DNA of 64,000 nucleotides. Source: Symbiodinium sp. CCMP2592. Taxonomy: Eukaryota; Sar; Dinophyceae; Suessiales; Symbiodiniaceae. Positions 1 through 64,000 of the stretch are shown one piece after another. The notes under the pieces were generated by a model. That model was not told the origin of the DNA. It ran no database searches and saw nothing but the letters and a program-made list of their open reading frames with translations. Each line of letters opens with the position of its first letter. Position 1 is the stretch's first letter. A program made the translations under genes and the position numbers. The stretch is from NCBI GenBank assembly GCA_905221615.1, contig CAJNDT010000580.1, positions 443,511 through 507,510 on the forward strand. Direction: 5' to 3'.

Positions 1-2013
1 GGTGCTGAGTTTGGGGACGGGGGTCCAGGCTTCGCACGGTTTACTTTGACCAGACTTGTAGGGCCTTCGGGGTTTGGGCGTTTGGGCTTGTGATTTGGAG
101 TGGTCAGCTCTGCTCCAGAAGACAACAAGACCCTCATGCGCACCTCAGATAGCCGCTTAGACCCTAAACCCCAAAACCTGACAATACAGACACGCACGAG
201 CAAGGACTTCAAAACTTAATTAGTGCATCTACAGAGGCGCAAGCCCTGCACTCCATGAACACCAACGGAATTGCAAGATGTGAATCCCAGTCTCAAGCAA
301 CAAGCAAAACAACTGCCTCTGAACATGAAGAACGCTTTGCAGGTAAAGGGTTCATGTAGGGCTGAATCCGGAAACTTGATCCGCTGAGTGTAGAGGGGAT
401 AATGCCCAGGGACGGTGTTTGTTGTTGTGGTTGAGCTCACTGTTGACGACCTCGGAGATAGACAGTCCGACACTGCAATAAGTAAGCCCGACCCAACCCC
501 TCGTCCATGCCGCAGGACTGAACTCGTCACAACAACTTGTGCTATGAGTTTGCAAAGCCCTAAACCCGAAATTCTCAGCCCCAAATACTCAAATATTCAC
601 ACTATCAGCCACCAATTCAATCCTACGCCAAACTCCCGAGTTTACAGTGCCTAAACCTGGAACACTACATGTATACGTGCTGTTCAAGGTTTTTCGCAAG
701 GGTTGTATGGAGGAGTAAGCGGCCACATAGGACTTTAGAGGTTCACAAGGCTTTTATAGATGGGTTCATAGGTCTAGGGCTGTATACGGCTGTCATCAGG
801 GGTCTTGTGAGAGTTTTCTACAATCATGTCAATGTGAGGTTCAGGGTGTATGAGGAATAGAGCTACGGGATTGGTTCGTTTTAGTGAGTAGACCTGGGAT
901 TCTCTATGATAGCTGATGTTCCAACTTTCGAGCAGTTGCCCCAAAACCTCAAACCGTAAAGCACTGACAGTTGCAGGAATTTCGTTGCTTTTGCTTTGTT
1001 GTCAAGACTTTAACCACCCTGAAACCCTTGAACCAACCAAGCAGACAGGAGCAGCCAGGAACCCGGCGTTGTCGTGACAGTACTGCGGCACAGGGGCAGT
1101 CGTGAGTAAAAACAAACTTTCTCAGACCGAAGCATGACTTGCTTTGGGGATCCTGGCGACGACTGAGGTCTGAGACGTTGCGGTGCCTCCAACCACTACA
1201 GTCAAGCAGCCTCAAGGCACACCGACCAACCCTGATTCCTACATCCCAGACGTTTCCTACAACCGGTTTAGGGTTTAGGGAATTTGAACATGTGTTTTGT
1301 GACCTGGTCCTGCTGGGGTTTGAGGGCCAAGCCTGGACCACGATACACAGCTTCCAGAACCCATCGAGGAATGTTGACTGCGGGAACGCTCTCACAAGCC
1401 CCGAGCAATGAAATCCTAATGGTGGAACCTTCGACTTATTTTGCGAAGCCGACCAGCAGGATTCTACAAGTACGGATTGAAGTTCATGTTAGCTTCAGAG
1501 TTGTGGGCTTGAGGGCGGATGGCTTGCTGAAGCTTTCAAGGTCAGCCTAAACCCTCAACACAAGCCTGTTCAAGCTTCAGGGTTTACGGTCTACGGCGCA
1601 AGGGTAAAAACTAGGCCATAGAGTTTAAGGGCACGGGGTTCTTGCCAATATACGGGTTTGAAATCTAGGGCGTATAGCAGGGTGTGGCGATTGGTTTACA
1701 GGCTCTTTCATGCTTTCGACCTAGAGTCAACTTTCTCAGTGAATTCACTCGCCCCTGAGACATCTGCGCTACACACAAGACCTTGCGGCTTCTATCCACT
1801 GCATGACTGACAGGTGTAAGGCTTTAGGATTGAGAACCTGTATGCTTTGAACGATTTCGCTTGCCCCAACTCCAAATCTCGCAATGGCTTCATGGATCAT
1901 AGTAGATCCCGCAAATGCCTGCTGCTCGTCATGGACGTGCTAGTGGTGGAGGAGGTAACTGTGAATGTTGTCGATGAAGTAGACCTGCAGAATGTGTCCA
2001 GTCGTCTCAGCAG
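1..2013. other. Intergenic DNA, no gene recognised
   Basis: All frames give only short translations with no recognisable domain. Single TTTAGGG-like units occur, for example near 1,265-1,280. The motif GATGTTCCAACTTTC at about 912-926 resembles one arm of the palindrome at 2,682-2,780. I see no promoter or RNA gene I could defend. Confidence 0.6.
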
Positions 2014-2043
2014 GTGTGTGTGTGTGTAAGTACATGTTTTGCA

Positions 2044-2110
<67 letters not shown>

Positions 2111-2245
2111 CATGTGTGTGTTTTTGTGAGAACGTGAGCATATGCACATACGTATGTATACACATACACACGGACAAAAGACAAACAGACAGACGGACGG
2201 ACGGACATATAGAAATACATTTATGCATGCATACATGCATACATA
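2014..2245. repeat. Microsatellite cluster with long (AT)n
   Basis: A (TG)n stretch leads into about 56 bp of pure (TA)n at 2,053-2,108. The sequence GCATGTGTGTG appears just before and just after the AT tract. CATA, ACAG/ACGG and GCATACAT-type runs follow. The long translations here (Tyr-Ile or Thr-His runs) are microsatellite artefacts. Confidence 0.9.
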
Positions 2246-2681
2246 TATCGTGTATTCAAGTCTCGGCCCAGCGGTAGAGAAAGAGATAGACAGGAATGCA
2301 TGGCCATAATCCACATGTATGGCCAAGTGGTACATACTATGCATGAATGCACCGCCCTTACATCAATCCCCACTGCGTATTTCCTGTTCTGTGGCAACTC
2401 AACCCCCAAACCCTGCACAGCCTCCAGGTTTTGCAGGTAGTGACACGCTACAGACGTATGCCTTCGTTACTGAACTTACTTGCAATATGGCTTCCTCATT
2501 GTGGTAAGCTTTAAGTAACATCCTCAACAAAAACCCAGGGTTTAGGGGTTTAGGGCTTAGGGGGTTAGTTTAGGGTTTGATTTCCAGGGTTCACGCAGGG
2601 AGCCTGGAAATCTGACGAGCGTCGATGCCTTCTTACTCTGTGAGATACGCACCCCTCCTTGCCAACCGCTTATAGCGAATC

Positions 2682-2780
2682 CCAGAAAGTTGGAACATGG
2701 GTTTAGGAGGATTAGTGCTAGAATCCCTTTTACTTTACCTGGCTTAAGGGTATGAGGATACTAATGTTCCAACTTTCTGG
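2682..2780. mobile_element. Palindromic MITE-like element, family E
   Basis: The ends are inverted copies: CCAGAAAGTTGGAACAT at the left and ATGTTCCAACTTTCTGG at the right, with about 65 bp between. There is no coding capacity. Length and structure fit a MITE. The target-site duplication was not resolved. Confidence 0.7.
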
Positions 2781-3714
2781 CCTCTACTATACAACTACAT
2801 GGCTGAGATGCTAAGGGTGTGTGTGGACCTGCTGAGGCTTTGCTGGCGTTTGGCTTCGGGGTTCAAAGAGCAGGGTCTTGTCTGTTGAGCATTGTCGGGG
2901 ACATTTCAAATCCAGCTCTTTCTGACTCTACTGTTTCTACAGGGTCGCGCATAAAAGGATTCGTGGTTCTGAGGTATCGAAAATTCAACAAAAGGCTCGA
3001 GAAGCCAGGCCCTGTTCTACGAGTAGAATCATGCAAGACAGCCCTACTTCCCAAGCCTTGCAAGACACCCAACCAACTGATGCTCCAAAACCCGCACCCT
3101 GCACCCCAAAGCCAATAAAGGACACTGAAACCCTGGCATGAAAGCAACTTGTTCATGACTGTTCATGGGTTGAGGCTTTAAGGATTAAGGCCAAGTTTGT
3201 TTCGCGCATTTCGGATTCTTCGAATCGGGATTTAAGGCCTATAATGGGTTCAGGGATGACTGGGCCCCCTGCGCAGTGGAGGACGTGGTGGTGCTTACTG
3301 TCCTTGTCTGCTGCAGCATTTACGGAGGCCAGGGACTTTAGGGTGTAGGGATTTTGAAAGGCTCACTGTTTCGGGGCCCGGGAAGCTTGAAGACTCAAGC
3401 TTTGGACTCTTGGGAGCACAAAACTTGAGAGTTGCTGGAGTCGAGGAGATTTAAAATGTTTGGGGCGGTTCTAAGAGTTTTGGCCTCAGAGAGTTTGTAG
3501 ATTTATAGGTCTGTCATGCAATGTGCAGGGAGCTTCGAAAATTATAGTTGAAACTTATGGTTCCGGTTCAGGATTTCGGCAATCAACAGGCCCTGAAGTC
3601 TCACAGATTTGTGCTTGCTTTTCGGGGGGAACGTGTTCAAAAGGCAGGGGCTTGCTTCCAGTCGCGTTTTGGGGATGTTTACTGCTGTTTAGGCCATAAT
3701 GGTAGTATACCGTA

Positions 3715-3822
3715 ATGTGGGGGTTTCCGAAAATAGGGGAACCTAATACAGTACCTTAAATGGTAGGATCCCAATTATAAGGACCCCAAAATATGGTACC
3801 TCAATTTTCGGAAACTCCCATG
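3715..3822. mobile_element. Palindromic MITE-like element, family A (copy 1)
   Basis: The terminal inverted repeat is GGGTTTCCGAAAATAGGG at the left and the complementary ATTTTCGGAAACTCCCA at the right. The core carries GTACCTTAAAT...GGATCC and TATAAGGACCCCAAAATA. The same consensus recurs near 4,119, 10,214, 14,258, 19,515 and 30,178, so this is a dispersed family rather than a chance hairpin. Confidence 0.85.
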
Positions 3823-3908
3823 TTAGTATACTGTACAGGATAGTGGGTTCTGGGGCCGGCTCTGTGACAATCTGTGTTCACTCAAAGCAGTGCAAGCATT
3901 CTGCACAT

Positions 3909-3968
3909 GGTTTAGGGTTTAGGGACTAGGGTTTAGGGTATAGGGTTTAGGGTATAGGGTTTAGGGTG
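3909..3968. repeat. Interstitial telomere-like tract
   Basis: About eight tandem TTTAGGG units alternate with TATAGGG/CTAGGG variants. The units are imperfect and lie far from any chromosome end, so this is an interstitial tract and not a functional telomere. Confidence 0.85.
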
Positions 3969-4118
3969 TAGACAGGGCCTTGCACCCCAGATCAGAATGA
4001 GCACCACAGTTGTCAATGCCATACTACCACCACGCTGCTGCTCCTACTCTGCATTGACCTTTAAGCCCTCGAAGCCCCGTATTACGGTACCCACGCCGAA
4101 GCCTTTACAGTAACCCTC

Positions 4119-4226
4119 ATCGGGGGGTTTCCGAAACTCAGGGATACCTTACTTGGGGGTCCTTATACTAAGGATCCTACTATTTAGGGTACTATATTAG
4201 GGTCCCCCATTTTCGGAAACTCCCAT
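4119..4226. mobile_element. Palindromic MITE-like element, family A (copy 2)
   Basis: GGGGGGTTTCCGAAACTC at the left pairs with TTTTCGGAAACTCCCA at the right. The core contains TTATACTAAGGATCCTACTATTTAGGG. It lies about 300 bp from copy 1 and in the opposite core orientation. Confidence 0.85.
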
Positions 4227-5760
4227 AGCAAGCCTCATAGTACTTCCAAGCCCTAAACCCGAGACCCACAAAGGACGAAGGAGCTTTGAAGTTGATGTTA
4301 CTGTCACGGACGAGGTCGTCGCCTCGATTTCTCCGACTCTTCCCGGCTTGCAGAAAAGGTGTATATGTAGACATATACACATATGTATACGCACTCACGA
4401 CATGTACAAAAGATACTACTATATTGATATAGAAGCAATGAATGTGTAAATTCGTGCATGCAGTATGCATGCATGCAAGCATGTATGTCAATATGTGGTG
4501 TATGTGTGTGTGTGTGTATCTACACATATTTGCACATCATGCGTGTATCTAGACTAATGACCTTAAACTTTACACATGTTCTTATATACATATACAAACA
4601 GGAATTGGGGCATCGTACGTATCGATCCTGCCTTCATGGTAAACTAAACAACAGAAAAAATGGTTCCGAGGTCCCTGCAGTGAGGCTCAAATACCGAACA
4701 TGCCCCCAAATCGGAAGCTTTAAGTGAGCCCTATTGCGCCAATAAAAGAAAGAATCTGGAAAGCATGAAACTCCTCTCGCAGACCGGCACTTGAACTCCA
4801 ACTATCCCAAGTTTGGCCTACAGAGTCGACGGTTTAAGGTGCAAGACTTGAGGTGTATAGGGCCGACTCAACCCTGGCCCTTGCACCGAGAACCCTCTGC
4901 GCCTAACCCTGCCCCCCACCACCGAAAAACCTAAGAATAAGGAACCCTGAACCCAAAGCCGAGGTCCCTGCCGTCGTCCTCAGATCAAGGGACGGGGGTG
5001 CGCTGGCTTGGAAAGCTTTTTGAGGGCTTAGGGTCCGGCACAAAGCTTGGGACCATCCTGTAAGGTGAGGGAAGCCTCTCGTTAGAGCTGTGGGCTTTGA
5101 GGAGTATGCTGGCTTCTGGTGCTTCTTGCCTCAGATTTCAAGGTTGCTCAAGGCTCAGACGTAGCACTCCGACGGGAGGATAGAAGATCACGAAGGCCTC
5201 GTACACCCTGAATGCCAAGACAAGCCCTGCAATCCTGGCTTCATCTACCAGGGCCGACTGTCCAATACAAACACAAATCGACCGCAACAAGGTTGCCCCG
5301 TTTTGCGGGAAATAAATACCGCAGTCCCTTTCTGGAACCGTTTCGAGAAAGTACCTTGGCTGACCTGTCCATTCTTTACCAGGGGACTGCTGATGAGGAC
5401 AACCGGACAACCCCAAGTAACCCTAAACGCAAAACTCTTTACAAACCCGTAACTCTTAGCCCCAAACCGTATAAAGCCCCAAAATCCCAGCATTGCGATG
5501 ATCTCAACCCGAAACCTCGAATCCACTACGAGACATTGGGGCACTTCTTGAGAAGCTACCTGTGGATCTGAAAAACCTACCATTTTCAGAGTTAGACGCC
5601 ACCGTTGGGGAGTCATCTATGAGGTATGGGATGAGTAAGTCAGTGATGATTGTGGCTACAATATCCTAATCGGAGATGCCCTCATTTTTGCTTTACTTCT
5701 AACGTCGTTGTCAAGTCCCGGCCTCTAATGTCACGTTGGATTTAGGCGGCCTTTACCGTG
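4227..5760. other. Intergenic DNA with short TG/CA microsatellites
   Basis: 4,370-4,560 carries GTATAC, ATGCATGC and (TG)n simple sequence. The remainder has no recognisable coding exon. The 92-123-residue translations around 5,140-5,620 match no domain and lack biased composition. Confidence 0.5.
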
Positions 5761-7347
5761 CTACACATCGCGCAGCTGATCCTGTACCGCGCTACTGTCG
5801 CCACCATAGCCGGTAGTACCCCAAGTGACCACAGATCCATCACTCGGGATTGCAGCAAATGCACCATAAGAAGCTTGGATCTGCTGCACCTCTCGCAGCT
5901 GATGCTGTACCGCACTGCTGTCGCCACCACAGTCGGCATTGCCCCAGGAAATGACAGATCCATCACCAAGGATTGCAGCAAATGCACCACGAGAAGCTTG
6001 GATCTGCTGCACATCTCGCAGCTGATGCTGAACGGCACTGCTGTCGCCACCGTCGTCGGCAGAACCCCAGGTGACCACAGATCCATCACCGAGGATTGCA
6101 GCAAATGCACAATCAGCAGCTTGGATCTGCTGCACATCTCGCAGCTGATGCTGTACCGCGCTACTGTCGCCACCGTCATCGGCAAAACCCCAGGCAACCA
6201 CAGATCCATCACCAAGGATTGCAGCAAATGCGTAAGCAGAGGCTTGGATCTGCTGCACATCTCGCAGCTGATGCTGAACGCCACTGCTGTCGCCACCAAG
6301 GCGGGCATCACCCCACGCGACCACAGATCCATCACCCATGACTGCAGCAAATGCATGCCTAGAAGCTTGGATCTGCCGCACATCTCGCAGCTGATGCTGC
6401 ACTGTGCTGCTGTCGCCACCGTCGTCGGCAGAACCCCAGGTGACCACAGATCCATCACCGAGGATTGCAGCAAATGCAGAATCAGAAGCTTGGATCTGCT
6501 GCACATCTCGCAGCTGATGCTGTACCGCGCTGCTGTCGCCACCGTCGTCGGCAGAACCCCAGGCAACCACAGATCCATCACCAAGGATTGCAGCAAATGC
6601 GTAAGCAGAGGCTTGGATCTGCTGCACATCTCGCAGCTGATGCTGAACGCCACTGCTGTCGCCACCAAGGCGGGCATCACCCCACGCGACCACAGATCCA
6701 TCACCCATGACTGCAGCAAATGCATGCTTAGAAGCTTGGATCTGCCGCACATCTCGCAGCTGATGCTGCACTGTGCTGCTGTCGCCACCCCAGGTGACCA
6801 CAGATCCATCACCGAGGATTGCAGCAAATGCACAATCAGAAGCTTGGATCTGCTGCACATCTCGCAGCTGATGCTGTACCGCGCTGCTGTCGCCACCAAA
6901 GTCGGCATCACCCCAGGCAACCACAGATCCATCACCAAGGATTGCAGCAAATGCGTAAGCAGAGGCTTGGATCTGTTGCACATCTCGCAGCTGATCCTGT
7001 ACCGCTCCACTGTAACCACCAAAGTCGGCATGGCCCCAGGTGACCACAGATCCATCTCCCAGGAGCGCGGCGAGCGCAGAGCTAGCGTCGTATGCGACGT
7101 TTCGAATGGTGGCTTGAAGCTGGACTTGGTTCACACGCAGTGTGAGCACGTCTCCACTCTTCAGCGTCGCTTCCGCGACCGTTTGTGCTCCATGCAGCAC
7201 CTCTCCAGAAGACTTCAGCAGCCTCCCTCTGCCCGTGCTCAGGGCACTCTGGGCGCGGTCCTTCAATGACTGAATGGATGCATCCGCCTCCGCTTCCAAA
7301 GAGGCACTCTTGCCACTGAGCAGATGCACCACCACAGAAACCGACAT
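5761..7347 (-). CDS. Ubiquitin-like plus RCC1-type tandem-repeat protein
   Basis: The ORF has 528 codons from the ATG at 7,347; an in-frame TTG lies slightly upstream. Residues about 1-72 (MSVSVVVHLLSG..., ending GDVLTLRV) look like a ubiquitin-like fold. Eleven tandem repeats of about 41 residues (123 bp) follow, with core AFAAILGDGSVVxWG...GGDSSAVQxQLRDVQQIQ. The DGSVVxWG motif is that of RCC1/HERC-type beta-propeller repeats, though the units are shorter than canonical RCC1 repeats. One unit lacks five residues. The array ends at GTG TAG (5,761-5,763), where every other unit reads GTG CAG, so the stop may be a nonsense mutation; the sequence diverges just beyond it. Because the units lack stops, long frames are also open on the other strand, but only this frame has the propeller motif. 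Role unknown; protein binding is the usual job of such propellers. Confidence 0.75.
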   Translation of the reverse strand: MSVSVVVHLLSGKSASLEAEADASIQSLKDRAQSALSTGRGRLLKSSGEVLHGAQTVAEATLKSGDVLTLRVNQVQLQATIRNVAYDASSALAALLGDGSVVTWGHADFGGYSGAVQDQLRDVQQIQASAYAFAAILGDGSVVAWGDADFGGDSSAVQHQLRDVQQIQASDCAFAAILGDGSVVTWGGDSSTVQHQLRDVRQIQASKHAFAAVMGDGSVVAWGDARLGGDSSGVQHQLRDVQQIQASAYAFAAILGDGSVVAWGSADDGGDSSAVQHQLRDVQQIQASDSAFAAILGDGSVVTWGSADDGGDSSTVQHQLRDVRQIQASRHAFAAVMGDGSVVAWGDARLGGDSSGVQHQLRDVQQIQASAYAFAAILGDGSVVAWGFADDGGDSSAVQHQLRDVQQIQAADCAFAAILGDGSVVTWGSADDGGDSSAVQHQLRDVQQIQASRGAFAAILGDGSVISWGNADCGGDSSAVQHQLREVQQIQASYGAFAAIPSDGSVVTWGTTGYGGDSSAVQDQLRDV

Positions 7348-8067
7348 GAGGCTTCGTAGGGTGGACGCTTGCTGCAAGACCTAATATCCTTCGTCGAAGA
7401 CTCAAAGAGGCCTCGCAATGCTAGTGTTGGGCACTGGATCGACCTCTTGCACCGCATTCTGCATCGGCACAGAACCTACGAAGGTGGGGCACGTAGTGGC
7501 CGGTCCAAACCTTGAGGCACCATAGAAAATTGTCAGAACCGAATTTTATGAACCGTGAGAGGCACCTTGCCTGATCCGTTTCTACAAATCCAGAAATTCG
7601 AATGATGACTCGAGTTCCCGAAGCCGCAAACACCACCAATCGGGAATGGTAGGATGTCTATTTCCAGCTCCGCATAACCATCTCATCTTCATATCTAGAG
7701 TGCTGAATTGCTAAATCCCCCAAATCGTTGACTGCCATTACGCGGCATCATCATCATCATCATCAGATACATAGCATCACGCTTGTCTTTACTTCCCTCA
7801 TCATCACCATCCTCATCCATGCTTGTGTCCACATCTACTATGCTTCCTAAATCCAGACCCAGCCGAAGTTCGACGTTGTCGAGGAAGAGGTGGACGAAGC
7901 CGTCGTAGAAGTCGTAGGAATGGGAACCGCGAACGAGTAGATCATGTCCTCAGGTCCGACAGAGGGTGCACGTGTGCCTTAAGCAACTAAGCCGTTGAAA
8001 CCCATCAGATGCGCTAGGTGTTATGGGTTCAGGGTTCCGGGAAGAGGATACATAAGATGTACGGGCA
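7348..8067. other. Intergenic DNA with an ATC microsatellite
   Basis: A (CAT/ATC)n run occurs at about 7,747-7,766. No coding exon is recognised, and upstream exons of the minus-strand RCC1-like gene could not be identified here. Confidence 0.5.
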
Positions 8068-8176
8068 ATATGGGTGGTTGTCAAAATGAGGGTCCCTTTT
8101 TGGATCCTTAATCTAATGCGGCACCTAATATTTAGGGTACCCAAAAAGGGACCCTAATTTTGACAACCACCCATAT
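8068..8176. mobile_element. Palindromic MITE-like element, family B (copy 1)
   Basis: ATATGGGTGGTTGTCAAAAT at the left is inverted as ATTTTGACAACCACCCATAT at the right. Inside, AGGGTCCCTTTTTGG pairs with CCAAAAAGGGACCCT, so most of the element can fold on itself. A second copy lies at 29,697-29,792. Confidence 0.85.
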
Positions 8177-9145
8177 GGGTCTAATATGGGAAACCCGTTC
8201 GAGAGATTATGATTATTCTGTATGTTCGGAGCCTTAGAGTCTTGCGGTTTTCGGGCTTAGGGCCTCTTCGGGTGGGGCTAGGAAGGAAGTGCGATGCAAT
8301 GGGGGCCTCATCGGACTAGGTAGAGATCCATACCGAATGAGGAATGCACGGCATGCTGAGTTACATCTAGTACTACTGCGCCTCCGATGCTCAAACCCAC
8401 TGCCAAATGGCTCAAGGATGCAACCCCTGAAGCCCGCAATCCAGCTCCTAACCTAACTACAAACTAAACTGGACCGGCGGCCGTGAGGAACCCAGAGACC
8501 GACGCAAGAACTGTCCGTCGTCATGTTGGTGATGGTGATGATGACTACTCTGTTTATTGTTGTCATTAGTACTCGTATGAATATTGATATTGCTGTTCCT
8601 TTTATTACTTTTGCTACTTTTGAACAGAAACTGGCACCGCTGTGCGTGCCAAAAGCGACTGCGAAGGCCCAATTGTAAACCGCACTCATGGACCTCGGGC
8701 TGGAGGCCCCAACCCCCAAGGCTCAAACCCCAGACCCTAAATCGCAATTCCTGCGCCCTAAACTGCTCCATGACCTACAAAGATGGGCTCGACGGGGCTC
8801 CCTCGCAGGACCAGTCCCTCCAGATTCAGCTCCGCAATATGGTGTAATATGAGATGATGTGAGACAACCATGATACAGTAATCGATATATGTTAAAGTGA
8901 GATTGAATATGATACCAGTATGATTTACTGTGATCCTGAAACCCGGAAGGAAGCCTCAACGTCTTGCACCGCCTCTAGGGTTTAGGGTTTAGGGTCATGG
9001 AACCAAAACCCTACACGCCTCAAACCCTGAAACCGAAAGCCCCAAAGGCTCGAAACGGAACCCTAGTCGCCCCTGGTTGCCTCGTATCAGGGATTGCAAG
9101 ACCGCAAAAGGTAAAAGGTTACCTACCTACTCTACTACTCTACTA
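8177..9145. other. Intergenic DNA
   Basis: Contains a GATGGTGATGATGA-type simple tract at about 8,527-8,546, a short TTTAGGG pair at 8,976-8,992, and a partial copy of the right arm of MITE family F at about 9,108-9,145 (AAAGGTTACCTACCTACTC). No gene recognised. Confidence 0.5.
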
Positions 9146-9251
9146 CTATAGAGGCCGGAAGAACTACGAATAGCAATATCCCCTGATAGTTCCCTTTTCA
9201 CAATGCCATTATGAATCCCTAAACGTCATTGACATACTTAGGCCTCTATAC
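9146..9251. mobile_element. Possible palindromic element, family D
   Basis: CTATAGAGGCC at the left is matched by GGCCTCTATA at the right, about 95 bp apart. The terminal GGCC(T/C)CTAT resembles the ends of family C, so this may be a diverged relative. Internal similarity to family C is weak. Confidence 0.45.
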
Positions 9252-9488
9252 TCTATACTATACCCCCCCTAGCCTTAAAACCATAAATCTTTGAATATTC
9301 TGGTGGGTTTTACATGACCAAAAAAATAAGAATTAACAAGCATAGTAATTCCTAAGGAGACTGTAGTATAGGACCTATACAGCTTCTCTGGGTCCCCAGG
9401 GCCCCGGGCCGCCAAGTTCGTCGGACTCCCATTTGATAAGCCTTCGCCACCGATGGTAAAGATCTGGTCCTGAAAGGTTGACGGGGGT

Positions 9489-9610
9489 TGCAGGGGTTTA
9501 GGGGTTTAGGAGTGTAGGGGTTTAGGGTTTAGGAGTTTAGGGGTTTAGGGTTTAGGGGTTTACGGGTTTAGGGGTTGAGGGTTTTGAGGGCTGAGGGCTT
9601 ATTAGGGTGA
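9489..9610. repeat. Interstitial telomere-like tract
   Basis: GGGGTTTAGG and GGGTTTAGGAGTTTAGG units run for about 100 bp, then decay into TGAGGG and TTAGGG variants. It is degenerate and one-sided. Confidence 0.8.
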
Positions 9611-9759
9611 TAAGGTTTAGGGACGTTTAGGAATAAGGGTTTGAGGCCGGGTGCTTGTAGGTTATGTGTTTGGAGCTTTCGGGTAACGCTCTGGTCCTGG
9701 AGATTAGGGAAACAGGTTGGGTTGAGGTTCTCGGCTTAGGGGGCTTACAGGGTTTAACA

Positions 9760-9850
9760 TAGGGCTTTATAGTTACAATAGGGTTTTGGGCGCCTACTAT
9801 ACTATTTTATAGTAACCCCCGAAATAGGAAAGTGAATTATTTAGGCCCCT
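9760..9850. mobile_element. Palindromic MITE-like element, family C (copy 1)
   Basis: The left end AGGGCTTTATAGTTACAATAGGG and right end GAATTATTTAGGCCCCT are inverted relatives of the family C termini. The core GGGTTTTGGGCGCCTACTATACTAT matches other copies. This is the most diverged of the five copies. Confidence 0.65.
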
Positions 9851-10213
9851 GCATTGGGTCTTGCGTGCTTGATAAGCTTTTAGGGTGTAGGGGAGAGGAA
9901 GGCGTCCTCCTGGAAGCCATCAGCTGCACCATCGTAGGACACTTTCGGAAACCTGATGCGCAGTATACAGCTTCATGACATTCCCTCGGAGTTTCCATCG
10001 GTATGCATACATATATACATACATATACTTATACTTATACTTATATATATATATATATATGTATACATATCCTAAAACCAGTTCTAGCAAAGGAATAATG
10101 CTTCGGCTGGCCACATCACAAAGCTTTCGTCGTGCCCGAAAGACCTTGAAACCCTGAATTGCTCGACCTTGAAACAGGCTGGAAAAGAAGCTGGACTCTA
10201 CGACGCCCCATCT

Positions 10214-10316
10214 AGGAGTTTCGGAAAATTAGGGGTACCTTATTTTGGGGTCCTTATAATTGGGATCCTACTAGTTAGGGTACTATAGTCGGATCCCCTA
10301 TTTTCGGAACCCCCCC
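10214..10316. mobile_element. Palindromic MITE-like element, family A (copy 3)
   Basis: GGAGTTTCGGAAAATTAGGG at the left and CCCTATTTTCGGAACCCCC at the right. The core GGTACCTTATTTTGGGGTCC is close to copies 2 and 4. Confidence 0.85.
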
Positions 10317-11031
10317 AATCTGATCAAGCTTCTTGGGTGTTCAGCAACAAAACATTTAGTCATGAGTGCTTGAGATTGGGGTTCGAAAGGCTTCCGGTCT
10401 CGGCGGTTAGAAAGCCTGGAATTACAGTCGTCCCAGAGCTGTAAACGTCCAAAACCCTGCCAAAGAATTGTAGGAACCTAACTATGTAAAGAAACCTTTG
10501 CGCAACCTGCAAATTGAAAACACATCAGAAAAACAACAAAAGCCTCTACAGCTCTCTAGAGTTCCGGACGTGGGACGCCATGCAGCAGCGTGCTGGAGGA
10601 CGCTCCGCGGCGTTTGCCGGGGTGATAGTAATAGGCGTCCAGGCACTCCAAAGCATCTGGGCAATCAGGGTGCAAGTGGTATCTTTGTGGCTTTTTTGGG
10701 GGTGTACAAAGTCTTTCAGGTTCGGGGCTTCAGAGCCCTCTCAAACCTTCAGAGTTTCGTGGCCACTCCAAAAATGTGGGCCCGGACGAGGGCTTTGGGG
10801 TGGTTCCTGGGATTTTTGGCTCGGGAGAAGGGCTCAAGGCGGCGACGAGGGCTCGGGAGCTTGCCTTCTTAACCTAGAGGTTATAAGTGTTAGCCCTGTG
10901 TAGGGCTCGGGGTTTGGGGATTTAGGGCTTTGCGATATTTGGGGGTGGAATTTTATTGCTCTTATTGAGATTTAGGATGTCATATGGATTGAGATCTCGG
11001 GGTTCAAGGTAGGATGTAGACCTTCAGGATA
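10317..11031. other. Intergenic DNA
   Basis: Two overlapping plus-strand frames of 124-129 codons (10,498-10,903) carry no recognisable domain and are not supported by a repeat or motif. I leave them unannotated. Confidence 0.4.
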
Positions 11032-11144
11032 CCTACTTGTCGGGTATCATGGGGAAGTAAAGGTTAACCTTTTTGGTTATATAGGGGTTATATAGGGACT
11101 ATACTACCCCAAAAAGGTTAAAGGTTACCTACTCGACTACTAGG
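11032..11144. mobile_element. Palindromic MITE-like element, family F (copy 1)
   Basis: Almost identical to 38,035-38,147, with only a few mismatches over 113 bp. The interior AGGTTAACCTTTTTGG pairs with CCAAAAAGGTTAAAGGTTACCT. The close identity of two copies 27 kb apart suggests recent mobility compared with families A and C. Confidence 0.85.
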
Positions 11145-14100
11145 GATATGATGTGATGAAAGGTCATAGTTTGAGCACTATGGTGCTAATGGAGTCACCA
11201 GACTGGGCGATCGGCTTTGCTCGAGCTGATTCGAGCTTGTGACTGTCTCATGCTTACGGTGGTTGGAATTCAGAGCTGAGGTAGTTTAGAGTTCAAGCCG
11301 CTGATTGCACAGCGAACCTCACCTTTCAGACACCCCAATGTGAACTGTTCACTGGCATGACTGGGGTTATTATCCTTGTCATACAAAGCCCTAAACTTCC
11401 TACACCTTGGAGTGTGTTAAGAATTGCCTTCTGCCTGCATCCAGACGGCCTCCATTCCTCTAGCTTCTCAGCAACCACAACAAGAATTCCTACTCCCAGA
11501 ACCCAAACCTTCGAAGAAGCCCTACATCCTAAAAGAAACCCTAAACCTAGGACCTGCAACCAGGCCGCAAGCTCGGGGACATGAGCGCTTTTGTCTAAGT
11601 TTAACGGTGTAGTTTAGGGTTTAGGCTGCTTTACAAAGGCTTCATTAATGGCCATTACTTCGGCCCCTCTAGTATATGCGTGGAGTTTCCGGGCTGTAGG
11701 TGTAGAGTGGCGGCCGGTCCCAGCAAAAGCAAACCACTGTCTTTCTGAGGATCCCACGGAGTATGCCTGGGATGCGGAGCACCAAGCATTCTACTCAAGG
11801 CTCGAACTCCGAACCCCCCCCTTGCTGCCCAGAAAAGTTGCATTGCGGGCTTCTCCGTTTTCCGGGCCGTGCACTAGTCTCACGTACGACTTGGATACCT
11901 GAACTGGGTGCAACGACCTTAGGCCAAAAGCCTTGTCTGTTACCAGAGGGACCCTCCATCCTTATCCCGGACTCCGCTAAACTCCAGCATCGCTTCTACA
12001 GGTTGTTGGCATTGAGGAATGGATGCACCATGCCGGACCATGCCAGTACCCACACCTAAAGCCGTAACCACGGGGTTTGTCGTCATTTTTCAGAGCTTCT
12101 GAAAAAGAGGAGCGGTCTGGACAGTCGATCCGAGTGTAGGACTGCGTATTCTGGGTGCCGGTAGAGCATGGCCAATGGTTTGAGTTTATCGGTCATAGGG
12201 CTTACGGCTCGGGGTTCGGAGCTTGCAACAACTGCGTGCGCAACAACGTGGTTTCTTTGGTTTGGAGGGGGGTAGCCCAGCGAGTTTCGAGTTTAGTAAA
12301 TAGCCTGTAAAGGCAAGGGTTGGAGGTCATGGTCGTTTGTGTGGTATTATACAGTTCAGACCAAGTGTGGTCCCATGCAGCCCCTGCCCCGCCGGCTCTG
12401 AGCCCATGACCCTCAGGGTAGTTTAGGGTTTAGGGTTTAGGCTTTGGTTTAGTTTTGTGAGTTTTTTACTATCTCAAGCACGAGGGATCTGGCTGCTCGT
12501 GCAAGAAACCCGATGCCCACTCTTTGCAATTCCAGTACTATGCTAATTCACGCTTTAAGGCAAACTTCTGGCGAGACATATCTTCCATAGTTGAGTGGGC
12601 TCGCAGGGTCTTGGAACCTACCGGGATTCGGCAAAGATTCCGCGCCTTTGAACTTCACTCCAGTTAAGCCCCCTGTTTCAACTGATGAATCCTGAGGCAT
12701 GCACATAGAGGTCGTCGTAGTATGTCGAGAAGTCGACTCCACCTGAGCTGTCTCTGCATGGACTCAGGGCGCGCATGAAGGTCAGGTAGGGTTACACGGG
12801 GGCTTGCAGCCCGTAAGGGAGCTTGCAGTTTTTATAAAAATCGAAGGATTTGGGCCTTTCATTCAAGATTTCAGGTTTAGGTTCCGAGGGTGTGAAAGAT
12901 CTCTGTGTATTGTGAAGGCGTGGATGTACCTGTATATAGTTGATGCAGGTATCTCCCGCTTCAGTTGTCACAATGCCCGGACAGTGGATGGTATGTGGGG
13001 TGTAACCTATCTGCTGAGGCTGGTCGCTCCTCACCTGCAGAGCGAAACCTCAAAGCTCCACTCCCAGGAGACATCCGAGCCGGTCGTTCCTACAATCCAG
13101 GATCGCTTTGAGGGTCCTTGTTTCAACAAGTTGCAAAAAGGATGCGTTAGCCCAGGTCCCTTACTTTCGGAAACACCCTCCCAAATGGTGCAAAGCCAAA
13201 GTCGTGGGAGAGGACGTGTCGTGGACGTCAAGTATCGGGCGCTTCTCATTTCTCAGTCTCAGATACTGGAAAGATGATTCTGCTAAAAACCAAAGCGTGC
13301 AGATGCCTCATGCTCATTGTCTCAAGCATTTAAACAAAGCATAGAAGTACCCTCAACTCAAGTACCCTCAAACCTTCGCTGTAAGCCCTCAAAGCCAAAA
13401 GATTACCCTCGAAAGGTAGGGTCGCGGCCGTAGATGACGATTTGGTCTTCGTCACTGTATGGAATCTGGAGGGGAACAAGCTTTCTGCCGAACCCAAAAA
13501 CCCTCAAGCGGGAAAGCACCGAAGCAGTGAGGCATAATTCTAGGGCTGCTAGTTCGTAGGCTTTGCTTCATTTGCATTCTGAGAGACCTTCCTGGTTGAG
13601 GGTTTCTAGGGTTTGGGGTTGGGGGTTCGGATCTACGGGGCTTTGAGATCAAAACCTGGAGCTGGACCCCCATGTAAAGTGACACATAAAACGGGCGTGT
13701 ATCCTAAACACTGAACCCTGACTGCAACCTGTGCCAGCAGGCACGGTACTCAATACTCATCTTTCCATCACGTACGCGTATTTTTCAGTCACGGCAACCT
13801 TCCAAACTACAATCTTGCGGCTTGTTTAAAGTGATAGACACTGACAGACATGTATATAAGCAAATGTCTGTACCTACACCTACACCTGCACCTACACTTG
13901 CACATGCACCGTTCATGCATACATAAAGATCCGATGCCCAGAGCCTGGGCCTGGGTCGATGCCGGAACTACAGCACTCATTTGCCATCAAAGGCCCCTGA
14001 ACTGGGGAGCAGGCGTTCGCATGCGCTACACTTTGTCTTACTAAAGCCTCTTCCTATAGAGTCTATGTGGCTAACCCTCAACCCAAAAGAAACCAGGCCC

Positions 14101-14257
14101 TGCAAAAACGATCATCTCTTGGGTCCAGGCCGTCGACATACCGAAGCCTCCCCTAGCGGTAGGTCCTTCCGCAGGTACAAGAAAGGGTCCAGTGCTGTGG
14201 ATTTTGAGATCAGTCCGGAACGAAAAGGCTCGTTGGGATTCATCGCTGCAGTGACAG
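11145..14257. other. Intergenic DNA
   Basis: Contains a TTTAGGG triplet at about 12,420-12,443 and short CCTAAACCC units. Several 60-157-codon frames occur, but none has a domain or codon pattern I can defend. A CACCTACACCTGCACCTACAC simple tract sits at 13,873-13,910. Confidence 0.45.
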
Positions 14258-14359
14258 TAGAGTTTCCAAAGATTAGGGATACCTTATTTGGGATCCTTAT
14301 GATAAGGATCCTCCTATTTAGGGTACTATATTAGAGTCCCCTATTTCCGGAAACTCCCA
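14258..14359. mobile_element. Palindromic MITE-like element, family A (copy 4)
   Basis: Left AGAGTTTCCAAAGATTAGGG, right CCCCTATTTCCGGAAACTCCC. The core GGATCCTTATGATAAGGATCC is itself a palindrome. Belongs with the other family A copies. Confidence 0.8.
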
Positions 14360-15269
14360 CAGAGAGTAAAGCTTGAGAAGGTGTTGGCTGAACCCGAGTG
14401 ATACGGCCGAGGGTTCCATAGAGCGGAGTCCCCGAAAAGAGGCTGAAGGCACTTGAGTCTAGGTATGTTCAGATGCGAAACTCGTGATGAACATCACCCT
14501 TTACCAAGGGATATTACTTTGCTTTTCTCGTTGGCCCCAGGAGAAGAAGGATTCCTCGTGTGCACCTTTTTTGCTTTAGCAAGCCTGCGCACACAACAGT
14601 CAACAGCAGCAAGAAAGGACCTCTAGCCTTGAAGCCCGTGAATCCGAAGTAACATTAATACAGGCACCTTAATAGCTAGAAGAAGGTCTCAGGTCACATA
14701 ACACTATATATAATCAGAATCAAGAACCCCAAAACAGTGATGGTTTTAGAGCAAACCCCCGGCCTAGCTGGACCTGTTTAAGCTCGACACGGAGGTACAG
14801 AAGCACTCCACCACAACCGCGGACTCATTCCATGAGCCTCTCCCTATGAAGCCGAATCCGAATACGAGAGCCCCAAAACCCATCAAAACAGCCCAAGTGA
14901 AGTGCCCTCAACATAAACCTGCACCCTGGGCCTCTCACCCTAAACTTAAAACCAGCCTGTTCCCGAGGGATTCTGCTGGGCAAAGGTGCCTTGCTATGCA
15001 GGTTCTGTGCATCTATAAGCTCTGGAGCATGGGGCATCATGTCTCTTCGTTTGAAAGCAAAGCTTGAAAAGTGAAGAGTTGATGATTGGCAGCTCGGGGG
15101 ATCCCGGAAACGGCGAACTGAGATTTTTTGTGGCTGAAAAGGGCTGGAAGTATGGAACCAGGTGCTGCGTCTTCCAGATCCGTTGAGGGGATATCCTCTG
15201 GCAAGGCAGACTACCTATCTACTTACCTTTCCATCTCTCTGTCCATCTAAACTCGTTTATCTCTTGTGA

Positions 15270-15480
15270 TGACTATTTATGTATCTGTTCTTGTTATTCC
15301 TACATTACCTACACACTTACCTACCTACCTACATACATACATACATACACACATCATGGATTAGATACATGCTTGCATGCATACACCCATGCATGCCTGC
15401 ATACCTGCCTACATAGCCTAACCTAACCTACATAGATACATGGATACATAGCACATGTATATACATGCATGCGTAAGTTG
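15270..15480. repeat. CTAC/CATA/ATGC microsatellite field
   Basis: Runs of CTACCTAC, ACATACATACATAC and GCATGCATAC with interruptions. No coding content. Confidence 0.85.
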
Positions 15481-16046
15481 GCCCGAAACCGAGATCTGAA
15501 ACTCAGCCTCAGATCCGGATCTAAGGAGCCGTTGTCAACACTAAAGGGCTTCGCGCTTAGGACTATGATAGTGGCAATAACCCTAAACCCTAAAGTCCTA
15601 AACCCTCCAAGCACGAATATTAATAAGGTTCAAGGTTTAGGCTCTTGGGTTTCGGCTCACGGTGTGAGGGCTCAAGCCCTCTAGACTATGACGTGTGTTC
15701 CTGCTGTGAGCAGGATCGCAGCAATTCCGCAGCTAGAGTAACCGAGATGACCTAGATTTGCAGCACCGGCCAAAGTATCGGGAGTGGCTACTTGCCAGTG
15801 TTGTGTGGCGTGCAAGCACCCCGAGTACTGCAACTACTGGGAATACTGGCTGCCAGATTCGGCATTTTCATGCAGCAAACAGTGTTCTGACTACTTTCTG
15901 ACAAAGCCAGTTAAACAGGACGACCAACTGAGCGACAAGTGCAACCTGACACCCAAAAACCCAACGTCTTGAACCCTGATCGCCAGACCCTGAAAACACT
16001 AAACAAGCCCCACGCCCAAGAATCGCGGGGCTTGCGGTGGGATCCA

Positions 16047-16153
16047 GCTGCCGCCGGAGCACCAGCAGCGACGTCGAACAGCCAGAGGTCGTTCAAGTAG
16101 CCGCCAGTAGACCCGTCAAAATAGAGCCCACCGAAGATGACCAAGTAGTCCTC
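16047..16153 (-). pseudogene. Kelch-motif exon or remnant
   Basis: Reading the minus strand from about 16,153 gives EDYLVIFGGLYFDG...YLNDLWLFDV. This is a clear kelch motif: hydrophobic residues before GG, then N-D-L-W-x-F-D. It is preceded (higher coordinates) by a telomere-like tract ending in an AG dinucleotide, compatible with a 3' splice site. The frame continues for some 40 residues but soon loses similarity. Only one kelch blade is visible where functional propellers have several, so this is either one exon of an otherwise unrecognised gene or a fragment. Confidence 0.55.
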
Positions 16154-16157
16154 GGAT

Positions 16158-16285
16158 AAGGGTTTAGGGTATTAGGGTCTAGGGTTTAGGGCATTAGGGT
16201 ATTGGGGTTTAGGGTTTAGGATATTAGGGTCTGGGGTGTTAGGGTTTACAGTCTAATCGTTGGCACTTTGGGTCGGTTTAGGGTA
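16158..16285. repeat. Interstitial telomere-like tract
   Basis: TTTAGGG mixed with ATTAGGG, TCTAGGG and GTTAGGG units over about 125 bp. It directly adjoins the kelch exon remnant. Confidence 0.85.
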
Positions 16286-18092
16286 TTAGGGCGTAAGCTG
16301 CAGAAAGTGGGGGTTGGCAAAGTGACCGTTGCAGCAGTTTAATCTGGAAGAGTGGGTGCAGATTGACTTTCTTCGGAACAGCCGAAGAACGTTCTTCAAA
16401 ACAAGCGATGGACATCATATCCAACATGGCTCGTGCTGACTCCTGGAAAGAACAGCAACTGCAAACGAAAGAAGTTCAACACTTCTCGAATAGCCAGCAA
16501 AGAGAACCTACGGAACTGGTGTTGGAAAGTGGGCACTCTTCGTACAAGTCATACCAGTGCATCGTACCGCATCCATCAGTTATAACACGCGCAAAAGACC
16601 CCGAACAAAGGGACCGCCAAAGTTCGGAACCCCTGGCACGTGATAAACTCTGCCTAAACCATCCTGAAGGTCAATCTGAAGGGTCCAGGCCATACAGTAT
16701 ACACCTTGGCCCTAAGGTACCAGGGCCTGACTTACTACTGTAAGGTCACAGTTTTTTCCTATGTGAGCACATGGACCCTTCGGGGAATCTAGCAAAGCCT
16801 GAACAAACTGACGACTCCAGGAAGCCGTTCCGTCCGAGTTGGTATGCACCATACCTGCAAAGGCTCAGAAGTGCTTGGGACGAAGGGTCGGCGGGTGGTA
16901 TAAGGCTTCCATAGAAGCTTTTTCTGCGGGTTTACAAGGGTCTGTGTTTCATGTGGTTAATGCAGGGGTATACTGTATTGAAATTGCCAACCTTCGCGTC
17001 TCTTGTTCTGCAGGGGTGGGCAAAGGCCTTACTCTGCGTATTAGACGGTGGTTATATAGGGCATCACAGCCGTTCTTGTAAGCTGCTGTACCACGACCGA
17101 ATAGACTCCACGGTAGGCAAAATTAAGACTGTATAGTGTTCAAGGCTTACGCACAAAATAATTGGCGTTCGCCTTGTGAGCTACAGCACTACGGGGTGCC
17201 CCTTCTTCACGACAGTCAGCACATCTTGACCTGTGAAAACACAGCTCTTCGCCAACAGGCCCACACTCAAAAAGCAAAGCCACATAAATACAAACTCAAT
17301 GCCCCAATCCAAACCCTGAAATTCATGATTCGAAGCCCCAAACTCGCCACCCTCGGCCCCGAACCCAGACAAAGTAACCTCGCAGTCCGGAGCCCAAACT
17401 CGGAACCCTGAGCCCTGAACACTAAAACCCTTCAACCCAAACCCTCTAACCCTAAACCATCATACCGTAGACCCTGAATCCCAACGGCTGAAATCCTCCA
17501 CCTCCAGCGGGAAATCCCTTCCCAAACCTGATATCCCGAAAACTTGAAGTCCTGAACACACCAAACTCAAGAATCCGCCCATAACCTTACGCCTTACGAC
17601 CTAAACCGTGAACCTTAGGGTTTAGGGTTTAGGGCTTTAGGTTTAATCCCCAAATCTAATAAGCCCTGCATCGCACCTCCCTGGAGACGTGCCCATGGCA
17701 TCGTGCCCGATGAGATCTGTGTCCATGCTCCACCTTTGAAGCTGCGAAAGTCATCAGAACTGAGGCTTGGTTGGGGTTTAGGGTTAGGGGTCGCGGTTGC
17801 CGGGCTTACCAGGGATACCAGGGATTCGGGATGGTAGGGCTAAGCTTAAGGGTTCAGGGCTTGGAGATGTGGGGACTTCAGCGCCTTGAGGTTGCCAGCT
17901 TAGGCCTGTCTCTCTTTGATCTGCGTATGTTGGTCTTGTCCCTCAAACAAATACTTAGGGTTTAGGGTTTAGGGTTTAGGGTTTGGGGTTTGGGGTATAA
18001 TACACAGAATAAGCTCCCTAGGATCGGCATGATCTTGGCTTTCTGGCTGACTGCAATGTCTTGAGGCTCTAGGCTTCGGGATTCTCATACTG
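16286..18092. other. Intergenic DNA with telomere-like units
   Basis: Telomere-like units occur at 17,612-17,642 and 17,956-17,994. A 126-codon plus-strand frame (16,363-16,743) is Ser/Gln/Glu-rich but matches nothing I recognise. No other coding signal is seen. Confidence 0.45.
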
Positions 18093-18190
18093 TAGGGGCC
18101 TTAATAAATACAATGATGGGGTTTGGGGGGTCCTGATTATATTGAAAGTATACTATACCCTCAAACCTGATTTGATTCATTAAGGCCTCT
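18093..18190. mobile_element. Palindromic MITE-like element, family C (copy 2)
   Basis: TAGGGGCCTTAATAAATAC at the left and GATTCATTAAGGCCTCT at the right. The core GGGGTTTGGGGGGTCCTGATTATATTG follows the family pattern. Confidence 0.8.
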
Positions 18191-18872
18191 GCATTAATTG
18201 GTTGGCTGACTGACCGGAATATCTGCAAGTCCTAATCTGTAGAGTTGGGTCGCAAAGACAAATAAATAAACCCTAAAGCCTAAGCTTGAGACAGCCAAGA
18301 GCTAACATGTGCATGGGCTGGAGGCCAGCACTCGAACCTTGTCATCATGCAAGGACCACACAGAAACAAGAACTCAAAGCTAGCTAGCCTCCGAAACTGA
18401 CATCCCATCGTCCCAAGACCACGACGTTCCGAAGGCAATTCGTCCGAGTTGCTTGAGATGGTGTACTTCCACATATCAGCACCTGAATCTAATCTAACGC
18501 CAGGTGTGGAGGGTTTGGGTGGTCTATCTGCACCCGCAGCATCGTTGAAAGGTCCAACGATTAAGAGCTTACACTCGGGATCCAGCAGCAAGACATAGCA
18601 TCTCATTAAGGCACCATTCCGTAAGAATTGTGACCGTTGCTCCTTAGAATGTGTCTTGGCGTGGCTAAACATGGCGGCAAGCGCTACCGGTACAGTATAG
18701 CAAAAACTCGAGCAAAAGCAACGAGGACTTTGGATATTGCTGGGTATACACTCAAACCCCGTATTAATCATACGCCGAAGGCCCAAACCTCAAATACCAA
18801 AGCCGAGAAGGAGCGACTATACACACAGGCCGCACGTCTGGAAACTCTGGACCAGCCCTCAAACAGCGCAAA

Positions 18873-18974
18873 ATAGGGGCCTTAATAATTAGAATAAGGT
18901 TTTTGGGGCCATTATACTATATTTGTAGTCAGGAATCCCCAATTCAGCATAGATAATTATTATAAGGCCCCTAT
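18873..18974. mobile_element. Palindromic MITE-like element, family C (copy 3)
   Basis: This is the best-preserved copy. ATAGGGGCCTTAATAATTAG at the left is inverted as TAATTATTATAAGGCCCCTAT at the right. It is immediately flanked by T/A-rich dinucleotides, so a short TA-type target duplication is possible but not proven. Confidence 0.85.
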
Positions 18975-19514
18975 AGTACACCGAGCGCTGCGACTGGGGT
19001 AGCGAGTCGTGTGAGAAATTAGCTGCCCAAGGGGCTGGAAAACGCCCCACTCGTTCCGGTACCTGGCGTCGTGCGCCGGGACATGGTGTGAACCAATCTT
19101 AAAACCTGGCGGAGTAATTCAATGCAAAGGCTGAGCATCTGGGCAGCTCATCGAAAATGCGAGTGCAACAGCTTGAGCCATTGAGCACTTCAGTCACAAA
19201 TCTAGAAGCGTAGGTCCTGAAAGCTAAAGCCAAGAGCCCCGCAACGCAATCTTTCACACACAATGCCAACGCCCAACTCTCAGACCTCGAATCCAACGCT
19301 CCACCTGAAACCTAAACCCTAAACCCTAAACCCGGATCGTATTGCCGAACCTTGGAGCCTCTCAGCTAGGCCTTGAACTACGGTCCATCCCTACACCCAC
19401 CCCGGAACATAGGGTTTCAGGCTTCGATCAATTTACCCATAACCTCGGGACCCCTTTCTCCTCCTGAACCGTAAATCGTCTTTAGACCCTTCAGACATCC
19501 CAAATCTTCCAACA

Positions 19515-19621
19515 TTTGGGAGTTTCCGAAAATGGGGGACCCTAATATAGTACCCTAAATAGAGAGATCCTATTGTAAGGACCCCAAAATAAGGCACCCC
19601 TAATTTTCGGAAACTCTCATT
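19515..19621. mobile_element. Palindromic MITE-like element, family A (copy 5)
   Basis: TTGGGAGTTTCCGAAAATGG at the left and ATTTTCGGAAACTCTCA at the right. The core CCTAATATAGTACCCTAAAT is in the same orientation as copy 1. Confidence 0.85.
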
Positions 19622-21830
19622 TGAAGTTAGGTCCAGGAGGCCATATGGCGAAGCTCCTGCGTAGCTGTAGAGATCCCCGCTCACATGCACGAGACTGTGC
19701 CACACCTGCTGCTTGTAGGGTCTAGGCTTTGGGGATAGGGGCTTTGCAGCTTTCTCGGATTCAAAGTATAGACCCTCCTTACTAACAGCCCTTAAGTTTG
19801 TGTCTGCTTCGAGGCCTGTTACCAAATCAAGGCTTTTGGCCACTGCGGCAAAATCCTGGATATTGAGATTGCAGAGCTACCCACCGAAATTCCTGAAGTA
19901 TGCCCTGGCTGTCAAAAGATAACCTCGATCATCTTGCTGCTACCGTCCAACTTCCCGGCTTATTTGAAACGACTTTGCCGTGGACACTTAGTCTTGCAGG
20001 GGAGGGGCGGGAGGGGCACCTGCAAACATACACGGAATTCAAGCTCTGACCGAAAGAGTCATTGCAGCATATGACTCATAGGGTTCATATATTCTGGATC
20101 CGAGCGAAAACTGGGTGACAATGACAGGGTTCAGGCTTGCGCTTAGTGGAGAGTTCAGCGTTCGACAGCCGAGGGTTAGAGCTCTGGTGCTTCTTGTTCA
20201 GTGTTTAGGACCAGTGTTGGAGAGTTTAGGGTGTTCAAAAACTCTTCACAGAGGGGCTTGAAGAGTAGACGGGCATATATTGGAGGATATACAACGGGAG
20301 CTTATTGCTGAACCTCGTCATACCTCAACATGACAGACCACTCAAGCAGCAACTCCTTTGCAGGTGCCTTCTGCTGTGGGCCCCCGCCGGTCATACTGCC
20401 AGTGAGATTGACCCAGTCGCCAGTGGAAATTTCATAAGAGTACCTTTGCAGGCATGTTTCGTGTCACCACGAACGAAAGGTTAAGAAGCTCGTGTATGGT
20501 ACCATGATGGCCAGTTGGCCATTCCTTCGGGCTGACAAGTCTTTGGTGGTTGCTGTCCGAAGAAGTTTCTGGCATGGCGGGCACAAGAAGATAACGCGAT
20601 TAGAAGCAGATTGTGCGATGATATGCTATGCTTCTGTAGGTCTAAAGAAATATTACTCCTACATCTATGTTGTGTTTTGAACTTTGGTCTGAGGATTCCA
20701 GTCGGCGTTTTCGCAGGCTCAGGCTTCTTGGGCTGGGCGGTAGGGTGGTAGGGCACTGCCTAGATTGGGGCTTAGGGTCAGGGCTTACGTACGATCCCCC
20801 AGCATGCTAGCGTTCACGCGGGCTTGAGCTCAGTGGCGCACTGTAAGCCCAGAACTATACAATCTAAGATGTCAGCTGCCTGGTGTGAAAGGCTTGCTTG
20901 TAACCTTATGATGACAGCTGCAGTCCAGGCCAGGTTTTGAAGGTAAGCGTGTCAGGCTTTCGACAAATGCAATCTTCTGGCACCGAGATGGGGAAGTGTT
21001 GCCAGAGCTTGCGTGAACTGCATGGTATGCCCAAGCCATCAAGATCAACAGCGTAGTCGTCACGACTTCAACAACCCCGAGACACTGTTAGGTAAAGGAA
21101 AAACAGTTAAATCCTCGAGGCATCTATTCCTAAATCCAACACCCTGATCCCGGAGCCTGAAGCCCTAAATTTACGAAGAGAGCCGAAATGGAGAGAAGGC
21201 ACAGGTCGTGGCTGGCTCCCCAAAGCTGGAGCCCACCGTGGAGATAAATCTTATCCTGCGGGGGCTTAGGATTCAGGGGGAGGGAAATCTTTTTCTGCAG
21301 CGCTTCGGATTTGTGTATGAGGCTGCAGGCTTCTGACTGCGATCGTGGCACTGATGCGATTGTGATGCCGTAATTTCTTGGTGGGCTTGGGTTCTGAACA
21401 CTCATGTCCCTAGACCCAACACTCTGGACCATCTTCGAACAAAGAAGTGAATGGCAGTGAATGGCTTTGCTGTTACTACATAGCACTAGATTTCCTAGCA
21501 GCGTTATTGGCTTCAGTCCGACTTCCCGTGCAACGAGTACTGCCACGACAAAGACGACGACTGCTGCCACTACTGATATGGGCACGACCACAACTGCAAT
21601 GCGGGTTTGAAATTCGGACCACTGCCGAATACCCATGCCTACCATAGCCAAGGGCACCCTGACTCCTTAAACCCTCAAGCCTGATCTCTGAGGCCCGATG
21701 CTCAGACCCTAACCATGCAGCCTACAGCCTCATGATTCCGAATACGACTTGGTCCCCATCTTCGCCGAGTGGCGCTTCCGTCATAAGCCATGCCAGCCCC
21801 TAGCCTGCCGAAGAGGGTAATAATAATATA

Positions 21831-21937
21831 CGGGCCGTAATGGTTAAGAATCGGGTTTTGGGGCCCATTATACTAAAATATAATAAGGAAATAATCGGGA
21901 ACCCCCAGAATACTATAGGTAATTATTAAGGCCTCTG
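21831..21937. mobile_element. Palindromic MITE-like element, family C (copy 4)
   Basis: Left CGGGCCGTAATGGTTAAGAA, right GGTAATTATTAAGGCCTCT. The core TTTTGGGGCCCATTATACTA matches copies 3 and 5. Confidence 0.75.
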
Positions 21938-23196
21938 CAGTATGGCTTTGGCGGCCATGCGGATAAGTCTTAGAAGCTAGGCTTCGGGGCCTCATCAGCT
22001 TAAGGCTAATAGGGCTTCCAAGTTGTTAGGCTTCAGGAATAAGGTAGGCTGGATGAATGTGAGGTCCTGGGCTCTGCTATTTTGAGGTTTGGCGCAAGCT
22101 TCTGCTCTCTTCGGGGTTTCTATTTCGGAAAGTAAGCTTGACACTCATTCACAGTTGGCTGCCAGGATTTTGGGGTTTAGAAATAAAGGCCTCGAAACTT
22201 CAAGCCTTACACCCAAGCGGATCCCAAGCCCTGAACCCTCAATCGTCCTTGATCATTAAGCTGGCACCCTGCCCTAGACACTACTAAACCATAAACCCTA
22301 CTTACACCCCGGCCTGGTTGGTGGCTTGTCGGCATCAGAGCCGGTGAGGTCCTCCCAGGACCTTCCCGAAACCTGAAAGGTTCAGGTTGCAAGTTTGAGG
22401 CTTCGGAAACGGTTTAAGTGTATAAGTTTAAGGGTTTATGGTTCAGACTTCATAAGGATTTAGGGGCAGAGGTTTAGGATTTAGAGGACTTCCCCAAACG
22501 GTAGATCCATGAACCTTTGTTCCCAAATACAAGCTTAAACCCTAACACACAAAATCCCCACAACCCACATGTCCGAAGGCTACTCTCAGAGGGCACATGC
22601 CACCGCGGCGCGATGGCAATTCAGTTTCGGCGAAGTGTTCAGCGTGGCTTGAGTTTTGGATTTATCGAGGTTCAACAGTGAAGCAATGATGAAGATGCCC
22701 TCTAGGTTGCACTGGACCCCATGAGGCTTGTAGCCCTACTAAGGTGCTGTTTGAGGCATGAAACATCAGCCTGCAAGCTGGAACACCTCTCCGCAACCTG
22801 GCCCAAACCCTTGGACTCTAAATCCCTGCAGCCAAAACATGAGAAAGGCACCGAGAATGCGAACATGTCATCTTTGGTGAGGGAGCTGTTGCAGCCTCGG
22901 TCTTCACATTGGACTTGCGGTTCCCAGACTCCCGGGTTTCGAGATTAGGGTCTTTGTTGATGTGGGGGGTATAGGCCTGGCGATTTGAGGGTCGGTTAGT
23001 TGTTGCACATGTGCATACGTGTCCATGCGTGTGTATATATATATATATATAGTATACATATATAATACATATGGCTGTATGTAGTTGTGCAACCTGTTCT
23101 TACTTGCATGTATACACATGTCTCGGCATACACCCACTTTAGATTCAAAATCTGTAAATGAACGAGTGCAAAAACATGTTACACATAAGTATACAT

Positions 23197-23227
<31 letters not shown>

Positions 23228-23238
23228 CAGAAGAGGAG

Positions 23239-23268
23239 GCTGTGGGGCCTGCGTTTTGGCAACCCACT
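23239..23268 (+). repeat. Left terminal inverted repeat of the KDZ-like transposon
   Basis: GCTGTGGGGCCTGCGTTTT followed by GGCAACCCACT. Aligned to the reverse complement of 28,471-28,501, about 26 of 30 positions agree with one single-base gap. Confidence 0.8.
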
Positions 23269-23275
23269 ATTTTTA

Positions 23276-23325
23276 GTGATTTTGTGTGTTTCGAGTGGTT
23301 TTGTATGTTTCGAGTGATTGCACGT
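23276..23325. repeat. Subterminal tandem repeat inside left transposon end
   Basis: GTGATTTTGTGTGTTTCGA is followed directly by GTGGTTTTGTATGTTTCGA, then a partial third copy beginning GTGATTGCACGTGAGG. Subterminal repeats of this kind often serve as transposase-binding sites; that role is inferred here. Confidence 0.65.
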
Positions 23326-23426
23326 GAGGTTCTCTGAACTGTGTACTAGTTTTGTGCGTGTGTACGTGTATGTTGTTGCTTTGGATGGTTTACATCAAGT
23401 ATGAGTTGTTGTGCAACACGAGGTCT

Positions 23427-23572
23427 GTTTATAAACACCTGGTTTGTTTATAAACATGTCGTGTCGTCACAATCATACAATCATGTGCCTCCTCTTCAGA
23501 AATAATATTGTATATGATATGTTTATAAACAGCTAGCCTGCCAGACATGTAGATATGTATGTGTTTATAAAG
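23427..23572. promoter_or_regulatory. GTTTATAAAC palindromes upstream of ORF1
   Basis: The perfect 10-bp palindrome GTTTATAAAC occurs at 23,427-23,436, 23,446-23,455 and 23,521-23,530, with a one-base variant at 23,563-23,572. The first two are 19 bp apart, about two helical turns. The same pair, with similar spacer sequence, recurs upstream of ORF2. They could be promoter elements or binding sites for an element-encoded protein. Confidence 0.55.
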
Positions 23573-23580
23573 ACCGGTCT

Positions 23581-23672
23581 GAGGGGAGGGGGGGGGTGGG
23601 GGGAAGGGGGAAGGTTCAGCGCATGTCCAACACTTATCACCCCCCCCCCCTCCCCTCTCCTCCAAAAACAAA
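23581..23672. other. G-run/C-run pair, potential quadruplex or hairpin
   Basis: GAGGGGAGGGGGGGGGTGGGG-type sequence at 23,581-23,612 is followed about 30 bp later by a C11 run and CCTCCCCTCTCC. The two tracts can pair as a long hairpin, or form a G-quadruplex on one strand and an i-motif on the other. Confidence 0.6.
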
Positions 23673-24013
23673 AGCAACGCCGCCCTGCCCAGGTATGGCG
23701 CTGAGCTGAAGGGCGGCCATCGGCCGTCACTGCGTGGGTAAATAAATAGTTGATATGTGTGTATATATATATATTATAATAGCAATCACTTTGTTTACGA
23801 GCGTGTAGAGACAAGCACGTAGATCTTCTGTTGAATATAATAATGCACCTCGGCTGCAATTGGACTATCCTATACTACGACTACTCTTTTTTTTGTAATG
23901 CTCATGTTGCGGTTCTCATGATCATGATGACGTCAGCTTCACAAAACTGTTGATGCAGCATTCCGGATTAAAGTGTGTTTAGCTGCATTTCGCAGTTTAG
24001 CGGGTAGAGAAGC

Positions 24014-24850
24014 ATGAAGCGGTCGTCGGCTGTGGCGGGTTTCGTTGAGTTCGAGAACGGTGTGTGTAAGCTCCAACTCACCAGCGTCAACCTCGCTACA
24101 ACTGCTTCTTCCTCTTCCACGCCGTCGCCTTCACCGAACACTTCCGGAATGCCGTCGATCCAGAACATCATGTCGCAGATTGCTTCGCCGACGTCAAATG
24201 TACATGCATCGAAGCGAGCTCTCTCCAGTCGTCAGGTCCAATCTCACATCTGCTACATCCAACGGTCCCTCAACTTGACCACGGGCATGAAGGGCGAATG
24301 GACCCCACAGGCCTTGGAGATGCTCAACAAGTGGTTGTCGTCACCGAAGAAGGGCACCGGCACCAAAGCAGCCCTGGCCATCTTGGACGGTGTTGTAAAC
24401 GACAAGCCGGACACAGAGGAGGCAAAATCCAAGAACTCGCTCGCGGAGAACCCCAACTTGGAGATAGAGGTCAAAGAGGCAAAGGACGCCGAGGACTTGC
24501 TCACAGAGAACGCCGACTTGGAGGTAGCCAAAGACGCAAAGGATGAGGACCCCCACTTGGAACCAAAGGAGACAGAGAACACCCAGGACACGTAGGCAGA
24601 GAACGCGGTGGACACCAAGGAGCAGGATGCCGACTCAGACTCGGATTCCTCATACTCGAGTTCTTCATCTTCTTCTTGGACATTGCCTACGGATTGGGGC
24701 ACATGGCCCGCAGAATGGCATGACGTCTGGCAAGAGAGCCTTTTCCTCCTCGAAGAATCGGCAAAGGAGAGCCAGGAGAAAGCGGACATCGCCATGGGTC
24801 TGTTAAAGGCTGTGCACCGTGCCAAACTCCGATGGGACCAGGTCGAGTGA
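24014..24850 (+). pseudogene. Transposon ORF1, unknown protein with an in-frame TAG
   Basis: From the ATG at 24,014 the frame runs 193 codons to a TAG at 24,593-24,595, then continues open in the same frame to 24,850, for 278 codons in total. The N-terminal part is Ser/Thr-rich with a run of SSSSTPSPSP. The middle (around VQSHICYIQRSLN and WTPQALEMLNKWL) looks helical. The segment around the stop is a Glu/Asp/Lys-rich near-repeat (AKDAEDLLTENADLEVAKDAKDE). The C-terminal part begins with an acidic Ser stretch and ends with tryptophan-rich sequence. I recognise no family. The TAG may be a lesion or a readthrough codon; composition on both sides is alike, so the two halves were once one protein. 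Confidence 0.6.
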
Positions 24851-24952
24851 AGTGAGTGTAAGCATAGTCGACTCCTTGCAGTAGCGCCGGCGCCATTGCA
24901 CAATTTGGGAAAAGCATCAAACTTGAAGTCAGTTGAATGAATCCCCAAACAT

Positions 24953-24980
24953 GTTTATAAACACGGTCTTGTTTATAAAC
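24953..24980. promoter_or_regulatory. Second GTTTATAAAC pair, upstream of ORF2
   Basis: GTTTATAAAC at 24,953-24,962 and again at 24,971-24,980, 18 bp apart. The surrounding sequence (ATAAACACGGTCTTGTTTAT) resembles the pair upstream of ORF1. It lies about 90-115 bp before the ORF2 start codon. Confidence 0.55.
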
Positions 24981-25066
24981 TCGTCCTGCCTTTCGCTTCC
25001 TCAAGCTTTTTATCATTGGTAGAGATACTGCCCTCAGTGCCCTCAGCAATCCTCTCTTTGCACACC

Positions 25067-26808
25067 ATGGATCACGCAATCATCGCAGCGAAAATGACGT
25101 ACATCAAATACCACTCCGCTATCGTCCACAACTTCAATGATTCAGGTGAGTTCTCCATCAAAGACCTTCCGCTCATTGATGCCCCCAATACCAAAGGCAA
25201 GAAGTTCAAGGAGTTCTTCCACATCGTAGAGGGGGTTTCTGCTGCAGATTGCGATATCATCCGCAATGTCTACAACTCGGACCCGCCCAAGGTTAACGAG
25301 CTACCTGACTCAGTGCGTCCTCGTGATGCCCTTGGAGACTCCTGCGTATTGCAAATGGCCCTATATCCCCTGAGCAGGACGGCAAGTACACGGTACTCAA
25401 GTTCTTTCACTCCTCCGCTTTCATTCCTCTGGGACTTGCCAAAGCCTTCTGTGCACATAAGGTAAGGGTCATCAACTACCAGGTCGCGGACAACAACGAT
25501 CACGTCAAGTGCGCTTTCCTCTACATGCTTAACCGCATCCAGGGAGAGCAATGGTTGACGCAATCATTGGTGAACAAGGTGTCTGCCAAAGCCATGAAGA
25601 AGGACGATTCGGGTGATGGGAAAAACTGGGAGCCCAGTGACAACGAGCTACGTGAGGGTATCGCCTTTATCAACGACTACGCGCCTCTGTCCAACACCAA
25701 GAACGAACAGTTCTTGTGGTGTCTACTCAATGTTCGCGACCGCGAGTCTCCCATCTATGGCTGGCCCCACCATGTTGTCAACAAAGCTTGCATCAATCGG
25801 TCCACGGGCAACTCACAAAGTGATCCAGAATATTTCTTTCCACTTCTACTACATGACTTGGACCAAAGCTTTTTGGAGAAGGTCGTGCCGCTGGTGATGC
25901 CCACTATGACTGGGCATGGGCTTATCCTTTTGGGCCGTGCAGGTGTTGGAAAAACGCCCACTGCCATCATCCTCGCGATGGCCGTCGCCCGCCACCTCGT
26001 GGTAACTCGTGGTCTTGATGGCCACATTCCTGGATTTAGAAGATCGAAGCAGATCGACGGATTCCGGGAAAGGCCTGGCGAGTTGCATGTACCGGTTCTC
26101 CTCGATGACCCCTTGTTGCACTCCATGAACATGGAGGATATCAAATCCTTTCTCGATGTGGCCGAGAACACCCTGGTGGATGCCCGGTATAGGGCCGCCA
26201 AGTTTGTCCGCAACCAAGTCCGCATTCTCCCCAACAATGAATGGGGGGCGGAGAAGGAGCCACGAATGACCATGGGCGACAAGATTGATTGGCAGGCCTT
26301 CCATGATATGTTCAGTCCTACTGTCAATAATGCTTCGCTTCCCCACCTCATGGCCATTCTGAAGCGGGCTTCGGTGGTCATTGCCGGTGAATTGGCCATT
26401 TATGTTCGCTTGGCAAGCGAGCAGCCGGACCAGGTCATACACCGGTTCGGTTCCTGTTCCATGCTGAAGGATTGGTTGAAGCCCAACAACAAGAAGTTCT
26501 ACAACTTCTACAAGGAAGGCCAGCATGTGAAATTCCCCGGCTATGAGGAAGCTCTTGAAGCTGAGGCCAATTTGGTGAGCGAGTTACTTGCTTCTCCTTC
26601 CGAGAAGGAGTATTTGGCCAGGGGGCGGTCCCACGATCAGTGGGCTGAGGCTTATGGCGGGTCACTGACCACGCCAAGAGGCAACATGTCGACGGCGGCT
26701 ACCACCAATAGTCCAGCGATTACATCACCCCCTGCCAAGCAACAGAGGGTCGAGCACGACGAGGATGCGGACGAAGAGGCCGCGGGTTACATGCACTCCT
26801 GCGACTGA
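25067..26808 (+). pseudogene. Transposon P-loop ATPase / SF3-helicase-like protein, frameshifted
   Basis: A good start context (CACACCATGG) begins a frame at 25,067 that is open to 25,465. The protein-like reading then moves to a second frame (first clean stretch ISPEQDGKYTVLKFF at about 25,360) that runs to 26,808. The likely indel lies between about 25,322 and 25,360. The second frame carries a Walker A motif GRAGVGKTP (codons from 25,933), an acidic Walker B VPVLLDDP (about 26,094-26,111), then ARYRAAKFVRNQVRILPNN, which resembles the region between B' and motif C of superfamily-3 helicases and AAA+ proteins. The tail (from about 26,640) is Ser/Thr-rich and ends acidic. The relation to SF3 is inferred from motif order only; a general P-loop NTPase is the safer statement. 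It probably assists transposition. Confidence 0.65.
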
Positions 26809-27001
26809 TTCAACTCTTATAGCGAGGTGAACCATTTTGACCACGCAGATCCTCTGACAAGGACCGTTAACGGATGCCCGTTGGAAAACCAGAGAGCCTG
26901 CATACACACATTCACACCCAGCATCTGCCTGCATTGAACTCTGTCTCACTTCATTAGACATCTGGTGTCAAGTTTTGAGATCTTTAGACTTTAGATCCAT
27001 C

Positions 27002-28258
27002 ATGCCGACGACGATCAAGCGTCCAGCGGCTGCCCTTCCGCCCGCCAGAGCTGTGTATAAAACACATCTCACACAATGCTTTTGCTCTTCGAACTCCGTC
27101 CTGAAGCCAGGTCACGAGATCAATGCCATCCTCTACGGCATGAGCGGAATGGAACGCATTATCGTGAAGAGCTTCCGCTGTTCCAGCTTCGGGTGCAGGA
27201 AAACGTACGGGCCAAATTTTGTTTGGGATCTCTCTCACAAGTACAACACTGCCACCCCCAAGGACATTGAAGAGATCGGGGCTTACTTTGTGGGGACGAA
27301 GATTGGCTTTACGGCGAACTACTTGAAGTACCATAGCTTCTTGGAGTTCCGCGCCTCTGTGTCTGCTATGGCAATTAAGCACACATACCAGCACACTTTC
27401 AACACCGCTCATGGAGAGCAGTCAAACTGGTTTGCAAAGATGCACGCCTCCGCCATTATGTCGTGGATAGCCGTCCAGGAACTATATCCACTACAGCTAC
27501 ATCTCAGCATCAAGATCGGCGACGAGGTCACGCCTCATGCTCTCCAAGCATACCATGAACACCTCCATCTCAAGGTCTTTCCACCGAAGCACAAGAATAC
27601 AGTCAAAGAGCTTGTCGCTGATGGGCATCAGAAAGTCCACATCAAATGCGCAAACTCGCGCAAGCATGCAGGCAAACCTCCCAGCCATGGTCGCATAAAG
27701 CCGTTTGGCCATGGTTGGTTCATGTTGGTCCATCCTCGTGATCTTCGCATTCTGGCTGTCAGATCCATGTCTGTTCCGGAGAACAATGAGATCCTCTATA
27801 AGTCGCTCCTCGAAATCTTGCCTTTGTACAAGCACCTGGATGGCCTAATCATGGACCGTGCTTGTGGCTTCTTGCCCACAGCCAAGGCTGACAAGAACCT
27901 GAAACAAGTCAAATACTGGAGCATCGACGGCTTCCATGCCAAGGGCCACACCAAAGGATGTCCTTGCAACCCCATCTACAAGAAGAGGTTGGCCAAAAGG
28001 TTCAAGGGGGTAAACTCCTCGGCGTGTGAACAAGTCTTTTCGTGGTTTAGAGGGTACGCACGACTTCTCAACGAGAGTTCCCCTCTGCGCCATAGTTTCA
28101 AGGTGTTGTACTTTGTGAAGTTGCATAATTGTGCAGTGGAGCAGAAGCAGTCCATGTACCTGAATCGCTATGTTCGCTCCGGTAAGAAAGCCAAGCGACC
28201 TTACTCATGTGGCAAGAAGACAGTCGCTAAAAAGCGACCTGCAGCAGCCATGAGCTAA
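27002..28258 (+). CDS. KDZ-like DDE transposase
   Basis: Intact ORF of 418 codons. I choose the ATG at 27,002 (MPTTIKRPAAALPP); an upstream in-frame TTG is less likely. Near the N terminus CFC and, about 30 residues later, CSSFGC could form a zinc-binding unit. The catalytic region shows an aspartate in GLIMDRACGF, then SIDGFHAKGHTKGCPC (D-x2-H...H...C), then VNSSACEQVFSWF with a glutamate. This order, with the N-x4-E-Q-x-F/S block followed by a helix and a final F-x3-HN, resembles the Kyakuja-Dileera-Zisupton superfamily. The C terminus is Lys/Arg-rich. It is the last gene of the element, 193 bp after the ATPase. It is expected to cut and join the terminal inverted repeats. Confidence 0.65.
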   Translation: MPTTIKRPAAALPPARAVYKTHLTQCFCSSNSVLKPGHEINAILYGMSGMERIIVKSFRCSSFGCRKTYGPNFVWDLSHKYNTATPKDIEEIGAYFVGTKIGFTANYLKYHSFLEFRASVSAMAIKHTYQHTFNTAHGEQSNWFAKMHASAIMSWIAVQELYPLQLHLSIKIGDEVTPHALQAYHEHLHLKVFPPKHKNTVKELVADGHQKVHIKCANSRKHAGKPPSHGRIKPFGHGWFMLVHPRDLRILAVRSMSVPENNEILYKSLLEILPLYKHLDGLIMDRACGFLPTAKADKNLKQVKYWSIDGFHAKGHTKGCPCNPIYKKRLAKRFKGVNSSACEQVFSWFRGYARLLNESSPLRHSFKVLYFVKLHNCAVEQKQSMYLNRYVRSGKKAKRPYSCGKKTVAKKRPAAAMS

Positions 28259-28470
28259 GCTCAGAGGTACACGTGTGTGCATCAGGCAGAGCAGTCGGGC
28301 AAAATCAGCCAGAATGCATTACTGTCGGCACCACCACTAGTTTTGAACTTGTTCTGTTTGCACTTTGCATGTCAGCGCATCCAAGGTATGCTTCGTCATC
28401 CTCGCAACTTGGAGTGTACTATACTTATTGTAATGATATTTCCAATAAACATATCCCTAATCCCTTCAAA

Positions 28471-28501
28471 AGTGGGTTTTCAAAAACCCAGGCCCCACAG
28501 C
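28471..28501 (-). repeat. Right terminal inverted repeat of the KDZ-like transposon
   Basis: AGTGGGTTTTCAAAAACCC then AGGCCCCACAGC, the imperfect inverse of 23,239-23,268. AATAAA occurs at 28,445 just inside it. A (CT)n(AT)n microsatellite begins immediately outside. Confidence 0.8.
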
Positions 28502-28505
28502 AACC

Positions 28506-28507
28506 TG

Positions 28508-28540
<33 letters not shown>

Positions 28541-28541
28541 C
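28506..28541. repeat. (CT)n(AT)n microsatellite
   Basis: CTCTCTCTCTC followed by about 13 AT units, directly outside the right transposon end. The left transposon end also abuts (AT)n, which may reflect target preference. Confidence 0.85.
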
Positions 28542-29557
28542 ATGTATAGATATTTGTATAATTTCTTGAAAGCCTGGACGTGCTCAGGGAGATGGATTTG
28601 CTTACCACAGGCGCTTATACACAGGGACAGCCTCTCCCCAGAGGGTCTACAGGAAAAAATAACCTAAACGTGACAAAGGCGAGGGCCGTGTGTTTGAGAA
28701 AATCGTCAATGCTTAGACACAGTACTGCTGAGCTGGCCCGAAGCCACCCCCAAAGCTGTGGCAAATAATCATCAACTAATCGAGTTTGAGTGATGGACAT
28801 AGGCATAGATATGCAAAAACCGAAAACTCAAACAAGCAGTTCTGTTTCTCCTGAAATCTACGCTTGTTTCAAGTGCCCCGGCTCGCATGTTAAGCCGACA
28901 AGTCCTAAACGAACACCAAAAGCTCGCCAAATCGAACCTGACACCCCAAAGCCGTTATCCAAACACTGCAAGCCCCCAGTAGAGCACAAAGCCATCCAAG
29001 TTTGGCTCTACCACCCTTTCTTTGGCAGAATTTGGCCTCTGATCGTGACCACATATCCCCAAACCTGCGGGGAAGAATCCCTAAAGCTCTATGCAAAGTT
29101 TCCGAGTACATTGTTATAATACGGATCCTACTAAATAGGGTACTATATTAGGGTCCCTATGCAAGCCAAGGGCATGCGACCCGAGGCCCTAAAGGCGCTG
29201 CATGAAAGAATTGATGTACTAGAATCCCTGTAGTTGAGACACAGACACAATAACGAACAGCCCGTTACGGTTGTAACCAAAATGGAAAGTAAGACCCCAA
29301 AACCCTTAGACACGAAATCTATTCAAAGAGGTGAATTTTGCAAGATGTGGGGCAGTCTTCGCCCCCTCCAAAGGTAAAGATCTTCTTCACCGAAGACCTT
29401 TGTGCGAAATTTCTTCAGGGTGTGAGGCTCAGCATTTAGAGGTTTAGGGCTTGGCGGGTTTAGGGGTTGAGTCAGATTGGGAAACTCCTGCGGTGAGAAC
29501 GGGGGAGTTGTACTACTCCCAGCCCCCGGAGCGGCGTCCGAGTCTAGACTTACCTTG

Positions 29558-29629
29558 GGTTAGTAAGGAATGGAGGAATGGGTGCAATTATAACTACTAT
29601 TACTACCATTCTTCCATTCCCTACTAACC
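29558..29629. mobile_element. Short palindromic element, family K
   Basis: GTTAGTAAGGAATGGAGGAA at the left is inverted as TTCCATTCCCTACTAAC at the right, with ACTACTATTACTACC in the loop. One copy only. Confidence 0.6.
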
Positions 29630-29696
29630 AATTTTAAGTAGAGACTTGTGCTGACAAGGCCTCGGTCTAGACCGAACATAGGTGTGTCCTGACGGA

Positions 29697-29792
29697 TAGT
29701 TGTCAAAATTATGGACCCTTTTGGGTACCCTAAAAATAAGTGCCGTATCATAATAAGGACCCAGAAAGAGACCTTAATTTTGACAACCACCC
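29697..29792. mobile_element. Palindromic MITE-like element, family B (copy 2)
   Basis: TAGTTGTCAAAATTATGG at the left and TTAATTTTGACAACCACCC at the right. Inside, GACCCTTTTGGGTACCCTAAAAATA corresponds to the inverted core of copy 1 at 8,068. Confidence 0.8.
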
Positions 29793-30018
29793 TCGATGTC
29801 ACCCAGACCAAGGCGAACAAAGAGATCTTTGAGCCCCCTGCGCGTAGACCGCACTCATCCTTGGCTGGATCCGATTTTTTCGAAACTGTTTCCCTACAGG
29901 ACTTCTGTAAGGGTTTCGGCACGGGATCCTATGATCGGGGGTGGATTTGTCCAGACTGTTTCCTACAAGGCTTCCTTAAGGACAGAGCTTCTTTAAGGGT
30001 TTCGACAGGGGATCCTAC

Positions 30019-30083
30019 GATGGGGGGTTTAGGGTTTAGGGTTTTAGGGTCCTAAACCCTAAACCCTAAACCCAAAACCCTAG
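30019..30083. repeat. Head-to-head telomere-like inverted repeat
   Basis: GGGGTTTAGGGTTTAGGG then TTTTAGGGTCC runs directly into CCTAAACCCTAAACCC. Three to four units on one strand face three units on the other, as at a telomere-telomere fusion or foldback junction. Confidence 0.8.
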
Positions 30084-30177
30084 GGTGGAAGTACAGGTCT
30101 GAGGATGGTAGGGCATGGTGCTGTCAAGGTTGCTCCTGAGTATTTAGAAGAGGGCCAGGGCTTCAGGAGGGGGGTAT

Positions 30178-30287
30178 GTGGGGGTTTCGGAAAATAGGGG
30201 ACCCTACTACATATAGTACCCTGAATAATAGGATCCATACTATAAGGATCCCAAAGTAAGGTGCCCTAATTTTTGGAACCTCCCATG
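30178..30287. mobile_element. Palindromic MITE-like element, family A (copy 6)
   Basis: GTGGGGGTTTCGGAAAATAG at the left and CCTAATTTTTGGAACCTCCCA at the right. Flanks (GTATG ... TGTTGGTATA) resemble those of copy 1 (GTAATG ... TGTTAGTATA), so the true ends may lie slightly outside the arms given. Confidence 0.85.
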
Positions 30288-30621
30288 TTGGTATAATGCG
30301 AGGGTGTGGCCCGTATACTCACATCGAAGCTCGGGCTTCGCCAAACTTTGGCTAGAATGAAGTAATCAAGCTTCAAAGCATCATGTGTTGTGTGTGTACA
30401 TACATATTGCAAGAGTTCTACACATAAAGGTGTAGAGAGTGCTGTCGGTATACACGGGCTAAAGAAAGAGGAACAGTCAAACAGGCTTAGATGTAAGGCC
30501 CCTGTCTGAACACCTAACCCTACTGCCACCCAAAACCGCAAACCAATCCCAAGCCTGAGCCCTGCACCCCAAGCCCACATCTCAAACCTGGAACCTTGAG
30601 ACGCTCCCGGACCCCTGCTTG

Positions 30622-30724
30622 GAGGATCATGGGACTTAGTAAGTAAGGTTATAAGTACCTTAATTGGGGTTAGAAGTGTATAGTTACCCTAACTATAAGC
30701 CTAGTTACTAAGTCACATGATCCT
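30622..30724. mobile_element. Palindromic MITE-like element, family G (copy 1)
   Basis: AGGATCATGGGACTTAGTAA at the left and TTACTAAGTCACATGATCCT at the right. The inner GGTTATAAGTACCTTAATTGGG is shared with 36,688-36,796. Confidence 0.85.
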
Positions 30725-32998
30725 TTAAGTAGGGACTCTCGTGAACCTGCAAGGCTTGAGATTTTCGGCCGAGCATCCATTGCCTCGATGATGGAGCACC
30801 GACGTTGGTGAACTGCCTGCATTCCGCCGGGGGGTTCTGGGCTCTTAAGGAACCAGGGAGAAAAAAGTGTAGACTTTAATTTCATAAAGGTTCCTTTAAG
30901 GAAAAAGCATTAAAGTATGGTACTTCAAAGCCCAGGGGCCCAGTTATAGGCTCTAGGGCTACCGGGATTGGGCTAGGGTTAGGATGCTTAGGCCGACCAA
31001 TCTCAGAGTCGCATGTGGACCGACTTGGTTTTGCATGTTTAGCTCCTTTCCTCTTGTGCACCAATCTTCAGTTAGGGAATGTAGACGGGTAAAACAGAAG
31101 GACATGGAAACAGATGCGACAAGCCCCCGGCTTGGGACTCTCAATCCTACACCGGAGAATGCATGGACCTCCATTCTGCATCGTTTGCTGCGACCAGCCA
31201 CCTTTCAGACTTTCAATACTTCGGGCTTGACAGCTTTACATTAGTTCGGGTTTGGGGCGTACGGGATCATGGTGTAATCGGGACTCTGGTCGTCTCGGCC
31301 TTAGCTGGGAGGTTCAGCGTCCAGGCATATGCTTGAGTATCATTAAGAAGAAGAATAGGACTATTAGAAAGCAATATCGGCAGAAGCCCACGAGGTCTGA
31401 GTGTTGGCTTTCTGCTGGACATCTCTGCACTTGGGGGGAAACATGAACTCTGGTCGTTGAGTTACACCCACGGCCCCTGCAAACCTTTGAATGCCAAACG
31501 GCTAGCAACACTCCAGTGCCCTACGATGCCCTACTTGACGCGCGCATACGCCTGCATGCCCTGACACATGATGAACTAGGGATCCATGCAGCGTGGATGC
31601 CTTTGTGGCCCTCCACCAACAAGGCGCTGTAAGAGTTTAGAGTTCCAAGATAAAACATATGCGGTTATTGGGCATGATGTTGGTGATGACGAGCGCTAAG
31701 ACTCATGTTGCTTATTCCTTATCGTCATCATGACCACCTCCAGCATCCCACACCCATTGCTTCTATCATGGATAAGGCATGGGTGAGTATTGCCATAAGA
31801 TGACAATTTACGTCTAAGTCTTCTGTGCGCTAGCAAGACCAACACTTCAGTCATCGGTCTGGAAATCTGTTACTTAGTTGCTGAGTTCACAACCCCAAAA
31901 CGTGTACACATTCAGGTTTATGGTGGGTAGTATTGTCCCGAAACGTGTGAAGTGTATCCACTCAGCTACTAAGGTTCGAAGCAGTCGCAGGCGAAGCAGT
32001 AATAAGGCAGTGACAGCAGCAGCTCTATAAAGCGGGGAGTTACACTGCAACATCGGGATGCAGGCTTAGTGTGTAGACGGTATCTCCGGTAGCCTCAATC
32101 TTGAACTTCTTCTTGCAGCTGTTCAAGTTGTTGACTGTGTACCGCTATGACAAACCACTACTCCACAAACACCAACCTTAAATTAGTTGAGTCCCTTTCA
32201 TACCAAGATCCCGTAAGGCCCTGCACCTACCCGAAGTCCAAGCCCTTCAGCCCGTACTCAAACCGTGAACACAAGAGCTTGGAGCCCGGCAAGGGCAGGC
32301 AAAGCAAAGCTAGTGACCACTGCATTGCCCGGGAGTGGGTCGTACCCAAAACTCCGGCAACTTCTATCTGATCTACGTGAGCTATGGGCTGAGAGTTCAT
32401 GGGAAAGGTATCATGGTGATGCTGCTTTGCTTCGTGTTTTCGGAAGCACCCACACAGGAACATGAGCTGACCGCTAGGCTAAACGTTTCATAACATGCTA
32501 CGGTACCTCGGTCCCTGGGAAGCCAAATCAGCAGCAAGTGAAGAACTACTTGCGAATCTCGAATAGATTTAGTTTCGATCTAGAATCCCCAAAGTAGGCC
32601 CCCTGGAGTCCAGGGTTGAGGCTTTAGTAGGTGACGGGACAATGCTCGAATCGGACTTAGGAGACGAAATCAAAAGAGTCTAGATCTCAGTGCTGCCAGG
32701 CATGTCACCAACCAGCAACGGGGCAACGCTGGACTAGACCTCCTGCAAACCCCTACACTACGTCGTATCTCTACTGCGCTGCGATGCCCACAGGATAGTT
32801 CGGCTCCAGCCAACACAACCTCCTCGACCTCCCGCAACGCTTCACAGGCTTACAGTTTCGAGCTCACGGCCTTTATCCATTTCGCAGAACCGACTCTGGG
32901 TCCGAAACCATGGATTGAAAATAGGATATGAGATTCAGCCTTGAGCAAACAACCCCTCAATGCCCTGAATCCTGAATGCCAGTAAAGCACGATAGAAT
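30725..32998. other. Intergenic DNA
   Basis: No telomere-like cluster, microsatellite or coding region of note. Frames of 60-86 codons are present but show no domain. Confidence 0.45.
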
Positions 32999-33094
32999 CT
33001 ACCCAAGGGCCCCAAAGTAGTTCCTTTTTGGGAGTACCTTATAGGATTCTATATATGAACCCCAAAAAGGAACTACTTTGGGGCCTATGGGTAG
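32999..33094. mobile_element. Palindromic element, family H
   Basis: CTACCCAAGGGCCCCAAAGT at the left is inverted as ACTTTGGGGCCTATGGGTAG at the right. The inner AGTTCCTTTTTGGG pairs with CCCAAAAAGGAACT, so the foldback is nearly complete. Single copy in the window. Confidence 0.75.
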
Positions 33095-33175
33095 AAGCAG
33101 CCGGGCTCGTTGCGATCCATTCGCGTGCCTTCAGGCCGAGTTCAACACCTGGAGCTTCCATAGTTGGGGCTGCAA

Positions 33176-33264
33176 GCTTAATGGGGACCCCTACCCCATA
33201 AAGGGCTATATAATGGGTATATGATAGCTATATTAAGGGTATATACCTAGGGTTCCTTATTAAG
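33176..33264. mobile_element. Possible degenerate palindromic element
   Basis: CTTAATGGGGACCCC at the left is partly inverted as AGGGTTCCTTATTAAG at the right (about 11 of 15 pairs), around an AT-rich core of GGGTATAT-type sequence. Weak case. Confidence 0.3.
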
Positions 33265-33909
33265 GGTCGGTTCAAGGCTCAGCATGAAGGCCTGCAGCTT
33301 ATGGTGGCTTTGAGGGTTTCAGGGTTTAGGGCTTCCGAAGTTTAGGGCCTTAAGTTTAGGGTTCACGGTCTTGCAGGAAGCCAGGGTCTACGGATTTTGT
33401 GGTTGCTACGTCCTTGGGGCTCGTGTTTCGCGGGTGGTTGTCCTTCCGACTGTGTCTGAGCTTTTCTATGTGGGGATCAGCGCCAGTCAAAAGCGAATAC
33501 CTTCAGCGTCGACCGAAGCAATTCGTAACAAGGTCAGGTTCAGTACTGTTAAGACCAATTCGGCACCCTATTCTCAAACATGAAGATGCCGGTAGGAGTT
33601 ACGTGGACTTCCATCTGTGCCGGCTTCATTTACCGCCGCTCAAAATCTTCAAAACTCGAAACCAGAACGAAAACGCCAACATCCAATAAATCCCAGGCTC
33701 AAACCTGGAAGCCCCAAGCCCAGAACCCCAGACCCAAACCCATTTAAAGCCCGTTTCAGAATCCCATGAACCATTAACCCAGGATCGCATGTCAGGGTTT
33801 TGCGTCTCGGGACGTCAGGACTTCGGAGGCGTCTTGGTTTGGGCTCCTGTCCGGCAGCCTCTCGCACAGCTTATTCAATTTAAATCGCTTGGGATTTAAG
33901 AAACTTACA

Positions 33910-34600
33910 CAAAAAAAACTCCTAAACCCTAAACCTGATAAACTCCTAAGCGCTAAACCCTAAACAACCCCAAACCCGATAAACTCCCAATCCCTAATCC
34001 CTAAACCCCAACCCCGCCAAACTCCCAAACTCTAAACCCTCAACCCCCCAAAAACAAGTGGCCCTGAAGCCTCATCCTCAACCCTAAACCCTATGATTCC
34101 TGTCTTTCAGCCATACAAGCCCTATAGACCCTATAAAAAGCGAAGCCGTAAATCCTGCCTATAAGCCATATAAGCTCTATAAACCCGGGCAACCCTAAAC
34201 CCCTATAAGCCCTAATCCTCAACCCTAAACCCTATAAATCCTGTCTATCAGGCATATAAGCTCTATAAACCCTATAAACCCTATGTAAACCCCTATAAGC
34301 CCTAGTCCTCAACCCCTAAACCAGCAGAAGCTCTTTGAGGCCCCGTCCCGCCAGCTTCTTCAAACCTGCCGGGGGCGAAGGCCGCAAAGGGATTTATGAA
34401 ATTAGGGCTTTTAAGTTTTAGGGTTTAGGGTTAGAGTTTAGGGTTTATGAGGTTTAGGGTACAGGGTTTTCGGGTTAGGTTGTAGGATCTAGATTAGGAT
34501 TTGAAGGGTTCGGCATTTAGGCTGTTTTTAACACTTTGGGGTTTGTTGATGGGATCTAGGGTTTAGGATGTAGGGTTCAGGCTCAGGGGTTTGGGACCTT
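33910..34600. repeat. Telomere-like and CCCTATAAAC-type tandem repeats
   Basis: 33,910-34,065 is CCTAAACCC-rich. 34,065-34,330 carries about four degenerate copies of a 65-90-bp unit containing CCTCAACCCTAAACCC, TCCTGTCTATCAG and ATAAGCTCTATAAACCC. From 34,405 the motif switches strand to TTTAGGG. The reversal at about 34,350-34,400 makes the block a loose inverted arrangement. Confidence 0.75.
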
Positions 34601-36687
34601 GAGATTCGGTCCATCTTTTGCAGGGCTCAAGTCTAGACCTCAGCATGTCATGAAATGGCTGGCGTGAATTTGCTTTCCCAGTGCCTTCTGCAAGCTCACC
34701 CACGGTGATCTCGCCAGGCTCACGAAGCCTCGTCACGCACTCCCAAGCCATTCAAAGCCTCAAACCGAAATACGCTGAAAACCCAGGAAGTTATCGAATC
34801 ATGAGCACCTACCAGAAATTTCGCAGAGCCATCTCAATTTCATAACTTCCGATGCAGGGTTTAGTTTGAGGGTTCTGGGCTGTTGGGATTTGTAGGGGTT
34901 TTGGGTTAACCGGGGCCTATGGGACGCTAGTCCACAGATCTGACATGACTGCATCATGAAGCTTTGGAAAATTCCTTACTACCAAGATCCCAGGAGCTGC
35001 GAAACTACGGGGATCTTGGAGGAGGATGGAGGAGCGCAGCTGTCGCATAGGTCCCTAAACCTTAAACCCTAAACCGCACTATTCTCACCTGCCCACGCAG
35101 AAACTCCGAAAAAGCCATGCCCTTTCGGATGCGATGACACGTAGAGACGTTGAGCAAAGCCACGCCGCGGTAAGCTCGTGAAGCTCATGACCGGGGTTTT
35201 AGCCGACGGGTTCAAATAGTTAATTGTCCTATCAAACACGTACGCCGATGGAAATCCATAAGTACTGTCACTGTGGATAAGAACGAACTGTGGGCCAATA
35301 TCTCGGAAAGTCTTGGGGGAGGGCATAAAAAAAAAAAACTCTTCACACAGGGGCCATAGCCGGGTTCTTGCATTGCTGCGATACAGTGCTCACACACGGA
35401 AGAAAGCTGAACTCTTGCATCGCAAATCGGGCGAGCTTCGACATCCGGCACTCCAGCTTTCAACGCCTGAAAGCTCGGAAACCAGTAGACGCAAACACGA
35501 AGAAAGCACCGAAACCCTTGAATTCCTGATTGATCATGATAAACCCTCAACACCAAACCTGCACACCCGGGATTCCTGAACTCTCCGCTGCCAAAAGCAG
35601 GCTTACAGCCCTGATCCTCATGATCTGTTGCTGGATGTCCGTGGGCCGTACACGTAGTCAGCCGTGGTGGAGCCAGGACCCAAGATGATCCTTAGCACAT
35701 GTTTACTGTGTCTCTTGGTGTGGCTTCTGATATAAGTTTTGGGTGTCTATGGGGTTCAAGGTGTCGGCTGGAAGTTGCTGTAAGAAGTTTGAGGTCGTCG
35801 AGCTTGTGATTGACGCTTCAGCAGATCACGGCATCTTGTCATCAAAATCTCCAGCAGCGAAGCCAAGCCACAGAGTTTCTCTAGGCTCCCCGCGAGCCAT
35901 CCTCCTCGACGCCCACACCGTCGACGAGAAAGCTGTACCTTGTACGATTGCTAAACTAACATACATCACACATTCATGCAGTATTGCTAACATGTGTAAT
36001 TATCAATATTTGTCTCATATGACGGAGTCCAGCTTCTGGGCAACTCCTTATGACTTGCTGGCATCTGCAGCAGACCACGAACTTAGCCAGAGCAAGGGCC
36101 AGGAATGTCGATAGCGCATCATCATGCACCCTGAAATCACATGAGCTTCGCAAAAAAGCACGACTGCACCACTGCCATCACCTGGCATCATGCACACCCC
36201 TGCCACGGATCACGATGCACTGGTGCGCTACGATCCAGATGTAAAGGGGAGGCAGCTGGCCGAAGAACGAGCTGTCACAAGACCGTCGCAGATCTGCTCC
36301 AACATCAATCTCAAGTGAGGGTTTAGGGTGTAGGATCTGGGTTATGAGTTACGATGATCAGGTTCTCAGGAGTTTAGGATCTGGGTTATGATGTGCTACA
36401 CAGGTGACAGAAGTGCACTGACCTATCATATTCTGTGTGCTTATGCATCGCTTCACGCTCCGGTTTAGGGCTTGGGCCAATGCTTTGGATTCGGGATCGC
36501 AGGTTCGTATTCTGGGGTGTAAACTTGAAAGATAATTACATCCTATAAATCCTCCTAAACTCCACACCAAAACCGGAAGCCTACCGAAACTACTGCAGTC
36601 AAAGAGCTCGGCATATTCTCGAGCTTCCAGAGGCAGGCCGATGCGCACCGCATCGCCCACCGCACCCGAGGCCTCGAGTTCCGCCAT
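34601..36687. other. Intergenic DNA
   Basis: Only isolated telomere-like units (35,050-35,073) and an A11 run at about 35,328 stand out. The plus-strand frame 35,743-36,114 has no domain I recognise. Confidence 0.45.
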
Positions 36688-36796
36688 GATTATGGGACTT
36701 ACTAGTTACAAGGTTATAAGTACCTTAATTGGGGTTTTAAGTATAGTTACCCTAATTAAAGAAACACCCTAGTTAGTTACTAAGTCCCATGATCCT
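36688..36796. mobile_element. Palindromic MITE-like element, family G (copy 2)
   Basis: GATTATGGGACTTACTAGTTAC at the left and GTTACTAAGTCCCATGATCC at the right. The inner GGTTATAAGTACCTTAATTGGG is identical to copy 1. Confidence 0.85.
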
Positions 36797-36813
36797 CTAA
36801 TTACGGCTCCAAA

Positions 36814-36922
36814 CAAGCACATAAGCAAAAATGCGGATAGGGATAGCCCATATAATACCCCCCTTAAAATGAAGCCCAATAAGGTGGGGATATCCCTACA
36901 ACATGCTTATGCTTATGTGCTT
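36814..36922. mobile_element. Palindromic element, family J
   Basis: AAGCACATAAGCA at the left is inverted as TGCTTATGTGCTT at the right. The interior GGATAGGGATAGCCC is matched by GGGGATATCCC. It begins only 18 bp after family G copy 2. Confidence 0.75.
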
Positions 36923-37659
36923 TTTGGATCCCTAAATGATATCGGGTCCATGATTCACGGCCTAGGGTTCAGGGTTCGGCGCTTACAGGGTTTTTTTGTT
37001 TTGGGCGGGGCTTAGGTCTGGTTGCTTAGGATTCAAGGCGTAGGGGCAAGATTTCAAGATTTAGGATTAGAATAGGGCTGAGGCGATGGATGCTGGAATT
37101 GTAGCGGGGCAATGCGGACCACTCGATTCCCCAGATTTCAGAATCCTTGTTGAAGGGAGCGAGCCACACCGACATGTCGGCCAAAACTTCGAGCTCTTCG
37201 GGCCGTCATGGAATCCCGTCCAAAACATCCGTTGAACGAACCCCGAAACTCCGAAGCTCTGTACTGCTTGGGTTTAGGGAGTAGGGTTTAGAGGTTTCGG
37301 TACATCTAAACGAGAGGGCTCTGTACTGAGATTGCTTGGGGTCGTTTAATGGGCGATAAGGAGGCCAGGCTAAGGGCCCAGTTTACGAGCGATGTACTGC
37401 AACCCTATACCCTGAACCCTAAACGCGAAACCCGGAACCCTAAACCGGCATGCCATCTCACGACCAAAACCCAACGAGGCTTCCAAGAGGCATCCGGCAC
37501 CGGTCTCGCAAAAGCGCCCCATCTCTGGTAGACCTCCCCCGAGTGTTGCCAAGTACCCTCGGTCTGCAAACCTAAAACTCAGAACCCTGAAAACCAAAGC
37601 GGTCTATTACAAGCTCCTTGGCTGTGGGTATAGGTTGTGGGGGGGGGGGGAGTTCTACC

Positions 37660-37750
37660 AATACAGGTTTAGGGTTTAAGGTTTAGGATTCAGAGTTAAG
37701 GGTTTAAGGTTTAGGGTTTAGGGTTAAACTCCCGAAACCCAAACCCTAAG
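37660..37750. repeat. Interstitial telomere-like tract
   Basis: GGTTTAGGGTTTAAGG-type units, then an inversion to CCCAAACCCTAA near 37,735. Preceded by a G11 run at about 37,640. Confidence 0.8.
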
Positions 37751-37830
37751 AGCGCACATGTCAAGGATTTGGGCTGGGTACTTGGCGGAGCGCGAGCTGA
37801 TGCTCCTTGACGGGCTTTAAATGCTTAATA

Positions 37831-37931
37831 CAGGAGCTTTAATACTTAGAATGGGGTTTTGGGGCCCATTATGCTATACTGATAATAAGGGTCACCCAAA
37901 ATAGCATAGGTAGTTATTCAGGCCCCCATAG
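37831..37931. mobile_element. Palindromic MITE-like element, family C (copy 5)
   Basis: CAGGAGCTTTAATACTTAGA at the left and GTAGTTATTCAGGCCCCCAT at the right. The core TTTTGGGGCCCATTATGCTATA matches copies 3 and 4. Confidence 0.8.
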
Positions 37932-38034
37932 TAGGTTTCTTAGGGATATCCTGTGTGTTGAGAACGTATTTTTCGCGACGCCCGGGTCTGTCTTCATCCG
38001 GAAGTCTTGTCCCCCACGACTTCTACAGCTTTCT

Positions 38035-38147
38035 CCTACTTGTCGGGTATCATGGGGAACTGAAGGTTAACCTTTTTGGTTATATAGGGGTTATATAGGG
38101 ACTATACTACCCAAACAAGGTTAAAGGTTACCTACTCGACTACTAGG
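38035..38147. mobile_element. Palindromic MITE-like element, family F (copy 2)
   Basis: Nearly identical to 11,032-11,144. The stretch GGTTAACCTTTTTGGTTATA through GGACTATACTACCC is unchanged. It is the best-conserved repeat pair in the intergenic DNA. Confidence 0.85.
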
Positions 38148-38651
38148 TTCTGCACATGAGCCCAGCAAGATCTTTAACAACCAGGAAACTTTTTTATGAC
38201 TAGGGCGTCAGGAAACGAAGCATATCCCATGTTGCTATCTAGCCCACACCACCACACTGAAGCCTAAACAACAACATAAGATAACATTAGCACCCCTAAC
38301 CCGGCAGCGTACAGGGTCCTCGCAATGAAGAAAACCCTCAAAACGAAACGGACGTGCCAAATCCCGAGCGACCTAGAGCCCTCGCAAGATTCGAAGAAGT
38401 CCTTGAAGTAACCTTGAACCCTTAACAGAAACCTTACAGACCTCATGAAGTAACCCTGCCCATAAACCGTAAACCCTGACCCTACGAGCCGAAGTGCTCT
38501 TGTCGCACCTGACCGGTCTTCGTGTTCCGCGTCTCCATCTGCGAGACCTGCTTTTGGCTGCGTGGATGTAAGGTTGAGGGTAAAGTTTAAACTAAGGCTT
38601 TGGGTTTAAAGGCTTAGGGTTCACGTCTTGTAGGGTTTACAAAATTCATCG

Positions 38652-39064
38652 GATGGGGGGGGGGGGGGGTGCTTCTCGTATTGGGTGTGCGTATCTATAT
38701 ATATATATATGTATGTATGTGTAAATATGAACGTAAATGTAAACGTAGATACATATATATATATATATGTGCACATGAATGCTTTTATATGCATATGCAA
38801 ATGTTGTGAATGTAGCTGTGTATGTGTATATATGCATATGTGTAGGTGTAGGTGTATGTATATGCATCTGTGTATACACCTGTGGAAGCATATGTATATG
38901 TATATGTATATGTATGTGTATGCACATAACTATGAACGTATAAGCGGAAGCAGCAAACTAACTACCTACATGAACAAACAAAAAATAAATACACAACAAC
39001 AAAAAGATACCCACAAAAGTCACATGCATATCTACCTACGCAATATGTATGTACGTCTCTATAA

Positions 39065-39106
<42 letters not shown>

Positions 39107-39120
39107 TCACCCCCCCCCCC
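38652..39120. repeat. Microsatellite field: poly-G, (AT)n, TATG/TGTA runs
   Basis: A G15-16 run at about 38,655-38,669, (TA)n at 38,696-38,710, 38,752-38,768 and about 18 units at 39,069-39,104, TATATG runs between, and a C14 run at 39,108-39,121. Translations here are artefacts. Confidence 0.9.
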
Positions 39121-39333
39121 CATGACAGACCATCCCCTTCAAAACATCGCTCCCACCGGCGTGTTCGTGCTTTTTCCGGGGTATCGAGTTTGAGCCCTCC
39201 GAACGTATCCCTGGAACCACCAAAAGACTGAGACCAGAAAGCAGCACGATAAGTCGCGCGGGTGTCCTACCAAGAAAGGAATTACAGAGCACACGTGTAT
39301 GGATGAGGGTTGTGCTGATACACTACATAGTAA

Positions 39334-39685
39334 GCACTACACAGTAATCTTACTTGAGTCATATATAGAGCAGATTCCAGCATTTCCGAAATTTCCAAAA
39401 TTCTCTCCCCTAACTTTCCGGATTTCCAAAATTTCCAAAATTTCCAAAAAGTCCGCCCTTATGTTTTGGAAAAATCCTGTCGACTAGGTCGGTAAATTTT
39501 GGAAATTTTGGAAATTTTGGAAATATTGGAAATTTTTGGAAATTTTGGAAATTTTGGAAATTTTGGAAATTTTAGAAATTTTGGAAATTTTGGAAATCCG
39601 GAAAGTTAGGGGAGAGAATTTTGGAAATCTTGGAAATGCTGGAATCTGCTCTATATATGACTCAAGTAAGATTACTGTGTAGTGC
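39334..39685. repeat. Large foldback with central GGAAATTTT array
   Basis: 39,334-39,447 is the near-perfect inverse of 39,572-39,685; the outermost 15 bases are GCACTACACAGTAAT and ATTACTGTGTAGTGC. The loop and inner arms are a tandem array of the 9-mer GGAAATTTT with occasional variants (39,488-39,595). No coding capacity. It could be a foldback element or hairpin-forming satellite. Confidence 0.85.
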
Positions 39686-41088
39686 TTTTAACACTAACGT
39701 TGACATTTATATTAATGCTTTTATTACGAATATGCACATTACTAATACTATTATTAACATTAATACTTCTACCCCTACCAAGAGTCATATTCATATTGAT
39801 ATTAATGCCAATACTAACAGACACCTGTGTATACTAATGTCCGCAGATATACATACCACTATCTGAAAAGCAAATATATCAATGCATTCGTGTACTAACG
39901 TAGTATAATCGTATTTAATTTGTCATATACCCAGTTTCCAACGTGACAATATACTACTTGTTAACGTCTGATTATACTGTACTGATATGCTAACTTGCTA
40001 AGACACGAATACTGTAATATGCAAGTACACTGACACATGGCAATGATATACTAACATATGGATACACCAAAAAAGTTGGTAGATAATATACGAACATGAT
40101 AAATGAAGTAGCATACCAGGATACTCATACACTAATATGTTAATAATCGAAGATAATAGCACACCAATATACTAATGTACTCATGCACGAACGTGCGCAT
40201 GCATTAATATACTAAGAGCATACAAACATACAGGTATACAAACATATTACTGTTCGAATACATTATAATGTGTTGGTGTACTAAGCTGTTTATATAATCT
40301 ATCAGTATACTAATATATCAAAACTAATTATAGTATTGATACACATACTAGCACGTCCGCGAATATTACACTGATGTTAAATTCATCATTAAGGCTGATT
40401 AAAACTGACATCGACATTGGCACTGGCATTAACACTAGTTATCACTAAATATGCTAGTGTACTAATATACGAATACTGTAAAAGGCAAGTACACTGACAT
40501 GTTCACATGCCATTATGCCAACATATTGATATACCTATAAGCTATTAGGTAAAATACGAATATAGTAAATGTAGTAATAGACCACTATAATAATATACTA
40601 ATATACTACTACGTTAACATACGAAAATCATGATACACCAATATACTAATGTACTCATGCACCAACGTACTAATATACTCGCGCAATCTTCAACTATGCA
40701 AATATACTATTGTTCGAATACATTACTGTATTATATTAAGCTCAAAATAAACGAATCAATCAGTATATTCACATATCAAAACTATTTATAATACTGATAC
40801 TAATACCAACACTTCTGTGAATAATAAACAGATACTAAAACCAGCATTCAGACTGATACTAATACTAACACGAGTACTATTACTTTCATTGACATCGACA
40901 CTGGCACTAACACCAGCACGAACATAATCACGAGTTCATATTTACTTTTATTGATATGTATACTTTTATTCAATACTAATACTAATACTGATGCTAATAC
41001 TAATACTAAATACCAATACCAATACTAGTACTAAAACAATACCCATCCTAATATCAATACTACCACAAAACTATTACTCATATGAACA
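39686..41088. repeat. AT-rich ACTAATA-type repeat field (left of retrotransposon)
   Basis: About 1.4 kb of degenerate TACTAATA / ATACTAAC units, about two-thirds A+T. The same type of sequence resumes at 59,540, so the LTR element sits inside one repeat field. No genes. Confidence 0.85.
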
Positions 41089-41338
41089 TGTGGAGAACGG
41101 AAACCCAAAGGGGCAGCACGCACCCTCGTTTTCCGTCCAAGCAGAATGTCCAACGACCGTGACAGGTCGAACGTCCGCCCAGGACGGGCTGCGCGCAATT
41201 GCGTCGCGGCAACGAGAAGCTACCAACGACACACTGCCGTGCTCACTTGAGCCAAAAATGTTATGAATACGAATTACAGAAGAGCATGCATAAAAGCATA
41301 CAGCACAACAGCCAGCCCGCAGACTATGTACAGTTACA
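41089..41338 (-). repeat. 3' LTR (left copy)
   Basis: 250 bp, beginning TGTGGAGAACGG and ending CAGTTACA on the plus strand. 249 of 250 positions match 59,290-59,539. It includes, on the element's sense strand, TTTTGGCTCAAG (41,257-41,246), a match to the 3' end of the dinoflagellate spliced leader. Confidence 0.97.
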
Positions 41339-41348
41339 TTCGCCCCTC
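41339..41348 (-). other. Candidate polypurine tract
   Basis: On the sense strand GAGGGGCGAA directly precedes the 3' LTR, with one pyrimidine in ten. Its position is right for priming plus-strand DNA synthesis. The tract is short, so support is moderate. Confidence 0.5.
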
Positions 41349-41740
41349 AGCCGAGAGCACGATAGAGCCGTAGGATTCCGCGGGCGGCCGGAGGCCGTAA
41401 AACTGACCTACAGACCCTGCCCTCCTACAAACCCTTCGCACTCAGCACAAGACCTTCGTTTTTCACGGCCTGTGCTGCACGAGGCTCTGGTTTCCTACTG
41501 TACACAGCCTGCGCCGCACTGCGGCCACAGGGCTGGTGAAACGAGCAGCTGAAGCTGCGGCGTTACTCCACGCGCTTCGGGAGCACTACCGTGCCTCCCT
41601 AGCCGCTCCCGTCAAAGACCTGTAGAGCGGATACGCCACCCTGTCGTCTCATCGGAAAGCAGCTAGGTGCTGCGACCAAAACTGAAGTTGCCACAGGTGG
41701 CTAGAAGGGCGGAGCGCAGTCCGCGACTTCTAGTCCACGG
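41349..41740 (-). other. 3' untranslated region of the retrotransposon
   Basis: About 390 bp between the stop codon and the polypurine tract, GC-rich, without a conserved frame. Contains the stop-proximal hairpin at 41,701-41,733. Confidence 0.6.
41701..41733 (-). other. Hairpin just after the polyprotein stop codon
   Basis: CTAGAAG (41,701-41,707) and CTTCTAG (41,727-41,733) are perfect inverse arms. They enclose GGCGGA...TCCGCG, giving a stem of about 12 pairs with few mismatches and a loop of about six bases. On the sense strand it starts seven bases after the TGA. Possible roles are RNA stability, packaging or readthrough; none is shown. Confidence 0.65.
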
Positions 41741-44700
41741 TCACTGCGGCTCCACGTTGGGTTGCGCGGCGGGCTGCTGGACATTTGAGGGTTTTGCCCG
41801 CCCGCGGTGGTTCCGCTGAGGTGCTTCGAACTCCTCGAGCTTCAGCGCCTTGGACCACTCGGTGCCAAACGAATCTAGCCACTTTTGGCTAAATTCAGAG
41901 GTCAGCACACTGGCGACCGCGATGCCGACCTCCGCGTTGGCCCGTGAACTAGCACTAAAGTTTAGGCTTCCTATCACGGCGCTAACTGTGGAGTCCGGCC
42001 TCGTCACGAGCACCGTCTTGGCGTGGTGGATGCCCGCGAGGCCTGCGCCGATGCTCACGTCCGTGCGGTTCTCGGCGGCGTAAGCCGCCTTGACCGAGGT
42101 GCCCTTGCCGACACGGACCTGGACGCCAGCCGCCCCTAGCTCCTTGAGGGACTGCAGCTGGAGCTTGGTCCGGCTCGTCTGCGAGTTGTCGGCAAGCACG
42201 TGGGCTCGGGCGCCTCGCTCCAGCGAGGACACGAGGGCTCCAACCAAAGGCTTGCTATCGAAGCTGTAGGCTCGCACGTAAACGTGGTCCCCATGCCCAG
42301 CGTCCGATAGCATCATTTGTACCACAGCGTGATACTCCGGAAGGGTCAGAAACTTGACCCCGGCTCGCTCGAAGCCGTCAGGGATCGGGAAGTCTCTGAC
42401 ACGGCGTGCCTGGCTCGACATGGGAGCTGCCAGGGCCGGAGACGCTGCAGAGGTACTTTGGCGGGGAGCCTCTGCTGCAGGCGTCTTCGGGACAGTCTCT
42501 GTCGGAGGCGCCGACACTGTGGCCACCTCCTGGCGGCCTCTGAGCCTGGTAATGCCGTCAAGGCAGCCCTCAGACGGGTTGCCGACATTCCGGGCTCTTT
42601 CCGAGAGCGACCTCGCCTTCGACACCATGCCGGAAAGGCACCCCTGTTCCAGGGCCGGCGGGCCGAGGATTGCACGGGCCCGTCTAGTCGCGGCCGGGGC
42701 AACGGACAGCGTTGGGGCAGCGCTCGCGCCTGTCACGGCCACGAGTTGCCCCGCAGCTTCAACAGCGCGTTCTATGTGACCGCAACGTCCCTCGTTGAGG
42801 AATGCCTTGCAGTCGCAGCCTGCGCCATCCGCGCCCGACCCGATCTTCACCAGGACTCTGTGTGCGCCGGCCTTAGTCTTCGAGGCTACCTCAAAGACGG
42901 CCTCCCGGCCTTCGAGCGACACCAGAACAGCATTCCCAAAGGGGTTACCGTTCATGGCGTGCATTAGCCGGTTAGTGGCGACACGTCCGGCCCACCACAG
43001 CACTACGGCCGCGAACGTCCACAGTAGGACGACGGCCGTCAAGCCAACCACGCGGACACCCCGAACGAGGATACCAGAGGATTCCTCGATGAGGTCCTCC
43101 GCCGCAGTGGCAACTGCAGTGAGGCTCACGTGTGCCACCTCTCTGGCACCGCGCTCAACAGTGAAGAGGGTAGGCGCCAGCGCAGCGGCCACCAAACCCA
43201 TCTTCCATCCAATGTTGCCCGTTGTGGCGTGGGCTGCGCGATTGCGCGCTCTCCTGGAGAGAGCCCAGCTGGAGACCGCAGCGCCTATCGAGCGCACGGC
43301 CCCAAGGAACCCACCACGGTTCGAGGGCCCGGAAGAGACAGCGGGGCGAGAAGAAACGGCAGGGGCCTCGGGCGCCACTCTGTGGCCACCCGGGCCACGC
43401 AGTGGGAGCGTGAGGGCGGGCTGCCCAGCACGCTCGCCGAGTCGGGAGGAGTATGCCAGTCCGGCAGCACCTCCGGCCCACCATCCTCGGTTGCCGTAGC
43501 GGTTCGAGCTTCCCCTTCCACCACCTTTGCCACCACCCTTGCTGCCAGAGCTGCGGCCCCCACTGGGTGCACCGCGCCCGGAGGAAGGTTGGCTCCACCA
43601 GGCTCGGGCAGAGTCTTGAGAGAGCTCTGCCTGCCTGCGCTTTTCAGCGCGGAGCCTCTTCCGTCCGGAGCGGAGGAATTTCCTCGCATGCTCCGCAAGG
43701 GGATCGGCGTTGATGGAACGCTCGATCCGTTCCATCTTCGTGCCCTCGCTCTCTTCCGACGAAGAAGCAGCTTCATCGTCGCCTTCCTGGGGCGGCATGC
43801 CGTGGGTTATGAACGACGCGCCCGACTTAGGGCCACTGCACTTAAAGCACAGTTTGCGCCATAACATGTTCCTCTCTTGGCATGTGTCCCGCCCACAGGT
43901 CCAGTAGGCGTTGGACATTGCGGCGGCGATCGCGTCCGAACGCTTCGCATAAAGGTACTCCTTTATGCGTTCCTTATGTTCATCGAGCCAGACCTCGATG
44001 AACCACGCCGGCGCCGTTCGCAGGTCCACCGGCGTGCTCCAGTACAGGCTGTCCTCGAAGATCCCCACACAGGGGGCACCTCCGAGCTCCTCGGAATCAT
44101 GGTGCCGGCAGGTATTGCGTTCTGGTGGGTTCGCACGCCCACAAGTAAAGCAATCCCACCAGCCCCAAGGCCAGACCTTGCCTGTGAGGAGCGGAACGCG
44201 CTCGGGTGTCGGTCCAAGCTCGTTTTCATCGTAATCGGGCCAGATTTCAAACACTGGCCTGTTCGACAAAATCGCAGCCTGGTAGACGAACGCGCGCCTC
44301 CGGCGCCGCGCCAACGCGAGGAGCTGCTCAAGCGTGTAATCACCCTCGCCACGAAAGAAGGCCTTGATCATTTCGTCATGTTGAAGATCAAGGGGGACCG
44401 TAAGTCTGGGATCCACATCGCGTGCGCCGGGCCTTCCAGGCCCCGGCGGTGGAGTCGCTTCCCAGTCCACGTCGCGCCAATCGGCCCCGGGAACCTCGTT
44501 CGAGAGTCCGTAAACTCCCGAAACTCGGTGTTGGGGAGCCGGCGACTCCATGGTATCCTGCCATGTTGTGAATCGCTTCTTGGGCGGCGGCGGTCCCTCC
44601 GGCTCCGCGGGTCGCCGCTTGTCTGTGCTCGACGAAGCAGCGGCCCCGCTGGCACCTTCTTCGGCACCTGCCTCGCCACTAGACGAGGGAGCCGCGCCTG

Positions 44701-47700
44701 TCCCGGCCGCGGCCCCCGCAGGGGCGGACGGAGCCGGGCGCGACTCTTCCTTCTTCGTGGTGGCCCGCTTGGCCGCGGGGCCTTGACGCTCAGAGCCGCT
44801 CTCCTCAACGGCGCGCTTGAGGGAGGAGAGGGACTTAGCCTCTGCTGTCTCCTTTTCCTCCTTGGTCACTGCAGGAAGGCGGGTGTCGCGCCGTGCCTCA
44901 GGAGCCGCAGCCGCGGCCTCCTGGGCCGAAGCAGCAAGCTCCTCCTTGGCGCGTGCCGCCGCTCTTTCCCGTGCCAAGCCTGCCTTCATAGACTCCGCGA
45001 GGCTAGGGATCCGGACCTCCGGACTCCCTGCCTCAGCTGGGGGAGTCACGTTGGCCGCAGGCGCTGCAGAGGAGGAAGACGCCTCCTGAGAGGCATCCGG
45101 AGGAGCAGGAGCCATCTCCTGATCCTCGGAATGCGTCGCCGAAGATGGCGGAGCTTTCTTCTTAGGGCTGGAAGCCTGAGGCTCCGCACCCCATCGTGGA
45201 TCAGGCGGGGTTCCAGTCCTCTGGACACCCCCCTTCTCTCGAGGGAGCAGATCCGTTTCCAGCATAGGGGGATCTATCTCCAGTTGGGTGTCAGTCTGCT
45301 TTGCGATAGGGTTCAAGACACCCGCGGCGAGCTTTTCTTCTCTGAGCCCATCGTGGGCGTTCCAGATAAGGTCTGAAAAGGTTTCCCTCATCGCTTGGAC
45401 GTGCTCCCTCGGGGTATCTTCCCGGGGAGCGTCCACGTCCGGATCTTGGGGCTCCAAAAGCTCGTCGGGGAACGCCGGAGGAGGCGGTTCAACATCTTCG
45501 GGAACCTCTCCGGATCTCCCCTGCTCTTCGCGAATCGCCTCCAACGCTTCGCCCAGCGGGGTCTCGTCCCTAAACAAGTGACGGTAGGGACTCGGAGCTG
45601 CGGCGTTGGGCATCATGAAGTCCGTCTCCTCGTACGCTGGCCCGAGAATGGTACTCGGGTAGCGCACGGGAGGCTTCGCCCGCTGCACCGGCCTCCGGTC
45701 AAGGCGATACGTGCGCCAGAGACCATCGGAAGTGACACAAGGCGCCCCATCCGGGAGCCGCCTGAAATCACGCAGCTCCGCCCCGATGCGATCACAGAAG
45801 CGGTCCGGGTTGGAGATATGCGTAAACCGGCCCAGGTCAGCCTCAAAGACCCAGACACGGTCTCTGTGGTCTCTGCGAGCTTCTCCGTGGCGGAAGCGTC
45901 TCAGAGCCACAGCGGCTTCTCCAAAGAACGCATCGTCGCACGGGGCCGGCACCATGTTCGCCGGAAGGCCCCTTCCGTGGACCGCCGCTCGGTGGTACGC
46001 GGCTTCGTACTCGTGCTCGAATTCGGCACGGCACCCGCGGATACCACACTTGTGGCCGGACCCACGGGAAGGAACCCTTCTAGGGTCTCCGTTCCCAATC
46101 TCCTCGGGTGTAGGGCAACCAGCCACGCCCCCGCCATGGATCGCACTCCGGTCGGGGGTGTCCCCGAGATCGACGAATTCCCCAGGCACTGCAGCCTCCT
46201 CGGGAATCGGATCCACACTGAAAGGCACAAAGGTGTGCCGCGCAGGAGACTTCGGAGCGGGCCGTTCTTGGCTTGCCGACCGACGCTCCACGGATGCCAT
46301 GAAATCGTCGATCCCGCGGAGGATGGCCTCAGTCTTGGCCCGTTCCTCCTCGGTCTCCTCTGGGACGGCCGTACCTCCTTCTCGGGAGCCCTCTGGGCCT
46401 CCCGTGGAGGCCGAGCTCGCAGAAGGGGCTTCAGCACTAGGAACGGCCCCCTTCGGAGCGGCCTTGAGCGGAGGCCCACCAAGCTTAGGCCGGATAGGGC
46501 CTTGGTAAGGCCCGGGCCCCAGCCCTCCATGAGGCAAGGGCCTTTCCGACCGGTTCCTCGCAGCAGGTGGCGGAGGAGGAGATCGCGCGATGGGCGGCTC
46601 AGCCGGCCCACCCAGCAACCATCCAGGCCTGGTGCTCAAGAACTCCTCGGCCCTCTCGGTTTCCATGATCAGGAACGGCGGTGGAGGCCTGACCCCTTTC
46701 GGCGTCGGGCCAGGCTTCACCGTGACCATTCCTTCCGGAACGGCTGGCCTCTTCGGCGGCGGCTTCGGGTTCGCCTTCTTGCTGAAGTTCTTCGGGTGGA
46801 ACAAATCCGCTGGAGTAAGCGTACGGTCCGCCTCCATCGGCTGATCCCCAGGCGCTGCACCGGCACCCTCAGGGTCACCGGGCGCGGCCTGAGGATCCTC
46901 AGGCAGCTCATCCCGGGCCCTGGGCGGCGTCTTGTAGCGGATCGTGTCCGCAGGCGGTGCTTCGGGAGGCACCTTTTGAGGGGGGCGGTGTGATCTTCCC
47001 CGCTCCTGTTCCCCTGCCGAAGGCGCTCCCTCTGGGGCCACCTTGGGGGTAGGCTTTAGTTTGCCTTCCCGCCCTGGCGGCGGCCTATCATCGACCGTCC
47101 TGGACCGATGCAGCGCAGAGGGCATCCCACGGGGACCACCCTCCTTAGGTGGTCCAGGCGGGGGTCCCGCCGGCATTGCCGAGCTCTTGGCCCGCACCTC
47201 AACTTCCAGCTCGGAAGACGAGTCCTCGTCCCCGATATAGTAGTTGACCGGGCCGGCTCCGCCAGGCGGCGCCGACTGCTCTCTGCGGACTCCGCTCCCG
47301 GGCTCCGCATCATCGACCCACCGCAGGGTGTTACCCTGACGCTCTGCAAGCGAGAGGTCGAAGACTTCACAGCCGGGTTGCACCGTGAGGATTCGGAGGA
47401 TGCATTCTGGAGGGACACGCCCTGTCAGAACACATCCGTCTGTCCCTCTCCAGACGGGCACCCCGGAAGCCCTTAGGAGCTCGAGGTTCGAGACCACAAG
47501 ACAGGTCGAGTTCTTTCTAAAGCCCGACGTACTGTCCCGCTGTCTTGGGTACCCGGGCCCGATCACCCAATGGACAGTCAGGCGCGGGCCGTTTCCGCCT
47601 CCCGGGAGGAGGCCGTCGCGGCCGATCCGCCGCGCATGAAACACCTCTGTGCCATGACAGAGGGTGGAGCCTCCGTACTCTACCGAGAGCTCCCTCATGC

Positions 47701-50700
47701 CGGCCTCATCGAGGCCGTCTCCATACACGGTGCCCGCGGTCAATCCTGACCCACGGCCGTGTCCCTGGAGAGCCCGGATCCGGCCATCGACCAGCTCCAG
47801 CCGCTGCTTCTCCCGACCGCCAGCCGCGTTTTCCAGATCACTCGCCGCACCTGCCTCGATCGCGGACGAAGTGATCTGGAGCTTCTCGGCTAAGGCGGAT
47901 ACGCTAATCCAGCCCCCTTCGCCGAGATGGCCCTGCAGGCCGAATTTGCCGTGGCGGAGGGCTTGCGTAAGCGCCCTCTGGCAAACCGCGGGGTTCTCTA
48001 GCCACACCCACGGCTGCCATCGTGAGTTGCTATCACGACCGCCTTTCCCTTCGTTCCCGCGTCTGCGGCCACCTCCCATGGCGCCCCTCGCGGCTCCCTG
48101 GCCCACGAGGGGCCCGGCACACGGAGGAAAAAGTGGGAGTGGCTCCGCGACCAGCCGGTCCACGGAGGACCCACCGGCAGCGAAGGAAAGAGGGGTACAC
48201 GCGACCTCCCGGCCCACGTGTGCCAAAGCACACCGCGAGGCGCAAGAAGCCGATGGCAAGGGCCCGCGCGGCCCGTCGCAAGCTACTGGGCTACTCGTCT
48301 TGAGCCCACGCTGCGCGGCCATGTCCTGAAAGGCAGGGGGTTCAAGGGGGCTGCACAGAGAGAGGGGGTAGGGCTCACACTCAGCACGACCTACACCCTG
48401 GACTACCTCACTACACCCTTGCTGCAGCACGCACGCAACGAGTAGTAGCATAGAAAGGAGGTAGCGACCCACGGGCGTAAAGGCCTGCGTCCGAGCTGCC
48501 CCCCACGTTCCCCCCCGAACCCCCCCGACGCGGCACACTAAGGCCCCGAACCCTAACCTAGACCCCGCGGTCAAGACACAAGCGGTCAAGACGAACACAA
48601 GCGAGTTAGGGTATAGGGCTCTTGTGGGGTGGTTAGTGTCCGTTAGGGATTCATCGTGTTTTGCTTTTGCTTTAGGCGCGACCTTCCGGTCCGCGTCAGG
48701 CGGACTGGAGCTCGAGCCGTCGCGGCCTCGAGCGCCTAAGGCTTCAAGGGCGGAAGCGGCGGTCTGAGGCGCGGAGCGGCTGCCCTTCCGGCACGCCGTC
48801 CTTATCTCCTCCTCTGCCTCCGCATCCGTGAGGAAACGGCCGTCAACGACCCTACCTGTACGAACCGTCAGGTCGTCGACATAGGCCACCCATTCCTTAG
48901 TGAACCTAAGCCTTCGATTGCGACCCGGCGCATACGCGCGGTCCACGACGTAGTTAAAATCGTCGGGACCATTGACAGGCCCGAAGGTAAGCCCAATAGG
49001 GAGGTACTTACCGCTACGCGCAACAATGGCAAGAACCTCCCTGGCACGCTTCGTGTTGCGGATCTGATTGAACCCGGAAACCGCATCAACGAAGCTATAC
49101 CAGACTGATCCTACCGCTGCAGCGAGCACATCCGTGCTCCGCCGGCAGTAGTAAGTGGATCTCTTCACCCTGGCGTTTACCCTGCGGTAATCTACCACCA
49201 AGCGGCGTTTCCTCGCCCGCTTGTGGGAAGGCATCTCCTTCGTAGGGAAAGGGGCCGAACCCCAGGCCGAAGGGCCTCGCACAAGCTGCCCTCTCTGGAC
49301 CTCCTCCTCAAGCCGGTCATCAACCCACTGCGCCGCTTCCCCGCGGAGCGCATGGGGCTGAGAGCTGACCGGAGGCCCCGTAGGGACGCAGTCGTGCGCA
49401 AACTTCCGGACCGTGGTACGCGCCGTACCTTCGACCCAGAATGCAGCGGCCTTCCGGCCCACCGTCTCCTTAATGGCTGCGAGATCAGCCTCGGTGAGCC
49501 CCGGACGGTTCTCCGTAGGGCCCAACCTGAGGCCTTCAATGACCTGCGCCTTATACTCTGGCGTACGGCGGGGATCGGCAGCCACAGCCTGGCCTGCCAA
49601 CGCATAGACCTCCAGGTCCGCGAAGACACCATCCCAATCCTTGGCGTCTGCCTTCGACCGCCAGTGAGCATCCATCTTCCTGGAGAACTCCAGAACTTCA
49701 GCCTCCATCTTCGCTCTCTCTTGAGGGGAGAGGTCCTCGCCAGACTTAACGTCCGGCAACGGTACCTCCGGAGCGGAAGGCTTCGCAGGCTCAGCCGGCG
49801 GCTGGCCGCTCACTGAGCAAATGCTGTCGTAGCAAGGGGGCTGGTCGCCCCTCAGACCAGCATCCGCCAGGCAACGGCACAAGGCCGGAGCGAGCACCCT
49901 CGAAGAGGTCCGGGCCTTCGCGTGCTGATGGGCTACCCTGCCCAAAGCGTCAGGCTTTGCACAGCGAACGCAAACCGAATCCATCTTGAAGTTGGAAAGA
50001 CAGATCAGCGCTCCTTCCGAATGCTTAGAACCCCTAGGAACTGATCCCAAGAGCTGACATCGATCAGCTCGGCCGAAAGCCCAAGGGAACTTCGGTTCCG
50101 AAAGCGTCCCAAACACGGGAGCCCACCCCTGGGCCTCCCAAGGCTCCCAAAGTCCTTCCTGATCTGAGATAGTAACAAGCATCTGGCGCCCCTTCTCGGC
50201 CACCATTGCTCCCCACCTACTGACCAGGGAGAGGAACTCCTTGGGGATACCCTTACCGGATAGGCCCACAACGAGGCACTTGGGGTCGAGCGTATCGACC
50301 AGAAGGCTCAGGGCTTGCCGGTCCTCCTCTGAGGAGAAGTCCCAGCGGATCCCGTAGGAGCTGGCTCCTTGAACCGCAGCAGGAGGGCTACGCAGGCCTC
50401 CTGCCTTACTGACCTGAGTAAGCGAGTGCTCCGACACCGCTACTTCGACAAGGTCCACGTCCATACCCTCTAGGTGATCTCTGATCCACCCCTGGACCGC
50501 GGCACAGGAGCTACCTCTACCGACGATCAAGGAGGGCGCGGGAGCCTCAGCAAGGAGCTCCTTCAACGCAGCAGGGACGTCAATCGGGGAAGCTGCCACA
50601 CCCACTCGGTCCGGCACGGACTCTTGCAAGGAGTAACCGGCCTTATCGAGCTTCCGGGCAGAAGACGCAGCGAGAACCCCATCCCTACTAAGATCCACCT

Positions 50701-53700
50701 TGGAGATAATCTCCTTCACGGTGATGGACTCTATGGCCTGTCTCGTCCCTTCGCGGGTCAGAGAACCGCCTTCGTCCAAAAACGCAAGGTGCCACCGGAC
50801 TCTGAGTCCTGAGGCGTCGGGGATGTACCGGTGGACGCCCACCTGTGCCCTGGCTTCGTCCACTTGCGTGACCTTGCCTAGGCGACAGGTTTTAGGGCCC
50901 ACTCGGGCGCCATGGTACGCAACATGGTCACCAATACGCAACACGAAGTTGCGGCCCCGGCGCTTGACAGTAAACTCGACCTGCTTAGCTTCACCGGCCG
51001 CTTGCTGACCCAATGAAGGCGGCTGATGCTCTGGCTCGTCGAAAAACTCTATGGGGTCCCTCTTCTCGGGCACCTCCGCATCTTCCGGCACGAGCACTAC
51101 ATCCTCCGCGTGGGCTTCACATTGCCGGCCTGGCGCCTCACCAGGGCCACCAGGAACAAGTTCGAGTTGCAGCCTATGGCCTTTAACCGCCACTATCCTC
51201 CAAGGGCCGGTCAGACCAGGCTTCCAAGGGACACGCCCCGCCCCCTCTGGCCGGGGCTTGGGGGAATTCCAGACAACTCTGTCCCCCACGCGGAGCTCAA
51301 CTGTGCGACGCGACCGATTAGCAAGTCGGGCACGCGCCTCACTGCTCGCGTCCCAATGGCGCCGCACAGCGGCCGCCAAGTCGGAAAACTGCTTGAACTG
51401 GGAACGGGCCCAGTCCGTGATGGGCTCGAATTGGAGGGCCTCGCGGAGAACGTCCTTCTCCAACGGCAAGGCGAGGCTCCAGGACCGTTCCAGGTCCCTG
51501 GGGGTGTACCCATGCGCCCCCGGGGTATTATCCAACACATACTCGGCGACCATGAGCCATTCGCTCCAGTTCTCCATGGAGCCGCCGATATGCCGGATGA
51601 GGTTACCCAGAACCTTCTGGACCTCTTGGTGGACCCTCTCGTTGGACCCCATCTCACAAGGCCTGAGAGCCATACTGAACTGCTGAGTTGTCCCAAGCAT
51701 GGAGCACAACTCCAGCATCATGGCATTCTTGAACTCAGTGCCTCGATCAGATCGGATGAGGCGGGGCAGGGTGCGTGATCTCAGCACGCACCGCAGAAAT
51801 GCCCTACGCACATCCGTATGCGTAAGTGTCTTCATGGGTTCCAGAAGCACTGCGTGGCTAAGGCAATCAAAGTACGTAATACTGTATCGGAAGCCATCGC
51901 GGTCCTCCCGATTAGGACCCTCGCAGTCGACGGAAACTTCCTGCCAACACGCTTCCGCGAGACATTTGACAGGTTTCGCTTCGACCTTCGTGGCTCGGGC
52001 CCTGCCCTTAACACACGCCAGGCATTTGGACACCCACAACTTAACGTCTGGTTCCATTCCTGGCCACCAGACGGCCCTTTCAAGGAGACGGAACGTGACC
52101 TCCGCCGAACGGTGCGCCCCCAGGAGGCCACAATGCACAGTCATGTAGCATGACTTCCGCCACGTGACGCCATTGGGCCCGGCGATACCGTTCGGGACGA
52201 CCGGGACGACCACCGTCTGGCCAGTCTTGATGGTCACTTCCCTCTCCAAGACTCCGTCCGAGCCAAGCTTGAAAGGGGCTTCCGGCTTCTTGACCGAAGC
52301 CGTAAGGGACGGATCTCTCCGTTGAGCCTCGTGCCAAGCCGTGCGAAGAGCTGGCGTGACGCCGAACTCGCAGAGCCCGGCGCCATCCCTGGCCGCCAAG
52401 GCCAGCTTTTCTCTCTGACTCTCCGGGCTGTCCTTGTCCGACAGCACAGGGAAAGAACCGAGGCTGAGGGGACCAGAACCCCCGGACGCGGACACCTTAA
52501 CCCGGCAAGTCCGCACGGAATGTGACTTGACACAAAAGGGCCGGTGGGAGGAGTACAACTCCACAACCACCCGTGGGGCCTTGGTAGCGGACCCCACAAA
52601 AGCCAGGGTCCTGCTAAGCTCTCCTTCCTTGACCTCGATCTTCTTCGAGAGCTGGACGGCCATCCAATGGCCTTCCTCTCCTGAACACTGGAAGGCGGCG
52701 ATGACAGGCGAAGCCCTGAGCGACTTCCGATGCCCAAGGGACTGGATGCCGTCCCCATCATTCCAACCTTCCACGCGGTCCACCTCTCCCTTGAGACCAA
52801 GGAGACACGCAAAGGATTCCCGGAGGCGAACTTCGCCCTCCTGGAGATTCCATATGCGTTCGCACTCAGAATTAACCACATGCCTGTGGCTGTGCCAGTT
52901 GGGCTCGACAGCCCAGTTGAGCGAGCTCGGCCCGCTCAGGCAGGACGGGAAGGCCTGGTGCCCTTGCAGGACTTCACCAGAGGCGTTCACGACCCAGGAA
53001 CTCCACAAAGAAGGGCCGTCCTTCTCGCACCCCTCGACTGGAAGCTCCAGGTCGCCCCCAGTCCAGACCCTCGCCTTAATCCTGCCGTACACCGTGGGCA
53101 GGAGCCCTTCCACGGGCTTTTGGAGGAAACCTTTGGCCCATGCTCGGATGAGGTCCGTATCAATGTCCACCGAACCATCAGCAAGGCTGGCGGACAAGAG
53201 GGCGTTCACCTCGAGTGACACGCTCGGGTCGGCAGACTCCGGGCCCTCAGCGGCCTCCTTTTCGGCTTGGGCCTCAGCAACCTCCAGAGCTGTTTCCTCC
53301 GCCTCCTGCCGGATGCACGAAGGACACCTTGAAAATAGGTATGTCCTCTTTCCGCAGGCGCAGACTCCTTCGTGATCCCAAAGCTCCCGAGAGGGCGCGT
53401 CAACGAGACCACGCAAGGAAACATCCGCGACTTTGGAGATCCCTTCTAGCTTCAGGGACGAAAGGACCTCAGCGGAAGCGGCAATCTTGCCCACTATCCC
53501 ATATCCTGGTATAGGGGGCTCGGGAAACTCACGCCCCATCTCTGGGCACGCCTCAGCCACCTCAGCATGAGTAGAGTGCGCCTTCCAGACCTTAGGCTTA
53601 AGGCTCCAGATACCCTTGATCCCTGCCCAAGCGAGGCCCGCGACGCGGGCTTCCTTGCGCTGCAGGTTGCGAGCCTGGAGGGTGACTTCAACCACCAGCG

Positions 53701-56700
53701 GCCACCGCAAGGCAGCGGTGACAACTCCTCCTTGGCCAAGTCCTACCAGAAAGGTAGGGGAAAACGCAGCGGCTTCCCGAAGTACCTTCGCACAGGACGT
53801 AAGCAGGTCGACGCGGAGCTTCTTGACCTTCTTGGGCCCGGTAAGCTTACCGGTCATACCGTCGAAGTGGGACGCCACTCCGTCATCGTCCTCAAAAGGG
53901 CCCCAGCAGCCTCTCACCGCAATGGAGTGCCCCGGGATTCCCGAGACGAAGACTTCACGGATCTCCGTGAGCGCCCTTTCCTGCTCCGTCCAAGGGGCAT
54001 AATCGAAAACAATCATAACGCGGACAGGGGGACCGCCCGCGACCCCGACCGGCACCGCAGCCGCGGTCGCCGGGGCAACCTGCGTCGCGTGATCGGGAAC
54101 CGCGTCTTCCCCTACTGCCCAGGGAACAGGACCGTCACCTTCGGTCCCTTCTCCAAGGTACTGGTCCAGGTCGAACCCCTTCAGCTGGCCAGTCATCCCG
54201 ACCAAGTCCTTGGTCCGGGCGGCCAAGAGCTCGTCCCGACCCTTCGGGTTCCTGGAAAAGGAGTCCCCCAGCGTCGCACTGCGACCACTGAGACTCCTGA
54301 TCTCAGACCCATCCATCAAGATCTCCGCAACCCATCGAACCAGTTTCTGGTCGGAGCCGATATCAGAGGACTGCGCTCTCGTAAGATTGGCATGGTCCGT
54401 CCAACACAGGGTTCGGATAGTTCCGAAGACCTTTCGGGTTGCTCGCTTGACTTCGAGCTGTGCGAAGGCTTCTTGAATCAGCGGGGGCCAATTTTGCTGC
54501 GCAGGGGTCAGACTCTTGGAGTGAGTCATAAGAACCTTAATCCTTGAGAGGTCCCTGCTCATTTGCACCACCGAGCCCCCTACCGCAATCCCGCTGGCGT
54601 CCGCTATCTGCTCAAGCGGGCAAGAGCCATCAGCAGCCGACGCCTCATCGAAGGCCGCCAGGCTGATATGGTGGCTCATCATCTTCTTGATGGCCTTGAA
54701 AGCCTTGCAGCCGGCAGTGGTGCCTGTCCCCAGGCCACCTTCCGGAAACTCCGCTCCCGGTTTCTGCCATTGGCCCAAAACCTTAGCAGCATGGCCATAT
54801 TCCGCTGGCAGATAGCCCCGAAGCCAGTTCGCACACCCAAGGAATTGCTGGATGTGGAGCTTTTCCTTAAGCGGCGGGAAATCCACGACCGCTTGGCATC
54901 GCTCCTCGTCGGGCGCACTCCCGTGCCGCCCGATCCGGTGCCCGAGGAGCTTACCCTCTGACACACAGATCTCAGCCTTGGCGACACCAAAGGAGAACCC
55001 AAAGAGGATGCTCTTGTCGAGGAAAGCTTCCAAAGAGACCAGGTGATCGAGAAGGTGCGGGCAAGCACCCTTGTGCCTCGCACCCATATCCTCCCGCAGC
55101 TTGTCGTAGTAGTAGTCGGAGGGAGGTTCCTCGATCATCTTCTCAATGTCGGCCGATTCCACTATGTGGTACACCGGCTCGTTCCTAGTGTCCACTCTGG
55201 AACCACTAGTGACGTCTCGGCCGTGGCTTCCTCCAAGCCCCCTCGTAGCGGAACCCGCATCCCATCCTGCCCAACGCGGCCCCGTCTTCGTCCTGAAGAC
55301 CGCGAGATCGGACGTGACGGGCACGGTCGACCAGTCGACAGACTCGGGCCAAAGCCTGAGGTCCCTAGTCTGCCACAACCGCCACGGGCCGCCAGAAGAC
55401 TTCAAGAGGCAAGTCTCGTACGGAAGCCTTTCGACATCCGGCCGATTCTCCGGGTCACCTTCCTGGGGCCTGCCGCTCCAAAGGCCAGCCATTCCTCCCT
55501 TCGTCTGCCACCACTGGCCCTCAGTGGGGATGGAGGAGAGGAAGGACACGGCATCCGGATCCGTAACCACGGACTCCGTGGCCCAAGGCCCTCCTAGGAC
55601 CGTGCTTACGGCGGCAAGGGCGAAAACCGCCCCAACCCTCAGGCCCTTACGCCAACCCCTGCTGTGCGAGCATGCGCCGCAGCCTTGCAGGCCACAGACG
55701 GCGGTCCTCTCGGTGGACCCGCACGCAAAGCATCCAGGGAAGGTCGAGTCTTCGGCAGTGCCTAATCCGCAGTTCCCACACGGGTCACCACTCGCGTCCG
55801 TAAAGAGGGTCTCAACCCCTCCGCATTCACACGCGGTGGTCTGCGCGAGCCCGGTCCGGACCTCGCCGACGACGGCACCCGGAGAGACAGTCGTGTCCTC
55901 TTCGGCTACCAGCAAGATCGAACCTTCCTCGGCTCCTGTGGGCCACAGCCCAGGCACTGCTTCGCAGTTGGCGGACTCTACCGGGAGGACAGCCTCCGTA
56001 AGGGAGCCATCCTGGCCTCCACTGCCTTCCCTCTTCACAGGTGCGATGACCCCATCTCCGGCCAAGAGCTCCAGCGGGTTCTCCCCGCTGTACCGGAGCA
56101 GGTCCCTGCCTCCGGTACCCGGCTCAAAGCACAGAGCACCGTCGAGACTAGAAAGCCTGGACTCGAAGGCGTAGGCGCGGTCCTTCCGCGACCTACTGTA
56201 GTCTTCGCACCTGGGGATCTTAATCCCAAGGGTTTCCAGGGAGTGGCAGTCAGGAAGGGGCTTGAAGCCCAAGCCCTGCCGTCCCGAGCAATCCAAGGCG
56301 CGGCCGCCAAGGATGAGCCCATGCCAATCCGAGGTTCCTTTCGCGGCTATTTTACAGCGCACGAATATCTCTGGACCCTCGCTGCAGTTGTCGGGGGAGA
56401 GCCCCTCCAGAAAGCGGACTCTCAGCACGACGGCCCCCTTCAGGGGCACCGGCTTCCCTGCAGCGATCCCATGGACGAACTCCGGATGCACCCAGCGTTC
56501 GAACTTCACGACAGGAAACCTCCGGTCCTCCGTGCCGATCCCCAAGGCAGCAGCCCGGTTGAGGATCCCACAGAGGAGTTCCTCCGTGATGTGGTTCGAG
56601 CCTGCACACCCGTCCAGCATGCATTCCACCATGCCGTCGATGACCTGCACGACTGTTCTGTACTGGTACCCCCCGACCTCGTTCTCGCAGAGGTGCCACC

Positions 56701-59149
56701 AGTCCTGAGGCAGCTCGTCCAACGAGCTGAACTTCGACGACGAGCTCTTGGCAAGCGGGAAAGCGGAGGAGTTCGCCGCAACAACCGTGCCAGCGCTCCC
56801 AATCTGGATGGAGAGCGTAGCGAAGGGATTCACCATCCCGGCGCCACTCGGGGCCGCCCAGTTCGAAGGCAACGCGGCTCCCCCAGTGGCGGGAAGCGAA
56901 TGGACCATGTCACAGTCCGCTCCCTTACGGCACGACCCGTTCTTCTTGAAGAAAGGGCAGATAGTCCCTGGCGGCTTCGCGCCCGCCTTGGACTTCGCCT
57001 TGGGCTTGGCCTTGGCCTTGCCTTTGGGCTGCCCTCCGGGTCCACCCTTGCCCTTGCCCTTGCCCTTCCCCGGCGTTGTCGCCAGGGTGGACGCGTCCCG
57101 CTCCTTCTTGGCCGCGAGGGCCTTTTTGCGGAGCTCCTTGTCGTGCGAGTAAGGGCACGCGTCCCCTTTTGGGCAGTTCCCGTGGTCGCGGAAATGGAAA
57201 CAGATAGGCTTACCTTTTCCATTTCCTTTCGGACCAGCGGCAAGCGTGGAAGAGGCGGCCGCCTTGGCCGCGGCCTTAGAAGCCTTGAGCTCCGTCCTCA
57301 GCTTCTCGACCTCCTTCCGCGCGGCGGACAGGGCTGGGTCTTCCGTCGAACCTGCGTACACGCTATTAGCCGTCACCCGATGCGCAGCCTCACGCTGCTC
57401 ATATTCGAGGACGACCTTATGCGCTTCTTCCCAGGTCGAAGGGCCTCGAAGCCCTGCGGATGCGCCGTCGCTAGGCCACAACCGCTTATCACCGCGGATC
57501 TCCTTCTGGAGATGTGGAGGCATCTTGCGCAAGTAGCTTAGGAAGAGCTCCCTCGCTGTCTTGCCAAGACCCACACTCTCCAGCTCCGCGATGGAGGCCT
57601 CAAACAGGGGCTCGAACTGGTGCCCTGTGAGACGGCCCTTAGTGAGGGCGACGTGCTCCGCGTCCACCCTCATCTCCTTCTCTTCTCGGCTCTCGCCGAA
57701 GACAAGGTGCCGCTGCTTGATCCTTTCGTAAACGGCTTGGGGATTCTCAGTAACTTCCCCGGTCTTGGAGGCAGCCTTGTACACGTTAGTAAAGGTCTTA
57801 AGCCTCGAGCCGCGGCAGCGAGCACGAAGGGCGATGAGTTTCTCCCGGAAATTCATCCCCTTGCAGTTGTTGGCAAGGCCACAGACGTCCTCGAACTCTT
57901 CGTAGAACTGGACCACGTCCCGGATGTCGGAGCGATCGTCGGTGAGCGAGGGCCATTGGAGGTCCGTCTTCACGGTCGTGATCGACGTCTGACCTCCGCG
58001 AGACGCCAAGGCCTCCTTGAGCGCCTCGGTCTGGGCCGCCAAAGCTGCAGCGAGCTCTCCGGCTCCGCCGCTGGCGGAGTGAGGCTCGCCGGGCTTATCC
58101 TTCTTAAGCCCTTCGAGCTCTATCTCCAGAGCCGCAAGGCGGGACTTCAGGGGTGAGTCCCCCGGACCAGGTTGCGGATCCTCAGGGATCGCGAGCTGAA
58201 GGTCCACCGGGAGAGGCGCCGGTGCTCCGGACTTAGAGCCCGACTCCGCAACGGCGCCCGTCCGGGCCGCCAGGGCCGGGACAGAAGAAGGAGTGCTCCA
58301 AACCTTCTCGGGATCGCCGCTGCTCTTGCCTCCCAGGGCCAAGATCAGCTCGCCGAGGCACGAGATCTCCTTCTCGACCTCCTCTCGGTCTTCCGACCCA
58401 AGAGAAACCGCGGCAACGGTAAACCTGGTGCGCAGGGCCCGCACCATCCTGGCAGGGTGCCAGTCACCTCCCATTTTGCCGTATTCCTCGGCAAGGATGG
58501 TGGCCTTGGTAGTGATCTTCTCAAGATCCTCCACCGTGACCTCTGCCTGGTGCGCCTTCAAGGCCACAACCAGCCTTGAAACCCGCGTCAGGTAATCCGC
58601 GACCGGTTCCTGGTCGGGACGGTAGAGCTCCCGCAGGTCCGCCTGCAGGGTCTCCGCCGTGACGGGACCACCCGTCCCAGCAGACGAGGGAGGCCCGGAA
58701 CGGGCCGGGCCGCCGGCCACCGGCGAGAGAGCAAGCGCACCAACACGGCGCGCCGTCTCGGCCACGTCCGCCGGCGCAGCGGCAGGACGCGGAGCCGGTA
58801 CCCCGGCCTCCGGCAGAAGCTCTTCAGAGCTGGGGCCCGGATCGCCATCCTGAGCACCCGGGCCCGCTTCCGCAGCTGGAGCTTCCTCATCTTCCTCTTC
58901 ATCTTCTTCCTCTTCCTCTTCGGCATCGAAGTTGTCGTAGAGGAATTCCATCGTCTCCTTCCACAGACGCTGTTCATCTGCTAGCGTCGTGGATCGTCCG
59001 TCCTTCTTCTTGGTGGGACGGGACCCCGTTTCCTTACGCCAACGGAGCCAGTACATAAAGGGCATCTTCTCCGGGTACTCCACTGACCCATCCTCGATGC
59101 ACCTCAGCAACGTGGCTCCTTCCGGCTGACCTGCGACCTCAGCGCTCAT
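41741..59149 (-). CDS. Retrotransposon polyprotein, 5,802 aa
   Basis: One uninterrupted frame from ATG (59,149) to TGA (41,741). Domains by residue: acidic N terminus (77-90 nearly all Glu/Asp); Gag-like 410-595; two CCCH fingers 647-748; protease-like, D846; Cys-rich 1115-1175; RT C-terminal half 1325-1455 with LLGH 1401-1404; RNase H 1500-1645 (D1517, D1585); alpha/beta-hydrolase-like 1710-1865; integrase 2335-2540 (D2408, D2468, E2504); GPY/F-like 2600-2660; degenerate methyltransferase-like about 2890-3010; RT N-terminal half 3220-3430 with YVDD 3423-3426; hydrophobic linker about 3490-3570; Tpt1/KptA 3715-3925; proline-rich 3950-4330; C2H2 4365-4394; RanBP2-type fingers 4997-5020 and 5082-5107; RGG-like tract about 5200-5270; membrane segment 5360-5388; SWIM 5440-5462; PLD/HKD 5600-5770. 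Processing presumably requires the element protease. No internal stop or frameshift over 17.4 kb argues for selection or very recent insertion. Confidence 0.92.
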   Translation of the reverse strand: MSAEVAGQPEGATLLRCIEDGSVEYPEKMPFMYWLRWRKETGSRPTKKKDGRSTTLADEQRLWKETMEFLYDNFDAEEEEEEDEEEDEEAPAAEAGPGAQDGDPGPSSEELLPEAGVPAPRPAAAPADVAETARRVGALALSPVAGGPARSGPPSSAGTGGPVTAETLQADLRELYRPDQEPVADYLTRVSRLVVALKAHQAEVTVEDLEKITTKATILAEEYGKMGGDWHPARMVRALRTRFTVAAVSLGSEDREEVEKEISCLGELILALGGKSSGDPEKVWSTPSSVPALAARTGAVAESGSKSGAPAPLPVDLQLAIPEDPQPGPGDSPLKSRLAALEIELEGLKKDKPGEPHSASGGAGELAAALAAQTEALKEALASRGGQTSITTVKTDLQWPSLTDDRSDIRDVVQFYEEFEDVCGLANNCKGMNFREKLIALRARCRGSRLKTFTNVYKAASKTGEVTENPQAVYERIKQRHLVFGESREEKEMRVDAEHVALTKGRLTGHQFEPLFEASIAELESVGLGKTARELFLSYLRKMPPHLQKEIRGDKRLWPSDGASAGLRGPSTWEEAHKVVLEYEQREAAHRVTANSVYAGSTEDPALSAARKEVEKLRTELKASKAAAKAAASSTLAAGPKGNGKGKPICFHFRDHGNCPKGDACPYSHDKELRKKALAAKKERDASTLATTPGKGKGKGKGGPGGQPKGKAKAKPKAKSKAGAKPPGTICPFFKKNGSCRKGADCDMVHSLPATGGAALPSNWAAPSGAGMVNPFATLSIQIGSAGTVVAANSSAFPLAKSSSSKFSSLDELPQDWWHLCENEVGGYQYRTVVQVIDGMVECMLDGCAGSNHITEELLCGILNRAAALGIGTEDRRFPVVKFERWVHPEFVHGIAAGKPVPLKGAVVLRVRFLEGLSPDNCSEGPEIFVRCKIAAKGTSDWHGLILGGRALDCSGRQGLGFKPLPDCHSLETLGIKIPRCEDYSRSRKDRAYAFESRLSSLDGALCFEPGTGGRDLLRYSGENPLELLAGDGVIAPVKREGSGGQDGSLTEAVLPVESANCEAVPGLWPTGAEEGSILLVAEEDTTVSPGAVVGEVRTGLAQTTACECGGVETLFTDASGDPCGNCGLGTAEDSTFPGCFACGSTERTAVCGLQGCGACSHSRGWRKGLRVGAVFALAAVSTVLGGPWATESVVTDPDAVSFLSSIPTEGQWWQTKGGMAGLWSGRPQEGDPENRPDVERLPYETCLLKSSGGPWRLWQTRDLRLWPESVDWSTVPVTSDLAVFRTKTGPRWAGWDAGSATRGLGGSHGRDVTSGSRVDTRNEPVYHIVESADIEKMIEEPPSDYYYDKLREDMGARHKGACPHLLDHLVSLEAFLDKSILFGFSFGVAKAEICVSEGKLLGHRIGRHGSAPDEERCQAVVDFPPLKEKLHIQQFLGCANWLRGYLPAEYGHAAKVLGQWQKPGAEFPEGGLGTGTTAGCKAFKAIKKMMSHHISLAAFDEASAADGSCPLEQIADASGIAVGGSVVQMSRDLSRIKVLMTHSKSLTPAQQNWPPLIQEAFAQLEVKRATRKVFGTIRTLCWTDHANLTRAQSSDIGSDQKLVRWVAEILMDGSEIRSLSGRSATLGDSFSRNPKGRDELLAARTKDLVGMTGQLKGFDLDQYLGEGTEGDGPVPWAVGEDAVPDHATQVAPATAAAVPVGVAGGPPVRVMIVFDYAPWTEQERALTEIREVFVSGIPGHSIAVRGCWGPFEDDDGVASHFDGMTGKLTGPKKVKKLRVDLLTSCAKVLREAAAFSPTFLVGLGQGGVVTAALRWPLVVEVTLQARNLQRKEARVAGLAWAGIKGIWSLKPKVWKAHSTHAEVAEACPEMGREFPEPPIPGYGIVGKIAASAEVLSSLKLEGISKVADVSLRGLVDAPSRELWDHEGVCACGKRTYLFSRCPSCIRQEAEETALEVAEAQAEKEAAEGPESADPSVSLEVNALLSASLADGSVDIDTDLIRAWAKGFLQKPVEGLLPTVYGRIKARVWTGGDLELPVEGCEKDGPSLWSSWVVNASGEVLQGHQAFPSCLSGPSSLNWAVEPNWHSHRHVVNSECERIWNLQEGEVRLRESFACLLGLKGEVDRVEGWNDGDGIQSLGHRKSLRASPVIAAFQCSGEEGHWMAVQLSKKIEVKEGELSRTLAFVGSATKAPRVVVELYSSHRPFCVKSHSVRTCRVKVSASGGSGPLSLGSFPVLSDKDSPESQREKLALAARDGAGLCEFGVTPALRTAWHEAQRRDPSLTASVKKPEAPFKLGSDGVLEREVTIKTGQTVVVPVVPNGIAGPNGVTWRKSCYMTVHCGLLGAHRSAEVTFRLLERAVWWPGMEPDVKLWVSKCLACVKGRARATKVEAKPVKCLAEACWQEVSVDCEGPNREDRDGFRYSITYFDCLSHAVLLEPMKTLTHTDVRRAFLRCVLRSRTLPRLIRSDRGTEFKNAMMLELCSMLGTTQQFSMALRPCEMGSNERVHQEVQKVLGNLIRHIGGSMENWSEWLMVAEYVLDNTPGAHGYTPRDLERSWSLALPLEKDVLREALQFEPITDWARSQFKQFSDLAAAVRRHWDASSEARARLANRSRRTVELRVGDRVVWNSPKPRPEGAGRVPWKPGLTGPWRIVAVKGHRLQLELVPGGPGEAPGRQCEAHAEDVVLVPEDAEVPEKRDPIEFFDEPEHQPPSLGQQAAGEAKQVEFTVKRRGRNFVLRIGDHVAYHGARVGPKTCRLGKVTQVDEARAQVGVHRYIPDASGLRVRWHLAFLDEGGSLTREGTRQAIESITVKEIISKVDLSRDGVLAASSARKLDKAGYSLQESVPDRVGVAASPIDVPAALKELLAEAPAPSLIVGRGSSCAAVQGWIRDHLEGMDVDLVEVAVSEHSLTQVSKAGGLRSPPAAVQGASSYGIRWDFSSEEDRQALSLLVDTLDPKCLVVGLSGKGIPKEFLSLVSRWGAMVAEKGRQMLVTISDQEGLWEPWEAQGWAPVFGTLSEPKFPWAFGRADRCQLLGSVPRGSKHSEGALICLSNFKMDSVCVRCAKPDALGRVAHQHAKARTSSRVLAPALCRCLADAGLRGDQPPCYDSICSVSGQPPAEPAKPSAPEVPLPDVKSGEDLSPQERAKMEAEVLEFSRKMDAHWRSKADAKDWDGVFADLEVYALAGQAVAADPRRTPEYKAQVIEGLRLGPTENRPGLTEADLAAIKETVGRKAAAFWVEGTARTTVRKFAHDCVPTGPPVSSQPHALRGEAAQWVDDRLEEEVQRGQLVRGPSAWGSAPFPTKEMPSHKRARKRRLVVDYRRVNARVKRSTYYCRRSTDVLAAAVGSVWYSFVDAVSGFNQIRNTKRAREVLAIVARSGKYLPIGLTFGPVNGPDDFNYVVDRAYAPGRNRRLRFTKEWVAYVDDLTVRTGRVVDGRFLTDAEAEEEIRTACRKGSRSAPQTAASALEALGARGRDGSSSSPPDADRKVAPKAKAKHDESLTDTNHPTRALYPNSLVFVLTACVLTAGSRLGFGALVCRVGGVRGGTWGAARTQAFTPVGRYLLSMLLLVACVLQQGCSEVVQGVGRAECEPYPLSLCSPLEPPAFQDMAAQRGLKTSSPVACDGPRGPLPSASCASRCALAHVGREVACTPLSFAAGGSSVDRLVAEPLPLFPPCAGPLVGQGAARGAMGGGRRRGNEGKGGRDSNSRWQPWVWLENPAVCQRALTQALRHGKFGLQGHLGEGGWISVSALAEKLQITSSAIEAGAASDLENAAGGREKQRLELVDGRIRALQGHGRGSGLTAGTVYGDGLDEAGMRELSVEYGGSTLCHGTEVFHARRIGRDGLLPGGGNGPRLTVHWVIGPGYPRQRDSTSGFRKNSTCLVVSNLELLRASGVPVWRGTDGCVLTGRVPPECILRILTVQPGCEVFDLSLAERQGNTLRWVDDAEPGSGVRREQSAPPGGAGPVNYYIGDEDSSSELEVEVRAKSSAMPAGPPPGPPKEGGPRGMPSALHRSRTVDDRPPPGREGKLKPTPKVAPEGAPSAGEQERGRSHRPPQKVPPEAPPADTIRYKTPPRARDELPEDPQAAPGDPEGAGAAPGDQPMEADRTLTPADLFHPKNFSKKANPKPPPKRPAVPEGMVTVKPGPTPKGVRPPPPFLIMETERAEEFLSTRPGWLLGGPAEPPIARSPPPPPAARNRSERPLPHGGLGPGPYQGPIRPKLGGPPLKAAPKGAVPSAEAPSASSASTGGPEGSREGGTAVPEETEEERAKTEAILRGIDDFMASVERRSASQERPAPKSPARHTFVPFSVDPIPEEAAVPGEFVDLGDTPDRSAIHGGGVAGCPTPEEIGNGDPRRVPSRGSGHKCGIRGCRAEFEHEYEAAYHRAAVHGRGLPANMVPAPCDDAFFGEAAVALRRFRHGEARRDHRDRVWVFEADLGRFTHISNPDRFCDRIGAELRDFRRLPDGAPCVTSDGLWRTYRLDRRPVQRAKPPVRYPSTILGPAYEETDFMMPNAAAPSPYRHLFRDETPLGEALEAIREEQGRSGEVPEDVEPPPPAFPDELLEPQDPDVDAPREDTPREHVQAMRETFSDLIWNAHDGLREEKLAAGVLNPIAKQTDTQLEIDPPMLETDLLPREKGGVQRTGTPPDPRWGAEPQASSPKKKAPPSSATHSEDQEMAPAPPDASQEASSSSAAPAANVTPPAEAGSPEVRIPSLAESMKAGLARERAAARAKEELAASAQEAAAAAPEARRDTRLPAVTKEEKETAEAKSLSSLKRAVEESGSERQGPAAKRATTKKEESRPAPSAPAGAAAGTGAAPSSSGEAGAEEGASGAAASSSTDKRRPAEPEGPPPPKKRFTTWQDTMESPAPQHRVSGVYGLSNEVPGADWRDVDWEATPPPGPGRPGARDVDPRLTVPLDLQHDEMIKAFFRGEGDYTLEQLLALARRRRRAFVYQAAILSNRPVFEIWPDYDENELGPTPERVPLLTGKVWPWGWWDCFTCGRANPPERNTCRHHDSEELGGAPCVGIFEDSLYWSTPVDLRTAPAWFIEVWLDEHKERIKEYLYAKRSDAIAAAMSNAYWTCGRDTCQERNMLWRKLCFKCSGPKSGASFITHGMPPQEGDDEAASSSEESEGTKMERIERSINADPLAEHARKFLRSGRKRLRAEKRRQAELSQDSARAWWSQPSSGRGAPSGGRSSGSKGGGKGGGRGSSNRYGNRGWWAGGAAGLAYSSRLGERAGQPALTLPLRGPGGHRVAPEAPAVSSRPAVSSGPSNRGGFLGAVRSIGAAVSSWALSRRARNRAAHATTGNIGWKMGLVAAALAPTLFTVERGAREVAHVSLTAVATAAEDLIEESSGILVRGVRVVGLTAVVLLWTFAAVVLWWAGRVATNRLMHAMNGNPFGNAVLVSLEGREAVFEVASKTKAGAHRVLVKIGSGADGAGCDCKAFLNEGRCGHIERAVEAAGQLVAVTGASAAPTLSVAPAATRRARAILGPPALEQGCLSGMVSKARSLSERARNVGNPSEGCLDGITRLRGRQEVATVSAPPTETVPKTPAAEAPRQSTSAASPALAAPMSSQARRVRDFPIPDGFERAGVKFLTLPEYHAVVQMMLSDAGHGDHVYVRAYSFDSKPLVGALVSSLERGARAHVLADNSQTSRTKLQLQSLKELGAAGVQVRVGKGTSVKAAYAAENRTDVSIGAGLAGIHHAKTVLVTRPDSTVSAVIGSLNFSASSRANAEVGIAVASVLTSEFSQKWLDSFGTEWSKALKLEEFEAPQRNHRGRAKPSNVQQPAAQPNVEPQ
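41840..42352 (-). other. Domain: single-HKD phospholipase-D-like nuclease (res 5600-5770)
   Basis: The segment reads VYVRAYSFDSKPLVGALVSSL (minus its last residue in many relatives), then GARAHVLADN, then GIHHAKTVLV and VIGSLNFSASSRANAEVGI. H5709-x-K5711 and G5727-S-L-N5730 with E5740 form one HKD catalytic motif. A single motif in about 170 residues matches the Nuc/Zucchini/mitoPLD branch, whose members dimerise to build the active site. Those relatives cut nucleic acids or hydrolyse phospholipids. It is the last domain of the polyprotein, and a Gln/Pro-rich tail follows. Role in the element is unknown; nuclease or membrane lipid activity are both possible. Confidence 0.85.
42764..42832 (-). 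other. Domain: SWIM-type zinc finger (res 5440-5462)
   Basis: CDCKAFLNEGRCGHI gives C-x-C-x8-C-x-H, the SWIM pattern. It is preceded by a beta-rich stretch (AVFEVASKTKAGAHRVLVKI), as in SWIM domains of transposases and plant FAR1-like proteins. Probably binds DNA or protein. Confidence 0.8.
42986..43072 (-). other. Predicted transmembrane segment (res 5360-5388)
   Basis: VVGLTAVVLLWTFAAVVLWW is a continuous hydrophobic stretch flanked by Arg on both sides. A weaker hydrophobic stretch (MGLVAAALAPTLFTV, about 5312-5330) lies upstream with an amphipathic segment between. A membrane region between nucleic-acid-binding modules recalls an envelope- or anchor-like function, which is inference. Confidence 0.65.
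43820..44167 (-). other. Domain: two RanBP2-type zinc fingers (res about 4995-5110)
   Basis: The second, WTCGRDTCQERN followed by MLWRKLCFKC, is an exact W-x-C-x4-C-x3-N-x6-C-x2-C match. The first, WDCFTCGRANPPERNTCRHH, has the same layout with His in place of the last Cys. RanBP2-type fingers bind single-stranded RNA or ubiquitin. A Gly/Arg/Ser-rich tract follows, supporting RNA binding. Confidence 0.75.
45968..46057 (-). other. Domain: C2H2-like zinc finger (res 4365-4394)
   Basis: KCGIRGCRAEFEHEYEAAYH then RAAVH gives C-x4-C-x12-H-x4-H. It sits after a 380-residue proline-rich stretch of low complexity. Confidence 0.65.
47375..48007 (-). other. Domain: Tpt1/KptA RNA 2'-phosphotransferase (res 3715-3925)
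   Basis: Conserved blocks appear in family order and spacing over about 210 residues: ALTQALRHGKFG (R3732, H3733), GGWISVSALAEKL, KQRLELVDGRIRALQGH (R3792), LCHGTEVFHARRIGRDGLL, GPRLTVHWVIG (R3856, H3860), and GTDGCVLTGRVPPECI. In the family, an Arg-His-Arg-Arg set performs transfer of an RNA 2'-phosphate to NAD+; all four are present, so activity is plausible. Host Tpt1 completes tRNA splicing in fungi and plants; some relatives ADP-ribosylate nucleic-acid 5' phosphates. Here the domain sits in a retrotransposon polyprotein after the YVDD half of RT. Why an element would carry it is unknown. Confidence 0.88.
48540..48665 (-). other. Telomere-like island inside the ORF (res about 3495-3537)
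   Basis: The plus strand carries CGAACCCTAACCTAG, a direct repeat of CGGTCAAGAC, then GAGTTAGGGTATAGGGC and CGTTAGGG. This resembles the surrounding intergenic DNA and not coding sequence. It lies between the RT N-terminal half and the Tpt1 domain and is translated as a hydrophobic linker. It may be captured non-coding DNA or a retained intron. Confidence 0.5.
48860..49492 (-). other. Domain: reverse transcriptase N-terminal half, fingers/palm with YVDD (res 3220-3430)
   Basis: Motifs in order: AQWVDDRLEEEVQRGQLVRG; WGSAPFPTKE...RLVVDYRRVNARV; VWYSFVDAVSGFNQI (motif A aspartate); YLPIGLTFGPVNGPDDFNYV (motif B); WVAYVDDLTVRTG (motif C, Y3423-D3426). Similarity stops soon after motif C, in a low-complexity Ala/Ser/Lys linker. 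The thumb and connection expected next are not here but about 1,800-2,100 residues upstream, before the integrase. Confidence 0.88.
50000..50560 (-). other. Region: degenerate methyltransferase-like segment (res about 2865-3050)
   Basis: IRWDFSSEEDRQALSLLVDT, LDPKCLVVGLSGKG, and MVAEKGRQMLVTI then GLWEPWEAQGW. The order (acidic motif, DPK-LVV-x-G where catalytic enzymes have P-C, then a GR-x-x-L block) recalls a cytosine-methyltransferase-like segment I associate with dinoflagellate retroelements. Catalytic residues seem missing. Tentative. Confidence 0.35.
51170..51352 (-). other. Domain: GPY/F-like module after integrase (res 2600-2660)
   Basis: VELRVGDRVVWNSPKP, then WKPGLTGPWRIVAVKGHRLQ. 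A small beta domain with the GPW core at this place, directly C-terminal to the catalytic core, is usual for Ty3-like integrases. Confidence 0.65.
51530..52147 (-). other. Domain: integrase, HHCC and D,D35E (res 2335-2540)
   Basis: The zinc-binding N-terminal part has H-x6-H (HCGLLGAH) and C-x2-C (KCLAC). The core has VSVDCEGP (D2408), LIRSDRGTEFKN (D2468) and GSNERVHQE (E2504), spaced D-x59-D-x35-E. All catalytic residues are intact. It joins element cDNA to target DNA. Confidence 0.95.
54215..55177 (-). other. Domain: reverse transcriptase C-terminal half plus RNase H (res 1325-1645)
   Basis: LLDHLVSLEAFLDKSILFGF and KAEICVSEGKLLGHRIG correspond to the Ty3-type region just after the YxDD motif. 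LKEKLHIQQFLGCANWLRGY is the connection/thumb (P-x-x-x...FLG-x-x-N/Y-x-R). RNase H follows with QIADASGIAVGGSV (D1517) and LCWTDHANL (D1585), ending in LGDSFSRNP, the usual ADALSRNP-like boundary. No palm motifs A-C precede it; upstream lie only the protease and a Cys-rich segment. Confidence 0.88.
56270..56662 (-). other. Domain: aspartic-protease-like (res 830-960)
   Basis: MVECMLDGCAGSNHITEELL occupies the position of the retropepsin D-T/S-G-A loop (D846), with Gly-Cys following the aspartate. WHGLILGGRALDC fits the later hydrophobic-hydrophobic-Gly motif. The order after Gag and zinc fingers supports protease. The altered active-site triplet leaves activity uncertain. Confidence 0.7.
56900..57217 (-). 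other. Domain: two CCCH zinc fingers (res 645-750)
   Basis: CFHFRDHGNCPKGDACPYSH and CPFFKKNGSCRKGADCDMVH are both exact C-x8-C-x5-C-x3-H fingers. A Lys/Gly-rich linker (GKGKGKGG, KAKAKPKAKSK) separates them. CCCH fingers bind single-stranded RNA and here stand where Gag normally has CCHC knuckles. Confidence 0.9.
57365..57922 (-). other. Domain: Gag capsid-like region (res 410-595)
   Basis: VVQFYEEFEDVCGLANNCKG, then helical sequence including VYERIKQRHL, HQFEPLFEASIAELESVG, LFLSYLRKMPPHLQKEI and TWEEAHKVVLEYEQREA. Length and pattern fit a retrotransposon Gag capsid. Position before the zinc fingers supports it. Confidence 0.7.
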
Positions 59150-59269
59150 GGTCGCCTAGCGAAGGAGAGAGCCCCGTGCCACACAGGACCACGGCCTCAA
59201 GGCGCACGACAAGCGCGCCTTCGAGGCCACGTTAAAAGATTGCGGCGCAGCAGCCGCCTGGGTGGCCGT

Positions 59270-59287
59270 TTCCCAGAACAGCCCCCA
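59270..59287 (-). other. Candidate primer-binding site
   Basis: Two bases after the 5' LTR the sense strand reads TGGGGGCTGTTCTGGGA. The initial TGG would pair with a tRNA 3' CCA. The matching tRNA cannot be named from sequence alone. Confidence 0.5.
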
Positions 59288-59289
59288 AT

Positions 59290-59539
59290 TGTGGAGAACG
59301 GAAACCCAAAGGGGCAGCACGCACCCTCGTTTTCCGTCCAAGCAGAAAGTCCAACGACCGTGACAGGTCGAACGTCCGCCCAGGACGGGCTGCGCGCAAT
59401 TGCGTCGCGGCAACGAGAAGCTACCAACGACACACTGCCGTGCTCACTTGAGCCAAAAATGTTATGAATACGAATTACAGAAGAGCATGCATAAAAGCAT
59501 ACAGCACAACAGCCAGCCCGCAGACTATGTACAGTTACA
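59290..59539 (-). repeat. 5' LTR (right copy)
   Basis: 250 bp, same ends as the left LTR, one mismatch. It should carry promoter and transcript start. The sense strand includes ATGCTTTTATGCATGC (AT-rich, near 59,490) and TTTTGGCTCAAG at 59,458-59,447. The sequence between the LTR and the start codon (59,150-59,289) is a 140-bp leader. Confidence 0.97.
59447..59466 (-). promoter_or_regulatory. Spliced-leader-like sequence in the LTR
   Basis: The sense strand has 12 bases identical to the 3' end of the dinoflagellate spliced leader (TTTTGGCTCAAG). Extending upstream without gaps gives about 16 of 20 matches. A copy is in the other LTR at 41,246-41,265. Relict leaders arise when trans-spliced mRNA is copied back into the genome. 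Confidence 0.6.
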
Positions 59540-59724
59540 AACACTGATATCAGGATTAGGACTACTACGAACAATGACAGCAGTACTAAGAATAGAACCA
59601 AGAACAATACATATTAATCCTAACACTAATACTAGTACTAATACTAGCTACTAATTCTAATACTCATACTCATACCAATACTAATGTCACCACTACTGCT
59701 GCTACTACTACTGCTACTACTACG

Positions 59725-59755
<31 letters not shown>

Positions 59756-60070
59756 GTACACATACTTAATACTAAAACTAATACTGATACTCATACTAGT
59801 CACTAATACTAATACTAATACTCATACTAATACTAATACCAATACAAATGCTACCACTACTACTACTGTGCGACAACGATTGCTAGTACGACGACTACTA
59901 CTATTAACATCAATATACATACTTAATGCTAATACTAAGAGTAATACTAATTCGAATACTATTACTAATACTAAACATCCTAATATCAATACTACCACAA
60001 AACTTACCTTTTCGGTTTACTGTGGGAAAAAAGCTGAAACTTTTTTATGTGTTTTGGTATAATATATATG
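59540..60070. repeat. AT-rich ACTAAT/ACTACT repeat field (right of retrotransposon)
   Basis: ACTACTACTACTACT and ACTAATACTAATACT units, continuous in kind with 39,686-41,088. A 29-bp stretch at 59,976-60,004 (CATCCTAATATCAATACTAC...) also occurs at 41,044-41,072. Confidence 0.85.
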
Positions 60071-60244
60071 CTATAGACAATACTATGGTTCGATGGGATG
60101 AAAGGGTGAAAGCGCCATGGTTGGCAACCAGCGCCACCGCCAATGAGGCCGACCTGGGCGCAAGACAAAAAAGAAAAACAGCAGCACAGCCACTAAAGGG
60201 TTTACGGATCAGGTTACAGATGAAGCTTTGCTGAGCAATGGTCG

Positions 60245-60535
60245 CCGATTAAGGTTTGAGATAAACTATAGGGTTCGAGATTAGGTTCTGAGATTTCGGT
60301 TCGAGATTAACGTTCGAGATTTGCGTTTGAGAGTGAGGGTTTAGGGCTTAGTGTTTGAGATAGGGTTTTTGAGATTAGGGCTTGAGATTGAGGGTTTGAA
60401 ACTATGGCTTGAGTTTAGGGTTTGAGATTAATTGCATTTGGAGCTTGGGTTTTGAAATCAATGTTTCATTGGGGTTTGGGCTTAGGGTTTGGCATTGGGC
60501 TTTCAAAGTAGATTGAACTTAAAGGTCGAGATTAA
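60245..60535. repeat. GTTTGAGATTAGG-type degenerate repeats
   Basis: Some fifteen variants of GGTTTGAGATTAGGG / GTTCGAGATT in a row, grading into TTTAGGG. Non-coding. Confidence 0.8.
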
Positions 60536-60639
60536 GTCAACATTTGTGAAGGCATTGTGGAAATTGCGGAGCTTCTGCCTGCAGTGACTGAATGCATGCA
60601 CCGCCCTGGTCTTGTTTTCGCCGTATCCACTGCACTCGC

Positions 60640-60706
60640 TTCAGCCGCTGCCGCCGGCCCTTCCGCCGCTGCTGCTGCCGCTGCTGCTGCCGCCGACCGC
60701 CTGCCT
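60640..60706. repeat. GCT/GCC trinucleotide tract
   Basis: GCCGCTGCTGCTGCCGCTGC-type repeat. It encodes poly-Ala in one frame and Gly/Ser in another; a coding role is not shown. Confidence 0.75.
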
Positions 60707-60729
60707 GAGCTTCATATGAAATATGACAC

Positions 60730-61178
60730 CGGAAAGTGCCAAGAATTCTGATTGCCATAAAATGCTTCTCAGCAACTGGCTGCTGGTCGTCAACAGATCG
60801 AAGCACTTCGGCTTGCGCTTCAAGTCGACGACATCATCGCACAGACCTGAAGCATCCAATCCACGGCGCAGCCGAAGAAGTTTTTGATAGGCAGGAAATG
60901 GCAGGAAGGACACAATGCTCAGATGCGGCAAAGCAACTTCCCTGGAACAAGTAGCCAATGCCGGAGCCGGGGTACACGGCATGCTTAATCCAGATGCGGT
61001 GTTCAAACTGCTCATGTGGAGGCAGCAAACCGCCCCTCGGCGTCGGCCGAGGCAGCTCCGTATCCTCGTCCCACCACGATGCCACCACTCTGCGCTTCGA
61101 AGAACTGCTCTGTTTCCAGTGCTTGCCCGTCTGAACTTTCCTGTCGCTCTTGAGGTTGTGACCACGAGTATTTCTCAC
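60730..61178 (-). CDS. Candidate exon(s) of an unrecognised minus-strand gene
   Basis: The minus frame from 61,178 reads KRRVVASWWDEDTELPRP then LPPHEQFEHRIWIKHAVYP and YLFQG. It has a protein-like mix of residues and a plausible GT donor after the last block. In another frame 60,735-60,930 reads AYQKLLRLRRGLDASGLCDD and DLKRKPKCFDLL. They could be successive exons. No family recognised; splice sites uncertain. Confidence 0.3.
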
Positions 61179-61197
61179 ATCACCTTAATTTAGTCCG

Positions 61198-61345
61198 GAA
61201 AGAGAAAGGAGGCAGCAGCCAGCATCCACAATGCTTTGGCTTGAGGTTTTGAAATGCAACCACGGCACAGCCATTGCACAGGGCAGGCGGCTTGCGCCTA
61301 CTCCCAGCCCCGCAGCCGGGACACTTGTACGGAGAGCTCGGCATC
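61198..61345 (-). CDS. Candidate Cys-rich exon
   Basis: The minus frame reads YKCPGCGAGSRRKPPALCNG then CAVVAFQNLKPKHCGCW: C-x2-C-x11-C-x2-C, as in zinc ribbons. Short, without visible neighbours. It may belong with the candidate exons at lower coordinates. Confidence 0.3.
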
Positions 61346-62160
61346 GCACGGGAAGAAACCTGTCGATCCCAGGCAATGACGGTTTTGACAGTGAGGCTGA
61401 TGATTTGCTGCTTCGGAGCTCTGTGTTTGTCCGCAGCTGAAAATCTGAAAAGACTCGCAGAGACCTTGGTCGAGAGAGATCGTCCCTTGTGCCCGCAATG
61501 CTGGGCATGCGAACACATGTGAATCTGAAAAGTCACGGCTTGCCATGAAATTACAAGTCTGATTCTGAAGAGTCACAGCTTGCCCATCACAGCTCAATTC
61601 AGCACATGTGTTAATTCGAATTCGCATGCAGCCTGGTGACGGCAGCTTCTCGGCACCCTTGAGACTGGCACCCTTGTTCACGACCGAACACCTGCACATG
61701 TTCGAAATCGCAGGACCCCCCTCGGGTCCACTGGACCCAAAGCAACACGTCACATTCTGAGGATTCCTCAGTAAAACAGACTGCTGAATAGGTACCTATG
61801 GAACAAGGAACATGAATAACTTTCTCGAAGTGTCTTCTTGCGGCTAGCATCTTCAGAACTATTCTCAGTGCCGGCAGCCCCTCTAGCATACATTGCACCA
61901 CTCAGTGGGCTGTAAGCACTTCATCGATGAGCCTATCAGATTTGCCGGAAGCTTCAGATGCAGCTAAGTCATCATCGAGTCTATGCATTTTCTCAAGTCA
62001 CTCTTTCTTGTCACAAAGCGAATGGAGGCCTGGAACCAATGGATTCAACCGTGATGATGAAAGCACAGGACTGTGAATGCTATGTTAAAAACTTATTCTG
62101 AACTATGATTCATGTCATAGTTACCTTGCTTTTCGAAACTGATGCATAATTTGTCGTTGC
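61346..62160. other. Intergenic or intronic DNA
   Basis: No domain, repeat or motif that I can support. If the minus-strand exons either side belong to one gene, this is intron. Confidence 0.4.
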
Positions 62161-62163
62161 ATA

Positions 62164-62525
62164 TCGAATTGTGGTTGTCCTGGTCATGTCGAATTGTGGT
62201 TGTCCGCTTCACTTCGTGACGTAAAAAAAAATGTTGACGGCATTTGCGCAATTGAATTGGCCTCGCCGAATGCTGTCCAACCGCATGGTCGTCATCCGAC
62301 GGGAGGCTGGGCAACCACAGTTTGGAAGGGTGGAGGGTTTTAGCCTCATATGAAATTGTGATTGTCTTAGGGTTTGCGGGCCCGCTGTCGGAGACCCCTG
62401 CCCAAATGTGGTTGTCCGTTGCCTGTTGTCTGTGTCTTTTGCTCATGTCTAAATGTGATTGTCCTACACGGCTCCTGGCGGCTGTGCTTGTGCCCAAACT
62501 CTATTTGGAATTGTGGTTGTCTGCG
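62164..62525. repeat. AATTGTGGTTGTCC dispersed repeats
   Basis: Copies at 62,166, 62,191, 62,352, 62,404, 62,450 and 62,508, with small changes (GTGATTGTCC). The phrase CCCGCTGTCGGA follows or precedes two of them. Spacing is irregular. Confidence 0.75.
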
Positions 62526-62754
62526 GCCCGCTGTCGGAAGCAATGCCTGGGTTAGGGGGCAACAAGAATGCCGAAAGAGCAGGCCAGCAATGCTTTTCCC
62601 AACGGATTCGGGTTTACAGATCAAGGTTTACGGATGCCCAGCCGACGATGGTGCGGAATCTCCAAAGAAAGCTGCACAAATGGATCCAGCTACCCAACAT
62701 TGCCGCTACAAAACTGCAAGCCTAACTGGCAGACAACCTTTTCTGCATAGGCCC

Positions 62755-62975
62755 GTGCTCTTGCAGCTGTCACACATCTGGAGTCGACCACTTGGCTGCC
62801 CGTGTTTCAAAGGCAGCTGTCGCACACACGGAACCGCACAAAACTGCAGCTGCATCTGCCCGTCCTTCAAAAGCAGCTGTCACACATACGGGGTCCATCT
62901 CAAAACTGCAGCTGTGTTCGCAGCTCACTTGGCCGCATCTGCACGTGCTGTCCGGCAGCTGTCACACATGCACGT
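62755..62975. repeat. AGCTGTCACACAT imperfect tandem repeats
   Basis: About four units of roughly 60-70 bp, each with GCAGCTGTC(A/G)CACA, a CCGT(G/C)(T/C)TTCAAA part and CAAAACTGCAGCTG. Non-coding or intronic. Confidence 0.7.
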
Positions 62976-63225
62976 CTCGCAGAAAGTTGGTTTCCGCACC
63001 TCAAGGCGGCAGACGCAAGAAGATAGATGCCAGGAGAAGGGCCTTGAATACATGCCGGAATGTGCCGGGCCTTCTTGGCCCCTGGATGCTCAACTCGGAA
63101 TCTTTTCGCTGCCAGTTTCGAGAGAAGGGATCCTGTAGCCATCGCTTCGGGAAGCTCTGCCAGGGAGCTGCGGTCGGAGGCGACAAGAAAGCCGGACTGC
63201 TGCAGGGCGTCCGACATAGCAGGGC

Positions 63226-64000
63226 TCATCTTTTTCCCACCGACCCATTCGCCCACCACGCAGAAGGATGGCGCTTGCACGAATGCCCACGGGAATCGGC
63301 CGTCGCGCCACCTGCAACAAGACACGTGCTAGAGACGGAACCCGAAGGAAGACGGAAGCCGACCTTGCCGAGGCTCGGCATGTGATTGTCCGCCTCAGCA
63401 TCCACCCCGTTGATGTAGGACCAGATCATGCCAGCACCTGCAACAAAGATTGAAATAGATTGGAATGTGCCCCGCGAGCTTCCCCAGCCTTCTGGCACTC
63501 GACCGTCGCCCTTCCACGCGGACATGACCAAGGTCGGACGGAGACGGCCGGCGCCGGCAGCAGTCATGCCTGATGCTCCTCCCTTAGGGTCGTAGATAAT
63601 CTTCACCCGGTTGAAAGCGACGGCATCCTTTGTCTCGCTACGAAGAATATGGCAGAGTCCCCTCAGGACCCTGGGGCAAGAGGTGTTCTTTGGGTTCAGT
63701 ATGTACTCATCTTTCTTCTCCTTCTTCTGCTTCTTCTGCTTCTTCTTTTTGTCTGTAGCATCTGCCGGCTGATTCTTGTCCTGCTTTTCCCGCTTCTTCT
63801 TCTGGACTCCGAAGAACCTGGCAAACCATGAATTCTGTGCCTGTTTGGGGTCAGCTAATCGTGGGGCCCGGGCATGCTCCGCCCCTTTTTCTTGGAACCC
63901 AAGGACCTGGGCAAAACGACATTGCAACTCCTCAGCCAGAGAACCTTCCGAGCCCTCCACACATCCCCGGGCTCGACCAGCGAGCAGAGGTCCTCTACGA
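63226..64000 (-). CDS. Partial unrecognised gene, open at the right window edge
   Basis: The minus frame is open from the window edge (64,000) down to 63,226, so the start lies outside. It has a helical beginning (SLAEELQCRFAQVLGF), then a very Lys-rich tract (DKKKKQKKQKKEKKDE; 63,690-63,790), then KNTSCPRVLRGLCHILRSE, KIIYDPKGGASG and GAGMIWSYINGVDAEADNH. Two TTGTTGCAG|G sequences at about 63,440 and 63,320 resemble 3' splice sites, so the true exons may be shorter. Below the second, another frame reads PAMSDALQQSGFLVASDRSS and LSKLAAKRFRVEHPG (to about 63,060), a likely further exon. The poly-Lys stretch suggests a nucleic-acid-binding or nucleolar protein. No family recognised. Confidence 0.45.
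   Translation of the reverse strand, partial: RRGPLLAGRARGCVEGSEGSLAEELQCRFAQVLGFQEKGAEHARAPRLADPKQAQNSWFARFFGVQKKKREKQDKNQPADATDKKKKQKKQKKEKKDEYILNPKNTSCPRVLRGLCHILRSETKDAVAFNRVKIIYDPKGGASGMTAAGAGRLRPTLVMSAWKGDGRVPEGWGSSRGTFQSISIFVAGAGMIWSYINGVDAEADNHMPSLGKVGFRLPSGSVSSTCLVAGGATADSRGHSCKRHPSAWWANGSVGKR

What the first reader, a model, noticed from the sequence alone, without database searches (positions are those of the whole stretch)
47375..48007. Tpt1/KptA RNA 2'-phosphotransferase domain inside a retrotransposon polyprotein
All family blocks and the R-H-R-R catalytic set (R3732, H3733, R3792, R3856) are present. Tpt1 enzymes remove a splice-junction 2'-phosphate using NAD+, or ADP-ribosylate nucleic-acid ends. 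Carriage by an LTR element would suggest a role in primer tRNA repair, protection of RNA/DNA ends, or countering a host RNA ligase pathway. I know of no reported retrotransposon with this domain.
Basis: partly seen in the sequence, partly recalled or inferred. Interest (0 to 1): 0.9.

Follow-up and report, generated by a model that had tools for sequence, protein, structure and literature searches.

The report
Dinoflagellate retrotransposon with RNA-repair enzyme
A recently inserted retrotransposon, probably from a coral-symbiont type of alga, carries an intact-looking enzyme of the Tpt1 (RNA 2'-phosphate removing, ADP-ribose adding) family, and its relatives have kept the enzyme's active site, so it is probably part of how these elements live rather than a chance passenger.

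Summary
Observation confirmed. Residues 3709-3944 of a 5802-residue minus-strand ORF match Pfam PTS_2-RNA (43.6 bits, cut-off 26) and model as a Tpt1/KptA fold (pLDDT 91.5; 22 of 22 PDB matches at E<=0.001 are Tpt1/KptA). The ORF lies in an 18.45-kb LTR element with 250-bp LTRs (one mismatch), a 4-bp TSD and a dinoflagellate spliced-leader relic. It is not a one-off: 18 of 34 relatives match PTS_2-RNA by Pfam; of 22 reaching 350 residues past the RT YxDD motif, 21 show the domain, five partly. Six of seven functional residues are invariant in 11 non-redundant copies. Two corrections: the domain follows pol behind an unalignable spacer and usually its own Met, so it probably heads a second protein; and pol is permuted, RT thumb/RNase H before integrase, palm after. 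Substrate unknown: I favour NAD+-dependent RNA 2'-phosphate removal, with 5'-end ADP-ribosylation close behind. No report of such an element turned up in the library searched.

The parts
41085..59543 (-). whole LTR retrotransposon with its 4-bp target-site duplication (TGTT at 59540-59543 and 41085-41088)
59290..59539 (-). 5' LTR, 250 bp, TGT...ACA, 249 of 250 identical to the 3' LTR
41089..41338 (-). 3' LTR, 250 bp
59447..59462 (-). spliced-leader (DinoSL) relic ACATTTTTGGCTCAAG in the 5' LTR; second copy at 41246-41261 in the 3' LTR
   Evidence: DinoSL sequence from passages of PMC6050394 and PMC12014239
59271..59287 (-). primer-binding-site-like sequence TGGGGGCTGTTCTGGGA, 2 nt after the 5' LTR; fits the 3' end of a tRNA with C73, such as eukaryotic tRNA-Pro (recalled, no call)
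   Evidence: inference
41741..59149 (-). single ORF, 5802 aa (P0001)
56885..57214 (-). two CCCH zinc fingers, Gag-like region (the name Gag is inferred; no gag profile matched)
   Evidence: zf-CCCH, Torus
56570..56638 (-). possible retropepsin motif (LDGCAGSN); no profile match
   Evidence: sequence; inference
54251..54979 (-). RT thumb/connection and RNase H; matches Ty3 RT (4ol8) residues 249-475
52004..52156 (-). integrase zinc-binding domain (H2C2)
51662..51901 (-). integrase core (rve, 32.4 bits, just under the 32.6 cut-off)
48863..49222 (-). RT fingers/palm with YVDD; overlaps the match to Ty3 RT (4ol8) residues 108-210; lies after integrase
48620..48634 (-). conserved NHPTR at the apparent end of pol
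48080..48619 (-). spacer not alignable with that of most relatives, with splice-acceptor-like CCCTCTCTCTGTGCAG at 48351-48366
   Evidence: inference
48077..48079 (-). Met codon 3691 (MGGG...), likely start of the second protein
   Evidence: inference
47318..48025 (-). Tpt1/KptA domain, residues 3709-3944; R3732 H3733 R3783 H3832-G-T R3856 R3878
43823..43906 (-). RanBP-type zinc ribbon (19.3 bits, under the 27-bit cut-off; 2 stretches)
42776..42817 (-). SWIM-like motif CxC...CxH
   Evidence: by eye
41855..42289 (-). PLD-like phosphodiesterase/nuclease domain at the C-terminus
   Evidence: PLDc_2, 37 bits, cut-off 27

Best explanation
A young, structurally intact dinoflagellate LTR retrotransposon belongs to a lineage that captured a Tpt1/KptA gene and has kept it as a working enzyme. 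Shown by computation: the domain's identity and predicted fold, a complete tetrad, its place between LTRs after pol, and conservation of the active site across diverged relatives. Inferred: the enzyme heads a second protein (Tpt1, low-complexity region, zinc fingers, SWIM-like motif, PLD phosphodiesterase), made from its own Met or by proteolysis. Inferred and most likely in my view: it uses NAD+ to remove 2'-phosphates from RNA, so that RNAs broken by metal-independent RNases and resealed, or left with 2'-phosphate ends (the element's own genome or host tRNAs), become usable again for translation or reverse transcription.
For: Profile match above cut-off. Confident model, with 22 of 22 significant PDB matches in the family. 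Tetrad, HGT and R3878 aligned to the CthTpt1 residues. In an alignment of 19 sequences (the window, 14 relatives, 4 KptAs from bacterial genomes) positions 3732, 3733, 3781, 3783, 3832, 3856 and 3878 are invariant. 15 of 236 columns are invariant in 11 non-redundant copies, and 6 of 7 functional residues are among them (p 1.5e-7). 18 of 34 relatives match by Pfam, 23 of 34 by my own HMM (10 of those were its seeds). Across 45 pairs of 10 diverged copies, the Tpt1 domain aligns far above shuffled sequence in 45 of 45 (z 12.5 or more, median 19), the spacer before it in 3 of 45 at z 5 (median 1.2). RT and Tpt1 distances correlate (Mantel rho 0.77, p 1e-4, 11 copies), as expected if the domain is inherited with the element. 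17 of 21 copies have a Met-Gly/Ser start 24-41 residues before RHG. 2'-phosphotransferase activity is said to be conserved across the diverse homologues (PMC6582358 discussion passage).
Against: No activity, transcript or protein data, and no DNA of relatives, so no dN/dS. Identity contrasts between spacer and Tpt1 are mixed: of 36 pairs tested, 9 have Tpt1 better kept at p<0.05 (best P0006/P0011: RT 97%, spacer 62%, Tpt1 92%, p 7e-10), 26 show no contrast (P0004/P0005: 67% and 67%), and 1 goes the other way (P0003/P0007: spacer 98%, Tpt1 82%, p 5e-7; P0007's domain is cut short and runs into other sequence). The domain evolves much faster than RT (33-40% against 66-77% identity from the window copy), so a changed substrate is possible. 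The window copy departs near the active site: QGHG for QGHS, and C3906 where relatives have the V of NGV; H3860 is Y in P0005 and P0009. P0021 runs from RT to PLD without Tpt1. No dinoflagellate source of 2'-phosphates is shown. The same active site also does 5'-end ADP-ribosylation (PMC6582358).
Confidence: 0.5

Rival explanations
1. End capping: the domain puts ADP-ribose on 5'-phosphorylated ends of the element's cDNA or RNA, shielding them from exonucleases, sensors or end joining until integrase acts.
For: Human TRPT1 and S. coelicolor KptA ADP-ribosylate 5'-phosphorylated RNA, TRPT1 also ssDNA, and the TRPT1 tetrad mutants lose this activity (PMC6582358 passages); TkoKptA has been solved with DNA and 5'-p-ADPR-DNA (titles). 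The tetrad is intact. Zinc-finger and PLD domains downstream point to nucleic acids.
Against: Pfam found no ADP-ribose hydrolase (macrodomain or ARH) in the ORF to reverse the cap; integrase needs free 3' ends only (established knowledge), so the benefit is conjectural.
Confidence: 0.27
2. Counter-defence: the domain repairs host tRNAs or element RNA cut by a host anticodon nuclease or other RNase induced against mobile elements.
For: Repair of RNA after host RNase attack is the role proposed for KptA in phages and in RNA-virus polyproteins (PMC9503650 passages). Fast evolution with a fixed active site fits a conflict gene.
Against: Pfam found no RNA ligase, 2H phosphoesterase or polynucleotide kinase domain in the ORF, so the rest of the pathway would have to come from the host; no such defence is known to me in dinoflagellates (not searched).
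Confidence: 0.12
3. The domain has drifted to a protein or small-molecule ADP-ribosyltransferase and no longer acts on RNA.
For: Low identity to cellular enzymes (21-29% to four KptAs of bacterial genomes); C at the NGV position and G for S in QGHS in this copy.
Against: R3732, H3733 and R3783, whose CthTpt1 counterparts contact the RNA phosphates, are invariant in 11 of 11 non-redundant copies.
Confidence: 0.07
4. Artefact or passenger: a host Tpt1 gene caught by one insertion or by misassembly.
For: Only one copy is in the window; the window's own genome could not be searched.
Against: The domain lies in the same ORF between 99.6% identical LTRs with a TSD; the same RT-then-Tpt1 order occurs in 21 of 22 relatives that reach that far. 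Three of the 34 relatives bear a name, all Durusdinium trenchii.
Confidence: 0.03

Closest known systems
Tpt1/KptA/TRPT1 RNA 2'-phosphotransferase family (Pfam PF01885)
   Same: Two-lobe fold, R-H-R-R tetrad, HGT motif, NAD-lobe Arg
   Different: Carried by a retrotransposon; 21-29% identity to four KptAs of bacterial genomes; basic stretch before the domain; NGV position is DGC in this copy; activity untested
KptA domains in RNA-virus polyproteins (Beihai picorna-like virus, Botrylloides leachii nidovirus, dicistro-like viruses EPlV2/PVLADV1)
   Same: A Tpt1/KptA domain joined to an RNA-replicating element's polyprotein (PMC9503650, PMC11316551 passages; structural match to the nidovirus)
   Different: Those are RNA viruses; this is an integrating LTR element, and the domain follows pol (in EPlV2 it lies between VPgs)
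SymbioLINE-Dnmt and SymbioDIRS-Dnmt3 retrotransposons
   Same: Dinoflagellate retrotransposons that captured a nucleic-acid-modifying enzyme and keep it under constraint (PMC5890265, sections 6 and 11 read)
   Different: DNA cytosine methyltransferase, in LINE and DIRS elements; here an NAD+-using enzyme in an LTR element with a DDE-type integrase
Ty3/Gypsy LTR retrotransposons
   Same: LTRs, TSD, RNase H, H2C2/rve integrase, RT pieces that match Ty3 RT
   Different: RT is split and permuted (thumb-RNase H before integrase, palm after it); extra Tpt1, zinc-finger and PLD module; 5802-aa single ORF; spliced-leader relic in the LTR

Membership tests
Tpt1/KptA family | Profile match above the curated cut-off | tested here: met
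   PF01885 43.6 bits, cut-off 26
Tpt1/KptA family, cellular KptA equivalog (NCBIfam PRK00819) | Score above the equivalog cut-off | tested here: not met
   29.7 against 231 and 19.8 against 239: a family member, not a cellular KptA ortholog by this rule
Tpt1/KptA family | Essential R-H-R-R tetrad | tested here: met
   R3732, H3733, R3783, R3856 aligned to CthTpt1 R18, H19, R68, R121; invariant in 19 of 19 aligned sequences
Tpt1/KptA family | HGT motif of the NAD lobe | tested here: met
   H3832-G-T3834
Tpt1/KptA family | H-H-V triad with HLA and NGV motifs as tabled for TRPT1 (PMC7955679 passage) | tested here: not met
   Here H3832, H3860 (in VHW) and C3906 (DGC): the V is lost in this copy, kept in aligned relatives as DGV, EGV or ENV. 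A secondary set, beside the essential tetrad
Tpt1/KptA family | Winged-helix RNA lobe plus ART-type NAD lobe | tested here: met
   Model pLDDT 91.5; Foldseek and VIA-align matches over both lobes
Tpt1/KptA family | NAD+-dependent removal of RNA 2'-phosphate | not testable with these tools
   Needs biochemistry or yeast complementation
LTR retrotransposon | Two near-identical LTRs in direct orientation with TSD | tested here: met
   249 of 250 bp, TGT...ACA, TSD TGTT
LTR retrotransposon | RT, RNase H and DDE-type integrase between the LTRs | tested here: met
   RVT_1, RT_RNaseH, Integrase_H2C2 above cut-off; rve 0.2 bits under it
LTR retrotransposon | Primer-binding site next to the 5' LTR | tested here: inconclusive
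   tRNA-like 17-mer 2 nt inside; host tRNAs not available, none in the window
Ty3/Gypsy | Domain order PR-RT-RNase H-IN with one contiguous RT (order recalled) | tested here: not met
   Ty3 RT 249-475 aligns to residues 1391-1633 and 108-210 to 3310-3417, with integrase between; same order in P0023 and P0025

The most novel reading that the evidence does not exclude
A whole lineage of dinoflagellate LTR retrotransposons replicates with an NAD+-dependent nucleic-acid end-processing enzyme of its own and with a reverse transcriptase that is encoded in two permuted pieces on either side of integrase and reassembled after processing, the Tpt1-PLD protein being expressed separately from a trans-spliced RNA.
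Probability: 0.35. Interest if true: 0.92.

Novelty: new variant of a known kind. Interest (0 to 1): 0.74.

Why it matters
Why most organisms without a 2'-phosphate-making pathway keep Tpt1 is an open question (stated in a PMC6582358 passage). A mobile element that keeps its own copy gives a setting in which the enzyme's benefit can be measured. It adds an NAD+-using enzyme to the cellular enzymes captured by retrotransposons and parallels captures by RNA viruses, which suggests a shared need of elements that replicate through RNA. The permuted RT found beside it would challenge the view that the order of parts within RT is fixed.

Tried and rejected

Papers: PMC5890265 outline, sections 6 and 11; passages only of PMC9503650, PMC6333775, PMC6582358, PMC6050394, PMC12014239, PMC7955679, PMC11316551, PMC11453091; others as search listings. 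PMC5776459 not held.
Full report
What is there. On the minus strand a single ORF of 5802 codons runs from 59149 to 41741. It has no internal stop, while the other five frames of that stretch have 51 to 218 each. G+C in 2-kb windows is 39-55% in windows outside the ORF and 60-66% between 42001 and 58000. The ORF is flanked by two 250-bp direct repeats, 59290-59539 and 41089-41338, identical at 249 of 250 bases, with TGT...ACA ends and a 4-bp target duplication TGTT. Two bases inside the 5' LTR a 17-mer reads like the complement of a tRNA 3' end with C73 (the likeness to eukaryotic tRNA-Pro is recalled and not tested). This is a recently inserted LTR retrotransposon.

The host. Both LTRs hold ACATTTTTGGCTCAAG, two edits from the 15-nt relic form of the dinoflagellate spliced leader (leader from PMC6050394 and PMC12014239 passages). 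1 of 2000 dinucleotide shuffles of the LTR does as well (7 of 2000 for the 21-nt leader), and no other site in the window lies within two edits. Over the whole window the test is weaker: the 12-mer core occurs twice, and 12 of 100 shuffles reach two matches at up to one mismatch. Three of 34 protein relatives bear names, all Durusdinium trenchii. The host is therefore a dinoflagellate, probably of the Symbiodiniaceae (inference).

Is it kept by the element family? A query running from RT to Tpt1 found 34 relatives at E<=0.01 (the 7988 candidates sharing most words were scored). Pfam PTS_2-RNA matches 18 of 34 and PLDc_2 8 of 34. My own HMM, seeded with the window copy and 10 of these relatives, matches 23 of 34. 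Of the 22 relatives that extend at least 350 residues past the YxDD motif, 21 have a Tpt1 match, five of them over part of the domain only (P0007, P0008, P0019, P0024, P0031); P0021 goes on to the PLD domain without one. The other ten without a match stop within about 310 residues of YxDD or lack that motif. Seventeen complete domains reduce to 11 at 85% identity, 21-53% identical to one another. In these, 15 of 236 columns are invariant, and they include 6 of 7 functional residues (hypergeometric p 1.5e-7); the seventh, the T of HGT, is S in P0012. Distances in RT and Tpt1 correlate (Mantel rho 0.77, p 1e-4, 11 copies), as expected if the domain travels with the element.

Constraint against the neighbouring spacer. 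Raw identity contrasts were mixed: of 36 pairs, 9 have Tpt1 better kept than the spacer at p<0.05 (best P0006/P0011, 92% against 62%, RT 97%), 26 show nothing (P0004/P0005, 67% and 67%; several pairs almost identical), and one goes the other way (P0003/P0007, where P0007's domain is cut short). Many spacer identities lie near 30% and may be no more than forced alignment gives, so I added a shuffle control: over 45 pairs of 10 diverged copies the Tpt1 domain scores z 12.5 or more in 45 of 45 (median 19), the spacer z 5 or more in 3 of 45 (median 1.2). The spacer is thus turned over freely while the domain is held. The domain still changes much faster than RT (33-40% against 66-77% identity from the window copy); what is held tightest is the active site.

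Where it sits. Pol ends at a conserved 'KHD..SD.NHPTR' (residue 3510 here). The spacer follows (180 residues here). Then a Met-Gly/Ser start precedes RHG of the Tpt1 domain by 24-41 residues in 17 of 21 copies; it is missing in P0004, P0005, P0019 and P0027 by the pattern used. In 12 of 20 relatives the spacer holds PQPF, PLPF or PQLF, which could be the translation of a pyrimidine-CAG-CC splice acceptor. The window spacer has CCCTCTCTCTGTGCAG|CC in another reading frame (48351-48366). I infer that the Tpt1-zinc finger-PLD part is a second protein in the env position, perhaps made from a trans-spliced RNA, and that the 5802-codon ORF joins both parts. Without relatives' DNA this stays an inference.

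A second oddity. Ty3 RT (4ol8) residues 249-475 (thumb, connection, RNase H) match residues 1391-1633 (E 2.4e-7), and residues 108-210 of the same chain match residues 3310-3417 (E 4.1e-5). Integrase lies between them. P0023 and P0025 have the same order in single proteins, and P0023 is collinear with residues 1399-3516. The RT is thus split and permuted in a conserved way. A structure of the first piece failed (pLDDT 35.5), so nothing is shown on how the two pieces would meet.

How it may work. The tetrad supports two chemistries by one active site: removal of RNA 2'-phosphate, and ADP-ribosylation of 5'-phosphorylated RNA or DNA ends (PMC6582358 passages). I put RNA 2'-phosphate removal first because that paper calls it conserved across diverse homologues and because the residues that meet the RNA phosphates are invariant here. 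End capping of cDNA is the close rival. Counter-defence is favoured by the parallel with phages and RNA viruses (PMC9503650; PMC11316551) but Pfam shows no partner enzymes in the ORF. None of this has been tested.

Novelty. Searches for retrotransposon or retroelement with Tpt1, KptA with transposon, dinoflagellate with phosphotransferase and retrotransposon, KptA/Tpt1 with domain architectures, and PTS_2-RNA list no paper on a retrotransposon with this domain, as far as titles, abstract starts and the passages read can tell; most subscription papers and all preprints lie outside that library. Public databases already carry the Pfam label on such proteins, so the fact is visible though I found it undescribed. 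Nearest in kind are DNMT-carrying Symbiodinium retrotransposons (PMC5890265) and KptA-carrying RNA viruses.

Noticed in passing
54251-54979 and 48863-49222 (minus strand); P0023, P0025: Split, permuted Ty3-like reverse transcriptase: thumb/connection-RNase H before integrase, fingers/palm after it, conserved in two relatives that span both parts.
   Followed up: partly
59447-59462 and 41246-41261 (minus strand): Relic of the dinoflagellate spliced leader inside both LTRs, suggesting that the element's RNA is trans-spliced and that the leader became part of the LTR.
   Followed up: partly
48080-48619 (minus strand): Spacer between pol and Tpt1 that is open but hardly alignable among relatives, with a splice-acceptor-like site; relatives often show PQPF there.
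   Followed up: partly
P0021: A relative that passes from RT to the PLD domain without Tpt1: a loss, a deletion or a gene-model effect.
   Followed up: no
5759-7064: Tandem array of 123-bp units, 10.7 copies, open on both strands; the minus-strand reading (by eye) looks like RCC1-type repeats, while the Pfam matches there have no stretch passing on its own and look like chance.
   Followed up: no
38695-41050 and 59580-60000: TA-rich TACTAATAC-type repeats on both sides of the element, its apparent insertion site.
   Followed up: no
3715-3830, 4114-4225, 10206-10319, 14259-14361, 19514-19623, 30176-30295: A dispersed repeat of about 105 bp, at least six copies in both orientations.
   Followed up: no
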